From Cafeteria roenbergensis (Eukaryota > Sar > Bigyra > Bicosoecida > Cafeteriaceae), in contig VLTN01000019.1 in the NCBI GenBank assembly GCA_008330645.1, positions 124,001 to 188,000 on the forward strand: a stretch of DNA of 64,000 bases. Direction: 5' to 3'. The translations under genes were made by a program, and so were the position numbers. Positions 1 to 64,000 of the stretch are shown here, one piece after another. The notes beneath the pieces were generated by a model. The model was not told where the DNA came from and did not search any database. It saw only the letters and a list, made by a program, of their open reading frames with translations. Within the stretch, counting starts at the first letter, position 1. Every line of letters begins with the position of its first letter.

Positions 1-168
1 GCGGGCACGGAGCGTCGAGATCGTGCCGCTCGGAGGACGGCGTGCAAGACGTGGCTTTGCAGCGCTGCAAACGGCGGCGCAACCGAGCGTGGCTTGCCAG
101 CTTGGTTGGTGGTCGGCCAAGGGTGCCGACTCGACGCACGGCAGGCCAGTTCGCCGCTTCGCAGACAC

Positions 169-3100
169 ATGCACGCACACGCGCACACTCCTGCAAAGGC
201 CAGTGGCCAGCCGCCGATGCTGGTGCATCCTGCCGAGCGCGCAGGCTGTTGTTCCGGCCAGGCAGAGCTGCGGGCGCTGGCGACGCTCCACGGCGCTTGC
301 GCAGAGAGTGGCCTCCACGCGCCGAGGGACGGCCGGAGGAGCAAGCTCCCTGGCCCTGCCCCCACGGCGGCGCTGTCTTCCATGCTCGGGGCGGATGCGC
401 ACCGGCTGCGCTTGCAGGCCGAGCTCCATGAGCTGGAGCGAGAAATTGCTTTCCACGAGTCACGGGCGGCTGGCGTTTCTGGAAACGCAGCGGCGGCCCC
501 AGCCCTCCCGGGGGCAGCATCCGCGACTGCCGCGTCGGCCAGAGACGGGAGGCCGGGCGAGAGCCAGCTGGGGCCGTCAGGGTGGGCCTCCGTGCCCTCC
601 GCACTCCGTGGGCAGGCCGGCGACCCAGCTGCTGAAGCGAACGCCTCTGCGTTGCTCGGCGCCCTTGCGCTCGACCCACGCCGCGCGGTGTTCGCCCACC
701 CGCTGGACGCGCTCCCCGCCGGAGAAGCTCGCAGGCTCCGCGGGCCCGGTGCGGGTGGGCACCCAGCTGGGTCCGCGTCCTCCTTCTCTGCCGGAGGCAC
801 GTTGGCACAGCATTCGCTGCCTTCGCAAGCGCAGCGTGGGGCCGCTGATGACGCCCATCCCGCCAGCTGGGACGCGGTAGACGCCGAGCTGTACATGAGC
901 CTGTTGCAGCGCGCGGCGCGGCCCGCAGGGGTGCAGCCAGCCACCGCCAGCCACCCGCTCTCCGGCCAGTCGATGAGCTCGCTGGGAGCGTCCGACAGCA
1001 GCTACCAGCACGCCGAGCTCCTGAGGCACTTTGGTTCCGAGCCAGCCTTGCCAATGCCCATCGGCCAGGCCTGGCAGGCCCGTCGCAGCGCCCGGCGCTC
1101 GCTCACGGCCCGGCCGGAGGGTGCTCGCAAACCTGCCGTCGCGAGCTCCTCGCGCAGAGGCGACACCGCGGACGCAGCCACGGCTGGCAGGAGCGGGGGC
1201 GCGGCAGCGAGGCGCACGACGGGCAGGAAGGCCAGTGGGGGCGTGCTGCCGGTGCGGCGCGGCGCAGGGGGCGGCGGGGCAGGCAAGCGGCGCAAGCGGA
1301 CGCTTCGGCACGACAGGGAGGGTCCCGTCGACAGCGCAGGGGCGAGCGGGGCTCGGCGACAGCAGCGCTCGTCGCCTGTTCACCGCTCGTCGCGGCGTAG
1401 CGCGCTGGACGTCGGGGCGGCCGCGGACGACGCCGCTTCGGGGTCTGACGCGGACCGCCCCAGGCTGCCGCGGCGAGCTGCTAGAAGGCGCGGCGGGCGG
1501 TCGCCGAGCCCGCACGACGCCCCGCGCGGCCGCAGAGCCCGGCATGCGGATGCTGATTCAGAGGAGGGCGTGGCCGAGGACAGGGTTCGTCGCGCCCCAG
1601 CGCGCGGCAGCCCGCCATCGCCCCTGCCCTGGCTCAAGGACGAGAGCGAGGATGACGAGGAGAAGCCCAGCGCCGACTTCCCCAAGCCAAGGGCGGGCAG
1701 GTCCGCCCGCCCCCCGAAGCAGCGCAGATCCTCTGCCTCGCGCCTCGCCAGCGAGGCCGTGGAATGGCTCAGCGACAGCGACGATGGCGGCGGCGGCGGC
1801 GACAGACGCGGCCAGCCGAGGTCGCGACGGGCAGAGCAGCCCCGCCGTGGCTCCGGCTGGCCCTCGCCGGCAGCGGATCCGCCTCGCGACCCCGCCCGAT
1901 CGCTGCGCACCACGTCTTCCAAGCGGACGCCCGGCAGCTTTGGCTCGGCAGCGGTCGGCAGCGGCGGCAGCGTCGCCCTTCCCCAGCTCTCACCGCCGCC
2001 GTCAAGCCGCCCAAGACGGGAGCGCAGCCCTCACGGCGCCGGGGGCCGGCTCGACGCGGCTAGCTTGCCCGAGCTCGAGTCGCACCGCCGCACACACGCC
2101 CGCCAGGCCGGCGAGGGCGGCCTCGCGCGGGGCGACCGCCTGCCGCGACGCGACCCCAATGCGGTGCGCAGGTCACCGCTCGAAGCAGTGAGGCAAGTTC
2201 ACGTGCACAGTGCCGGCGGGCCCGCTGACGCCTCGAACCCGAGCCGGTCGCCGTGCTACGGAGACGATTCAAGGGGGCTGGGACCAGCCAGCCAACCGCG
2301 CTCCTCGGAGCATAGCAGCAGCGATCGAGCAGCAGCGTCAGCTGGTCTTCCGCCGGACGGCGAGGGCTGGCCTTTTCGCGACGGGGAGTTTCAAGTGCCC
2401 CGCTCGCGTGAGGCGCACCCACCCCACGCGAGCGGCACTTCGAGGGTGCGGTCTCTCCGGCCGCCGCCGCTCACCACCAACTCTACCAGCACGCAGCACT
2501 CGCCTGAGAGGGCGGCTGCTGGGTCGGCGTCCCCAGGCAACCTGCCTGGCCTGTTGGCCTCTCCCATCATTGCAGGAGTGCCCCCGCACGTGGGATCCCC
2601 ATGGTCCCACAGCCAGCCATCACTGCTGGCGCAACTGGCCGCTGCCGCCGCGCAGCAGGGCGTCCCTTTTGAAGCGCTCCTCGCCGCCATCAAGTCGCCT
2701 CAGCACGCTGGCCGGCCGGACCAGTCTGGGAGGCCTCCTCGACCTCAGCAGAGCAGAGCCGACGCGGGCGCAGCGGGAGCGGGGCTGGATGCTTGGACCC
2801 ACTCTCCGCGCATGTTTGGCGTCGCCGGTGCCGGCACCGGCGACGACTGGACCGCCAGGCGGGCCCACACGCGATCGATCAGCGAGGAGGAGGTGCGGCC
2901 ACGCGCCAGCTCGGGGCATCCTAGCCCGGGAGCACGGAGCAGCCAAGGCCACCTGCGAAGCAGGGCCTCCAGCCCTTCGCTCGTTGAAGCCTTCAGCGCG
3001 GCCATCGCAGAAGCCCTTGCCAAGCTGCAGGCGCAGCCTGTCTCGCGTTCGGGGTCGGAGACCAGCCGCGGCGCCGAGCCGCTTGGTGGGCCGGCAAGCC

Positions 3101-6100
3101 CCCCTGTCCAAAGCAGAGCTGCCCTCGTAGCAGCGTCGACCCTTTCGTCGGACCACCAGAGCGCTTTGGCCGAGAGGGACGCTCTTGCCTCCCAAGTCGC
3201 CCGCCTTCAGGAGCAGCTGGACCTGGCACGCGCCGCCAGTTCCGCTGCAAGGGTGCCGCCATCAGCCAGCGCAACTCTGTCCCCGCAGTCGCAGTCGCGC
3301 ATGCTGGACGAGCTTGAGGGGCGGGTCTTGGAGAAGCTCAGGGCGGGGCAAGCCCTTGCCGCCGCCGCCGACCAGAAGGCCGCTGCGGATGCGGCAGCCG
3401 TTAAGGCGGCGCATGCAGCGGCAGCTTCAGAGGAGGCCGCGAGGCGGAAGGCCGCCGCTGAGGAGGAGGAGGCCGCGAGGCGGAAGGCCGCCGCTGAGGA
3501 GGAGGAGGCCGCGAGGCGGAAGGCCGCCGCTGAGGAGGAGGAGGAGGCCGCGAGGCGGAAGGCCGCCGCTGAGGAGGAGGAGGAGGCCGCGAGGCGGAAG
3601 GCCGCTGCTGAGGAGGAGGAGGAGGCCGCGAGGCGGAAGGCCGCCGCTGAGGAGGAGGAGGAGGCCGCGAGGCGGAAGGCCGCCGCCGAGGAAGCCACGG
3701 CGAGGATCAAGGCCGCCGAGGAGGAGGAGGCCGCGAGGCGGAAGGCCGCCGCTGAGGAGGAGGAGGCCGCGAGGCGGAAGGCCGCCGCTGAGGAGGAGGA
3801 GGAGGCCGCGAGGCGGAAGGCCGCCGCTGAGGAGGAGGAGGCCGCGAGGCGGAAGGCCGCCGCTGAGGAGGAGGAGGAGGCCGCGAGGCGGAAGGCCGCC
3901 GCCGAGGAAGCCACGGCGAGGATCAAGGCCGCCGAGGAGGAGGAGGCCGCGAGGCGGAAGGCCGCCGCCGAGGAGGAGGAGGCCGCGAGGCGGAAGGCCG
4001 CCGCCGAGGAGGAGGAGGCCGCGAGGCGGAATGCCGCCGCCGAGGAAGCCACGGCGAGGATCAAGGCCGCCGAGGAGGAGGAGGCCGCGAGGCGGAAGGC
4101 CGCCGCTGAGGAGGAGGAGGCCGCGAGGCGGAAGCCCGCTGAGGAGGAGGCGTCACAGGAAGAGGCCGCAGCCCGCCCAGATGCCCAGGCGGATTCCGCC
4201 CCCAGCCAAGCCGACGAGGTCCCTCGGCCGGACGCAGCTGGAGACAGCATCCGAGAGCGAGGCACCGCCGCTGTGCGCCGGGCCTCAACTGTGGCGGCCG
4301 CAGCGGCTGCGGCAGCGGATGCGATTCGCGAGCTCCCGCAAGGCGTGCCGACCCTGCCGAGTCCTTCCCTTGCGCACCCGTCGTCGCACGGCGAGGCCGT
4401 CGCTGCGGTACGCTCGACTCGGTCGGACGGCCCGCCGCAGGGCTCACGTCTTGCCCCGCTGGCCGTCGCGGGCATGGATGGGACTCTGCGGCCAGAGACC
4501 CTTGGTGACGTTATTCCCGCGGCGACCCTGGGGATGCGCCCGCCGTGGCTCGCCTCACAGCTTCCCCACTCTGCCCGACTGCCTTTCGGGCCCGGGGACG
4601 GCTTCGACGTCTACGTGGATCGAGCGGTGTTCTGTCCCGACAACCTGGGCATGTCCAAGGTGGTGTTCAAGCTCATGGACGCCTCCTACACGGTGCTTGG
4701 CGACCCGATGGAGAAGGCGTCTCGCCTCGATTGCTCTCTTATCGAGCCGGAGTACGGGGCGCACAGCGCGTTCAGGCCAGGCCTCGCCAGCGTGCACAGC
4801 AGGGGTGCGGAGCTGGGCAGCAGCGGGAGGCTGTCCGAGGGCGCCAGCGCCGCTGAAGACGCGGACCATGGGCCAGCATCGCTTGCGGGGCGCACCGAGC
4901 AGGAGGCGTGGGACTGGGACCCCTCGCTGACCTTGGTGTTCCGCATCGACGGGCTGGACGCCCACACCCACAAGCTGCACGCGGCTGGCTACGCTGTGCT
5001 GAACGTGTTCACCACTGACGACCCGGACGTCGGGCCCGACGGCCGGCCGGTGCCAACCGGAATGGAGAGCCCCAGCTCTTCCACCCCGCGCAGCAAGTGG
5101 CGCCTGAACGCTGGGGCTTTTCAGCTCCCGCTCCACATGGGCCCACCTGACCGGCGGAACCACCCCATGTCAGGCCGCGTCCTCGAGGACTCTGGCGTTC
5201 TCCGCGTGCCATGCGCAACGCTGCTCGTCCGCATCGTCAAGGCCCCACGCCGGGTCAACCTCGCCCCGCAAGTCCGCCCCTTCGGCACGCAGGAGTACCT
5301 GGCCCAGTGCGCGTGCCGAGAGGACGTGGCGCCGGAGCTGTGGGCAGCTTGTGGCCTGGACGAGCCTGCCCCAGACTACCAGCTCCACACTTACGACTCC
5401 TCGCGAAGTGTGCCGCGCGCCGGCGAGGTGGGGCTCTACCCGCGCAGACTGGACCTCGACGTGCCCACCGTGCGGCAGGTCATTGCGCTCTTTGCGGCCG
5501 AGCGGACCGAGGGCAAAGTCACTCGCGGCCTGGAAGACATCCCGTCGCCCATCGCGACTGACGACGTAATCCTCCAGTGGCTCAACGACGTGCTGGACAA
5601 GCTTCCGCTGTCCATGCTGGACTTCCGGTACATCTGCCCCTACTCGTCCGAGGAGGGGCTGTGCGTCTCTGTTGACGGGGTGAGCAATAGCCCGCTCGGC
5701 AAGCTCCTGCGGGTGGCATGCTGCCCCATCGCCGGGGCCCGCAGTGACCCTGTGCCGTTGCTCAGCGGGACAGCGGCCCGCAGGTCCTCGAAGCGCCGAG
5801 GCGCCGGGGAGCCTCGGCTGCTTGGACGCAACTCCAAGGTGACAAGCCTGGCGCTGGAAGCCGGGGAGATGGGCGCCCCGGCTGAGTGGCTCGCGCCCAA
5901 GCAGCAGGCCACCGGAGATCCGGCCGCCGCCATCGAAGACGAGGCCGGTCCGGCGTCCGACGCCACCCCCTGGTTCGCCTGCCATGAGGCCAACTGGGCG
6001 GCGCCCCAGTCGCTGCAGGCTTTCAGGGACGACTTCGTCCACCTTCGCGAGCCCTTCCACCCCACCACCTGCCTCTTCTTCCGCCTCTTTGCGGCAGAGC

Positions 6101-7197
6101 CGTTCGCGGGAGGCCACTCCGTGCAGGTTGAAGCCGTGGGCTGGGCGGTGATGCCCGTGTTCGACAAGCGGGGCGACGGCTACACCAGGCGCGGAGCCTT
6201 CGTTGTGCCCGTCCTCGCCGGGCCAGCGCCTCCGCCGTGGCTGGTGGAGCGACTGGCGGCTGACCCGACGAAGATTGACTCGCTGATCAAGGACCTTGTG
6301 GCAGGGACCACGGGCGAGCGCGATGCGCCTCCGCCGCTGCTGATCCCGCCCTCGGAGCCAGTCAGCATCCTGGTGCGCCTCCAGGACGGCCAGCTGAGCG
6401 ACCTCATCCCCATCCCCACGAGCAAGTACTCGGCCGCGCTGGTGCCTAAGCCAGTCCGCTCGCGCTTCCAGCTCTCCGCGCGCATGCCCTACCACCGCCA
6501 GCAGGCGAGGCTGTCCGTCACGCTGCCCAGGGACCTCTCGCCCAGCGACGCGGACGAGGCGCTGGTTCGGGCCGTCAGGGCCATCGTGGAGGGCCGCGCG
6601 CCCTCCCCCTGCGTGCTCCCCATCCGGAAGCAGTCAGCGTCGTCGGCGTCCTTCAGCCTGGCGTCCGCTGCCGCAGCAGCCGGAAGCGAGGCCGTGTCCC
6701 CGTCGCCCATGGCAGCGGCAGCCCCCCTCCGCCGCACGTCCGCCCAGCCTGAGGGTGCGTCCTTGCTGGAGCCGGACGCCGTTGACCAAGCGGTCGCTTC
6801 GCCTTCGTCAGAGGCTGCCGCAACAGTGGATGCGAGCGCGCTCACGAGGGCGCCAGATGCGCCCCTGTCGCCCTTCGCCGCCTCCCCGGTGAAGGAGCAG
6901 CGGTCCAGCCGCAGCCTTCCACAGTTCAGCTCAGAGTCCGCAAGCCCAATGATGGCCCAGCGACAGCACGTGGGGGACAAGGCCGACGGCCCTGACGACC
7001 ACACGGCGCCCCAGCAGAGCCGGTCACCGCAGCTGAGCGAGGAGCCAGCGTTGGGCTCATCGGGCAGGGCGCCGAGCGGAATCTTCGTCCACTCAGTTGC
7101 CGGGCTTCGCTCTGCGACTCGGCTGCAGCGTGCCAGCCGCGTGGTTGGCGCCGCAGGGATGTTTCGGCGCCTTGGAGCGGCACGGGGGCGTGTGTGA
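169..7197 (+). CDS. Large coiled-coil / single-alpha-helix protein with C-terminal beta-rich domains (possibly CCDC17-like), maybe 5' partial
   Basis: First in-frame ATG is at 169; others follow at 217 and 382. The frame has no stop from base 1, so the true start may lie upstream in another exon or outside the window. From ATG 169 the product is 2,342 residues. Residues 1-1080 are mostly disordered and rich in Arg/Ser/Pro/Ala. Around residue 72 there is a short helix (LQAELHELEREIAFHES). Residues about 1088-1325 are a charged Glu/Arg/Lys/Ala repeat. Residues about 1474-2121 look folded and contain several beta-sandwich-like segments (FDVYVDRAVFCPDN, LTLVFRIDGLD, LLVRIVKAPRRVNL, VQVEAVGWAVMPVF). 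This resembles, from memory only, the C2-like tail of CCDC17-type coiled-coil proteins found in ciliated cells. It is convergent with the small membrane-protein gene downstream. Coding status is secure; the family is a weak guess. Confidence 0.75.
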   Translation: MHAHAHTPAKASGQPPMLVHPAERAGCCSGQAELRALATLHGACAESGLHAPRDGRRSKLPGPAPTAALSSMLGADAHRLRLQAELHELEREIAFHESRAAGVSGNAAAAPALPGAASATAASARDGRPGESQLGPSGWASVPSALRGQAGDPAAEANASALLGALALDPRRAVFAHPLDALPAGEARRLRGPGAGGHPAGSASSFSAGGTLAQHSLPSQAQRGAADDAHPASWDAVDAELYMSLLQRAARPAGVQPATASHPLSGQSMSSLGASDSSYQHAELLRHFGSEPALPMPIGQAWQARRSARRSLTARPEGARKPAVASSSRRGDTADAATAGRSGGAAARRTTGRKASGGVLPVRRGAGGGGAGKRRKRTLRHDREGPVDSAGASGARRQQRSSPVHRSSRRSALDVGAAADDAASGSDADRPRLPRRAARRRGGRSPSPHDAPRGRRARHADADSEEGVAEDRVRRAPARGSPPSPLPWLKDESEDDEEKPSADFPKPRAGRSARPPKQRRSSASRLASEAVEWLSDSDDGGGGGDRRGQPRSRRAEQPRRGSGWPSPAADPPRDPARSLRTTSSKRTPGSFGSAAVGSGGSVALPQLSPPPSSRPRRERSPHGAGGRLDAASLPELESHRRTHARQAGEGGLARGDRLPRRDPNAVRRSPLEAVRQVHVHSAGGPADASNPSRSPCYGDDSRGLGPASQPRSSEHSSSDRAAASAGLPPDGEGWPFRDGEFQVPRSREAHPPHASGTSRVRSLRPPPLTTNSTSTQHSPERAAAGSASPGNLPGLLASPIIAGVPPHVGSPWSHSQPSLLAQLAAAAAQQGVPFEALLAAIKSPQHAGRPDQSGRPPRPQQSRADAGAAGAGLDAWTHSPRMFGVAGAGTGDDWTARRAHTRSISEEEVRPRASSGHPSPGARSSQGHLRSRASSPSLVEAFSAAIAEALAKLQAQPVSRSGSETSRGAEPLGGPASPPVQSRAALVAASTLSSDHQSALAERDALASQVARLQEQLDLARAASSAARVPPSASATLSPQSQSRMLDELEGRVLEKLRAGQALAAAADQKAAADAAAVKAAHAAAASEEAARRKAAAEEEEAARRKAAAEEEEAARRKAAAEEEEEAARRKAAAEEEEEAARRKAAAEEEEEAARRKAAAEEEEEAARRKAAAEEATARIKAAEEEEAARRKAAAEEEEAARRKAAAEEEEEAARRKAAAEEEEAARRKAAAEEEEEAARRKAAAEEATARIKAAEEEEAARRKAAAEEEEAARRKAAAEEEEAARRNAAAEEATARIKAAEEEEAARRKAAAEEEEAARRKPAEEEASQEEAAARPDAQADSAPSQADEVPRPDAAGDSIRERGTAAVRRASTVAAAAAAAADAIRELPQGVPTLPSPSLAHPSSHGEAVAAVRSTRSDGPPQGSRLAPLAVAGMDGTLRPETLGDVIPAATLGMRPPWLASQLPHSARLPFGPGDGFDVYVDRAVFCPDNLGMSKVVFKLMDASYTVLGDPMEKASRLDCSLIEPEYGAHSAFRPGLASVHSRGAELGSSGRLSEGASAAEDADHGPASLAGRTEQEAWDWDPSLTLVFRIDGLDAHTHKLHAAGYAVLNVFTTDDPDVGPDGRPVPTGMESPSSSTPRSKWRLNAGAFQLPLHMGPPDRRNHPMSGRVLEDSGVLRVPCATLLVRIVKAPRRVNLAPQVRPFGTQEYLAQCACREDVAPELWAACGLDEPAPDYQLHTYDSSRSVPRAGEVGLYPRRLDLDVPTVRQVIALFAAERTEGKVTRGLEDIPSPIATDDVILQWLNDVLDKLPLSMLDFRYICPYSSEEGLCVSVDGVSNSPLGKLLRVACCPIAGARSDPVPLLSGTAARRSSKRRGAGEPRLLGRNSKVTSLALEAGEMGAPAEWLAPKQQATGDPAAAIEDEAGPASDATPWFACHEANWAAPQSLQAFRDDFVHLREPFHPTTCLFFRLFAAEPFAGGHSVQVEAVGWAVMPVFDKRGDGYTRRGAFVVPVLAGPAPPPWLVERLAADPTKIDSLIKDLVAGTTGERDAPPPLLIPPSEPVSILVRLQDGQLSDLIPIPTSKYSAALVPKPVRSRFQLSARMPYHRQQARLSVTLPRDLSPSDADEALVRAVRAIVEGRAPSPCVLPIRKQSASSASFSLASAAAAAGSEAVSPSPMAAAAPLRRTSAQPEGASLLEPDAVDQAVASPSSEAAATVDASALTRAPDAPLSPFAASPVKEQRSSRSLPQFSSESASPMMAQRQHVGDKADGPDDHTAPQQSRSPQLSEEPALGSSGRAPSGIFVHSVAGLRSATRLQRASRVVGAAGMFRRLGAARGRV
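3430..4140 (+). repeat. Tandem 36-39-bp repeat encoding a charged single alpha helix
   Basis: The unit encodes three to five Glu followed by AARRKAAA, repeated many times and interrupted three times by the sequence EEATARIKAAEEE. Length differs between units only by whole GAG codons, as expected from replication slippage held in frame by selection. Alternating Glu and Arg/Lys blocks are typical of stable single alpha helices or long coiled coils. Confidence 0.85.
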
Positions 7198-7459
7198 GTG
7201 TCTGCTGACGCGCAATGGCTTGCATTGCGCTCGCAGCATGCATGTGGGGGAAACAGATCGGTTCAGTCCCATGGCCCGCTGGCCCAGCTGAGCGTGCTTT
7301 CTGAAACAAAACGCCCTCGCACTCCCACCCCGCTCCCAGTTCCCAGCAAGCAAGCGCCCAGCTATACCTCTGCGCGGCCCCAACACCCAGCAGTCCACCG
7401 CCTTGCTGTGCGTTGTCGCGAGGAGAGTCCCGGACCAGACGGAAGGCGCGCTCGCGAGC

Positions 7460-8023
7460 TCACCAAGTGGCGCGGCTCTTGAACCCGGGCCAAACCACAG
7501 ACAGCACCTGCGTAGCAGCATCATCGCCGTAGGTGTAGCCAACATACAGGCCAAGGCCAGCCCCGGCGAGGCAAATGGTCTCCTGGATGGCAGTGGCGTA
7601 GCGCTGGCCGAGCGTCATTCCGAGAATTCCGAGACCGCCCACTGCCCCTGTGATCCCGCTGCGCAGCCGAAAGACAAACTCAGCGTCCTCCTTGGTCACG
7701 CAGAGCCGCTTCCCGATGGCGGCGGCCACAGCGGCGCCCGCAAATGTGGTGGTCGCGCTCGCGAGCGTGATGCTCCAGCTCAGCGTGCGCTTCTGGCGCT
7801 CCAGGCTCGCCTCGTCCACGCTCGGCCCCACAGCAGCCACGACGCCCTTGACGATGGCAAGACTCTCGAACATCATCAGCGGCATGGTGGCCGTCGACCC
7901 CGCAAAGCCCGACAGAAGCAGAATGGCGTACGGGTTGCAGCTCCAGTCAGTGTGCGCCGCAGCCGCCATCGAAGCCTCAGACAGGTGCGTGCGACCGCGA
8001 GACACAGCGCGCGACGAGGCCAT
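7460..8023 (-). CDS. Small four-helix membrane protein of unknown family
   Basis: The product is 187 residues from ATG 8023 (an internal ATG at 7969 gives 169). I chose 8023 over the longer upstream extension because upstream residues are Arg/Ser-rich, non-domain-like and would overlap the divergent polycystin gene. Hydrophobic segments lie at about residues 31-51 (ILLLSGFAGSTATMPLM), 82-104, 122-140 and 148-165, with Gly/Ala-rich small-residue packing. A soluble loop (PSVDEASLERQKR) separates helices 1 and 2. No signal peptide is evident. The Gly-rich helices and short loops suggest an organelle or endomembrane protein, but I do not recognise the family. The start lies 184 bp from the divergent gene's ATG. 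Confidence 0.65.
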   Translation of the reverse strand: MASSRAVSRGRTHLSEASMAAAAHTDWSCNPYAILLLSGFAGSTATMPLMMFESLAIVKGVVAAVGPSVDEASLERQKRTLSWSITLASATTTFAGAAVAAAIGKRLCVTKEDAEFVFRLRSGITGAVGGLGILGMTLGQRYATAIQETICLAGAGLGLYVGYTYGDDAATQVLSVVWPGFKSRATW

Positions 8024-8207
8024 CTCCGTGCTCCTCGAGAGTGCCACAGCAGCGCGATGGATCCGCGCTGCCAGGCGGCAGCACTCGCGGCAGAGCCGGC
8101 GGGTTTTTGCTGTTTGCCGGCCGAGAACTTGGCGTTGCCGGCCGACGGCCACCCGCCCTCGCTGAGGCGCGCGAGGCCCGCTGCACGAAACGGCGAGCCT
8201 CCCCGCT
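8024..8207. promoter_or_regulatory. Divergent intergenic region, presumed bidirectional promoter
   Basis: Only 184 bp separate the start codons of the small membrane-protein gene (minus) and the polycystin-like gene (plus), so both promoters must lie here or overlap the genes. I see no TATA box or other recognisable element. The call rests on gene orientation alone. Confidence 0.35.
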
Positions 8208-11200
8208 ATGCGTCTGCTACACGCGGCGCTGGCCGCTTGCATGATCTGGCTGGCTGCGGCCGACGGGCTGACGGCATCGTCGCTGGCCAGCTCCAAGAGC
8301 ATTGTCGATGTCCGCGAGGGCGAGACGGAGTCACTTGCGTTGCAGCTCACGCACGAGCTGGGGGCCAACGAGGACGTGGTGCTCCGCGTCATCGTCCCGC
8401 CCACATCTGCCTTTACTGTGGAGCCACTGCGTGAGCGCTCGGCTGCCAGGCACGGCTGGAGGGCCTCGAGTTCCTGTTGCCGCAGCGTTGGACCGTGGCT
8501 GGCTGCCGCAAATCTCGCCGCAGCCAGCGCCGGGAGTTTACCGCCGAGGGCACAGGCCCTGGCGCCGCCTCCATTTTTGCGCTCAGTTTGTTAAGTCTCC
8601 TCGACGCCATTCCAGGCGTTGGCGCGGCCCTCGCGCCCGGTCGTACCGAGCTGCTCCCGCGAACGCAGCCTGCTCTGCCCGCTTGCCTTCCGCCGTGCGC
8701 AGTCAGGGTGATTCAAGGCGGGCCTTCGGCCATGGACCCTGTCATGTTTGAAGTTCGCGGGCTGCCTGACGGGGTGTTCAACGATGTCACCCGCTCGGGC
8801 ACCTTTTTGGTCGAGGCAATGAGCACCTCCAGCATCTCGGCGGGTTTCGTCGCCCAGTCGAGCGTCCAGGTGACCGTGGCGAACGCGGACCTGGATGGCA
8901 TCATCGCATCCCAAGCCATGCTCCAGCAGCCGTCTGCTGCAGCGGCTGGGCTGGACGAGGGATCTGACGCATCGCTGAGCTTCCTGCTTTTGCCAGTCAG
9001 CGCCCCCGACTCCTCCAGTCCGGAGGCCAACATCACAGCGGCTCTCGTTTCCGACAATGGCGGCCTGCGAGCCGAGCCGCCGACGGTCGCGTTTTGGCCG
9101 GCAATCAATGATACCAGCCTTGCGTGGGCTCGTGGCGCTCTTGCCCGTGTGTGGGCGCTGGATGACTTGGTCTTCGACGGGCCGAACCACGAGGACCTTC
9201 TCTCCGTGGCCGTCTTCCGACGTGCCCAGTCTCAGTATGGCTACTCTTCCACCTTTCACTTCATGCTTCCCGGCGCGGCCATTCACGTGGGCAAGGACGG
9301 CGGCGGCGAGGGCCTTGGGCGAGTCCAGCTTCCGGGCCCGCCCGCCGGCGAAGACGACGACGCGCGGCTCCCTGTTGCGGAGGGAGATGCTCTCGAAATG
9401 ACCTTTAGCCTGGCCGGCTATTCCTCCAAGCAGCCCGTGACAGTCTCGCTCACGGCTGAGCGCGCGTCCCTCCGGCATTTGAGCGGCGCGCCGGGCGGTG
9501 CGGCGCTTGTGCGCAGGCCAGGGGGGGCTGGGACCCGCATTCCCAACGTGTCAATTTTTCCTGACAGCTTCACGTTTCCCGCGGTCACTGGCCTCAATGT
9601 GCTTGTAAATGCGTCCTCGGCGAGACAGGCACTCACTCGGACTTTCGTCATATCCATCACCGACGCGCCGGAGCCCAGCGAGGGGGGACTCTTCTGGATC
9701 GTAGCGAAGTCAACGTCTTCTGATACGCGCATGGTCGGCGAGGCCGGCCGCTTCCTCGTCCCGTACAACGACGTCGACGCCAAAGGCATCGTGGCCTCCT
9801 TGGACCGCAAGCGCGCAACTCCCCTTCGCCGGCCTTCACCCCTCAGCGAGGGCGAGCCTGCCGTGCTCAGCTACCGTCTCATGGCGCGCCCCCATGGCAA
9901 GCATTTCAGCGTCGGGTCCAAGTCGCTCGGCCCAGGCCGCCAGCTGCTGGCTCGCGGATCCAACGACCTCGACGTCGCAGCGGACGGCCTGGCATTGACC
10001 GTCCCTGGCAGCACCTCCGTTCCGCCCGGCGAAGTCAAACCGGGAAACGCTGCTGCTTCCTCGCTCGTTGGCCTGAGCGCCGACTACGCCGAGGCCCCCG
10101 TTCGGCAGCTTGTCCGCCTCTCTGGCTCAGCCGCGGCCAGGGCCACCTCGGAATGGGAGACCGAGGCTACATTCCTGGACGACATCTTCGGAGATGACCC
10201 GCCAATGAATGATGACGACAACGAGGCATGCGCAGGCTGCAACGCGTCAGCTTGCAACAATTCCAGCCTGGCTGGCTGCGGAAACGAGACGCTTTCCAAT
10301 GTGACGCTTAACAGCACCATGCCCATTGACTACAACCAAACCGACCCGACGCCCAACGCTACAGCTTCCCCGGTACCCAACGCGACGGCTTCCCCGGTGG
10401 CCAACGCGACGGCTTCCCCGGTACCCAACGCGACGGCTTCCCCGGTGGCCAACGCGACGGCTTCCCCGGTGGCCAACGCGACGGCTTCCCCGGTACCCAA
10501 CGCGACGGCTTCCCCGGTACCCAACGCGACGGCTTCCCCGGTGGCCAACGCGACGGCTTCCCCGGTGGCCAACGCGACGGCTTCCCCGGTGGCCAACGCG
10601 ACGGCTTCCCCGGTACCCAACGCGACGGCTTCCCCGGTGGCCAACGCGACGGCTTCCCCGGTGGCCAACGCGACGGCTTCCCCGGTGGCCAACGCGACGG
10701 CTTCCCCGGTACCCAACGCGACGGCTTCCCCGGTGGCCAACGCGACGGCTTCCCCGGTGGCCAACGCGACGGCTTCCCCGGTGGCCAACGCGACGGCTTC
10801 CCCGGTGGCCAACGCGACGGCTTCCCCGGTGGCCAACGCGACGGCTTCCCCGGTGGCCAACGCGACGGCTTCCCCGGTACCCAACGCGACGGCTTCCCCG
10901 GTGGCCAACGCGACGGCTTCCCCGGTGGCCAACGCGACGGCTTCCCCGGTGGCCAACGCGACGGCTTCCCCGGTGGCCAACGCGACGGCTTCCCCGGTGG
11001 CCAACGCGACGGCTTCCCCGGTGGCCAACGCGACGGCTTCCCCGGTGGCCAACGCGACGGCTTCCACGGTGGCCAACGCGACGGCTTCCCCGGTACCCAA
11101 CGCGACGGCTTCCCCGGTGGCCAACGCGACGGCTTCCCCGGTGGCCAACGCGACGGCTTCCCCGGTGGCCAACGCGACGGCTTCCCCGGCCGTAAACGCG

Positions 11201-14200
11201 ACGTCGTCTGCCACGCCGCCATCGACGGCCAGCGCGACGTCGTCTGCCACGCCGTCGTCGTCTGCCACGCCGTCATCGACGGCCAGCGCGACGTCGTCTG
11301 CCACGCCGTCATCGACGGCCAGCGCGACGTCGTCTGCCACGCCGTCATCGACGGCCAGCGCGACGTCGTCTGCCACGCCGTCGTCGTCTGCCACGCCGTC
11401 GTCGTCTGCCACGCCGTCGTCGTCTGCCACGCCGTCGTCGTCTGCCACGCCGTCATCGACGGCCAGCGCGACGTCGTCTGCCACGCCGTCATCGACGGCC
11501 AGCGCGACGTCGTCTGCCACGCCGTCATCGACGGCCAGCGCGACGTCGTCTGCCACGCCGTCATCGACGGCCAGCGCGACGTCGTCTGCCAGTGCGACGT
11601 CGTCTGCCACGCCGTCGTCGTCTGCCACGCCGTCGTCGTCTGCCACGCCGTCGTCGTCTGCCACGCCGTCGTCGTCTGCCACGCCGTCATCGACGGCCAG
11701 CGCGACGTCGTCTGCCACGCCGTCGTCGTCTGCCACGCCGTCGTCGTCTGCCACGCCGCCATCGACGGCCAGCGCGACGTCGTCTGCCACGCCGTCGTCG
11801 TCTGCCACGCCGTCGTCGTCTGCCACGCCGTCATCGTCTGCCACGCCGTCATCGACGGCCAGCGCGACGTCGTCTGCCACGCCGTCATCGACGGCCAGCG
11901 CGACGTCGTCTGCCACGCCGTCATCGACGGCCAGCGCGACGTCGTCTGCCACGCCGTCATCGACGGCCAGCGCGACGTCATCTGCCAGTGCGACGTCGTC
12001 TGCCACGCCGTCGTCGTCTGCCAGTGCGACGTCGTCTGCCACGCCGTCGTCATCTGCCACGCCGTCGTTGACGGCCAACACATCGTCTGCCACGCCGTCG
12101 TCGTCTGCCACGCCGTCGTCGTCTGCCACGCCGTCGTCATCTGCCACGCCGTCGTCGTCTGCCAGCGCGACGTCGTCTGGCACGCCGTCGTCGTCTGCCA
12201 CGGCCTCGCCGACAGGCTCTCCATCTGCCACCAGCACTCCGTCGCCATCGGTCGAGGCCTCACCGACTGCGTCTGTAACATCCTCCGCGACTACCACCCC
12301 GACAGCATCCGTATCGAGCACACCGAGCGCCCCACCTACGTCCTCGCCGACAGCTAGCCCGACCTCCACCGGAACTCCTTCATCAACCACGTCGGCCTCG
12401 GCGACACCGACCAGCACGCCGTCGGCATCCACGACATCGTCGGCGTCGCCTACCCCTACCCCGTCGCACACAGCCGCCGCAACGCCCTCACCGTCACCCA
12501 AGGCGCCGGCCCTGGTGGTTGAGCAGTCTGCCTTCACCGTTGCGGAGGGTGGTGCCGCTGCCACGCTTGTTGTGTCAATGACTTACGGGTGGGCCGTTCC
12601 TGTGGTCGTGACTGCCGCTGAGCAGCTTGAAGCAGCGTCAGCTTCCAGGTTCCAGAATGGTACCGCCATCCCGAGGCTGGCGGTCAGTCCGCCGTCCGTC
12701 ACCATCAAGCCTGGCGAGCTGTCCGCGACGTTTTCGGTCGGCGCGATAGATGACGCCACAGTGATCGGAGCAACTGTGCAGGCACTGCTCCTTGTGACCA
12801 TGGCCACCCATCCCGAGGGGACGGATCTGCCTGGCGTGCCTGTTCCCGCGTCCACAGTGTCGCTGTCCTTCTCCGTGGAGGACAACGACAGCCCTAAGCT
12901 GGGACTGCTGTCCAGCGCGTCGGTCAACGCCATCGAGGGCAGCACCTACTCCGTCACGGTGCAGCTGGCCACGCAGCCGACCGCCGCTGTGCGAGTCGAA
13001 GCGCACGCCGTCAACGTCACGTCGTTTTCGGACATTGCCTCTGCCTCCCCTGCTCCGAACCTGTCTCCTTCCTCCATCGCGGTGGCCCCTGGCAACTGGT
13101 CCAAAGCCCTGCAGTTCTCGGTCACCGTGCCCTCCAACGGGCTGGTGGACGCCGGTGGCTCCTTTGCCATTGTCTTCTCGTCGGTTTCGGCAGGAGTGTC
13201 CAGCACCTGGAGCTCCGTGTTCGCGCTCAGCTCCGCATCGACGCCCGTGGTTCTCGTCAAAGTCACGGACGCGGACGGGGAACAGGCAGCGCTGCAGCGA
13301 CTTCGGCTTTCGGCCACCGGCGAGCCCGACACAGGCTCCGGAAGTGCGGACATGGCCGCTGCGGGAACCGTTGCGCTGACGGAGGGCGGGTCAACAGGCT
13401 CGTCCATGGCGCTTGCTTTGCGGCTGGCGGCGGCTCCGGCAACGGACGTGTTTGTGTTGGGGGCGGTGTCGCTCGCGGCAAGCCCCAAGAGCTCCACCTG
13501 GGACGCTGCTTCGCTGGTTGCCGTGCCATCGCTCTCAGTGTCCTCGGGCAGCGTGCCCGCTTCGGCGAAGGCGACCATCGACAAGCTGGCTCTGGAAGGG
13601 TTCGTGGTGGTGGCCGTGTTCAACAGCTCCTCCTTCGCCACGGCTAGTCGCGTTGCCCTGTCCGCGCCCCGGGACTCCGTGCTGGTGACCGATGGCCCGG
13701 TGGTGCAGCAGCTCGCCCTTCGCACCGTGACAGGGTACGCCGACGCCTACAATGGCCTTGTGTCGACCACAGCAGTGCCGATCACGGTGGCTGACGTGGA
13801 CCAGGCCTCGCTCCGCCTGTCGGCAACCAGCATCAACCCGCAGGAGGGCTCGCCGGCCGCGACGTACCGAGTGATGCTGGCAACGAAGCCGTTTGGAGCT
13901 GTGACCGTGGCAATTGCCTCTTCCGCCTCGCCGTCGGACATCACCATTTCCCCGGCCACTGTCACGCTGACAGCATCCAACTGGAACTCTGGAGTGCAGG
14001 TGTCGGTGCTCGCCGTGAGCGACGGCGTGGAGGAGTCCCCCATCGAGTATGCCACCGTCACGCACACAGTTCAGTCCGCATCCGCGGACGGGGACGCTGC
14101 TTACAGGACGCTGGCGCCGCTCAGCCTTCCAACCAATATCACTGATGAGGTGCAAGTGTCGCTCGCTGTGGCGTCCCCCGCCTCACTAGCGGGGCAGTAC

Positions 14201-17200
14201 GTCGACAGTCCTGCCGCGGGGGACGTCGCCGAAGGCGCCAGCATCACCTACACAGTCAAGCTGGTGGTCCCCCCGCGGCTGGCGACCGACGTCGTGACGA
14301 TCACCTTGTCGGAGGAGCTCAGCGCGGCTCGAGCAGCGGGGGCGAACACGCCCCAACTCGACGTGACAATGCCGTCCTCGCGCTCGCTCGTGTTCACGCA
14401 GGCCAACTGGGCCACTCCTCAGCAAGTGGTCGTCAAGGTGCTTGACAACGATATCGCCAACGTGCCCAGGCGGCTCGTGAGGCTGGTTCACACCGCGGTC
14501 TCGACCGACCTCCGCTTCCAAGGTCGCTACGTTCCACCGCTGGAGCTCACGGTCATCGACGACGAGACGCCTGGCCTGGTGCTCGCAGTGTCGGCAGGAG
14601 AGGCAAAGGCAGCCACGGCAGCGTCGGACGTAGGCGCTGACATCGCCTGGGGGCCGCAGACGACGGCCGGAGCCGCGGCCAAGAACGCCGCGACGAGCGC
14701 GCTCTCCAGCATCGGCGTTCCTTCTGCGGGACTGGCGGCGGCGGGTGCCAGGGCCACCCTCGCAGCAGTGGGCGAGCTGGTTCAGGGCGCGGCGGCGTCC
14801 TCCACTGGGGTCGTCGTGAAAGTGTCTCTGGCTGCGCGCCCTGCGGGGTCGGTGCTCGTCTCCCTCACGGACGTTGCCGGCGCAGCCGGGCTCGGTTCGG
14901 ACGTTTTGGCCTCGGCAACGAAGCTGACTTTTTCAACGGACACGTGGTCCACGCCGCAGACCGTCACGCTGCGTGCAAGCCAAGGCTCGACAGGGAACAG
15001 GCTGGGCCCCCGGGCTCGCCTCGTGGTGTTCAACAGCTCTTCGGCAGGCGCAGCTTCGGCTGGCTCTGATGTCGTGTACGGCTCCCTGGCTGCGGTGCCC
15101 GCGCGTGTGGTCGCCTTGGGGCTGTTTGACGCGCCGTCGGTGGAAGCGCAGCTGTTTGCCGCGGCCTCGACGCAGGCGGACCCGGCGCTGCTCTCCACTT
15201 CGCTCACCGCGCAAGGGTCAGCCGTGTCCTCCATTTCGCTGTCGGAGGCCGCGTCCGCCGTGGATGGGGGCAGCAGAAGCACCACCGTGAGCGGGGCGGC
15301 TGTGCTTCGCGTTCGGCTGTCGGCCCCGCCGTCGGCTGCAGAGGCCACGACAACCGTGAACATCACCCGGACGGTCACAGGGCCGGCGCTACTGCTCGCT
15401 GCTGGCGCAGCCGCCGCGCTGTCCAAGCCGGCGGAGGCCGCCAAGCTGCCTTCAGGCTCGTCGGCGGGGGCCGTTGCTTCCGCGCTGCTGCCCCAGCTGG
15501 CTGTGGGCGCTTCAGCGCTCTCGTTCTCCCGCGCGAACTGGGCCGAGTGGCAGGACGTTGCGGTGCGCGTCGTGGATGACTCGCTGGTGGAGACGGACAC
15601 AGAGCCGGCCAGCGTGTCGCTCGCCGCCGTCGCGCAGCTGGCTGGCAGCGCAGCGGCCAAGGCCAACGCTCGGTACACTTCAGCGCTCTCGGCCGCCGAG
15701 CAGACAATCAGCGTCAAGGTCACAGTGGCGGACGACGACAGCGCGTCTCTGCAGCTGTCCCGCAGCTCGCTGGCTATCGCCGAGGGATCCTCCGCCAGCT
15801 TCTCCTTCCGTGGCGCCGCTCAGCCGCTGCCCGGAGTCGTGCCGCAGCTAGCCATCGTGGCGAATCGCACCGACGCTCTGGCAGTGGCGCTGAGCCGCAA
15901 GTCGTCGGACCTCTCCTTCCTCACGTGGGACCTGCTCAAGGCCGTGACGATCACCGCTACGGAGGACTTTGTGGACGCTGGAGCCTCGTACGCCGACGCC
16001 GTGACGGTCAATCCGACGTCGGTGACGTTGTCAGCGTTTGGCTCGTCGTCGCCGTACACTGCCGCGGGAGCGAGCGTCGCTGCGGCTGCCGTCGCCCCTT
16101 GGGCCGCCATGGCTTCCAAGCGGGTGCAAGTGACGGTGTCTGACAACGACGAGGCGGCCGTGGTGCTGCTCCCGTCTTCGGCCAGCGTGTCGGAGGGGGA
16201 GACCGCACGCTTCTTCGTCCGTCTCGCCACCGTGCCCACGGGGACCGTGCACGTGGGAATCTCCGCGGGGACTGCCCGCCCCCAGGCCGCGGCAGTGGCC
16301 GCAGCTGTTTCCGGGGCCGGCTCGGGGGCCACCCTCCACAATGCGTCTCTCGGGGCGGTGTCCCCCGCAGCGCTGACTTTCACGTCGGCCAACTGGAACC
16401 AGGCTCAGGTGGTCTCGGTGCCGGCCACGCAGGATGACGTGGCGCTTCAGGCGCCCGCGGTGCAAGCCGCGTCGCTCTCCCTTCGCGTGGCAGCCGCATC
16501 GTCCACGGCTGCGGAGTATCGCGGCCTTCCGGCCCTGACTGGCGATGTCGTGGTTCGCGACGACGACTTTGCTGGCGTGTCCGTGTCTCCGGCCGCCGTG
16601 ACAGTGCTGGAGGCTCTGCCAGAGGAGTCTGCAGTTGTGACGGTCACGCTGGGCTCCCGCCCGCTGAGCGACGTCGTCGTCACGGCCACGCTGTCGGACA
16701 GCGCGCAAGCCACGGTCACGCCCGCGTCGAGGACGATCCCGGCCTCGGACGCGGCTGCCTGGCGCACCGGCGTGTCCTTTGCTGTGAGTGCCATAAACGA
16801 AGGCGTCGCCGAGGCGGACTTGCACGGCGTGAGCCTCTCCTGGACCGTGCAGAGCGCCGACACGCAGTACGCTGGGCTCGCAGCTGCAGCGGTGGCGGTG
16901 TCCATCGTGGACGCCGGACAGCGCGTTGACGAGACGGCCGCTCCGATCGCTACGCGTGCGTTCTTCGTCGAATCAGCGCACGAAGTGGCGCTGACCTTCG
17001 CCTCCGCCACGGACACGGCCGGCATGGGCGTGCCGGCAAGCGGTGCCGCTGCCGCTGTGCCCTGCTCATCGGCTGCGCTCTTTGACGCGCGCACCCTCGC
17101 GGCGCTCTCAACGGCCACCGGCTCAGCTGTCACAGCGTCGCGAACCACCGACGTGTCGAAGCCATACCCCGCGGCGGCGGCCACCTCGGCCAGCGCCGGT

Positions 17201-20200
17201 CTCTCCTTCCCCTCCCAGCCACTGTGCTACTGGGCAAGCACCTCGGAGCTGCGCGTGAGGCTGCCGGCCGGCGTGCTGCCGCGCGACGGCACTGCAATCG
17301 AGACAGCGACCGCAACGCCGACGTCGTCGGCTCTCAGCGGCGCCGCGCCCTTGCGGCTGGTCGCGGGGAGGGTGCGCGCCGCCGGCCACTCGGAGTCCAT
17401 TCGCACGTCGTCCGCGACGCTGGTCGTCGCTGGCCGGCTGCTGGTGCCTCGCGCCAGCAGAGCCTTCTTCGCGGCGTCTGGCGGCTCGGCCGTGGTCGAG
17501 TTCTCCGCGTCGACATCGCAGCAGGTTGGCAGCACCGGTGGCAGCAGCGGCCTGTGCTCGCTGCTCTTCACGAACACCAACCTGGGTCCCACCAGCGGCA
17601 CCTCTGCGGCCCGCTGCGCCTGGACCGACGACCGAACACTCTCCGTGGTCTTCGGCGTGAGCGCTTCCGTGGAGCCGCTGGTTCCCTTCGACGCGCTGGC
17701 TTCGTGCAGCAACGACAAGGGCCTGACCGCCCGCCAGGGCGCCGTGCGAGCAACCCAGAGCTCCGTGAACAGCGCTGCGGGCTGCGTGCTGCTGCGAGCG
17801 CCCCTGGAGACCCCGCCTGCCCCCGTGGCCGTGCTGCTGGCCCCTCAGGCGATCGGCCCTTGCGACAGCGTGCAGCTAGACGCGACCACCTCCACGGGGG
17901 GCGGCGGACGGCCCATGCGGTTCGAGTGGACCGCGGCCGTGGACTCGGCTCAGATCACGTCGGCTGTCAACCTGCAGGCGGCCTCAGCGTCGCTGCCCGC
18001 GATCCAGGCGGCGCTCGACGTGGCGAGCGAGGCAGACCAAGGGCGCGTCACGCTCGACGGCGCCTTGCTCCCAGGAGGGAGCGCGTTTAGCTTCACGGTG
18101 GTTGCCGGCCACTTCCTGTCCAGCCAGACCGGCAACCGCACCCTGGCCGTGCGCGTGGCGGAGGAGCCCGTGCCGTCCAACCAGATCGACGGCGCGGCCG
18201 TGCGCACCATCCGGCGCGACCAGTCGCTGCGGCTCTCCATGTTCGCGAGGGCCTCGTCCTGCGGGGACGACGACAGCGCGGGCAAGCAGCTGGGCTACGT
18301 GTGGAGGCTGGTTTCCGCGCAGCGGGACACCGCCACCACTGCGTCGGGGTACCAGGTCGTTGCGCCGTCGCCGTCCGTGGTCCAGACTTGGGTTGGCTCC
18401 CAGCCGAGGGTGCTCGTCATCCCGGCAGGAGCGTTGCAGGCCGGCGGGCGCTACGTGCTGGAGGGGGTCGCTCGCGTGGCGAACAAGCCGGCAGTGAACA
18501 ACTCCGCCACCGTGCAGGTCATCGTGGAGGGGTCGGCGGTGGCGTCCGGGATTGCGGGCGGCTCGCGCAGCGTGGGGACGGACTCGGGCGTGACGCTCGA
18601 CGCGGGCTCGCTCTCGTTTGACCCCGACGGGTTCGACGCTGCAGCTCCTTTCCGGTTCAACTGGACCTGCGTCGATGCCACGGACGAGGCCGCGCTGCTG
18701 GCCGCCGCCGCGGCGGCGCAGGACGCCAACAGCATTGTGGCCGACGGCGTGGTGGTGTCAGCCGGCGAGACCGAAGTGTCCGTTCAGCTACCTCAGTGCC
18801 CCACGACCACTGCCGGCGTGAACCTCACCTTTGCAGGCACCCTGGCGGCGGGCACCGCCTCCGGCCCAGGGTCGGTGGTCGACCCCGCGGCGGGCACTCT
18901 GGCAGTCTCGAGCGGCGTCCTGGTGCCGGGGAGGCGCTACCGCTTCGGTGTACAGGCGTACAAGGGCCAGGCCGGCGGGCTCATCCCGCTATCGTTCCGC
19001 TCTGCGTCGAGTAGCGTGGACATCGATGTGACGGCTGGCGCCCCGCCTGTCGTCAAGGCCACGGTGGTTGCGGGCGCAGTTGGCACCGGCACCACATCGG
19101 ACGGTGCGGTCAAGGTTGACGCTTCCCGCCGCGTCATCCTGCAAGGCAGCGCCACTGCGACCGTGGGCGGTGCTCTCGGCTTCTCGTGGGAGCTGGTCGG
19201 GCAGTCCACCGAGCTGCAAGCGGCGGCATTTGCCACCAGCACGTCTGCGGCTCGCGTCACGCTGTCCCCTGGCGTGTTACCGGAGGGGGCCAGCCTTGTG
19301 TTCAAGCTCACCGTGACCGATGCCACAGGGCAAGCCGGGTCTGCAACCGTGCAGCTGCGCACCAACGAGCCGCCATACGCCGGGTTCGTGCAGGCCTCGC
19401 CCGAGGCGGGAACGGTCCTGGCGACGTCCTTTACGCTGCAGGCCAGCCAGTGGACCGACAACGCAGAGGATCTGCCCCTGTCCTACCTGTTTGGCTTCTA
19501 CCGCGCGACGCCGGCCGCGGTGCTGGCGGCGGCGGAGGCTGGGACCAGCGCCAGCGTCCCCTTCACGCCGCTTGGCGCCGCCTTCCAGAGCAGCCCGTTG
19601 CTCGAGAACGCGCCCCTGCCCCAGGGTGCGGGCGCTGGCCACAACCTCACCATCGCAGTGCGAGTGCGCGACGCGCTCGGCGCCGTGGTGGAATCGTTCG
19701 CCGGGCAGGACGGCCAGCCCGTGACCGTGTCGGTGGCGCCCCCGTCGACCACGGACTCCTCGGCGGTTTCGCAGCTCGTGGCATCAGCCTCAGCGGGCCT
19801 CCAGGACTCGCTGGACGCCGGCAACACGGCAGAGCTCCTGCAGAGCATCGCTGTGCTTGCCGACGTGCTCTCGGGCACCGACCCGTGCGACGCCTGCTCG
19901 GCGACCGAGGACTGCTCCGCCGGCCAGTGCGTGCCGCAGCCCTCGCCCTCGCCCTCGCCCTCGCCAGCGGCGGCCGCCAGCCCCGGCGCATCCCCGCTCC
20001 CCAGCGCCACCCCAACCCCGTCGCCTGCGGCGCGCTGCCCCGGCAGCACCCGCTCGCTGGCCGGGGGCTCCAACCCGTACCAGATTCCTGCGGTGGAGTG
20101 CTCGGGACACGGCTCTTGCGTTCGCTCGCCAGCCTTGTGCAGCGAGGACGACACGCGCGGGTGCTCCGCCACGTGCGTCTGCGACGAGGGCTGGGGCCGC

Positions 20201-23200
20201 CGCGACTGCCTGCTGTCTGCCGCGGAGCTGCAGCAGGTGCAAGCCCAAAAGGCACAGTTCGTGGAGCTGCAGGCCCGCGCGCTCGAGACGATCGAGGCCT
20301 CCGACGCCGCCGTCGCGCAGCAGACTGAGACGCTGAGCGCGCTGTCCAGTGACGCCGCAGAGCTGACCGAAGCCGCGCAAGACGGCGTGCTCAGCATCGC
20401 GGAGACGCTTGCTGGCACGCTTCTGCCCAAGGACGGCGAGGACTCCGCCTCCGCAGGGAAGGACGCGCTGTCCGAGGCCACGGGCCAGAAGCTGCTGTCG
20501 GTCATGGCGTCGGTGGGGCTTTCTGGCGCAGACGTCAACGCAGGCCAGTTCACGTCGTCCACCGGGTCGGCTTCGCGCAGGCGCCGCATGCAGGCGGCCC
20601 AGGAGGCGGAGCTGCTCAAGGAGCCGGCCGCGCGGTTCGCGTGGGCTGCGCAGCTGCTGGCGGCCGGCAGGGCAGAAGCCCCGGCTGAGCGCCTTGCTCG
20701 CACGAGCCGGCTTCTGGAGGCGACTGCGTCGGAGGTGAACCTGACGGCAGTGGCCGCGGCGGTTGCCCGGGCGAAGGAGCTCACCGCGCGCGCGCGCCTC
20801 GCGGTAGACTCGGTGGCGCGAGCGGTGGCGCTCAATGTGCAGCCTGGCGAGGCTGCGTCCGTGATTCAGGGCACTGGCGTGACGGTGTCGACCCGCCGGA
20901 GCGACGCTGCCTCCGCATCTGACACAGCTCTGCCCTCCGGCGCGAGCTTCAGCCTTGGGGGCGCTGCTGGGTCGCTTGGCGGGTCTGGCCCCGTCGACCT
21001 CCGCGCCGTCTCGTGGGACTCCAACCCCTACGCTTGGGCCGCTGCGGCTGCTCTCGTCAACTCAACCGGGCGGGCGGCAGGCGGCGGGCTGGAGGCGCGC
21101 AGCGCCGCTGTGATCTCCCTCACCGTCGCCAATGCCACTGGGGACGGCGCGGAGGTGCCCGTGAAGGGCCTCGCGACCCCGGTAGAGGTGCGCATGCCTG
21201 TAGCCGTCGGTACCGCGGCCTCCAAGTTCGAGTGCGCATTTTGGGACGCTGCCACGGAGTCCTGGTCGCGGCAGGGCATGGTGCTGGTGGACATGGTGCA
21301 GGGCACTGGAAACGACACGACGTGGACAGCCGTGTGCGCCAGCACGCATCTCACGGGCTTCGCCGCCGACCTCAGGGCTCCCGCCGTGGAGTTCAACAGC
21401 ATCAACCCGTTCACCGACGCCGGGCTGCTCAAGAACTACCTCGAGCCCAACAACCTCTTCCCCTTGGTGGTGCTCAGTGTGATGCTGTCCGCGTTCGTCA
21501 TGGCTTGGGGAGTGTCCGCGCTGTGCGACTGGCGGTGCCGGACCGACCTGCGCGCCCTGCGCCGCACTCACTTCCTCCGTTTCGGTGAGGTCCGCCCTGA
21601 GGCCGGCAACGGGGAGCTTCACCACGAGGAGGCCAGCAAGCAGCTGGCCGAGGCACAGGAGCTGGCCGCCAAGCGCTCGGCCGCACTTGCAATGCGCAGC
21701 CGCACCCCAGGCTCGGGGAGCGCTGAAGCGAGCTCTCCGACCGGCGCCCCGGCAGATTCGGCACAGGCACCGGCACCGACACCGGCACCGACGCCGGCCG
21801 GCGGAAAGCCAGCTGCCGCCGGTGCCCCGGCGGAGTACGTCCCGTCCCGCACCAGGTTCTTGCGCAGTGCCAAGAAGAAGGGCACCTTCTTCCTGGTTGT
21901 GCAGCACATCTGCCTGGACTGGGTGGACAGGATGCGCCGGAACCACCCGTGGGGCTCGGCCTTTGCCAGCACGCTGGACGAGCAGCTGGTCATGACGCGC
22001 CCTCAGCGCATCGCCACTCTGGCCTCCTCCGTGTTGGTGGCCATGGCAGTGGCCGCCTTCTTCTTCGGGCGCACGCCGGGAACGCTGGAGTCCCGCCTGC
22101 TCATCAGCCTCATCGGTGCCATGGCCATGCTCCCAACGGACCGTGGGTTCCCCTGGCTCTTTGGCAAGGCCAACTCATTCAAGAGCCGCACCGTCGAGCT
22201 GGTGGAGAGGCGCCGCATCCCCATGTGGCGCCGCCTACTGTGCGGGACCAAGTACAAGAGCAACGCTGCGGAGCGCATGAGGAAGGAGCGCGAGGCTGGC
22301 AAGCCCGGCGGCCAGAGCCAGGTGCGCGTCGTCCCAGCCAGTGCAACCGCCCTGCCGTCGCCGTCGTCCTCCAAGCCGGGCGCAGCGGCCGGACAGCGCG
22401 ATGCCACGGAGTCGGCGGGCGAGCTTCGTGCTGCGCCGCCGCGGGGCTTCGCCGAGCTGGATGACGCCGATGCGGCTGCAGCGGGGGGCGCTGCGGCTGC
22501 GCCTGCCGCTGTCTCGAAGCCCGAACCCGTTGCGACCACAATCGTGCCGGCCGCCCAGCCCGCGCCAGCCGGCTCGGCAGGCGCGGAGGCGCCCGCTGCT
22601 GAAGAGGAGGCCGTCAGCGCCGAGGCCGCCAACTCCGCGACCATCGCCGCCGTGTCCAAGGCGATCCGCAGCGCAGCCGCCATGGACAAGGGCTGCGCGT
22701 CCCTGACCGTTGAGGAGGCCCTCGGACTTCTGGGAGTGACCCGCAGCGCCGAGGGCATGGCCAAGGGCCCGGCTGCCGGCGTGGTCGCGGCGGCGCTCGC
22801 CACCCTCTCCCGGGGCGTGGTGGAGCCCGCCGCGCCGCTCCCCAAGGCGTGGACTGTCGGGCTCACGCGCAAGATGGCGTCAGGCATTCGCAGCGTGGTG
22901 GCGGAGCATGCGTGCATCGGCCCGCAGCTCACCCAGCAGGCCAAGGCAGCAGCGGAGGCAGCCGCCCGGCGGACCGCGCTGGGCCGCGACGAGCTCCTGG
23001 CCGTGGTGAACGCGTGCATGCGGACGCAGTCGCTCGGCTCGCTGGCGACGGCAGCCACGCAGGACGCGCTGGCCGCGCTGCGCGTTGCCGCCGAGAAGCT
23101 CAGCGCCAAGGCACCCGCTCCGGCAACGGCCTCTGCGGCTGCTGCTGTGCCCCAAGCCGGGCTCCACCGCAAGCGAGCGGTGTCCGACAACCCCTCGCTG

Positions 23201-24850
23201 ACGGCTCGGGCCGTGCTGCAGCAGGCTTTGGCCGACCTGGGCGAGACTGAGACTGCGAGCGCGGGCGCGGGCGCGACCGCCGGAGGCGCGGCGACGGGCG
23301 CAGGCGTGGCGGCGCCCGAAGCCGGAGCGGCTGCCTTCCCGCAGGTTTCCCGTCTGCTTCTGGTCCTGATGCGGCGCCGCATCGAGGCCACCGGCGAGGC
23401 TTTCGGTGCTGTCTTGCTGGTGGGCGCGTCGGAGGACAGCGCCCCCTCTGCAGCAGTCGCGGCGGAGGCAGCCGAGGCGGCCCCCATGCCTGTGCTGCTC
23501 CGCCACGGGCCCGAGGCCGAGCTGCTGTACGCCGGCATGCTGACGCACGCAATCGCCGAGCCGTTCGACAAGGTCTGCGAAGCCCTTTCCGGCATTCTTG
23601 GCCGTGCAGGCGCCGCGGCGGAGGCCGAGGCGGTCCAGGACATCGTCCCGCTCCCCGTGGTCGTGCCCGCCGAGCCGCCCCCGCTGCCCAGAGCGGGACG
23701 CGGGGCTGCCGCTGCCGCTGCCGCTGCCGCAGAGGATGCTGCCCCCAGCGAGAGTGGCGCCGCGGCGCAGGCGAGCCAGCAGACGACCCAGTGGCTGGCA
23801 GCGCCGGCGGGCGGCGAGCGCGAGGCTGCAGCCGAGTCGGCGCCGGCGGCCAAGTCCTTCGCCAGCATCGCCTTGCCGCTCTTTTTGGCGGTGCTCGCGC
23901 TGGTGCAGGCGTGGGCAGGGCTGCTGGGCGTTATGTTCGGGCTGTACCTGACAGCGGGAGAAGCCTTCTTGCCCGGCAAGGGCGACGCAGCGGACACCAT
24001 CGGCGTGACCTGCGGGTTCGGCGCAGCCATGCTGGTGTTTGGCGCCGCTGGGTATGTCATGGCTCGTGAGGGCCGCTGGGCCGTCGCGGTCGCCCTGGTC
24101 GTGCTCGCGCTCGGCGCAGAAGCCGGCGCCATCTCGCTCATGGTCGTGAACAACATGCCCTTCCTGAGAGACGCTGCCATCGTGGTGCTCGGCTTCCAGG
24201 CCCTACCCGGCCTGCTTGCGCTGGTCGGCGCGGGCATGATCGCCTACGTGCAGCGGCAGCTGCTGGTGCGAACCCAGCAGGTGCTCGAGCGCGTGGCTGC
24301 GATCCGAGCAGACGAGGAGCAGCTTGCCGCAGTGGTTCACGTCCAGCGCGCCTACCGGTCCTTCCACGCTCACAACCGGCTTGTGCGGCTTCGCGAGATG
24401 CGGAACTGGGACGACCTGCGGCCCGCCCGGCGTGCCGTGCTCGCCATGCTGTACGCATGCGTGGCCCTGATCGGGTTCTTCAGCTTCTACATCTGCCTGA
24501 TCTTCGGCGTGGTCTTCACGGCGGAGCAGTCTCGCGCCTGGATCATCTCCTCGCTCATCAGTTTTGCGATTGAGATCGTGATCACGGCCCCCCTGGTTGA
24601 GCTTGGCATGACGATCCTCCACTTCTTCCGCGACGTGAAGGAGCGCTCGGCTCGCGACGTCGCGATCCTCAGCCTTGCCGAGGCCAAGGGAGTGGACTTG
24701 GACGCCGAGGACGCACCCGCCGACGCGGAGCAGCCCCGCACGCCCGGAAAGCCACCGGCCCGGCCCCGCCACAGGGGCGCCCGCAGTTCGCTGGCCTTTG
24801 CTGACCTGCTCGTGGAGCCGTCGCGTCGAAACCTTGCTCCTGCCAGCTGA
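8208..24850 (+). CDS. Giant polycystin-1/REJ-like surface receptor with Calx-beta, REJ, EGF and GPS modules
   Basis: Model: exon 1 8208-8430, exon 2 8703-24850, giving 5,456 residues. Exon 1 supplies a signal peptide (MRLLHAALAACMIWLAAADG). Order: beta-rich N-terminus; Cys cluster near 10230-10290; residues 626-905, 35 units of NATASPV plus A/P; residues about 910-1330, Ser/Ala/Thr/Pro repeats; about 1346-2812, roughly eight Calx-beta-like modules (each with an EG motif near its start and a D-D/N-D near its end); 3114-3754, PKD/REJ-like modules (VQLDATTSTGG, VTLDAGSLSFDPDGFD); 3853-3914, an EGF-like Cys motif; 4250-4296, a GPS motif retaining the HLT cleavage tripeptide at 4290-4292. Membrane helices follow at about 4325-4350, 4511-4531, 4539-4562 and roughly six more from 5129 to 5380. 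The HPWGSAF stretch before helix 2 and the WIISSLISF last helix recall polycystin-1. No PLAT domain is evident between helices 1 and 2. Likely a cell-surface mechano- or chemosensory/adhesion receptor; that role is inferred from the family. Confidence 0.88.
8431..8702 (+). other. Intron (272 bp) in the polycystin-like gene
   Basis: The donor is GTGAGC after CCACTGC. The acceptor is a pyrimidine-rich stretch ending GTGCGCAG. Exon 1 ends with one base of a codon and exon 2 supplies the other two, joining the frames as CTC (Leu). This links a strong signal peptide to the giant frame, which otherwise would lack one. Confidence 0.85.
10355..11194 (+). repeat. 35 tandem 24-bp units encoding an N-glycosylation-sequon array
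   Basis: The array is exactly 840 bp, in frame, as 35 units of AACGCGACGGCTTCCCCGGT plus GGCC or ACCC, encoding NATASPV followed by A or P. Every unit carries an Asn-Ala-Thr sequon. The units are nearly identical; one near 11065 has Thr for Pro. A degenerate 36th NAT follows at 11195. Confidence 0.95.
11207..12470 (+). repeat. Ser/Ala/Thr/Pro low-complexity tandem array
   Basis: This interleaved repeat is built of 15-bp units encoding SSATP and 36-bp units encoding SATPSSTASATS, grading after about 12200 into diverged Ser/Thr/Pro sequence. It is likely an O-glycosylated mucin-like stalk continuing the N-glycan array. The antisense strand is also open over both arrays, a by-product of the repeat composition. 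Confidence 0.9.
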
Positions 24851-25121
24851 GCGATCTTGCATTTCCGTTGCCTAGTCGTTGCCGAATCTTTCTCCGACTC
24901 GCTCGTTTGCAGCAGTGCGTTGACCCCTTGCGTTGGCATTTGCTGGCCGAAAGAAGAATGCTTGGCCTGCGGGATCGAGCCACTCGGGGCACAGAGTCAC
25001 TCGATCGAATATTGGCAGCGTGGAAATACTGGTGGGAATTGTGTGCGCACCAGCGCAGCGCGCCGAGCACAGCGCAGGCCGTGGCAACGGGGCGGCGCCA
25101 AGTCCGTTGCGCCAGGCCGCG

Positions 25122-26742
25122 ATGAGAGCGGGTGTCTGCGTCATCCTTGCGATGTGAGGCAGCCGCCGCATTGCGCGAGCAGGCCCAGGGAGAGTTTTTT
25201 GGCGGGGGTGGGACACGGATGTTGATGTTCGCCACGCCAGCGCGTCCGAGTCTGGCCCGGCCCGCCTGCCCCTTCCGCCTTGGTGGGGTCGTCCGCAGGG
25301 GAGCTCTGGCGACGATGCCGTGGGCTGCTGCAGACTGCAACCCGCCGATGCGGCCTCCTGCCAACCAGCGCAAGTTCGCGAGCCAGGCGGTCGACAGCAT
25401 CATCGCCAGCTACCAGCCCAAGTTCAAGGACGCCCAGCTCGGCCAGATCTTCGCCAATGCGCTCCCCAACACACTCGACACTACGGTGTTCGAGCACACC
25501 ACCAGCGGCGAGCTTGCTCCGGACACGTTCATCATCACCGGCGACATCACTGCCATGTGGCTGCGTGACAGCGCCAACCAGGTGGCCCCGTACATGCGTT
25601 TCGTGAGCCAGGACTCGGGTCTCTTCTCACTCATCTCCGGGCTGGTTCGGCGGCAGGCGCGCCAGGTGCTCGTGGACCCGTACGCCAACGCGCACCAGCT
25701 CGAGGGGAGTCCGCCGTCCCCTCACACCGACGACTCCACGAGCACTCCCGCGTTCGCCGGCACGCGTGTGGGCGCCATGGGCCCCACTATCTTCGAGCGC
25801 AAGTTTGAGATCGACACGCTGGCCAACTTCCTGCACCTCAGCGCCTCCTTCTTCGCCGCCGCGGGCAAGGACCAGCCGACCTTCGGTGCCCCCGTCAACG
25901 CGGCGGGGCAGACCTGGGCAGACGCGGCGGAGCTGGTGATCGACACGCTGCGCACGCAGCAGGCCTCGTCCGAGGAGGAGGGCGGGAACCCCCCTTACCT
26001 GTTCCAGCGCACCACGTCGCAGCCGACGGATTCGCTGCAGTTTGGCCGCGGCGCGCCCGCTGCGCGCACCGGCATGATCAAGACAGGCTTTCGCCCGTCC
26101 GACGACGCGCACACCCTTCCATTTAACATTCCGGGCAACGCGTACGTGGTGGTGGCGCTCCGGGAGGCGGCCGCCGTGCTCTCAGCGCTGGGCCGCGCGG
26201 ACTCGGCGGCGTCGGCCCTGGCGCTCGCTGACGAGGTGAACGCCGGCATCCTCGCTTTTGGAGTGGTCAACCACCCGGGCGCCAACGGCACCGTGCTGGC
26301 GTACGAGGTGGACGGCTACGGCAATTCGTACTTCATGGACGACGCCAACCTGCCCTCGCTGCTGGGCATCCCCGTGTACGGCTGGACCAACACCACGGAC
26401 CCCCTGTACATGCGCACCAGGGCCCTGCTGCTCTCCAAGGCCAACCCGTACTACTTCTCCGGCTCGGTGGGCCAGGGGACCGGCGGCCCGCACGACGGGC
26501 TGGACCGCATCTGGCCAATGTCCATGGTGGCGCGCGCCAGCACGGCTCTGTCCGACCAAGAGGTGCTCAGCGTGTTGGAGCAGCTCAAGGGCTCCACGGC
26601 CTGCACGGGGCTGATGCACGAGTCCATCAACAAGAACAGCGCGGGGTCCTACACGCGGCCCTGGTTCGCGTGGGCCAACTCCTTCTTCGGCGGTCTCATC
26701 CTCGACCTGGCGGAGACCAGGCCGCACCTAATCTTTGCGTGA
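25122..26742 (+). CDS. Secreted GH125-family alpha-mannosidase (Mug157-like)
   Basis: Model: exon 1 25122-25153, exon 2 25299-26742, 491 residues. Exon 1 plus the first codons of exon 2 give a convincing signal peptide (MRAGVCVILAMGALATMPWA), followed by DCNPP at the mature start. The catalytic domain fills the rest: GDITAMWLRDSANQV near residues 90-105, FRPSDDA near 275-281 and MHESINKN near 450-457, ending with TRPWFAWANSFFGGLI. These are characteristic of glycoside hydrolase family 125, metal-independent exo-alpha-1,6-mannosidases related to fungal Mug157. By family knowledge the general acid is an Asp in the FRPSDDA segment and the base is probably the Glu of MHES. It probably trims mannose in the secretory route or outside the cell. 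Without the intron the frame would start on a GTG or an internal ATG and lack a signal peptide. Confidence 0.9.
25154..25298 (+). other. Intron (145 bp) in the GH125 gene
   Basis: The donor is GTGAGG after CTTGCGAT, and the acceptor is GTCCGCAG after a pyrimidine-rich run. Exon 1 ends with two bases (AT) and exon 2 begins with G, making Met 11 and keeping the catalytic frame. The splice completes a signal peptide, which supports the model. Confidence 0.8.
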
Positions 26743-26998
26743 CCCGGGCTGCTCGTTGCTCGCCAGCGTGTGCGTGCACGCGACAGCGTTTGCCAAGGCA
26801 GCTCGCTGCACTGGAGCATAATTGCTGGCCGACAGGAGGCGCAGGATGGAGGCACTCTGGCACGAGAACCAAGTCAGAGGCGCGCACGCACCACCCCGGC
26901 AACAGCACTGCAGGCTGCTCGGGCGCTACAGCGGGGCAAAAACACAGGGAATGGGGCTCGCGCGGTGTCACACGCACGAGAAAAACCACCGCACGCGC

Positions 26999-28481
26999 TC
27001 AGAAGAGGCCTGCCTGCTTCTTCTTGCCGTCGCGCTTCCACTTGGCCAGGGCCGAGAACTCGTCCTTGGACATGCCGAACACTTCCGTGAAGTCGCTGTC
27101 CGAGAGGTAGAGCTCCTTCTTGGCCAGGTCGATGTCCATGGCCTCGGTGCGCTCCTTGCACTCCTTCAGCTCCTCGAGGCTGAACGTCGCGGAGCCGGGC
27201 AGCATCGTGGGCTCGGCCTTGGCGCTCAGCTTGGCAATGGTGGCCTTGCGCTCCTCCTCGGCCGCCTGCAGGCGGGCCTTGGTCTCGGAGTCGTCGGCCG
27301 CGTTGCGGATGCGGGCAGCCTCCTCGGCGTCCACGCCGCTCGAGGCCGCGGCAGCGGCTGCGGGGGCGGCCTCGGCGGCCTCCTCGGGCTCGGCGGCAGC
27401 CTCTTCGACCTCGGGCTCGGCCTCGGGCTCGGCCTCGGGCTCGGCCTCCTCAGCCTCGGGCTCAGCCTCGGGCTCGGCCTCCTCAGCCTCGGGCTCAGCC
27501 TCGGGCTCGGCCTCCTCAGCCTCCTCAGCCTCGGGCTCAGCCTCCGGCTCGGCCTCCTCAGCCTCGGGCTCAGCCTCCGGCTCGGCCTCCTCAGCCTCGG
27601 GCTCAGCCTCGGGCTCGGCCTCCTCAGCCTCGGGCTCAGCCTCGGGCTCGGCCTCCTCAGTGGCCTCTGCCTCGGGCTCGGCCTCCTCAGTGGCCTCTGC
27701 CTCCTCCGTGGCCTCAGCCTCCTCAGTGGCCTCGGCCTCCTCGGTAGCCTCGGCCTCAGCCTCCTCGGTAGCCTCAGCCTCCTCGGTAGCCTCAGCCTCC
27801 TCGGTAGCCTCGGCCTCCTCAGTGGCCTCGGCCTCGTCAGCAGCGGGCTCCTCCTGCGATCAAAACACACGCACATACCACGTGCACGGTCAGGCGAGCC
27901 TGTCTTGAAAGCTCGCACAACCCTTTGGGCGGCCAGCTTGCATTGAAAGAGCAACATGAGCGCAAGTCAGCCACTCGGGGGCGCGCTTTGAGCAATGTGA
28001 TGCACCAGAGCTGGCCGGACAGTGGAAAGCAACGCGCAAGTCGCAGTCGGCGCGCTCCTTTTCATTGCAGCCACCGGGAGGGCGCAGCGAGCGCAGCTCG
28101 TGCCACCCCAAGTACAGGGCGAGTGCATCCCACGTCGGCCGCCGCTCGGGCCGCAAGGGCGCGAAGCTGCGCCCGCTCGAGACGCTTGCCGCAATCGCGG
28201 CCAGCGGAACTGCCGCTGGCTGGCCGCGCAGCGACGCGCTGGGCTGCATGGGCTTCGGCGCCTTGGGGCGCCTCGCCGAGCGCAGAACGCTCGCGGCAAG
28301 TCGTCCCAGTCGGGGCTCCGAGGGCGGGCCTGGCGGCAGCGGCGGGGGTGTGGGGACACGCGCAGATGGGGCGATCCAAGGTGCGGCACTGGCGCGGGCT
28401 CACCACAGGGGCGTCCTCGGCGACGCCAATCTCCTCCTCTGCAGCGGCAACCTCTGGCTCAAGATCCTGGGTGGTGGCCAT
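26999..28481 (-). CDS. Acidic protein with C-terminal villin headpiece
   Basis: Model: exon 1 28481-28404, exon 2 27853-26999, 310 residues. Exon 1 encodes MATTQDLEPEVAAAEEEIGV and six more residues. Exon 2 opens with a long Glu/Ala/Pro/Thr repeat (about residues 27-195), then a charged helix (EEAARIRNAADDSETKARLQ) and, at about 264-310, a villin headpiece. The last 35 residues align without gaps to the human villin HP35 subdomain from LSD to the terminal GLF, keeping the three core Phe, the FGM, the Trp-Lys pair and the final KxxGLF. By my count 18 of 35 match. The Pro before the WK motif in HP35 is Ala here. Headpieces bind F-actin in the cytoplasm, so this is a likely actin-binding or bundling accessory protein. 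It lacks gelsolin repeats. Exon 2 has no internal start codon upstream of a GTG, so ORF callers would report only its tail. Confidence 0.8.
27350..27853 (-). repeat. Glu/Ala/Pro/Thr acidic repeat in the villin-headpiece gene
   Basis: Read on the minus strand, the segment encodes runs such as EATEEAEATEEAEAE near the exon start and EAEPEAEEAEPEAEPEAE further on. Units of 12-36 bp are built from GAG, GCC/GCT, CCC and ACC codons. The segment is a strongly acidic, probably helical or disordered spacer before the headpiece. Confidence 0.85.
27854..28403 (-). other. Intron (550 bp) in the villin-headpiece gene
   Basis: Minus strand: donor GTGAGC after GCCCCTGTG, acceptor TTTTGATCGCAG. Both exons break at codon boundaries (phase 0). 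It is longer than the other introns here, so an extra small exon inside cannot be excluded, though I found none. Confidence 0.65.
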
Positions 28482-29083
28482 GGCTGGAGTTTGTGGTTGG
28501 CTCGGTCGGTGTGGTCCGCTCACTTGCACTTGGCCACTCCCCGCAGATCGACTTGCTGACGTCGTCTCTCGGCAACACACAGGCCACCGACGAGCAGAGC
28601 CACGCCAGAGTGCGCCGCCGAGTCCGAGCGCCACCACGCCGGGGAACGCTGCGATCCCGAGTGGGCTGGTAGCCGATCGCGCACAGCCAAGTGTGAGCAT
28701 TGGACGGGTTTGTGCATCGGGTGGTCCGCCTGCAACGGGCGGGCGCCGCAGAGGCACCCGCAAACGTTGCGCCGTCGGCCTGCAGAGTGCGCGCAGCGAC
28801 AGCACCTTCCCGGCAGCAGGCGAAGACGCACGCTGGTGCAAGGGGCGCAGATGCAAGGGAGCGCCCCTCAGCAGGTGTGCCTCCTGCGCACGCATCTGGG
28901 GGGCGGGCCAATGGGCAGAATCATTGCCTCAGAATTTCAAATGTTTTGACTGACCGCATTGCGAAGACCTGACAGCACGGCACATTGACCCTGCGTGGCA
29001 TCCCGTGGCCCGCGCGGCAGTGTCTTTCGCGCCCGCGAGCAGTCCGTCCCTTGCCCGGCCTGCTGCTACCCGCTTCCCACAGC
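28482..29083. promoter_or_regulatory. Divergent intergenic region between villin-headpiece and CHD-like genes
   Basis: These 602 bp separate two divergent start codons. Several frames are open on both strands, but none shows a recognisable domain. It presumably holds both promoters and 5' leaders. The stretch at 28917-28960 (ATCATTGCCTCAGAATTTCA) is locally AT-richer than the surroundings. I identify no specific element. Confidence 0.3.
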
Positions 29084-32000
29084 ATGGCGGACTCGGACAG
29101 CGACGCTCTGCCAGCGCGCAGCTTGCGCCGGCGCAAGCCGCCGGCGTACAGCGCTCAGGGAGTATCGCTCGGGTCATTGGCGACAGTCTCCACCCGGCAC
29201 GGGGCAAGCCGGGGCAGGGCGGAGGGCGCTGGCCGGCGAACCTTGCGGCGGGGACGCGCGGTGGCGTCAGACTCTTCATCTGACTCAGAGCCCCAGGCTC
29301 GCGCATCGCGGCGCTTGCGAGGAGGCCAATCCACAAGTGGGGCGACGGAGGGCAGCTCCGTCGCAGAGAGCGACGCATCCAGCAGTGACGGCGCGGCGAG
29401 CAGCAGCGATGCGTCGATCGGGCGCAAGGCTCAATCACGCTCCAGGCGCGGGGGGCAGACCCTGCGCGCCCGGGGGGCGGCAAACCGATCATCGCGCTCC
29501 TCCGCAGTAGCCGCCAGCTCCAGGCGGCCCAGGCGCCAGGCCGACCGTCGCTCCGGCGCGGCGTCGGCGGCAGGGCAGGCCAAGGGCCTTCGCGGGTGGA
29601 TCAAGGCGGGACAGCAGACTGCCGCCTCCGTTGCTCAGGGAATCGCTGCCCGCAGCCGCGCGAGGGCCAGTCGTCCCTCGCGCCCAGCCTCGCGCAAGGC
29701 CACTTCGCGAACCGGAAGGGCGGCAAGGGGCTCCAGCGAGGAGGACGCCGTCTCGGGGGACGAAGAAGACGATGAGGAGGACGAGGAGGCGATCGCACTG
29801 AGCGAGGACGACGAGGAGTCAGCGCCTTCGTCCGAAGAGGAGACCTCGGGTGACGACGACGACGACGACGATGACGATGATGACGAGGAGGAGTCAGCAG
29901 CCGTGCGGAGAAGGCGTGCGGCAGCTAGGGCCAAAGCCAGCACGAAGGCCAAAGCTGCCGGTGCTGCGCGGCGGGCAGCCGCCGTTGCTGGCGTGTCAAG
30001 CGCCGACAAGCGCCGCGCCCTCGCCAAGTTCCAGAAGGAGCGCTCGCAGAAGCGGCAGGCCAAATTTCAGCAGGATGACGAAGAGGACGGCAGCGGAGAC
30101 GAGTATGGCTCTTCGTCGGGGGACTCTGAAGGGGCGGGTCGGGGCGCAAGGGCTGCAGCTGGAAAGCGCGGCAAGCGCAGCGGGTCCCAGTCTCCTTCGT
30201 CTTCCGACGACGCAAGCGACGACGACAGCAGCGACGACGATGGCGGCGAGTGGCAGCCCGAAGTGGGGGCCGTGCTCGCCGCGCACTCGTTCACGCCGAC
30301 GGAGTGGCAGCTGTGCCAGATCAGGATCGACACGCGGTTCGTTGCGTGCGGCTCCGCCCTGTGGCCTTTTGTACTCAACCCGGCCTGGAGGCCCAAGCGC
30401 CCCGCTGGGGCCAAGGCCAAGGCAGCGACCGAAAGGGCCCCCGGCCCGTCTGGGGATGCCAGCGGAAGCGGCAGTGAGAGCGAAGACAGCACCAGCGGCC
30501 GGTACATGGAGGCGCCCGAGCTCAGCGAGATCCACGCCAAGCTCAAGTCTGTGGGTGTGGATGTCGGCTTGCTGCCTCGCGGTGCGGACGGGGCCATCTG
30601 TAACGTGCTGGCGCTGCACGTGCCACGGTCGGCAGAGGGCAGCGACTCGCCTGTTCGCTCCTCCTTCTCCAAGTCCCCGTCGCGGGCCCGCCCGGGCTCG
30701 GCGCCGGCGGCTGCCGTCTCAAAACCGGAGCGCGGCGGTAGCCACATGCCGAGGGCAGTGGCCGCGGCCGTTCACCGCGCTCAGGAGCTCGTTGCTGAGG
30801 AGCTCGAGTCCGGCAAGCGGCGCGAGCAGCGGTTCCTGGTGCGCTGGAAGGGGCTGTCGCACAGGCACTGCTCCTGGGAGACGCGCGCGTCGCTGGAGTG
30901 CATGTGGGAGGACAGCGTGGAAAGCGGCGCGATGTCGCGCTCCCTCGTGAGCCGCCACCGCAAGGGCATCGACAAGGCGGTGGCTGCCGAGGCGGCCAGG
31001 GACGCGGCCCGGAACAGGGCAAGCAAGGCCCGCATGCTGGCGGCCCGCGCTGAGGCAGCACCCGCGATGCGCTCGCCCAGCGTGTCTGGCGCGTCGCTCG
31101 AACGGCTGCTGCGAGGTCGCGGGGGAGACGTAGCGTCCTTCCTTGAAGACAGCAACTGGCTGGTGGCCGACAGGGTCATTGCGCGCCGCGTGGCACCTGG
31201 CCACACCGAGGAGGAGGAGGAGGCCGATGCTCAGGGCGGGGCTGGCGATGGTTCCCCCAGGGCAACGCCAGCCCCGGCCAGCAGCGGCGGCGGCGCCAGC
31301 AGCGGCGGCGGCAGCAGCAGCAGCGGCAGCAGCAGCAACGGTGTCGCCGCAGCTGATACCGAGAAAGGCAGCAAGGACAGCGGTCAGCTGGCAACGTCCA
31401 CGCCATCGGCCACGAGTCAAAACGCCGCCGCGGTGCCCGAGCTGGCCGACGAGGCCCACCCCTTCGCCAAGTACGAGTACCTGACTCTGTGGGCTGCCAC
31501 GGGCGCGGAGTACTCGGACGCCACGTGGGAGGTGCGCGAGGACCTGCGAAACGACGCGTGCATCGTCGAGTTCATGGTCCGGCAAGTGCCCTGGCACCTG
31601 CGGGACGCCCTCCTCCCGCGCCGCCCGGAGCTCCTCCTGAAGCCAGAGCGCCCGTCCGCGGCGGCCCAGGCCGTTCTGGACGGCGGGGACGTGGCCAAGG
31701 TGGTCGCTGACTCGGCAGAGTCGTCCGACGACGAAGAGGCAGTTGCGACTCGGGTAGCCGCGGCCAAGCGAGAGGCCGTGGCGTGGAAGGACATTTGGGT
31801 GTCTGCGAAGGGGCGGTCCTCGTCCAAGCCTCGGTCGGGCACGGGCGTCTTTGATCTCTGCGCCGACGAGGAGCCGGCCGGGCCAGTGCGGCGCGTCGGC
31901 CACGCGCCCGTGCGCCCGCGCTTCGACGCAGTGCACGCCGTTCTGGCGAAGACGCCGCCCCTTGTGCGGCGTGCCGCTGCCAGGGACGGCATTCCCGATG

Positions 32001-35000
32001 CGAGCATGCGCACCTACCAGGTGGAGGGTCTCACCTGGATGCTCTTCAACTACGCGTTCGGCCAGAATTGCCTGCTTGCTGACGAAATGGGGCTTGGCAA
32101 GACGATCCAGACGGTGGCCTTCATGGCCATGCTGCACCAGCGCCTCGGCGTTCAGGGCCCCTTCCTGGTGGTCGCGCCCAAGTCAACCCTGGGCCACTGG
32201 GCGCGGGAGGTCAAGCGCTGGTCAGGATTGAACGCCGTTGTGTACAGCGGCAGCCAGGACTCTCGCGCCAAGATCCGCGAGCACGAGTTTCAGCTCGCAC
32301 CGCACGACGTGGACTGGGCCGAGGGGCTCGAGGGCGCCGGGTACGGTACCCTTGGCCCTGACCAGCCTCAGGAGTGGCCGATCCGGGGCAGCAAGTGCAT
32401 GAGTCGCCGTAGAGCCAAGCCATGCACGAAAGACGAGGATACCGACAGAGAGTCTCAGGGGGGCAACACGGGGCGCAAGCAGGAGCAACGCGACCAGGAC
32501 GACGCGGGCAAGAGCGATGCCGACGGGGAGGACTCCCCCGGGGCGGCCTTGGAGGCCGGCAGCGCGGGCGACAGCCCCATTCTCGGCCCGACCGGGAGGC
32601 CCATCCGGCGAGCCGGGAGGCTTCCTACCACAGCAGGCGGGCTCGCCTCATTCGCCTACCGAGGGGCCGGCTCCAGCGCCGGCGCGTCTGCGGAAGGCAG
32701 CCGTGCTGCGCCGGCCGCCACGGCCGGCCAGGCCGCTTGGCGCAGCAGCAAGGCCATGAAAAGCGCGTGGGAGCGCGGCAACCCGTACAAGTTCGACGTG
32801 CTTATCACAACTGCCGACACGGTTCGGAACGACGCGGCGGAGTTCTGCATCTCGTGGGCCCTGGTGGTCGTGGACGAGGCGCAGATGCTCAAGGACGCCG
32901 GGTCTGTGAACCACAGCGTCCTCTCCACGGTCAGCGAGGGCGCGGCCAAGCTCCTGCTCACGGGTACACCCATCCAAAACCGCGTCGATGAGGTGTGGTC
33001 CCTCCTCCACTTCCTTTCCCCGGAGGAATTTCCGTCGCGCGAGGACTTCGAGGCGGAGGCGGCGGAGAGCCTGGACGGAGTTGTCGGCACGCTCAAGCAG
33101 TACATGCTCCGCCGGCGCAAGACCGACGTTGCCAAGGAGCTGCCTCCGCGCAAGGAGCTCATCATGCGCGTGCCGCTCACCTCGCTGCAGCGCCGCGTCT
33201 ACGAGGAGATCTACAGCCGGTCGGCTGACCAGCTCAAGGCGGCCGACGGCAAGGCCGCTCGCGGCTTTGTCAAGTCGCTGAACAACCTTCAGATGCAGCT
33301 GCGCAAGTGCTGCAACCACGCCTTCTCCTTCGAAGAGGTGGAGGACTACGTCCGCGACGCGGGGACGGAGGACCCTATCGTGCGCAGGTTCGACAAGACC
33401 GCGGAGGGCATCGTCGGCGAAGAGGCGTGGAAGGTGGCGTCCGCTCGCACCCGCGCTGCGGCCCGTGTCGACGTCGGGCTGCTGCAAGGCTCCGGCAAGT
33501 TCATGTTCCTGGACAAGCTGCTGCCGTACTGCGCCGAGCACGGGCACCGCGTGCTGCTCTTTTCGCAGTTCAAGCTGGCCCTCAACCTGCTCGAGGACTT
33601 CCTGGCGCTGCGGGGCTGGGGCTACGAGCGCATCGACGGCGACGTCAGCGGCGCCGAGCGGCAGGCCGCAATTGACCGCTTCAATGACCCGGCTTCCTCG
33701 TCCTTGGTGTTCTTGCTCTCAACCCGCGCCAGCGGAACGGGAATCAATCTGACCTCGGCCGACACCGTCGTCATCTTTGACAGCGACTGGAACCCGCAGA
33801 ACGACGCCCAGGCCATGGCCCGCTCGCACCGCATCGGCCAGACCAAGGAGGTGCGCGTGTACCGGCTCGTGACGCAGGACACGTACGAGAGCGCAATGGT
33901 CGCCATCGCCTCCAAGAAGCTCGGGCTGGAACGGGCCATGCTGATGAACGTCGAGCGGCAGGCGTCCGAAGACGGCGGCAGCGCTGGCAGCGCCAAGCTG
34001 AGCAAGGAGGACATGGACAAGCTCATCAAGGAGGGCTACTACGGCGTGGTCAAACGCAGGAAGCAGGCGGGAGGTGCGGACGGCGACGGGGCCGGTGCTG
34101 ACGGTGAAGAGGCCCACGACGACGACGTGGAGGAGGAGGCTGCCTTCAATGCCGCGAACATTGACGATCTGCTCTCGCACAGCTCCACCGCAGTGGCGTT
34201 CGGGTCGGGAGTCGATGACGGCCACAACGCCTTTGCTGAGGCTACCTTTGCGGTGCACGAGGCGTCGTCCGCCAACGAGAAGGACTTTTGGACCAAGGCC
34301 GCGGAGCTCAAGCCCAAGGGCCCGAGCATGATGGACGGCTCGTCCAGGCGCGCGGCGCTTGCCAGCATCCGTGGTGCGGGCCGCGGGGGTGACGGAGACT
34401 GGAGCGACGCGGAGGTCGAGGACCTGACAGGAGCGGGAGAGGCTGCAGGCGCGGCGAGCGACGACGACGGTGACAGCCTGGGGGACGATAACCCCCTCGA
34501 AATTGCCGCAATTCACCCGTTCAGCAAGGCCGCATGCTCCGCCGTCGTTGCTTCGATCCGCCGCTTCGGCTTCATGGACAAGCCGGCGCCACCCGCCCTC
34601 CCGAGCACTGAGGACTCTGGCCCAGCGCCAGGCGCTGCTGCCACCACGCCCTCCTCCAGCGCCCAAGTCGCCAGTGAAGCGGCCGAGGCTGCGGCGGCCC
34701 CGAGCAGCTCCGCTGCCGCGGGGGCCTCAAGCGCTGGCGTGCCAGGGTTCTGGCGACGGTTTGCCGACGATGCTCGCATCTCCTTGCCCGAGCCGGGGCG
34801 GCTGGTCGGCCGCAAGCGCAGCTACGCTGAGAGTGTGGTTTCGGACGCCGCGGCAGCGATTCTCGTGGCGTCCGGCTTCCTTCGGCACCTCTACGACAAC
34901 GCCAGCGAGGCCTCCACAGACGCGCCCACCCCCGAGGACCTGATGCGCTGGGCCAAGGACCCTGCCGATGCCGAGACGATGGTGAGCTCGTTGGCGCTGC

Positions 35001-37366
35001 GCTGGCTGGCGCTGCCCGAGCAGCAGTCCGGTCCTGCCGCCGAGCTGATCCGCCACCTGCAGCGGCGGCATGGAGAGACCCCGCACGGGGCGCCAAGCAG
35101 CTCGTTGCCCAGCGGAGCGACCGCGCCTGTTGTTGCGGCCAAGACTTGGGGAGCCGCGTGTGACGAAGCCGCCGCGTCTGCAGCGGCTGCCGGCACCGCA
35201 GCCCTTGTGGGGCACGCCGAAGCGCAAGCGCTCCCGCTTCGCCTCAACCTCGTGTCGGAATGGCTCTGCCAGGAGCTGGCGAAGTTCGGCGAGGCCATTC
35301 GGGTGCGGCTGGACGCCGATGGGCGCAAGCCGAGGCGCCCGGTGGCCGCCATGGACAACGCCGACACACTGCACGACCTGCGCGTTCTGGCTGCCTCGGT
35401 CGTCGCGCCGGAGACGAGCGCTGACGCAGTCACGCACAGCCTGCTCCCACGCATGAGCGCTGGCAAGGAGTGGACCTCAGGATTTATGGCTTTGAGCGGG
35501 CCGTTCCCGGAGCTGGTGCCTGCCGCGACATGCTTGCCTCTGGCCGCCAAGATGCCCGATCAAAAGCTCTCCGACGGCAGCGTGGCCGCGCTCTCTGCTA
35601 CCCTCGAGGCGGCCGCAGCGGCCGCAGCGCCGAAGCCGAAGTCCAAGAAGGCCAAGGACGCCGCAGACACCCCGGGCGCGACCACGGGCAAGGGCGAGGC
35701 AAGCGACCCGACCACGGCCGCAGAGGGTAAGCCCGCCTCTGCATCGACCTCCTCCTCGTCCTCGTCCTCGTCCTCGTCCTCCTCGTCGTCCTCCTCGTCA
35801 TCGTCCCCAAGCGCGTCGTCTTCCTCTGCTGCTGCAGTCGCCAAGGCTGGCGCTCCTGTGTCCGCATCTTCTCCAGCCATCACCGCCAAGCCAGCAGGCA
35901 AGGCCCCGGTGCAAGGCCCGGTGTGGACGGAGGCGCACGACTGGGCCGCTGTCTGGTCCTCGGTCGTGTACGGGATTGGCGACGTCACGCTAGTGCCATC
36001 GGCGCACACCGGGGGCGACGACGCACCGGTGGGCTTTGACAGGGCCGCGATCCAGCGGCGAGTGAAGCGGCTCGCCGAGCTGGCCAAGATGGCTCTGGCA
36101 CAGCACTCGAGGCTCGAGGCCAAGCGCGCAGCCAGGGCCAAGGCGGCCGCAGCGTCGGCCGCTGTTGCCAAGCCTGCCGCGCCAGCAGGGCAACCGAACG
36201 TGCTCAAGCAGCTGGCGGCCGCTGCATCCGCCGGCTCGTCCTCGTCCTCTTCCTCGCTGGCTTTTAGTGCCAAGGGGGCGGCGGCTCCTGGCCGCGCGGC
36301 CAAGCGCCCTCGCGACGCCGCGCCGAAGGAAGAGGCGACTGGCCCGCTCAAGGGCGTGACAACCGACACGCTCACCGCAATGTTCGGTGCAGTCGTGAGC
36401 ACAGGACTGCCCCTCACGCAGGGAGCGCAGGCGTGGGCCACCGCCAGGCTCGAGGAGGTCGACGGAAGCAAGGCGGCCTCGGCAATGAGCGCAGCCACGT
36501 GGGCGCCGCCCTTTGCCAAGGCGGAGCCTTTGCACCTTTCGGCGGCAGCGCGCTGCCCTGCCACGTTCTCCGTCGCCGGACTGGCGTCGGCAGTGCTTCG
36601 CGAGCTCTCCATGATGCACGTCAGCGGCGGTGCATCGCCCAGCAACCCGCGCTCCCCCTCGTCCGCTGCCAAGCCCGGGGTCGCCAAGTCCAAGCCGACC
36701 TCCGCCGCCGCCATCTCGGCGGCCATGCCATCCCTTCCCGGAGTTGCGAAGCTAGCCGAGTCGCTTCTCGCCTTTGTTGGTCCCAGCGAGGCCGACCGGC
36801 CTTCTGGGGACAAGTGGCGAATTGGAAAGGCGTCCATCGTCATCCCCAAAAGCCGTCGCGCCAAGCTGCGCCGCCGCATTGGCAGCATGTGGAAGCTGCG
36901 CGCCCTGCTTTTTGCGTCCACTGCAGGAGAGCTCGATGCAGCCATCGCCGCGGCCCAGCCAAGCGGCACGGCGGCCGGGCCCGCCCCCGTGGCATCCATT
37001 TTCGCGGGAGCGGCGCTGCCCAAATGGTGGAGTCCGCAGTGGGATCGGTGGCTCCTGCTCGGAAGCGCCACCTGCGGCCTCACTCTGTGGCTGGAGCGGA
37101 CCGTGGGCCAGCCTGACGGTTGCGTGTTCGCCGCCAGCGCCGACGCACCGTCTGCGGCCGCGTCTCCGCCGCCCGGGTCCCTGGCTGCCCAGGTTCCGGC
37201 AGATTCGCTCGGCGAAGTTGCCGCGAATCGGCGCCTCCTGCAGGCCCGCGTCGATGCCGTGCTCGCCAAGTGGCCTGCACGCGCGACGGCTGGATTCGTT
37301 GGAGCAGCGCAGGCCGGAGTGCCGTCCAAGGCCCCTGCGGCAAAGCGCCCCAAGTCAACTGCCTGA
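29084..37366 (+). CDS. CHD-like SNF2 chromatin remodeller with tandem chromodomains
   Basis: The product is 2,760 residues from ATG 29084 (MADSDSDALPARSLRRRKPP); the open frame further upstream lacks an ATG. Residues 1-450 are acidic/basic low complexity, including a ten-plus Asp run near 257-270. Chromodomain-like segments lie at about 572-609 (RFLVRWKGLSHRHCSWETRA) and 795-823 (YEYLTLWA...YSDATWEV). The SNF2 N-terminal lobe starts near 975, with Walker A LADEMGLGKT at about 998-1007, motif II DEAQ at 1264-1267 and LLTGTPIQN at about 1291-1299. The helicase C lobe at about 1472-1618 has LLFSQFK, RIDGDVSGAERQ, STRASGTGINL and the arginine-finger box RSHRIGQTKEV. The long C-terminal half is low complexity with a Ser run near 2221-2245. 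It would slide or evict nucleosomes using ATP, with the chromodomains reading histone tails. Odd points are DEAQ instead of the usual DEAH and a roughly 130-residue insert in lobe 1. Confidence 0.92.
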   Translation: MADSDSDALPARSLRRRKPPAYSAQGVSLGSLATVSTRHGASRGRAEGAGRRTLRRGRAVASDSSSDSEPQARASRRLRGGQSTSGATEGSSVAESDASSSDGAASSSDASIGRKAQSRSRRGGQTLRARGAANRSSRSSAVAASSRRPRRQADRRSGAASAAGQAKGLRGWIKAGQQTAASVAQGIAARSRARASRPSRPASRKATSRTGRAARGSSEEDAVSGDEEDDEEDEEAIALSEDDEESAPSSEEETSGDDDDDDDDDDDEEESAAVRRRRAAARAKASTKAKAAGAARRAAAVAGVSSADKRRALAKFQKERSQKRQAKFQQDDEEDGSGDEYGSSSGDSEGAGRGARAAAGKRGKRSGSQSPSSSDDASDDDSSDDDGGEWQPEVGAVLAAHSFTPTEWQLCQIRIDTRFVACGSALWPFVLNPAWRPKRPAGAKAKAATERAPGPSGDASGSGSESEDSTSGRYMEAPELSEIHAKLKSVGVDVGLLPRGADGAICNVLALHVPRSAEGSDSPVRSSFSKSPSRARPGSAPAAAVSKPERGGSHMPRAVAAAVHRAQELVAEELESGKRREQRFLVRWKGLSHRHCSWETRASLECMWEDSVESGAMSRSLVSRHRKGIDKAVAAEAARDAARNRASKARMLAARAEAAPAMRSPSVSGASLERLLRGRGGDVASFLEDSNWLVADRVIARRVAPGHTEEEEEADAQGGAGDGSPRATPAPASSGGGASSGGGSSSSGSSSNGVAAADTEKGSKDSGQLATSTPSATSQNAAAVPELADEAHPFAKYEYLTLWAATGAEYSDATWEVREDLRNDACIVEFMVRQVPWHLRDALLPRRPELLLKPERPSAAAQAVLDGGDVAKVVADSAESSDDEEAVATRVAAAKREAVAWKDIWVSAKGRSSSKPRSGTGVFDLCADEEPAGPVRRVGHAPVRPRFDAVHAVLAKTPPLVRRAAARDGIPDASMRTYQVEGLTWMLFNYAFGQNCLLADEMGLGKTIQTVAFMAMLHQRLGVQGPFLVVAPKSTLGHWAREVKRWSGLNAVVYSGSQDSRAKIREHEFQLAPHDVDWAEGLEGAGYGTLGPDQPQEWPIRGSKCMSRRRAKPCTKDEDTDRESQGGNTGRKQEQRDQDDAGKSDADGEDSPGAALEAGSAGDSPILGPTGRPIRRAGRLPTTAGGLASFAYRGAGSSAGASAEGSRAAPAATAGQAAWRSSKAMKSAWERGNPYKFDVLITTADTVRNDAAEFCISWALVVVDEAQMLKDAGSVNHSVLSTVSEGAAKLLLTGTPIQNRVDEVWSLLHFLSPEEFPSREDFEAEAAESLDGVVGTLKQYMLRRRKTDVAKELPPRKELIMRVPLTSLQRRVYEEIYSRSADQLKAADGKAARGFVKSLNNLQMQLRKCCNHAFSFEEVEDYVRDAGTEDPIVRRFDKTAEGIVGEEAWKVASARTRAAARVDVGLLQGSGKFMFLDKLLPYCAEHGHRVLLFSQFKLALNLLEDFLALRGWGYERIDGDVSGAERQAAIDRFNDPASSSLVFLLSTRASGTGINLTSADTVVIFDSDWNPQNDAQAMARSHRIGQTKEVRVYRLVTQDTYESAMVAIASKKLGLERAMLMNVERQASEDGGSAGSAKLSKEDMDKLIKEGYYGVVKRRKQAGGADGDGAGADGEEAHDDDVEEEAAFNAANIDDLLSHSSTAVAFGSGVDDGHNAFAEATFAVHEASSANEKDFWTKAAELKPKGPSMMDGSSRRAALASIRGAGRGGDGDWSDAEVEDLTGAGEAAGAASDDDGDSLGDDNPLEIAAIHPFSKAACSAVVASIRRFGFMDKPAPPALPSTEDSGPAPGAAATTPSSSAQVASEAAEAAAAPSSSAAAGASSAGVPGFWRRFADDARISLPEPGRLVGRKRSYAESVVSDAAAAILVASGFLRHLYDNASEASTDAPTPEDLMRWAKDPADAETMVSSLALRWLALPEQQSGPAAELIRHLQRRHGETPHGAPSSSLPSGATAPVVAAKTWGAACDEAAASAAAAGTAALVGHAEAQALPLRLNLVSEWLCQELAKFGEAIRVRLDADGRKPRRPVAAMDNADTLHDLRVLAASVVAPETSADAVTHSLLPRMSAGKEWTSGFMALSGPFPELVPAATCLPLAAKMPDQKLSDGSVAALSATLEAAAAAAAPKPKSKKAKDAADTPGATTGKGEASDPTTAAEGKPASASTSSSSSSSSSSSSSSSSSSSPSASSSSAAAVAKAGAPVSASSPAITAKPAGKAPVQGPVWTEAHDWAAVWSSVVYGIGDVTLVPSAHTGGDDAPVGFDRAAIQRRVKRLAELAKMALAQHSRLEAKRAARAKAAAASAAVAKPAAPAGQPNVLKQLAAAASAGSSSSSSSLAFSAKGAAAPGRAAKRPRDAAPKEEATGPLKGVTTDTLTAMFGAVVSTGLPLTQGAQAWATARLEEVDGSKAASAMSAATWAPPFAKAEPLHLSAAARCPATFSVAGLASAVLRELSMMHVSGGASPSNPRSPSSAAKPGVAKSKPTSAAAISAAMPSLPGVAKLAESLLAFVGPSEADRPSGDKWRIGKASIVIPKSRRAKLRRRIGSMWKLRALLFASTAGELDAAIAAAQPSGTAAGPAPVASIFAGAALPKWWSPQWDRWLLLGSATCGLTLWLERTVGQPDGCVFAASADAPSAAASPPPGSLAAQVPADSLGEVAANRRLLQARVDAVLAKWPARATAGFVGAAQAGVPSKAPAAKRPKSTA

Positions 37367-37714
37367 GCGCGCCATTGCCTCCAGTCAGCTGCGCATTCCC
37401 CGTGTGCCTTCGCCGCAATGTGATTCCTCCGTCCAAACATTGCGCGAAGCGACCAGCTGCTGCTGCTGCGCGCGCCTGGCTGGTGGCCCCCTCGAGAGGC
37501 TGGCGACTGCCATGACAGCGTTCGGTCGAGCTCACACTGACGCATACATACACACACATACACACAGAAGCAGCCGTGAAACCGTAGCCTCCACCCCGCC
37601 TGCAACTCCTGCGGCCGCTTGACAGCACGCAAAGGTTGCACAAGGCGGGGGAGGCTGCATGACGCTCCCTGAGGCGAGATGGCGCTCCCCAGGCAAGTAG
37701 AGGCAGCTCGAGTC
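37367..37714. other. Convergent intergenic region with a short CA/TA-rich microsatellite
   Basis: These 348 bp lie between the stop codons of the CHD-like and JmjC genes. The stretch 37542-37566 is a CATACA/CACA microsatellite. No convincing coding frame is seen. The region presumably holds both 3' UTRs and polyadenylation signals, which I cannot place. Confidence 0.5.
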
Positions 37715-38493
37715 CTACTGTGCGCGCCCTCCATCCGACGGCAATGGCTCCGCGTCGCAAGGAGGCTTGGCGCCCACAGACTCGGCAATGTCGTGCCTGA
37801 GATAGAGGCGGACAGCACTCCCACAGCGCACGTGCTGGGTGAGCGCGCACGTCACGCACATGATCCTGGGGCGGACGACCCCATTCGGGGCGCGCGTGGC
37901 GCGGCGGTCCCGCGCTCTGCGAAACATCCGGCCAGCTCGGTCCTTGGGCGCGAGACTCTCGGTCGCCGCTTTCATGGAAGCCCAGCGGCGCCGCGACTGG
38001 CTGCGCTCGAAGTCAACGTTCGCCCCAGACGTCCACTGCCCGGGAGCAACGTCAGCACCGAGTTTCGCTGCCGCAGCTGCGCTCCGCTCGCGCTTGGCCC
38101 GCTCCTTGTCGCGCCTGCGCGTCAGCACAGGAACCAGGCAGCTGGCGAAGGCGAAGACAGTCTCAGCCATGCACTCGAGGTTGTCGCAGCGGTACACCTG
38201 GTCTGCTCGCTCGCTGCTGATAGCCTCCACGGCAACGCCTGGGATGGCTGCCAGAGTGCGGGCCACCGCCACATCGCGGTGCTCCGCGCCCCTGACAATG
38301 GCGCCAGCCAGGCGAATCGGAACAGAAGCTGCGGCCGCCGGGCTTGGCTCTGGGCTTGCACGTGCCCCGAGAACTGGCGGCTGCAAATCGAACAAGGCTT
38401 CCTCGGCGCCGCCCCTGAGCAGCTCCAACACAGGGCTGACGGAGGCAGGCGGAAGGGCGCGTGTGGGGAGCAAACCCAGGTCCTCATCCAGTC

Positions 38494-38524
<31 letters not shown>

Positions 38525-40567
38525 GCCGACATCGCCGCCGACATCGCCGCCAGCTCCATGCCCGCCGGACGCTGGCGCACCTTGAGCCGCCCCGGCTCGC
38601 GAGGCATCCGCAGCTACTGACGAGAGTAGCGAGTGGGACACCTGGGGCTTGACTTCAGCCGAGGCAGCTTCAATGGGAAGCGGCTTGCGATCAGCCTGCT
38701 GAAGGCTGCCAACGGGGGCTGCAGCGCCATCACTGCGCGACGACAGCCACCGTCGTGCCAGGTTGACCAAGGGCACAACCAAAGGCTGCTTGGAGGCAAC
38801 GTTGGCCGCTGTGCGAGCGACGGCCATTGGGAGCTGCCGCTCGGTCAGGATGTTCCACGAGCTGTGCGTCGCATGACCCAGCGACGACACGAAGTGAACT
38901 GCGTCGCCCTGCAGCACCACCATGTCCCCAGGCTCCTGTCGAAAGAACGTGTAGGGAATGCCTGCCTCCTCCAGCCACGCCAGCGGCGGGAAGTACCTTC
39001 CCTCGGACGACCAGATGTCGAACCCGAAGTCGCGCAGAGCGGCCTCGCGCAGCCGCGACACTGCGCGCCCAGGGATGGCAGCCCATTCTGACACCCCAGG
39101 CCCGTGGCTGATGTTGACCGACGCCGCGCAGAGGTTTTCTTGGTGCGCGCCAGTCCACGAGCCCGGCGCCTTCAGGTAGAGCTGCGGCGTGGTCATGCCG
39201 CCGATGGGCGCCGGCGCGTGGGTCAGCAAGCTCTCCGAACCGTCCCAACGAAGCCAGGGAGGCAGCTTGCGGAGCTGCGAGGCCACGGCATCCACCGCCA
39301 GGTCCTCTACGTTGGGAGCAAACACCGACTTGGCGTTTGGAAGAGTCGTGAAATCGTCGGGCGGAGCGGCTGCGCGCGCGGCGCGGCGAGCTGTCCCGGA
39401 CGGCACGACTGCGCCCACGCCGTCTGGAGCGCCAGCAGACGCAGCGCCTGTCCCGCCTTGCGCCGCGGGGCCAGCGAGCTCGAAGCCTGGCTCAGAGACG
39501 TGCGCAGCCCCCCGCGGCCGCTTGGCCAGCGAATCGGCGCTGTGAGCAGGCGTCACGTCTCGCGCCCGCTTCACAAGCCGTGCGCTTGTCGACCCGCTGG
39601 GGCCCCGCTGCTGCCAGGAGCTGCGGCCGCCCCATGCAGGGCAAGACGCCGGGCCATCGTCGGAGCCGGAGCTCGGAGCCTGGAGCTCGTGGGCGAGGGC
39701 CCAAGTGGGCGGCGCTTCCAAGGGCAGCGAGGCGCCAAGTCCTGACGTGGTTTCCGCTCCTTCGGCCGCAGGCCTGGCAGCGCACACGGGAGGGGCCGGC
39801 GGGTTTGCGGGCGCACTGCCGCCGATGAAATCAGCCCTCTCCGGAGAGCTGGCATCCTGTGATCTCGGCTGCACGGCCTTGATCCGAGACTGACGCTTCA
39901 GAAACGCCCCAACGCTCATCGGCACGACGCTGTTTGGAGCAAGCGCAAAGCCGCTGGGATTCGACGGCTGCGTCAGCACGTAGATGGTGTGTCCAGGAAC
40001 CGCAGAACGTGCGAGTTCTCGCGCGGACATGGCGCCGTCGTGGATGCCCAGATGCCAAGTAGCTTGCTTGACGACCACAATGCCGTCCCGCGCCATTGCG
40101 GCCGTGATGTGCGGCCTCGCTGCGTCCAGCGCCGCCTCGCCCCCAGCGGCAAGCACGATTGTCGGCACAGGGAAGGCGACGCTGTGGCGCTGGTCAGGCT
40201 GCGAGCGCATCGGGGCAGCCGGCGCCGCGTGCGGCGAGCTCGGAAACGCCTCGTAGCTGGAGCGTTGCAGCGCTCTCGGCTGCGCCGCTGCGCGCGCCGC
40301 CAGCAAAAAGTCAGCGTCAAGGCGAATCCCAGGCGTCGGCGCAGCGAGGTTGGCTGAAGGCTCCGGGAGCGAAGTAGCCGCGTCAGTGCTCCGCGTCGAC
40401 AAGAGGGTGGTGTCGTGGGAAGAAACGGCCGCTGGCACACAACGCTGCAGGTCACGAACCACGCGGCCGCTGCTGGTGAATCCCGCTGCAAGCTGCGCAT
40501 CCACCAGCGCCTGAAGCCCAGGCGGCAAGCCCCGAGAGTTTTCCCCTGGGGCGGGGTCGGAGCTCAT
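37715..40567 (-). CDS. KDM6/UTX-like JmjC histone demethylase
   Basis: The product is 950 residues from ATG 40567 (MSSDPAPGENSRGLPPGLQA). The frame stays open to 41389, but that extension overlaps the divergent gene's 5' end and looks like shadow sequence. Residues 1-350 are mostly disordered with one possibly folded block (ARDGIVVVKQATWHLGIHDG). The JmjC domain spans about 400-620: GAHQENLCAASVNISHGPG places the H-x-E iron ligands at His475 and Glu477, PGDMVVLQGDAVHFV places the third ligand at His558, and SSWNIL follows. The spacing and the IPYTFFRQEPGD segment match UTX/JMJD3. Two Cys pairs near residues 790 (CDNLEC) and 900 (CVTC) match the zinc-binding tail that KDM6 enzymes use to read H3. 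It likely removes H3K27 methyl groups in the nucleus with Fe(II) and 2-oxoglutarate. No TPR repeats are seen, unlike UTX. Confidence 0.85.
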
Positions 40568-40999
40568 CGGGACAGGAGTGCGAACTGGCTGCGGCGGAAA
40601 AACCGGCAGCGAACTTTCCACGGGCGACGGAGAGCGACTGACTGACACGCCAACTGCCCGGGGAGCACGCGGGCGCCAAAAGCAGCGCGCGGCTCGCCCA
40701 ACTCGGAGCCAAGCCGCCGCAGACCGACAAGCGACCCCAAGCCCCGCTGGTTTGCGCGGGGACTGCACCCGGTGGGCTCGCAAGGCGGCCCTTGGGGGAC
40801 TGCGCGGAGTGCTGCCGATGACACTGCTTGCTGGCGGCCCTGCTCTGCCGGCGACGCCCGTTCGAGCTCCAACCTTGGCGACGCACCCGCTGCGCCAGCA
40901 GCGCCCGCTGCCCCGCCGGACCAGCGCGCGCACGCCTGCTTCGCTGACCCAGGTCCCGGCTGCACGAGAAGCCTGCCGCCGCAGCGCAATGCGGCAGGA
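40568..40999. promoter_or_regulatory. Divergent region between JmjC and coiled-coil genes, presumed bidirectional promoter
   Basis: These 432 bp lie between two divergent ATGs. Frames are open on both strands, as is common at this GC content, but no domain is visible. I find no specific promoter motif. The call rests on orientation. Confidence 0.35.
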
Positions 41000-43900
41000 A
41001 TGAGCTCTTCCGGACGTCCCTCTCGGCCCTGGGCGCACGACGCGCCTGGGCTGCCCCCCCAAGGGCGCTACGAGCCCACCATGGAGGCGGGCGACGAGGT
41101 TGACCTGCCTGTGGCGTCTTCGGCGAGCCTGGATGCACCGCCGCTCCGAGAAGGCGCCGCTAGTCCACACCTCCTCGCCGAGTCGACCGACGAGCTCACG
41201 CGCCACCTGGTTGCTGCCAAGGCCGCCAGTACTGCGCTTCGGCGGCACAACACGGCTGTGTGCGATGCGGCTGCTGCTCTGGAAGCCGCGCGGCGTGGTA
41301 TGGCGCAGGCTGCCGAGTCGCAGGCGGCTGCGCTCGCTGGCGTCGTCGCGACTGCTGCTCGCACTGCCCGAGAAGCAACAGCTGCGCAAGCTGCGTCCCG
41401 CTCCGACCTGCTGGAGGAGCGCGAGCGCGCGGGGGCCGCGCTGGTGCGGGCCAAGGCTGCTGAAGCCGCAGCAGGCCAGCTCTCAAAGGACCTGGACGCT
41501 GCACGCGGCGAGTCGAGCAGGTGGCACCGCGAGGCCGCCCGGGCGCAAAGAAAGCTGGCAGGGACTTGTGCTGCAGCGTCGGCCCTGTCCATGTGCCAGG
41601 CAGCCGTGCTTCGCAGGCACCGGGATGCAGCTGCCCGAGAGCGGCGGGACCGTGCCGCCGAGATGGAGAGGCTAGCCTCCGCCCTGAGCAGCCGAGACGA
41701 CAGCCTCGCTGCCGCCAACAGACAAATCGCATCTGAGAAGGAGCTCGCGGCTTCGCGGGAGCTGCGGCTGCGGCAGCAGCTGACCGAGACGGCAACGGAG
41801 CGAGACGAGCTGCGCCTTGCGCTCGCGGCGGCCGTCAGCGACGCGGCCGCGGCAAGGGAGGAGGCCGAGAAGGAAAAGGCGGCGTTTCGCGATCGAGAGG
41901 CCGCGCTTGAGCGGGAGGCGCTGGATCTGCGCAGCAGGCTGGACGAGGCAAGGCGGGCCGCAGGCAATGCCGCGAACAAGCCAGCGGCCGCCGAGGCCCG
42001 CGCCAGGGCAGCCGCCCGGAGCGGCTCGCGCACGCGGCCAGGCAGCGGGCTGCTGTGCGAAGAGGAGCCGTCCGGAGGCGCGGCCTGGCCCGCAGCCCGC
42101 CACGCCGGCGTGGTGCTGCTCACGCCGGGGCGCGGGCGCGGGCTGGTGCCTGAAACCCCTGCAGCGCCGCCCACCTGTGCTGCTCCTGCCCCGCCAACGG
42201 CGTCGTCAGGGAGGCCGTTCGCCGAACCAGCAGGCCGCGCTGCGTCTCTAGCGGACGATCCACCGGCGTCCCGCGCTGCCGGGCCTACGGCGTCCGCTCC
42301 CGCTCCCGCTCCCCGGGGCGGCGTCGCGGTTCTGCTGCACCCCCTGGAGCGAGGCAAGTCGCTGGTGCTCCAGCCGGGCTGGCTCTACTCGCTGTCGCGC
42401 GGTGATGTCGCCGCTCCCTGGCCTCGCCTTCACATTCCCGAAGGCCCCGCTGGCGCCGCGGCGGCCCAAGTGGCGAGGCTGCCGCTTTGGCCAACATCTC
42501 TTGCGACGGCATGGGTCAAGGCTGGGTCAGGCCGCGAGCCAGTGGAGTGCTCCCGTCGGCCTTGGGTTGGCTTGGCTGTGCTCAGTGGCAGCCCTGGCGA
42601 CGCGTCAGGCAGCGGGGTCGGCGCAGCTCCCCCGCGGGTCGTCCTGGTGTTGAGCTCCCGGGCAGGCCACGGGAGCGGCCGTGCCCGCAAAAAGCCGGCC
42701 CCGTTCGAAGCAGCGTTGGTGCGCCACTGCGCCAGCAGCGCGTTCACCACAGAGCTCGCGCGCGTGGCGCTGGCAGGCCAGCAAGGAGAGGCGCCGACGG
42801 CTCGCCCGCCTCCAATGGGCGCCGAGGAGCGCGCCGGTCCCTCGCGCCCAGCGACATGGCGCCAGGCTTCGGCATGGGAGCTGGTGCTCCAGCCGGCGGG
42901 AGTGCGCGAGACGCTTCGTGGCGGCGGCCTCTGCCCAGCGGGCGCGTCACCAGGCGTGACCTCGGTTGGAATGATGACGCTGGAATCGGGGGACGTCGTA
43001 GTTCCTCGAATTCCGTCGGTTTGGTGGCCGGAGCCTGCCAGCACAGACTCCAGGTGCCGTCCTCCCGACGAAGGCGGCAGCACGCCCGCCCACCCGGCGT
43101 TTGCAGACAGAGCCTCGTTCCGCGTGGTGACGCTTTCGGGCGACGCTGCACAAGCGATGCAGCTGACGAGCGCATGCTGGAGGGCGTCGGCCATCAGCAG
43201 GAAGCCAGGCAGCGATGAGTCCGCGAGCGCGCCCGGAAACGCCGAGGCTGGGCAGCAGCGGGGAATCCGGACGCTTTCAACTCTTGAGGGCACGTCACAG
43301 GCAACGCAAGCGCGCCCGGGAGCCGACGCCTTGGCGGCGGCGCCGGTCCGGGAAAGTTGCCCCCGAGCCGGAAACATCGGGCCACCCGGCGAGCAGCCGG
43401 CCTCAGCGCAGCCAGAGGTTTGCGGGAGAGGTGTGGACCCCCCATCGGGAGCAGCATGTTGCGCGGCTGAAGGCGTCGAGCCGAGCTCCCCCGCAGTCGC
43501 CAGCGGGGTGATGTGCAGCGCGGCAGAGGGTGGCATTCCGGATGAGTCGCTTCTGCTGGAAATGGAAGCGTTCGGTGGGCGGCTGCTGAGCGCCGAGCGC
43601 GGCACGAGCACGGCGAGGAAGCCGAGAGCAGCCCGCCGCCCACGAGTCAGCGATGATGATGGTGAGGGGGGAGGCATTGTCGCGCGCCTCTCGTGGGGGT
43701 CGGGCGAGGGATCGCCGGTGATTGGCCTGAGCGACCTTGCTGGCCCGGCGCAAGGTGAGCGGGCCAGTGCTGACAGCGCCGAGTCTGGCGGAGCGGCACT
43801 GGTAGTCTCTGCCGCGACCAGCGTTGCTGCCGGCGGATGCTCTCCTAGAGCGCGCGGCAGGGCGTGCTCCCCCCCGGACGATGCCACCGGTTTCGGTGTG

Positions 43901-44131
43901 GGAGACGATGACGAAACAGTCACAGGATCGGAATCCGCCCCGGCGCCGCCAGTGCGGGCAGCCAAGCGCGTGAGGATATCAGAGCCGCCGCAGCTTGCGC
44001 CGGCAAGCGCCAAGCGGGAGCGCATCGGCAAAGACCTGGCTGGCGTGTGGGATGTGCCAATGGAGCCAAAGACGCCCACGCTTAGAGCAGGCAAGCTCGG
44101 TCTCGCAGGGCGCAGGCCTTCGCGTCGGTGA
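41000..44131 (+). CDS. Coiled-coil protein with basic C-terminus, unknown family
   Basis: The product is 1,043 residues from ATG 41000 (MSSSGRPSRPWAHDAPGLPP). The frame upstream to 40772 is open, but this ATG gives the first compositionally uniform start. Residues about 61-334 are a long Ala/Arg/Glu coiled coil (RDREAALEREALDLRSRLDE is typical). A middle block of roughly residues 440-600 has hydrophobic strands (GVAVLLHPLERGKSLVLQPG, PPRVVLVLSSRAGHG) and may be folded. The rest is disordered and acidic. A basic patch near 988 (AAKRVRISEPPQ) and the terminal LAGRRPSRR look like nuclear localisation signals. It is head-to-head with the JmjC gene. I cannot name a family; a nuclear scaffold role is only inferred. 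Confidence 0.7.
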   Translation: MSSSGRPSRPWAHDAPGLPPQGRYEPTMEAGDEVDLPVASSASLDAPPLREGAASPHLLAESTDELTRHLVAAKAASTALRRHNTAVCDAAAALEAARRGMAQAAESQAAALAGVVATAARTAREATAAQAASRSDLLEERERAGAALVRAKAAEAAAGQLSKDLDAARGESSRWHREAARAQRKLAGTCAAASALSMCQAAVLRRHRDAAARERRDRAAEMERLASALSSRDDSLAAANRQIASEKELAASRELRLRQQLTETATERDELRLALAAAVSDAAAAREEAEKEKAAFRDREAALEREALDLRSRLDEARRAAGNAANKPAAAEARARAAARSGSRTRPGSGLLCEEEPSGGAAWPAARHAGVVLLTPGRGRGLVPETPAAPPTCAAPAPPTASSGRPFAEPAGRAASLADDPPASRAAGPTASAPAPAPRGGVAVLLHPLERGKSLVLQPGWLYSLSRGDVAAPWPRLHIPEGPAGAAAAQVARLPLWPTSLATAWVKAGSGREPVECSRRPWVGLAVLSGSPGDASGSGVGAAPPRVVLVLSSRAGHGSGRARKKPAPFEAALVRHCASSAFTTELARVALAGQQGEAPTARPPPMGAEERAGPSRPATWRQASAWELVLQPAGVRETLRGGGLCPAGASPGVTSVGMMTLESGDVVVPRIPSVWWPEPASTDSRCRPPDEGGSTPAHPAFADRASFRVVTLSGDAAQAMQLTSACWRASAISRKPGSDESASAPGNAEAGQQRGIRTLSTLEGTSQATQARPGADALAAAPVRESCPRAGNIGPPGEQPASAQPEVCGRGVDPPSGAACCAAEGVEPSSPAVASGVMCSAAEGGIPDESLLLEMEAFGGRLLSAERGTSTARKPRAARRPRVSDDDGEGGGIVARLSWGSGEGSPVIGLSDLAGPAQGERASADSAESGGAALVVSAATSVAAGGCSPRARGRACSPPDDATGFGVGDDDETVTGSESAPAPPVRAAKRVRISEPPQLAPASAKRERIGKDLAGVWDVPMEPKTPTLRAGKLGLAGRRPSRR

Positions 44132-44358
44132 ACATCTGCCAGCGTTGCATTGGCTCGGTGTTGGCCTCAGGAGCGCATGTTGCAGCCGTTCTTTGTTTGG
44201 GGGGATCGCTTCTTGCAACGCAGCGCTGGCAAGGCGAGTCCCCACGACCAGATCACACCAGCAGTTGGGCCAGCCGCTCCATGCGCACAGCACATTCTGC
44301 TCGAACGTCGGCAGAGGCTACTTTGAGCCGTCTGCAATACTCAGGCCGCACGCCCATA

Positions 44359-47300
44359 CTAAGCCCACGACAAAGGCCTGCCAGAGGCAGCATCCTTGTG
44401 AAGGTGCGCAAGAGGCGAAACAAACTCCTGCTTAGGTGCTTCCGCGCTGGAAGGGCGGCGCACTGTCGATCGCTGGACGCCTTTGGCGCCCTTGGTCGGC
44501 ACGGCCACGATGATGGCAGCCCGTGTGAGAGCGCCGAAGGCAACGACCTCCAGCGCCAGCACCGCGCCCGCCAGCCCTATCACCGCAGGCACAGCCGCCG
44601 CCTGCAACAGCCCCGTCACGATGGCCGCCGCACCCAGAAGCAAGCCAGCACACCCCCCGAGCCGGTGACATGCCAGCCAGCTAGGCCGCCATTGGGAGTC
44701 CTTCGCCGGGCGCGCCATCCCCAGCACCGCCAGCCCGCTCCCCAGAAGCACCACCACAAGCCCGCCCGCCTTGTGAAGGCTCCCGAAGTGGCTCCCGCCC
44801 GACTGCGCGACGAGTGCGATGGCCGTTCCAGCCCCGGCCAGCGACGCCAGAGTGCCCGCAGTCTGCAGCATCCAGTGGAAGCGGAACCAGCACGCCCCTG
44901 GCCCCGCGGTCGGCGGCACGCCCCTCGCGAATCGCGCGACCAGAGCCCCGACCGGAAGCAGCACGCCCCACGACAGGAACATCAGTGAGCCGTGAACCAG
45001 CACAAGCACGTTCACGGGGGCGAGCGCCACCTTGCCCGTGCCCAGGTTGACGACTCGCTCGCCCCGGTTGGCGCCGTGGTACTGCATTGACTCGCGCCGG
45101 TCCGCCTCGGACGGCCCGCCGCCCACAGCGTACAGCACGCGGACGTCGCGCAGCGGCTCGATCACCACGTCCAGCGAGTCGCTCGTCTCGAGACGCCGCT
45201 CCACGTCCGCCCGCCACACCAGCCCGCCGCTCGCCTCTGACGACGCGCGCCGCCGCCCCACCGCCGACAACGACCGCCGGCTCGGCGGTGTCCCCTGCGC
45301 CAACACCTGCCGCATGCGGATCAGGTCCAGGTTCTGCGCCCCGTGGGGCACAACCCCCTCCAGCGTCGTGTTGCGCAGGTCGGCCTCCAGCACGCGTCCG
45401 CTCGCGCTGGGCGCACGGGGCAGCATCAACAGCGCCCAGACGTCGCTCATGCCAGCGCTGGCATCGCCCCGGCGAATGCCCACCGACGCCCACGAGTCGA
45501 CGGCCCACTCGAACTGCGCACGCCACACCCCTGCAGGGCGGCCGTCCACGCCCGCCGCCAGGATGCTCCACCGCATCACAACGCCCTCGGCCCGACTCGG
45601 GCCCAGCACGGCCTCGTGGTCAAACGAAGACGGGTCGAACAGCGCATTTGCCTCACGCACAGCCTCGGCAAGCCCCTCCACGCTGTCCGCAAGCACGACG
45701 CCCACACCCGCACTGCCGTCCACAGCAGCGCCCACGCCCCCGCCGGTCCGAAGCACGCTGGAGGGGTCGGAGACCTGGCGCTGCAGGTCGAGCGCAGCTT
45801 CGCCGGCGGTCGGCGTTGCGCCCTCGCCTGGGCCGGGCCGGCTGTCGGGAGGCAGCAGCACAAACGACACGCGCACGGAGCCCGCGACCACGGTGACGTT
45901 CACAAGGCGGCTGGGCCTCACGCGCAACGCGGCCGACACCTGCGAGCGGAATTCGTCGCGGAACCCGCCCGGCCTACCGTCCAGCTGCAAGTCCTCGATC
46001 GACAGCGCGAGTTGCAACGTCACGTGAGCCGCCTGGCGACCGAACGGCGACGGCGACGGCGACGGCGAAGGCGAAGGCGATGGCGAGCCCGACGGGGTCG
46101 AGGATGCTGCTGCCGTCGCTGCCGCGGAGCTGCTCGCCGTCGCGCTGGCGGACGGCGGCACAGTCGCAGTCGTGGTGGCCGTCACCGACGACGATGCCGA
46201 CGACGAAGCACTGGCCGTCCCCGTCGGAGCAGGGCTCGCCGCCGCCGACGGCGACCCGCTCGGGCTCGCCGAGGGCGATGACGTCACACTCGCAGTCGGG
46301 CTTGAGCTCGCCGTGGGGCTGGCCGAGGGCGACACGCTGGGCGACCCACTTGGGCTGGACGTGGCCGACGGCGAGCTCGTGGCCGAGGCCGAAGACGAGG
46401 CCGAGCCCGACGCTGTGGGGGTCACTGAGCTGCTGGAGGACGACGACGGCGACCCGCTCGGGGTCGGGGTAGCGGAGCTGTTCACGCTGGGCGTGGCGGA
46501 CGCGGTCGGCGATTGCGACGGGGTGGCGGACACCGAAGCCGTGCTCGAGGGCGACTGCGACGGTGACGCGGTGGCCGAGGCCGACGCGCTGCCGGACGGC
46601 GATGCGCTGGGCGAGGCGCTCTGCGACGGAGACGGCGAGGCGGTGCCCGTTGCGCTCGAGGAGGGCGAGGCAGACACGGACGGCGTCCCCGTCACGCTCG
46701 CGCTCGGCGTGTGCGAAGGGCTGCTCGTCGCGCTGGCGGTTGCTGTTGGGCTGCCGGACGCCGACACGGACGGCGAGGGCGTGCCCGTCGGCGTGGGCGT
46801 ACCCGTGCTGGACGCAGACGGGGTAGACGGCGGCGTGGGCGTCGGCTCTGGAGATGCAGCCGCCTCGCTCACAACCACGGTCACCTCGTGCCAAGACGCC
46901 GTGCGGCTCGTCACCACTGTCGCCCAGAACGATACGTCACCGAACCCCGCGAACGCTGGCGCAGCCCAATTGAACTCCGCCGACGTCTTGTCGGCGTTCC
47001 CTGTGTGCGTCATCTGGTCGTGGGCGCATGAGCTGGAGGCCTTGGAGTTGGTCTTGGGCGTCAGCGTCCCGGTGGACCCGGCAAACGCAGTGCTGGGCGA
47101 GCGGGCGGCGCCCGAGCTCGCGTCCGCCGTGAAGCCGCGGAACGTGCCCCCAGCGAGGCGGACCACGTAGGACTGCCCCGCCGTGTAGGACGTCACTGTC
47201 GCCCCGGCGGTGGTCCTGAGCTCCAGCGTGAAGGTGCCGGCGCCGGAGTTGCTGGTCCCGTGTCCGGGCTCATCCATACAGCTTGAGAGCCCTGCGGAAG

Positions 47301-47510
47301 GAAGGGCCAGCAGCGACGGCAGCGCCGTGGGTACCTTTTAGATTTGCTGCCGTTCATGCAGAGACTACGGAGCCCAGGAGCTCGCGCTTTGGTCGCTCGA
47401 GCCGGAGCAAGGCAAATGAGTGTTCGTTCTGGTCAATCTGGGCCGCGCTCACCGTCGCTGTAGCCATTGCATGCTCGCAAGGCCAATGACAGAGCGAGCA
47501 TGCGCACCAT
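44359..47510 (-). CDS. FRRS1-like ferric reductase, copy 1 (Reeler-DOMON-cytochrome b561)
   Basis: Model: exon 1 47510-47453, exon 2 47291-44359, 996 residues. Exon 1 gives the signal sequence MVRMLALSLALRACNGYSDG. Domains: Reeler at about 21-155, starting SSCMDEPGHG; Ser/Thr/Pro/Ala stalk at about 158-430; an SEA-like alpha/beta module at about 435-560 (VTLQLALSIEDLQLDG, LVNVTVVAGSVRVSFVLL); DOMON at about 588-770 (VMRWSILAAGVDG, SWASVGIRRGD, YHGANRGERVVNLG); cytochrome b561 at about 777-940 with haem-ligand His in LVLVHGSLMF, RFHWMLQTAG, SLHKAGG and ACHRLGG. This is the architecture of ferric-chelate reductase 1/SDR2, which passes electrons across a membrane to Fe(III). The C-terminal tail (TRAAIIVAVPTKGAKGVQ onwards) differs completely from that of copy 2. 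Confidence 0.88.
44536..47299. repeat. Near-identical direct duplicate block, copy 1
   Basis: This block matches 47964-50727 at a constant offset of 3,428 bp with no net insertion or deletion. By eye I count about 14 mismatches over 2,764 bp (roughly 99.5% identity). It covers the exon 2 start through the last membrane helix. Identity stops abruptly at both ends. Confidence 0.92.
47292..47452 (-). other. Intron (161 bp) in FRRS1-like copy 1
   Basis: Minus strand: donor GTGAGC after AGCGACG, acceptor CTTCCTTCCGCAG. Phase 1 (G + GG makes Gly). It joins a signal-peptide exon ending GYSDG to LSSCMDEPGHG. Copy 2 has an intron at the same codon and phase. Confidence 0.8.
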
Positions 47511-47798
47511 TGCAGGTTTGCCTCGCCATGAAGTGGCCCGCTTCGCCCTTTCTCGCATGTTGCGCGGGTGACCCTTGGCAACTGTTGCTTGCCTCCGCGT
47601 CACAAGCACCGGCTCGACCGGCTCTGCCGGCTCGATTCGCTTCGGGCGCACCAACAAACAGGCCATGGGAGAGCCGAAACAACGACACAAGCACATCAAA
47701 AGCCTCCATGCTCCGATTCCTGTCCCAAGAATGTCGCAGAGCGTGAGCGTCTGCGGCGGTCGATGGAAGGCTGGGTAGCTGCGCCAACACTCTGACAC

Positions 47799-50700
47799 TC
47801 AAGGCACAACTTTGGGGTCGTCTCGAAGAGGCGATTTCACAACTACCGTCTTCACGTCAATCCTCCCTGAGCGACTTTGGAGAGAGGCATGCCTTTGGCC
47901 TTGCTGGTCTATCGGCGAGGCAGCCCTTGAAGAGCTCGAGCGCCACAGCGCCGAGAGGGCAATGAAGGCAACGACCTCCAGCGCCAGCACCGCGCCCGCC
48001 AGCCCTATCACCGCAGGCACAGCCGCCGCCTGCAACAGCCCCGTCACGATGGCCGCCGCACCTAGAAGCAAGCCAGCACACCCCCCGAACCGGTGACATG
48101 CCAGCCAGCTAGGCCGCCATTGGGAGTCCTTCGCCGGGCGCGCCATCCCCAGCACCGCCAGCCCGCTCCCCAGAAGCACCACCACAAGCCCGCCCGCCTT
48201 GTGAAGGCTCCCGAAGTGGCTCCCGCCCGACTGCGCGACGAGTGCGATGGCCGTTCCAGCCCCGGCCAGCGACGCCAGAGTGCCCGCAGTCTGCAGCATC
48301 CAGTGGAAGCGGAACCAGCACGCCCCTGGCCCCGCGGTCGGCGGCACGCCCCTCGCGAATCGCGCGACCAGAGCCCCGACCGGAAGCAGCACGCCCCACG
48401 ACAGGAACATCAGTGAGCCGTGAACCAGCACGAGCACGTTCACGGGGGCGAGCGCCACCTTGCCCGTGCCCAGGTTGACGACTCGCTCGCCCCGGTTGGC
48501 GCCGTGGTACTGCATTGACTCGCGCCGGTCCGCCTCGGACGGCCCGCCGCCCACAGCGTACAGCACGCGGACGTCGCGCAGCGGCTCGATCACCACGTCC
48601 AGCGAGTCGCTCGTCTCGAGACGCCGCTCCACGTCCGCCCGCCACACCAGCCCGCCGCTCGCCTCTGACGACGCGCGCCGCCGCCCCACGGCCGACAACG
48701 ACCGCCGGCTCGGCGGTGTCCCCTGCGCCAACACCTGCCGCATGCGGATCAGGTCCAGGTTCTGCGCCCCGTGGGGCACAACCCCCTCCAGCGTCGTGTT
48801 GCGCAGGTCGGCCTCCAGCACGCGTCCGCTCGCGCTGGGCGCACGGGGCAGCATCAACAGCGCCCAGACGTCGCTCATGCCAGCGCTGGCATCGCCCCGG
48901 CGAATGCCCACCGACGCCCACGAGTCGACGGCCCACTCGAACTGCGCACGCCACACACCTGCAGGGCGGCCGTCCACGCCCGCCGCCAGGATGCTCCACC
49001 GCATCACAACGCCCTCGGCCCGACTCGGGCCCAGCACGGCCTCGTGGTCAAACGAGGACGGGTCGAACAGCGCATTTGCCTCACGCACGGCCTCGGCAAG
49101 CCCCTCCACGCTGTCCGCAAGCACGACGCCCACACCCGCACTGCCGTCCACAGCAGCGCCCACGCCCCCGCCGGTCCGAAGCACGCTGGAGGGGTCGGAG
49201 ACCTGGCGCTGCAGGTCGAGCGCAGCTTCGCCGGCGGTCGGCGTTGCGCCCTCGCCTGGGCCGGGCCGGCTGTCGGGAGGCAGCAGCACAAACGACACGC
49301 GCACGGAGCCCGCGACCACGGTGACGTTCACAAGGCGGCTGGGCCTCACGCGCAACGCGGCCGACACCTGCGAGCGGAATTCGTCGCGGAACCCGCCCGG
49401 CCTACCGTCCAGCTGCAAGTCCTCGATCGACAGCGCGAGCTGCAACGTCACGTGGGCCGCCTGGCGACCGAACGGCGACGGCGACGGCGACGGCGAAGGC
49501 GAAGGCGATGGCGAGCCCGACGGGGTCGAGGATGCTGCTGCCGTCGCTGCCGCGGAGCTGCTCGCCGTCGCGCTGGCGGACGGCGGCACAGTCGCAGTCG
49601 TGGTGGCCGTCACCGACGACGATGCCGACGACGAAGCACTGGCCGTCCCCGTCGGAGCAGGGCTCGCCGCCGCCGACGGCGACCCGCTCGGGCTCGCCGA
49701 GGGCGATGACGTCACACTCGCAGTCGGGCTTGAGCTCGCCGTGGGGCTGGCCGAGGGCGACACGCTGGGCGACCCACTTGGGCTGGACGTGGCCGACGGC
49801 GAGCTCGTGGCCGAGGCCGAAGACGAGGCCGAGCCCGACGCTGTGGGGGTCACTGAGCTGCTGGAGGACGACGACGGCGACCCGCTCGGGGTCGGGGTAG
49901 CGGAGCTGTTCACGCTGGGCGTGGCGGACGCGGTCGGCGTTTGCGACGGGGTGGCGGACACCGAAGCCGTGCTCGAGGGCGACTGCGACGGTGACGCGGT
50001 GGCCGAGGCCGACGCGCTGCCGGACGGCGATGCGCTGGGCGAGGCGCTCTGCGACGGAGACGGCGAGGCGGTGCCCGTTGCGCTCGAGGAGGGCGAGGCA
50101 GACACGGACGGCGTCCCCGTCACGCTCGCGCTCGGCGTGTGCGAAGGGCTGCTCGTCGCGCTGGCGGTTGCTGTTGGGCTGCCGGACGCCGACACGGACG
50201 GCGAGGGCGTACCCGTCGGCGTGGGCGTACCCGTGCTGGACGCAGACGGGGTAGACGGCGGCGTGGGCGTCGGCTCTGGAGATGCAGCCGCCTCGCCTAC
50301 AACCACGGTCACCTCGTGCCAAGACGCCGTGCGGCTCGTCACCACTGTCGCCCAGAACGATACGTCACCGAACCCCGCGAACGCTGGCGCAGCCCAATTG
50401 AACTCCGCCGACGTCTTGTCGGCATTCCCTGTGTGCGTCATCTGGTCGTGGGCGCATGAGCTGGAGGCCTTGGAGTTGGTCTTGGGCGTCAGCGTCCCGG
50501 TGGACCCGGCAAACGCAGTGCTGGGCGAGCGGGCGGCGCCCGAGCTCGCGTCCGCCGTGAAGCCGCGGAACGTGCCCCCAGCGAGGCGGACCACGTAGGA
50601 CTGCCCCGCCGTGTAGGACGTCACTGTCGCCCCGGCGGTGGTCCTGAGCTCCAGCGTGAAGGTGCCGGCGCCGGAGTTGCTGGTCCCGTGTCCGGGCTCA

Positions 50701-50961
50701 TCCATACAGCTTGAGAGCCCTGCGGAAAGCAAGAGCAACGGCCACGAATCGCACCAGAGCAATAGAGCAATCACTACGGGTGGGGTGAGGTGGTGGGCAG
50801 CGAGCTATTCGCCGGCAGCCCCGTGACGCATGGCTGCACGGGCACGCGCCCGGAATCGCAACTGAACGCGGCGCACCTGTGCTGTACCCGCTTGCCCGCA
50901 GGACCAAACCGACCGCGAGCACTGCCACAGCTGTTTGCACGACCCCGAAACCTGCAGGCAT
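47799..50961 (-). CDS. FRRS1-like ferric reductase, copy 2 (Reeler-DOMON-cytochrome b561)
   Basis: Model: exon 1 50961-50877, exon 2 50719-47799, 1,001 residues. Exon 1 encodes a signal peptide (MPAGFGVVQTAVAVLAVGLV then LRASGYST) that aligns only loosely with copy 1 exon 1 (both end GYS-D/T-G). The remaining domains are as in copy 1, with amino-acid differences such as SQT for SQS in the stalk, VVGEAA for VVSEAA and HRFGG for HRLGG. The tail after the last helix (ALWRSSSSRAASPIDQQGQR onwards) is unrelated to that of copy 1. A simpler start at 50774 (MIALLLWCDSWPLLLL) also looks hydrophobic. I prefer the spliced model because exon position, phase and terminal residues match copy 1. The start is 188 bp from the divergent Dispatched-like gene. 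Confidence 0.87.
47964..50727. repeat. Near-identical direct duplicate block, copy 2
   Basis: Partner of 44536-47299; see that entry. The boundaries fall just inside the last membrane helix on one side and just past the exon 2 splice acceptor on the other. Confidence 0.92.
50720..50876 (-). other. Intron (157 bp) in FRRS1-like copy 2
   Basis: Minus strand: donor GTGCGC after AGCACAG, acceptor GCTTTCCGCAG. Phase 1, at the same codon as the copy 1 intron. Intron sequences of the two copies are otherwise unlike each other, while exon 2 is almost identical. Confidence 0.72.
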
Positions 50962-51149
50962 CCCCCACCGCGCTCGCAAAGTGCCGCTGGGTCGAGAGGG
51001 GCACGATTCTGAGTCGCAGTAATTGAGGGCTGTGCTGTTTTTCCACTCTCGAGCAATCGTCAGTTGCTCTGCCACACCACCGGCTTTCCAGGACAGCCGC
51101 TCCGCGCAAGCAGGCCGTGCACCCGGGCCTGGTGTCGCCCCCCAGCACC
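50962..51149. promoter_or_regulatory. Divergent intergenic region between FRRS1-like copy 2 and Dispatched-like genes
   Basis: These 188 bp lie between the two start codons under the spliced model. It should contain both core promoters. No motif is recognised. Confidence 0.3.
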
Positions 51150-54100
51150 ATGCAATCCCATGGCGGGGCAAGTGGGGCATATGCCGCCTTTTGCGGGCTG
51201 TATGCCCGGCCGCTTGCGTATTGCCCCGCAATTTCCTTGTGTGTGCTCTTTCTGGCGGCCATCGCTCCCGTCATCCCAGTGGTCTGGCCCACGCTGAGGG
51301 TCCCGGAGCTCGACTTGAACGTCTTGGACATGTCTGTTGACGGCCATCCGGCCACGCTGGCCCGCAACATCGCCGTCAGCCTCGACACGGAAATCGACGA
51401 GCCAGCAGCAGCGCGAGGCCGAGCTCTTCGGGCGGTCCTTGCCACTGGCGGGGCCACCCCGGCGGCATGGGGGCGCGAGCTAGTGTCGGGGCCAGCCCCG
51501 GCTCCGCAGACGGTAGGCCAAGGCTGGATTGACGTGGTGTACTTCCGGCAGGACGAGGGCAACATTCTCGAGCCTGCCGCGCTGGCCGAGGCCCACCGCC
51601 TCGAGCTGGCCCTGCGAGACGACCCCGCCTTCACGAGACTGTGCCAAAAAGCCACGGAAGACGAGATTCAGGCCCTGGACGCCTCAATGTGCCGCCTTCC
51701 GGACTCGGCCATGAACTTCTTCTTCCCCACGGTGCGCGGCGAGGGGACGGAGGAGGAGACGCTCATCACCAACGGCCGCGGAGCGGCGCGTGCGGTGCAG
51801 GACACTGCAAAAGCGTTGCTGCTCTCGAAGCAAGAGGGATACTTTGACCGGTTCGCGAGCGCGTCGGACGCAACTGTCAAGTCGGTGCTCCTCGGAAGCC
51901 GCCACTTCTTTGGCGGACCCTTGCCCGGCTACTCCAGCACTGGGGACCGGCGCGCCGAGCAGCAGGCCAAGTACCAGGCCTTTACGTCGACGCTGCTCCG
52001 CATGTCGCGGGAAACGCAGACGAGCGCAGTGCGCTTCGTGTTCGTTGGCGACGGAGCGACCGTGATGACGCAGATCTTCGAGGAGCTGGCTGCCTCTGTC
52101 ATCTACGCCGTTGCTGCTGTGGGCTTCATTCTGGGGTACGTGTGGCTGCAGACTGGCAGCTTGTGGCTGGCGTGCGCGTCAGCGGCGCAGATTCTCCTCA
52201 CGTTCCCCGTGACGTACTTGCTGTACACCACCGTGATGGGCTACGAGCGAATCGGCATCATGAACCTCATGTCGCTGTGGGCCATCGCCGGCATTGGCGT
52301 GGATGACGTGTTCCTGCTGACCGAGATGTTCAAGCACTCGCGGAAGGAGTCGCGCGCGTCGGAGACGATGCCTGACGAGTCCTCGCGGCTCCTGGCAGAC
52401 GTGGCCGACAACCGTGTCCGGGTGTGGGGCAGCGCGGGCCGTCCGACGCCCCTCACCCCAGTGGGCTGCGGGTTTGCTTGCGTCGCGAGCGTTGCGGGCT
52501 GCTGCGGCAGGCGCTGCGGTCGCTGCTTTGTCGACAACATGGACTCCCCAAGCATGCAGCGGGCCACCCGCCAGGCCCACGACCGGCACGCGGCGCTGAC
52601 GTCTGCGCTGGCCGAGGGGTCTGCGGCGATGCTGGTGACCAGCCTGACAACCGCGGCGTCATTCTATGCCAACGCCATCAGTCGCATTCCTGCGGTCCGG
52701 GGCTTCGGTCTGTGGACGGGCACGCTCGTTGTGGCCAACTACGTGCTTGTCCTCACGTTTTTCGCGTCCGCCTTGTCCTTCTACGAGGCCAACTTCCGGC
52801 TGTGCCTGCCGCGATGGGCTGCGAGGTGCGGCTGCGGAGCCTGCGTGTCTTCTTCAGGCGGGTGCCGCAGACCGGACTGGTGTTGTGAGTCGCGGCATGT
52901 ATCGCCTTCAGCGTCCAGTGTGCCGGATCGGCAGCAGGCCTTCCTCGGCACGACGACGCCGAGGCTTGCGAAGACCGAAGCAAGCGGCTCCGTGCCAGCT
53001 CCCTGGGCCAGAGGCAGCGGCGGCAGCCCGCTGGCCAGCGGGCTCGAGCTGTCGGCTGCTGTGAGTCCGGGACCTCTTGACCTTGATGATCACAGTGGTC
53101 CTCCGCCGAGCAGGGCTGAGGCGCGCGACCGAAGGATGCGAACAGGCTACGGTACCGACGCGATGGCGACGGCCGCCGACTCAGTCGGGACAGACTGGGC
53201 CACCTCGCGGCCAGCACCGACTGATTCAGCTGGCCGACCCGCTTTCAAGGCCGGGTCGCACGGGTGGGAGGCGTCGCGCGCGGGCTGGCACTCGCCCACG
53301 TGCCAGGGCTGCTTCCGGGCGATCTTCGCGCTGCGGTTCGTCATCGCGGCTCTGTTTGTGGCCCTGCTGGCGGCAGGCGGCTACTATGCCTCCCAGATTC
53401 AGCCGGCTCAGAACCCGCCTCTGCTCCTTGTGGCGGACACGAATCTGGAGACCATCCGGCGCTTGCTCTCAGACTACATTGTGGACTGCACCTCCTGCCG
53501 GCTCGAGAGCTCAGGCTCTTCCGGTGGCGCGTGGGAGATGCCTGCCGACAACAGCGGTTCCGGGGACGGCGAAGGCTGCTCCGTGTTTGGGTGTGACGCA
53601 GGGGAGGCACGGGTGCCGGGCAGCGGGGGGTCCATCCCCGTTGCAGCCCTGACCCCGACGCCGTCAACTTCGTCTCTGCCGCCGACGGCCAGCCCCGCCG
53701 CGTCAGTGTCCCCCTCCTCGCTTCCCAGCGTCAGCGCGTCTCCGTCCACGTCGCCTTCGCAACGAGCTGCTGCCGCGTCCCCTTCTGTGTCGCCGGCTGC
53801 GCTGCTGCCCCCGGGAGCCATAGCTTCCGCGCCCAGGCCCGTGGCGCTTTCGCCCCAGCTTGTCCGCAACGACTGGTACCCTCCATCGGCAGCTGGAGCC
53901 GGAGTCGCCGACTACAACCTGCAGTCCCGCGCGCTCGACGACTACACGGCAGCGGCGCTGCTGACGGCCGCGAGTGAGCCCATCACGCCGGTGTCGCTGG
54001 CCCAGGCCAAGGCTTGGGCTCGCATCAACACGTCGCCAGCCCCGTACCCGTTCCTGCAGCACGAGCTCAGCCTCCCGCAGCAGCTCCCGGGCGGACGCTT

Positions 54101-56675
54101 CAAGTTTCGCGTGCGGGCGGAGGGCCCAGGCGGGCCAGGGCCATTTTCGCCCGAGTCGGCCGAACTGGTGATGCCAGGCAACATCGGCCCGCCTGGAATT
54201 TCGCCCTCCCCCAGTGCGTCTCCTGCGCCTAGCGATGCCCCCGACAGCGGCGGGGGTGGCGACCCCTTCAGCCCGCGCGTGGAGCCGTCAGCATCCAGCT
54301 CGTTTGTGCCGTCTCCGTCTGCTTCGTCCTCCTTCGTTCCTCCAGCGTCTCCCAGCGTGACCCCTTCTCCGACGGCGACGCCAGTCAGTCCCACTCCGCA
54401 GCCTTCGCAGTCGGCCGACGCTACACCGTCGCCGAGCCCGAGCCAGTCACCTTCCGTGACGCCCACAGCGTCGCCAACTCCGTCCTCGACACCCACCGGA
54501 ACGCCGACGCCATCCACGACGCCATCTGCCGCGCCCCGCGTTTGCGCGACTGGCTGGTTCAACGAGAACTGCACCACGTACTGCGGAGGCACGGCGAGGG
54601 GTCCCGATGTTCCAGCCGACCCCGCCGCGTTCGGTGTGTGCTCTGCGCGAGGCAGCTGCGACACCTCCAGCACAGGGTGCAGGTGCGACAATGGCGTCGG
54701 CGGGCTGGCTTGCGCTTTCGACTGCCCGAACTGCGGCCCTGGCTCCGAGTGCGACGCCAGCATCGTGTCCCAGCAGGGCGTGCCTCAGCCCCCAGAATGC
54801 AAATGCTTGCCTGGAAACGTGCCGGTCGTGATCCGCCGAAGCGACGGCACTGTCGACCCCACCGACCCGTACGCTGGCTTTGCACTGATCTGCGGCAAGG
54901 CGGCTTCAAGCTCGCGCAGACGTGCTCTTGCAGACACTGGGCGGCCGAGCATCGCCGCTACGTCTCCCGTCGAGGGCGCCCTTGCGCCAGGTGGCAGGGC
55001 GCTGCTGCCGGGAGACGAAGAGCTTTGCCAGGTATCCGTCCCCCCTGGAGGGTCGCCCGCCAGCGTGTGCAGCGGCCAGTCTCGAGGCAGGTGCGCTGCA
55101 GCCTTGGACCTCGCTGCACGCGCAATCGTGAACATTTCTTGCGATTGCTTTCCCGGCTTCCGTGGCGAGGCGTGCGAGCAGCAGTGCCCGAGCCTTCCCC
55201 TTTCCGGCGAGGCCGAGTGCTCGGGGTCGGGCAGCTGTGCGGCAAGCCAGCCGGCTGTTGTCGACCCAGCCACCGGGCTGCTGCTGCTTGACGGCGCCAA
55301 CGCGTCGTGCAGCTGCTACGGGCTGTTCGGCGGGCAGGACTGCAGCACCAAGGCCGCCGACCCGTATCCTCTGTCGGCAGGCTCGTACTCGATGGTCGCG
55401 CTCATCCTTGGAGTCGCAGGCAGCAAACCGAATCCGAGCTTCGTGCCGTCCGAGTCTGCGGGCTCTTCGCTCATCAGCAGCGCTGGTACAGCGGAGGTGG
55501 CTGTCAAGGCTGACGCGGTGCGCGAGACGTCACCGATCCTCGACCCTGCCTTCGACCTCGCCGACCCAGCCGCGCAAGCGTACATGATCCGGCTGTGCGA
55601 GTGGATCGAGGAGCAGCCTGACCTGGTGCTGTACAAGGACCCGCCCGACTGCTGGATGCGCCGATTCCGGGACTGGCTGGCGTCGGCTTCGGGGCCCGCC
55701 GGCGTTGCGTTTCCGGTGACGAACCGCACCCGCTTCCCCGAGCTCCTGGTGACGTGGGCGAGGCAGCACGGCGGGCGGAACTTTTTTGGTGTCTCCACTG
55801 TCTCCAACCAGGTGGTGTGGGCGCGAATGCTGCTGCGGTCGACCATCGACTGGCAGTCCGCCGGCTTTGTCATCTCGCAGCAGGAGTTCCCGAAGTGGCA
55901 GGCTGTGGTCGAGCACGTCAAGGCGACGGCACCCTCGACGCTTGGGTCGAACCCGGTGCAGGCCTCGGACGTCTGGCTCAGGGCGTTTGTTGAGGAGGAG
56001 TTTGTCACGGGGACGGCCCTTGCGTGCGCCATTTCCGTCGGCGCGGCGTTCCTGACCACGCTGTGCTTTGTGCAGTCGATTGCGCTCGCGATGTTCACGG
56101 CAGTGGCGGTCGGGGCCATCCTCGTCACTCTGCTGGCCTTCATTGTGCTGTCGGGCAGCTCCCTGGGCGTCATCGAGGCAATCGCGGTGGTGTGCCTCGT
56201 GGGGCTGTCAATTGATGCTGCCCTGCACTTTGCGCACGGCTACATCCACGCTCCCGTGTGGCTCGTGGAGGCGGCGGACGAGCGGGCCGGCCTGGAGCCT
56301 GGGGAGGAACCCGGGAGCCGGCTGCCGGATTGGGCGGAGGCCGTCGCGAGGCTGGGGCCGCGAGGTGCACGGGCCTCCTTCGCGATGCAGAAAATGGGCT
56401 GGCCCATCGTGTCCAGCGCCATTACGACGGCAGGGGCCTCTGCCTTCCTCTTGCTCACCACTATCGAGATCCTTCGCGTGTTCGGGGTGATCCTGGTCTT
56501 CACCCTGGCTTGCAGCCTCGTCATCACCATCGTCGGCCTCAGCGCCCTGCTCAGCGTCGCTGGCCCAAGGTCCACTCTCTGCGAGGCTTGCGCCCGCGGG
56601 TGCTGCACGTCGAGGCCTGAACAATTGCCAAGCTCTCGCCGGAACCCGATCGATGTGGCATTCCGCTCGCAGTGA
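51150..56675 (+). CDS. Dispatched/Patched-like RND membrane protein with a giant extracellular insert
   Basis: The product is 1,841 residues from ATG 51150; the open frame reaches a GTG at 51117. Helix 1 is at about 29-47. The sterol-sensing-type block spans about 306-551 with GIGVDDVFLL, where Asp385/Asp386 match the proton-relay GxxxDD of Patched/Dispatched. A Cys-rich insert (VGCGFACVASVAGCCGRRCG) interrupts this block and might be an unspliced intron; I could not settle this. Helix 7 is at about 728-750. Residues about 750-1615 are extracellular: two Ser/Thr/Pro stalks, an FN3-like segment (FKFRVRAEGPGGPGPF) and two EGF-like Cys-rich segments (from 54540 and 55020). The second RND half at about 1618-1818 carries GLSIDAALHFAHGY (Asp1689, His1693). 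Family members export or move lipids and lipid-modified ligands using ion gradients. The substrate here is unknown. Confidence 0.87.
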   Translation: MQSHGGASGAYAAFCGLYARPLAYCPAISLCVLFLAAIAPVIPVVWPTLRVPELDLNVLDMSVDGHPATLARNIAVSLDTEIDEPAAARGRALRAVLATGGATPAAWGRELVSGPAPAPQTVGQGWIDVVYFRQDEGNILEPAALAEAHRLELALRDDPAFTRLCQKATEDEIQALDASMCRLPDSAMNFFFPTVRGEGTEEETLITNGRGAARAVQDTAKALLLSKQEGYFDRFASASDATVKSVLLGSRHFFGGPLPGYSSTGDRRAEQQAKYQAFTSTLLRMSRETQTSAVRFVFVGDGATVMTQIFEELAASVIYAVAAVGFILGYVWLQTGSLWLACASAAQILLTFPVTYLLYTTVMGYERIGIMNLMSLWAIAGIGVDDVFLLTEMFKHSRKESRASETMPDESSRLLADVADNRVRVWGSAGRPTPLTPVGCGFACVASVAGCCGRRCGRCFVDNMDSPSMQRATRQAHDRHAALTSALAEGSAAMLVTSLTTAASFYANAISRIPAVRGFGLWTGTLVVANYVLVLTFFASALSFYEANFRLCLPRWAARCGCGACVSSSGGCRRPDWCCESRHVSPSASSVPDRQQAFLGTTTPRLAKTEASGSVPAPWARGSGGSPLASGLELSAAVSPGPLDLDDHSGPPPSRAEARDRRMRTGYGTDAMATAADSVGTDWATSRPAPTDSAGRPAFKAGSHGWEASRAGWHSPTCQGCFRAIFALRFVIAALFVALLAAGGYYASQIQPAQNPPLLLVADTNLETIRRLLSDYIVDCTSCRLESSGSSGGAWEMPADNSGSGDGEGCSVFGCDAGEARVPGSGGSIPVAALTPTPSTSSLPPTASPAASVSPSSLPSVSASPSTSPSQRAAAASPSVSPAALLPPGAIASAPRPVALSPQLVRNDWYPPSAAGAGVADYNLQSRALDDYTAAALLTAASEPITPVSLAQAKAWARINTSPAPYPFLQHELSLPQQLPGGRFKFRVRAEGPGGPGPFSPESAELVMPGNIGPPGISPSPSASPAPSDAPDSGGGGDPFSPRVEPSASSSFVPSPSASSSFVPPASPSVTPSPTATPVSPTPQPSQSADATPSPSPSQSPSVTPTASPTPSSTPTGTPTPSTTPSAAPRVCATGWFNENCTTYCGGTARGPDVPADPAAFGVCSARGSCDTSSTGCRCDNGVGGLACAFDCPNCGPGSECDASIVSQQGVPQPPECKCLPGNVPVVIRRSDGTVDPTDPYAGFALICGKAASSSRRRALADTGRPSIAATSPVEGALAPGGRALLPGDEELCQVSVPPGGSPASVCSGQSRGRCAAALDLAARAIVNISCDCFPGFRGEACEQQCPSLPLSGEAECSGSGSCAASQPAVVDPATGLLLLDGANASCSCYGLFGGQDCSTKAADPYPLSAGSYSMVALILGVAGSKPNPSFVPSESAGSSLISSAGTAEVAVKADAVRETSPILDPAFDLADPAAQAYMIRLCEWIEEQPDLVLYKDPPDCWMRRFRDWLASASGPAGVAFPVTNRTRFPELLVTWARQHGGRNFFGVSTVSNQVVWARMLLRSTIDWQSAGFVISQQEFPKWQAVVEHVKATAPSTLGSNPVQASDVWLRAFVEEEFVTGTALACAISVGAAFLTTLCFVQSIALAMFTAVAVGAILVTLLAFIVLSGSSLGVIEAIAVVCLVGLSIDAALHFAHGYIHAPVWLVEAADERAGLEPGEEPGSRLPDWAEAVARLGPRGARASFAMQKMGWPIVSSAITTAGASAFLLLTTIEILRVFGVILVFTLACSLVITIVGLSALLSVAGPRSTLCEACARGCCTSRPEQLPSSRRNPIDVAFRSQ

Positions 56676-57319
56676 TGGTTGAAAGCCTAGAAATGAAAGT
56701 CGTCGCCATCGGTTCCCTTCGTGGCGACGCACTTGCGTGGCTCTGGCGCTCCAGGCCCGCCTGTGTGCGTAGTCCATCTGGGGCTTGCATTTCATGATTA
56801 AGATTATAGCCCCCACACGCTGCAGGGCAACAAACGCGCGGTCAAGGTCGGAGGCGGCCAGTTTGTGCTCGACTTCAACGTGCAGCTCGCGAGCGTCGCG
56901 ATGGTTCTTGTGCCCGAGCCCTCCAGCTGGCGGGTAGTCGAGGCCAGCGCTGATGCCCAGACTCCCTGAAGCCCACAGCCGCCTTGTGCTGGTGCCGTGC
57001 CCTCCCGGCCACCGCCGGGGCCCGCGGGCTCCCTCGCGACGGGTCGGGACTTCGCGGCCCGAGCGACAACGCGCAGCTCTGGCCTCGGCCAGAAACGGCA
57101 GCTCCGGCCTCCACCCTCCAGCGCCGCCACACACCCACACGGGGCACTCCACCCTCGCACATTCCCGCCTGAGGGTCGTGCCGCGCAGACCCCATCCACC
57201 TGCAAGGGCTCATCCTGCCTGTGGGAGCGCGCCCGGCCCGGTGACGCGCGCACCTAGTCTCTCCCTTTCGTGCGAGGCACGCGCCGAAGGAGCCATTGCG
57301 GAGCTCGGCGAGGAGCGGT
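56676..57319. other. Intergenic region with an orphan coding-like fragment (56802-56969, plus)
   Basis: These 644 bp separate Dispatched-like and FG-GAP genes. A plus-strand frame from 56802 to the TGA at 56967 reads as a protein C-terminus (KRAVKVGGGQFVLDFNVQLA, then SVAMVLVPEPSSWRVVEAS) with GC-ending codons, but has no start. Just upstream is AT-rich sequence and CCCCCACACGCTGCAG, which resembles a 3' splice site. The minus strand is also open here (VGAIILIMKCKPQMDYAHRR), so coding direction is unsure. The rest, about 56970-57319, shows nothing recognisable and probably includes the promoter of the next gene. Confidence 0.35.
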
Positions 57320-60300
57320 ATGCTGCTGCACCAGGCCGTGCCCATGGGGGCGTGTGCGGCCATGGTTGCTGTCGTGCTGGCCTGCGGTGCTGGGGCGGTG
57401 CCCGCGGCCCCGGCGCATGGTGTGCAACGGGCCGTCGCTGAGGCGCTCTCTGCTGCACGCGCTGGAGCTGCCTTTGCCCCCCTCGGCGACATTGATGGGG
57501 ACGGCAACAGCGACTACCTGCTCGGATTTCCCCGCGCTGGGCCTGGGGGCCCTGACGCTGGCCCAGGGGCGGCCTTGGTTGTGCTCACGGGCGGCTTGGG
57601 ACTCGCCGACAACGCCCGAAGCTGGCCGATCAGCCACGCGACCAGCCACACCCTCCGCGAGCGGCTGCCCAGGCCGTCCGGCTTCGGGTCTGCAGTGGCC
57701 GCAGGCTTCCCCGCCGCGCCCCGCAGTGAGCTGACGGTGGCCGTCGGAGCCCCCGAGCTGGCCGTGGCTGGCGCATCGCAGCCATGCGGGGCGGTTTTCG
57801 TGGTGACCATGTCCGTGGTCTCTGGAGCCATTCTGCGGGCGCACGAAGTCAGCGCGCGCACACACGCCGCCGACCTCCCGCGTCGCGCTCGGTCCCCCGG
57901 GGCGCGACTGGGGCACGCCCTCGCCGTCCTTGGCGCCGGGCGGGAAGGCTCGGTCTGGCTGGCAGCGGCGTTCCACCCTGACACGGCACTCGCTCAGCCA
58001 GCGGAGGGCGTCGCCCTCATGCTGCTCGCCCGCGACCGCAGCCTCGCCCGGTCGCTGGAGCTGAGCCCGGCTCCTGGCACGGGGTGTCTCCCGCGAGCGC
58101 CGCCCCGCCAGGGAGGGCGCTCATCGTGGTTGGTGACGAGCATGGCGAGCGTGGGCAAGCTTGCCGACACGAGCGACCCAGCGCAGTCGCGCTTCACCCT
58201 CGCGCTGGGCCTCGCTGGAGCAGGGCCCGACGCGGCGCACGTGCTGCACGCGTCGCTCGACGGCCGCGTGCATTCCACACGCTGGCTGGCCCGCAGCGAG
58301 CTTGGCTCGCGCAGGCCGGGAGCGAGCCCGGATGACCGCATTCGCGGTTTCAACGTCGCGGTCGTCGACCGGCCGCCCGGCAGCGGTGCGGCGGAGCTGG
58401 TGGTGGCCGACTGGCGCCCGGGCCCGGCGCTCGATTGCAGGGGTGGGCGCGACTCGGGAGGGCAGGTGTTCAGGGTTGTGATGGGCGCTGCGGGGACGGG
58501 CGAAGCGCGCGAGGAGTCCGGCGGCGCGAGCATCGAAGCGGGGTGTGCGCTGGAGGCGGCGCCGTGGGGCGCTGACCGCGCTGGCAGCCCCGCTGTGCAC
58601 GCGCAGGCTGTTCGCGGAGTGTGTGAGCTGGCGAGGCTCGAGGAGACCCTTGATCCGCAAGGCTCTTCAGTTCAGCCAGTGGCCCGCAGCCAAGGCCTGG
58701 GCGTCGCGCCATCGGGGTCCGCAGACCAGCCGCACGGGCGCCGGCTGGCTAGCTCGCCGTCGCCGTCGCCGGTGCCTGCGTCGCTCGCCATCGTGGACGG
58801 ACCTGAGGAGAGCGACAGCGGCGACGCCGCCCTCTCGTCAGTACCGGGCTCGTCGGCTTTCGGTACATCCGTGGCATTCGCCGGCGATCTTGACAGCGAC
58901 GGGGTGGACGACTTCCTGGTTGGGGCGCCGAAGCGGAGTTTCAGCTCGCCCACCGTGAGCAACGGGGGCACCGTCTTCATGTGCTACATGGCCTCGGGCG
59001 GAGGCGTGCGGGAGGTGGAGGAGCTGGCATTCGCCGAGGGCGATGCGAGTCTGGGCGGCGGCTCCTTCGGCTCCAGCATCGCGGTTGTGAGCGGCTGGGG
59101 TCTGGAGTCGCCTCTCCTGTTCCTGACGGGCGGGACCGGGTCTTCGGGGGGCGGGCTTGGGCTGGTGTCTGCGCCGACGGCGGCCAGCGCTGCGCTGTCG
59201 TGGCGCGTTGCCCCCGGCTCCGCGGCCTGGCCGGGAGGCTCTGTGTCTGGCAACGTGATGCTGGGCCAGGCCGTTGCCTTCTTGTCGCCGACGTGGCACC
59301 CGAGCGAGGGCGGCGTGGTGGCTGTGGGGGCCCCCAAGCTGGGCTGGGGCAGCGTGTTGGTGTGTCGGCTGGCTGCTGACGGCACCATCAGCGGCGGCGT
59401 GCGGCTGTCGACGGCCACTGAGGGCCTGGAGAGCGTGGTGGACAGCTCCATGGCGTTCGGGGCGGCGATTGCGTCGCAGCACAACCACGGCGTGTTCCTC
59501 CTCATGGTGGGCGCGCCCGACTTCGACCGCCCGGGCCTTTTGAACCAGGATGGAGCGGTGGTGTTGATATCCCTCAACGCCACGACTCTTGGTGTGATCA
59601 CGGCCAGACGGTTCGACACCAGCTTGCCCAAGCTGTCGCCGTTCGGCCAGGATTTGAGCGGGTTCGGCTCATCGGTGGAGTGGTTGGGGCGGTGGGGAAC
59701 GTGGGGCTCGGAGCGCTCCGTGGCGGTGGGAGCGCCGAATACAGACAGAGGATTGCTGTCCTATGACCGAGGTGCGGTGTTCATCTTGATCATGGACTAC
59801 GAAGGGCAGCTCGAGTCCGTGTTCGAGGTTGATGACACGAAGCTGGGCAGCGGGGGATATCTGCCTGTGAACAGCTACGCAGGCATGGGCCTGGCTACCG
59901 GGACGGGCGGCAAGCTTGCGGTTGGAGCCAGTGGGTTGGGCACGAAGGGCGGTCTGGTTGACCTGTCACTGAACCTGGTGGTTCAAGGCACATGGCCGTC
60001 GGCATCGCCGTCGGTGACGAGTAGCCCGACGTCCACAGTGTCGGCCTCGCCCACGGGCACGCCGTCGCCGTCGACCACGGCGTCAGCCACGCAGACGCCC
60101 TCGCCCACGCCCACGGGCACGGCCACGCAGACCATGACCCCGACGGCCAGCGTGACGAGCTCGCCCACGGGCACGCCGTCGCCGTCGACCACGGCGTCAG
60201 CCACGCAGACGCCCTCGCCCACCCCCACGGGCACGGCCACGCAGACCATGACCCCGACGGCCAGCGTGACGAGCTCGCCCACGGGCACGCCGTCGCCGTC

Positions 60301-63300
60301 GACCACGGCGTCAGCCACGCAGACGCCCTCGCCCACGCCCACGGGCACGGCCACGCAGACCATGACCCCGACGGCCAGCGTGACGAGCTCGCCCACGGGC
60401 ACGCCGTCGCCGTCGACCACGGCGTCAGCCACGCAGACGCCCTCGCCCACGCCCACGGGCACGGCCACGCAGACCATGACCCCGACGGCCAGCGTGACGA
60501 GCTCGCCCACGGGCACGCCGTCGCCGTCGACCACGGCGTCAGCCACGCAGACGCCCTCGCCCACGCCCACGGGCACGGCCACGCAGACCATGACCCCGAC
60601 GGCCAGCGTGACGAGCTCGCCCACGGGCACGCCGTCGCCGTCGACCACGGCGTCAGCCACGCAGACGCCCTCGCCCACGCCCACGGGCACGGCCACGCAG
60701 ACCATGACCCCGACGGCCAGCGTGACGAGCTCGCCCACGGGCACGCCGTCGCCGTCGACCACGGCGTCAGCCACGCGGACGCCCTCGCCCACGCCCACGG
60801 GCACGGCCACGCAGACCATGACCCCGACGGCCAGCGTGACGAGCTCGCCCACGGGCACGCCGTCGCCGTCGACCACGGCGTCAGCCACGCGGACGCCCTC
60901 GCCCACGCCCACGGGCACGGCCACGCAGACCATGACCCCGACGGCCAGCGTGACGAGCTCGCCCACGGGCACACCGACCGGCACATCTACCGCTGCGGTG
61001 ACGCCCAGCGCCACGGCATCCGTGGGGTCGTCGTCGTCACCCAGCTCCAGCCAGTTGCCCACGCCCACGGGCACGGCCACGCAGACCATGACCCCGACGT
61101 CCACAGTGTCGGCCTCGCCCACGGGCACGCCGTCGCCGTCGACCACGGCGTCAGCCACGCGGACGCCCTCGCCCACGCCCACGGGCACGGCCACGCAGAC
61201 CATGACCCCGACGGCCAGCGTGACGAGCTCGCCCACGGGCACGCCGTCGCCGTCGACCACGGCGTCAGCCACGCAGACGCCCTCGCCCACGCCCACGGGC
61301 ACGGCCACGCAGACCATGACCCCGACGGCCAGCGTGACGAGCTCGCCCACGGGCACACCGACCGGCACATCTACCGCTGCGGTGACGCCCAGCGCCACGG
61401 CATCCGTGGGGTCGTCGTCGTCACCCAGCTCCAGCCAGTTGCCCACGCCCACGGGCACGGCCACGCAGACCATGACCCCGACGTCCACAGTGTCGGCCTC
61501 GCCCACGGGCACGCCGTCGCCGTCGACCACGGCGTCAGCCACGCGGACGCCCTCGCCCACGCCCACGGGCACGGCCACGCAGACCATGACCCCGACGGCC
61601 AGCGTGACGAGCTCGCCCACGGGCACGCCGTCGCCGTCGACCACGGCGTCAGCCACGCAGACGCCCTCGCCCACGCCCACGGGCACGGCCACGCAGACCA
61701 TGACCCCGACGGCCAGCGTGACGAGCTCGCCCACGGGCACACCGACCGGCACATCTACCGCTGCGGTGACGCCCAGCGCCACGGCATCCGTGGGGTCGTC
61801 GTCGTCACCCAGCTCCAGCCAGTTGCCCACGCCCACGGGCACGGCCACGCAGACCATGACCCCGACGTCCACAGTGTCGGCCTCGCCCACGGGCACGCCG
61901 TCGCCGTCGACCACGGCGTCAGCCACGCGGACGCCCTCGCCCACGCCCACGGGCACGGCCACGCAGACCATGACCCCGACGGCCAGCGTGACGAGCTCGC
62001 CCACGGGCACGCCGTCGCCGTCGACCACGGCGTCAGCCACGCGGACGCCCTCGCCCACGCCCACGGGCACGGCCACGCAGACCATGACCCCGACGGCCAG
62101 CGTGACGAGCTCGCCCACGGGCACGCCGTCGCCGTCGACCACGGCGTCAGCCACGCAGACGCCCTCGCCCACGCCCACGGGCACGGCCACGCAGACCATG
62201 ACCCCGACGGCCAGCGTGACGAGCTCGCCCACGGGCACACCGACCGGCACATCTACCGCTGCGGTGACGCCCAGCGCCACGGCATCCGTGGGGTCGTCGT
62301 CGTCACCCAGCTCCAGCCAGTTGCCCACGCCCACGGGCACGGCCACGCAGACCATGACCCCGACGGCCAGCGTGACGAGCTCGCCCACGGGCACGCCGTC
62401 GCCGTCGACCACGGCGTCAGCCACGCAGACGCCCTCGCCCACGCCCACGGGCACGGCCACGCAGACCATGACCCCGACGGCCAGCGTGACGAGCTCGCCC
62501 ACGGGCACGCCGTCGCCGTCGACCACGGCGTCAGCCACGCGGACGCCCTCGCCCACGCCCACGGGCACGGCCACGCAGACCATGACCCCGACGGCCAGCG
62601 TGACGAGCTCGCCCACGGGCACACCGACCGGCACATCTACCGCTGCGGTGACGCCCAGCGCCACGGCATCCGTGGGGTCGTCGTCGTCACCCAGCTCCAG
62701 CCAGTTGCCCACGCCCACGGGCACGGCCACGCAGACCATGACCCCGACGGCCAGCGTGACGAGCTCGCCCACGGGCACGCCGTCGCCGTCGACCACGGCG
62801 TCAGCCACGCAGACGCCCTCGCCCACGCCCACGGGCACGGCCACGCAGACCATGACCCCGACGGCCAGCGTGACGAGCTCGCCCACGGGCACGCCGTCGC
62901 CGTCGACCACGGCGTCAGCCACGCGGACGCCCTCGCCCACGCCCACGGGCACGGCCACGCAGACCATGACCCCGACGGCCAGCGTGACGAGCTCGCCCAC
63001 GCCCACGGCCACGGCCACGCAGACCATGACCCCGACGGCCAGCGTGACGAGCTCGCCCACGGGCACGCCGACCGGCACTGCCATGCCCACGCCGTCGGTC
63101 ACGCCGACTGCCACTGCGACTCTCTCTCCGGGCGCCTCCCCTTCCGCGTCGTCGTCCCCTTCCCAGTCGGTGACCCCGTCGCCCAGCGCCTCCGCGTCGG
63201 CGCCTCCGCGCATGGAGGGCCCGCTGTTCGACCCCACCTTCGCCCCTGTCGCCGTGGCCGGGCTGGCCACGTCATCCAGTGAGCTTCAGCCGTGCTCCGA

Positions 63301-64000
63301 CTCGTCCGCCGACTTCGCCAGCAGCCTGCTCCCCGTCAGCCCGTCTGTTGCGTCACTGCCCGTGCTGCGACTGACCAGCCCCGCGGAGCTGGTCGAGATC
63401 GGCGTGCGCGCCCTCACGCCCGCATCGGCGCCGCTGGCGCGCTCGCTGGCCTCGCTGTGGTCGGTGCTGGCGCTGATGCGCATCGGCGTGGTCGGCCACG
63501 CGCTGCAGCCGTCTGCGTGGACCGCCGACGGGTCGGCGAGCGGGCCCCTGAGCCTGTCGAAGCTGAACGCATCGGCGGCGCTGCTGCCCGCCGGCGCGCG
63601 ACAGGCCTACGCGGCGCTGCTGGGCGCAGCGCCCGCGATCCCCGCTGCGCCTGCTGTGGCGCCCGGCGCGGCTGCGTCGATGGCGACCGTGGCCGGGCCG
63701 CTCCTGCGCGCGTCTGGCGCGGCGCTTGCCAACGCCACCGGGTCCACGCTTGCGATGGCGCGGCGGCTGTCGTCTTCGAGTGGAGTGGCGGTGTTCGCTC
63801 AGGAGCTGCTGCTGGGGGCGGCGCCGGCGGGGTCGGCAGTGGAGGCTGTTGGTGTGGCGCGGAACGCGGCCGGTCGGGTGGGGTACGGCAGCGTGGCCTT
63901 CCGCGTCGGGACGGGCGCGTCGTCGGCTCTGCGGGTGCGCGCCTCGGTATCGGGGGCGTCAGCGGGCACGGCGCAGCACGGGGACGCGCTGAGCATCAGT
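57320..64000 (+). CDS. FG-GAP (integrin-alpha-like beta-propeller) surface protein with mucin-like repeat stalk, 3' partial
   Basis: I read this frame from ATG 57320 to base 64000 without a stop, at least 2,227 residues; it runs off the window. The start [20 protein letters not shown] plus [12 protein letters not shown] is a good signal peptide (a second ATG lies at 57344). Residues about 45-900 contain FG-GAP-type blades. Two calcium-binding loops are clear: DIDGDGNSD at about 57-65 followed by YLLGFPRAG, and DLDSDGVDD at 523-531 followed by FLVGAPK. Several VAVGAP-type blade ends follow ([28 protein letters not shown]). Residues about 900-1915 are a Thr/Ser/Pro-rich tandem array. After 63200 the sequence becomes an Ala/Ser/Val-rich, possibly folded region with a new N-glycan site. 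Integrin-alpha-like propellers bind ligands outside the cell, so this is probably an adhesion or surface protein. A membrane anchor is not visible in the window. Confidence 0.85.
60047..63060 (+). repeat. Higher-order 114/156-bp tandem array encoding a Thr/Ser/Pro stalk
   Basis: Nineteen 114-bp units (38 residues, containing [12 protein letters not shown] and [20 protein letters not shown]) are punctuated by five 156-bp variants that contain [20 protein letters not shown]. Variants start near 60959, 61343, 61727, 62225 and 62609. Their spacing is 384, 384, 498 and 384 bp, meaning two, two, three and two 114-bp units between them. The first three variants end in TSTVSASP and the last two in TASVTSSP. 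Antisense frames are open throughout, but this reflects composition. Confidence 0.92.

What the first reader, a model, noticed from the sequence alone, without database searches (positions are those of the whole stretch)
44359..50961. Tandem ferric reductases with a gene-converted core and unrelated ends
A 2,764-bp block is about 99.5% identical between copies with zero net indels, even across its Ser/Thr repeat. The signal-peptide exons, introns, last tail residues and flanks are unrelated apart from shared exon position, phase and a GYS-x-G motif. A recent duplication would have copied the flanks; instead this looks like an old duplication whose core is homogenised by gene conversion while targeting ends diverge. 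The two enzymes may have the same activity at different membranes.
Basis: partly seen in the sequence, partly recalled or inferred. Interest (0 to 1): 0.75.

Follow-up and report, generated by a model that had tools for sequence, protein, structure and literature searches.

The report
Tandem reductase genes with homogenised core
Two neighbouring iron-reductase-like genes in a marine flagellate share an almost identical 2.8-kb core but have different first exons, introns, tails and surroundings, best explained by an old duplication whose core was recently overwritten by gene conversion, a known process seen here in a clear form.

Summary
Blocks 44536-47299 and 47964-50727 match over 2,764 bp with 14 mismatches and no gaps. 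Identity stops abruptly, 8 bp inside intron 1 and near the end of the last hydrophobic segment. No third copy was found. The proteins are Reeler / Ser-Thr stalk / b561 reductases (CYBDOM type); Pfam did not call DOMON.

Gene conversion of an older tandem pair is the best explanation. The first exons are diverged homologues: same phase, introns of 161 and 157 bp, best of 300 donor pairs. Core dS is 0.014; 11 of 14 differences are synonymous (p=1.4e-4). Tails and other flanks show no firm homology, so a recent block duplication is not excluded.

The pattern recurs. A dispersed peroxidase-DOMON pair is a mosaic: 250/254 fourfold sites match in one part, 45/139 in another. The adjacent Patched-like gene has a copy elsewhere with equally abrupt ends.

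The 'different membranes' idea is unsupported. Coding-only concerted evolution is known (Drosophila Amy): a new member of a known kind.

The parts
44359..47291 (-). copy 1, exon 2: Reeler domain, Ser/Thr stalk, DOMON-like region, b561 core, tail
47292..47452 (-). copy 1, intron 1 (161 bp, GT-AG, phase 1), no firm similarity to copy 2 intron except the last 8 bp
47453..47510 (-). copy 1, exon 1: signal peptide MVRMLALSLALRACNGYSDG|
44536..47299 (-). copy 1, homogenised block (99.49% to copy 2)
44359..44535 (-). copy 1, private C-terminal tail (58 aa and stop)
47799..50719 (-). copy 2, exon 2
50720..50876 (-). copy 2, intron 1 (157 bp, GT-AG, phase 1)
50877..50961 (-). copy 2, exon 1: signal peptide MPAGFGVVQTAVAVLAVGLVLRASGYSTG|
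47964..50727 (-). copy 2, homogenised block
47799..47963 (-). copy 2, private C-terminal tail (54 aa and stop)
47300..47963 (.). 664-bp spacer between the blocks (copy 2 tail and 3' region, copy 1 promoter region, exon 1 and most of its intron); the only place found in the genome search is its own

Best explanation
An old tandem duplication produced two CYBDOM-type (Reeler / DOMON-like / cytochrome b561) transmembrane reductase genes. Introns, promoters, tails and signal-peptide exons drifted apart, while exon 2 was overwritten recently, and perhaps repeatedly, by ectopic gene conversion between the neighbours. The tract stops where homology had already decayed: at the intron 1 acceptor and near the end of the last membrane helix. 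Since then purifying selection has kept both proteins working. Shown: the block, its edges, open gene models, the synonymous excess and the diverged exon 1. Inferred: that the mechanism is conversion, that it recurs, the splicing, and the ferric reductase activity.
For: Block of 2,764 bp with 14 mismatches and no gap, spread evenly (KS p=0.99). Core dS 0.014, dN 0.0015, 11 of 14 differences synonymous (binomial p=1.4e-4). Exon 1 of the two genes: same phase, introns 161/157 bp, similar LRA..GYSxG| end (peptide shuffle p=0.0002; top of 300 donor pairs with 22/30 against 16 for the next, background 0.00114). Five mismatches in 27 aligned bp of exon 1, plus a codon indel (stretch picked and counted by eye from the alignment), would have p=2.5e-7 at the block's rate. 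Same-genome precedent: the An_peroxidase-DOMON-Cyt-b5-FAD pair (C54/C39) has 250/254 identical fourfold sites over nine 50-codon bins of the peroxidase part and 45/139 over the last twelve bins of the same ORF, the ten bins between being intermediate; introns show only background identity and the signal peptide differs. The Patched-like neighbour has a copy on C37 with abrupt ends.
Against: Only a very short exon shows that the ends are homologous; the tails show no protein similarity (p 0.50-0.72) and the flank DNA no firm similarity. Exon 1 did not raise the Reeler score (54.5 and 54.3 bits with it, 55.1 without). There is no gradient of divergence towards the edges, so repeated conversion is not shown. 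No outgroup or other strain could be compared. Read mapping during polishing may have removed some true differences inside the block.
Confidence: 0.75

Rival explanations
1. A recent duplication of the 2.76-kb block only, with breakpoints 8 bp before the exon and near the end of the coding region; the new copy then used whatever first exon and stop lay beside it.
For: Edges are abrupt, tails show no homology, tail codons have low GC4 as noncoding DNA might (45/73 against 574/680 in the core, p=1.4e-5; 0 of 52 control ORFs drop by 0.20 or more in their last 59 codons).
Against: The new copy would need, by chance, a signal-peptide exon in the right phase, with an intron of nearly the same length and a similar GYSxG end. 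A breakpoint at the splice acceptor is also a coincidence.
Confidence: 0.15
2. Assembly or polishing artefact: misjoined contig, uncollapsed alleles, or reads of one copy laid on the other.
For: Diploid, heterozygous genome assembled from 13-45x PacBio reads and polished by read mapping (PMC6972860 passages). A C72/C104 Patched-family pair is identical but for two gaps over the 2,185 bp compared, which could be an uncollapsed allele.
Against: Alleles would share flanks; here the outer flanks and the 664-bp spacer differ, the spacer was found only at its own place, and the frames, GT-AG sites and stops are intact in both models. Polishing is not expected to turn strongly diverged copies into 99.5% identical ones. 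Not tested with reads.
Confidence: 0.07
3. RNA-mediated copying (retrogene or cDNA-templated conversion).
For: The 5' edge lies within 8 bp of the exon boundary (these 8 bp could match by chance as acceptor consensus), and in the peroxidase pair exon identity ends at splice-like sites.
Against: Intron 1 is kept in both models, the 3' edge lies upstream of the stop codon and no poly(A) tract is visible beside it. In the peroxidase pair a short middle exon carries several differences.
Confidence: 0.03

Closest known systems
[quoted passage not shown] PMC3924832, passages)
   Same: Linked paralogues with homogenised coding sequence and independently evolving flanks.
   Different: Here a direct tandem pair in a stramenopile; the tract also leaves out exon 1 and the C-terminal tail. 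Shown in one strain only.
GOT1 paralogues of Tigriopus californicus (PMC3728101, abstract)
   Same: Mosaic of high- and low-divergence regions attributed to gene conversion.
   Different: That work had population data; here there is one genome.
CYBDOM proteins: human SDR2/FRRS1, Drosophila CG8399 (PMC10691727, abstract and passages)
   Same: Reeler plus b561 core with four histidines at the starts of successive helices; Met and His that could ligate a DOMON haem.
   Different: Pfam does not call the DOMON domain here; a 270-aa Ser/Thr/Pro/Ala-rich stretch lies between; in the b561 part five segments pass a hydropathy cut in copy 1 and four in copy 2.

Membership tests
concerted evolution by ectopic gene conversion | near-identity including synonymous sites within a bounded tract | tested here: met
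   dS 0.014 over the 2,764-bp block, abrupt ends
concerted evolution by ectopic gene conversion | homologous sequence outside the tract that is far more diverged | tested here: met
   met on the 5' side only, by the short exon 1; not detected on the 3' side
concerted evolution by ectopic gene conversion | paralogues within a strain closer than orthologues between strains | not testable with these tools
   no other Cafeteria assembly was available; published strain ANI of 99.05-99.22% for all pairs but one (PMC6972860) makes it testable
concerted evolution by ectopic gene conversion | process seen elsewhere in the same genome | tested here: met
   C54/C39 mosaic pair
simple recent duplication | introns or flanks copied with the gene | tested here: not met
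   no blastn match outside the block; weak, parameter-dependent alignments of intron and flanks
CYBDOM (SDR2/FRRS1-like) reductase | Reeler domain | tested here: met
   PF02014 48.9 and 49 bits, cut-off 21
CYBDOM (SDR2/FRRS1-like) reductase | cytochrome b561 core with four haem-ligand histidines | tested here: met
   PF03188 over cut-off; His at LVHGS, FHWML, SLHKA, CHR in both copies; that these are the ligands is read from their position
CYBDOM (SDR2/FRRS1-like) reductase | DOMON domain | tested here: inconclusive
   no PF03351 match; candidate Met (VMRWS) and His (QYHGA) present, assignment by eye; the fold prediction was too poor to use
CYBDOM (SDR2/FRRS1-like) reductase | ferric reductase activity | not testable with these tools
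   needs an assay

The most novel reading that the evidence does not exclude
Cafeteria runs frequent ectopic gene conversion that homogenises long exons of both tandem and dispersed membrane-protein paralogues, even between contigs, while introns, signal peptides, tails and some internal loops are left out. Genes then become fixed-core, exchangeable-end modules, and converted cores may be GC-enriched by biased repair.
Probability: 0.3. Interest if true: 0.6.

Novelty: new member of a known kind. Interest (0 to 1): 0.4.

Why it matters
It warns that paralogue ages read from core identity in this genome can be wrong, and gives a clear case where the identical tract ends at the apparent limits of old homology. 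Four strains with published assemblies could show directly whether such exon-limited conversion is continuing. For the enzymes, it suggests that the cell keeps one catalytic core under two promoters and tails.

Tried and rejected
Flank homology at DNA level: with permissive gaps, shuffles reached the score in 0 of 300 for the first 180 and the first 400 bp downstream, in 8% for the first 60 bp downstream, and in 3% to 39% for four upstream lengths (100, 300, 400, 664 bp). Stricter tests against other window sequence gave p from 0.0075 to 0.99 over three parameter sets, so no claim is made. The random-pair control allowed overlapping picks, which inflates its p values; the single-sided controls are the better ones.

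Tail homology: not significant. Reeler profile extended by exon 1: no gain. Retrogene: rejected because the intron is kept in both models. Structure prediction of copy 1 from the end of the stalk to the tail: pLDDT 39.5, not used. PDB sequence search with copy 1: five hits, all circumsporozoite proteins matching the low-complexity stalk.

Paralogues of the reductases: the search of the own genome with the protein itself never ran, so other paralogues were sought only by DNA and by three Pfam families.

GC-biased conversion: fourfold GC is higher in the core than in the two tails (574/680 against 45/73, p=1.4e-5), and in the peroxidase pair higher in nine near-identical bins than in the last twelve of 32 bins (225/254 against 87/139, p=3.6e-9; the first bin and the ten intermediate bins were left out). 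But 6 of 52 control ORFs have a higher GC4 than this core, so this is only a lead.

How common such pairs are: on 32 kb of this window, each listed one long match of 95% or more (the same place, window 26998-27495), but both also failed to list the query's own place, so they are weak negatives. Of the 20 stretches, 18 were checked for internal repeats of 400 bp or more (the two DOMON loci were left out); 1 of 18 had one (L023, the tandem-repeat gene next to the window). Window 1-12300 was not searched against the genome.

Papers: 'gene conversion' with 'Cafeteria roenbergensis' gave 3 papers, seen as listing and abstract starts only; none has this subject in its title. This pair was not seen in the listings; that is no proof that it is not in print.

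Full report
What is there. The window is C19:124001-188000 of a 36,303,456-bp, 167-contig genome. Size, contig number and the window's 70.0% GC fit the BVI strain of Cafeteria roenbergensis (C. burkhardae in later work, recalled), published as 36,327,047 bp in 170 contigs with 70.1% GC (PMC6972860, passages). The identification rests on these figures only. Two genes lie head to tail on the minus strand. Each model has a short signal-peptide exon, one intron and one long exon. The blocks 44536-47299 and 47964-50727 are 99.49% identical over 2,764 bp with 14 mismatches and no gap, and no third copy was found.

Proteins. Both carry a Reeler domain (48.9 and 49 bits) and a cytochrome b561 domain (32.3 and 33.5 bits), over Pfam's cut-offs. 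The four histidines expected of a b561 core sit at or just before the starts of successive hydrophobic segments. A Met and a His that could hold a DOMON haem are present, but Pfam does not call DOMON. [quoted passage not shown] Reductase activity here is inferred. The cores differ at three residues (S137G, S256T, L873F); residue 873 lies two residues after the histidine of the CHR motif.

Edges. On the 5' side identity ends 8 bp inside intron 1, next to the acceptor. On the 3' side it ends at codon 914, within the last hydrophobic segment (899-917). Beyond this the tails, 58 and 54 aa, show no protein similarity (p 0.50 local, 0.58-0.72 global). The 664-bp spacer was found only at its own place.

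Are the first exons related? Yes, on short evidence. Both end in LRA, one or two residues, GYSxG and a phase-1 GT donor, with introns of 161 and 157 bp. Peptide shuffles reach the score in 0.02%. Among 300 possible donor pairs in the two upstream regions the chosen one is first, 22/30 against 16 for the next; random donor pairs in the window reach 22 in 0.114%. Against this, exon 1 does not raise the Reeler score, and whole-flank DNA tests are weak.

Age and selection. Core dS is 0.014 and dN 0.0015; 11 of 14 differences are synonymous where 28% would be expected (p=1.4e-4). The differences are spread evenly (KS p=0.99). Both copies have therefore probably been under purifying selection since they were last identical. 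The core's 0.51% divergence is below the 0.78-0.95% between all strain pairs but one (ANI 99.05-99.22%; the closest pair 99.67%; PMC6972860 passages), so the last homogenisation may be younger than most strain splits. That assumes a clock and compares coding sequence with whole genomes.

Same-genome precedents. The only two DOMON matches found in the genome are a dispersed pair, C54 and C39, encoding An_peroxidase, DOMON, Cyt-b5 and FAD_binding_6 domains. Fourfold sites are identical at 250 of 254 in nine 50-codon bins of the peroxidase part and 45 of 139 in the last twelve of 32 bins of the same ORF; the ten bins between are intermediate. Introns between near-identical exons show only background identity in a forced alignment, a short middle exon carries several differences, and the signal peptide differs. 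That is a mosaic expected from gene conversion. The gene beside the reductases, a Patched-like gene at 51117-56675, has a copy on C37. The two compared parts, 51194-52879 (13 mismatches) and 53010-56603 (34 mismatches), have dS 0.025 and 0.026. Its ends are abrupt and a 128-bp internal segment is unrelated in the two copies. As a contrast, a C72/C104 pair of Patched-family matches is identical but for two gaps over the 2,185 bp compared, as expected of alleles or very recent copies; only 2.2 kb of each was read.

Mechanism. Old tandem duplication, drift of everything outside exon 2, and ectopic conversion of exon 2 where homology remained long enough. A recent block duplication stays possible because exon 1 is the only homologous sequence found outside the block. 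Assembly error is unlikely but not tested with reads.

Function of the ends. Both first exons look by eye like cleavable secretory signals, so they would not by themselves send the proteins to different membranes. Only the tails and the differing promoter and UTR regions could separate the two genes. Different regulation is at least as likely as different targeting; neither was tested.

Novelty. Conversion limited to coding sequence with free flanks is known from Drosophila Amy (PMC3924832, passages), and mosaic paralogues from Tigriopus GOT1 (PMC3728101, abstract). The case is a new member of that kind. What lifts it is the clean edge at the splice acceptor and the sign that the process recurs in this genome.

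Noticed in passing
51164-56603 (gene 51117-56675, + strand); G000:C37:137875-143314 (L043): The Patched/sterol-sensing-type gene has a near-identical copy on another contig with abrupt unrelated ends; an internal 128-bp in-frame segment (52880-53007) is unrelated in sequence but exactly equal in length in the two copies.
   Followed up: partly
L019 (C54) about 1985-7030 and L020 (C39) about 2208-7370: Pair of ORFs joining animal haem peroxidase, DOMON, cytochrome b5 and FAD-binding domains, with a mosaic of near-identical and strongly diverged stretches between the two copies.
   Followed up: yes
56957-64000 and C19:195632 onward (L023, L024): Large tandem-repeat gene (FG-GAP match) with a second copy about 14.7 kb downstream on the same contig, 94-95% identical in the two longest aligned pieces with many gaps (97.6% over the first 4.4 kb); the left edge is abrupt.
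   Followed up: partly
26998-27495: About 500 bp 96% identical to C19:213835-214323 on the same contig, beside a repeat array.
   Followed up: partly
G000:C72:7700-9900 and C104:51100-53300 (L046, L047): Patched-family pair identical but for two gaps over the 2,185 bp compared; possibly an uncollapsed allele. C1 and C136 carry another pair with equal scores, not read.
   Followed up: partly
44359-44535 and 47799-47963: The private tails have low GC at fourfold sites (24/40 and 21/33) against 574/680 in the core, which could reflect GC-biased conversion in the core or a noncoding origin of the tails.
   Followed up: partly
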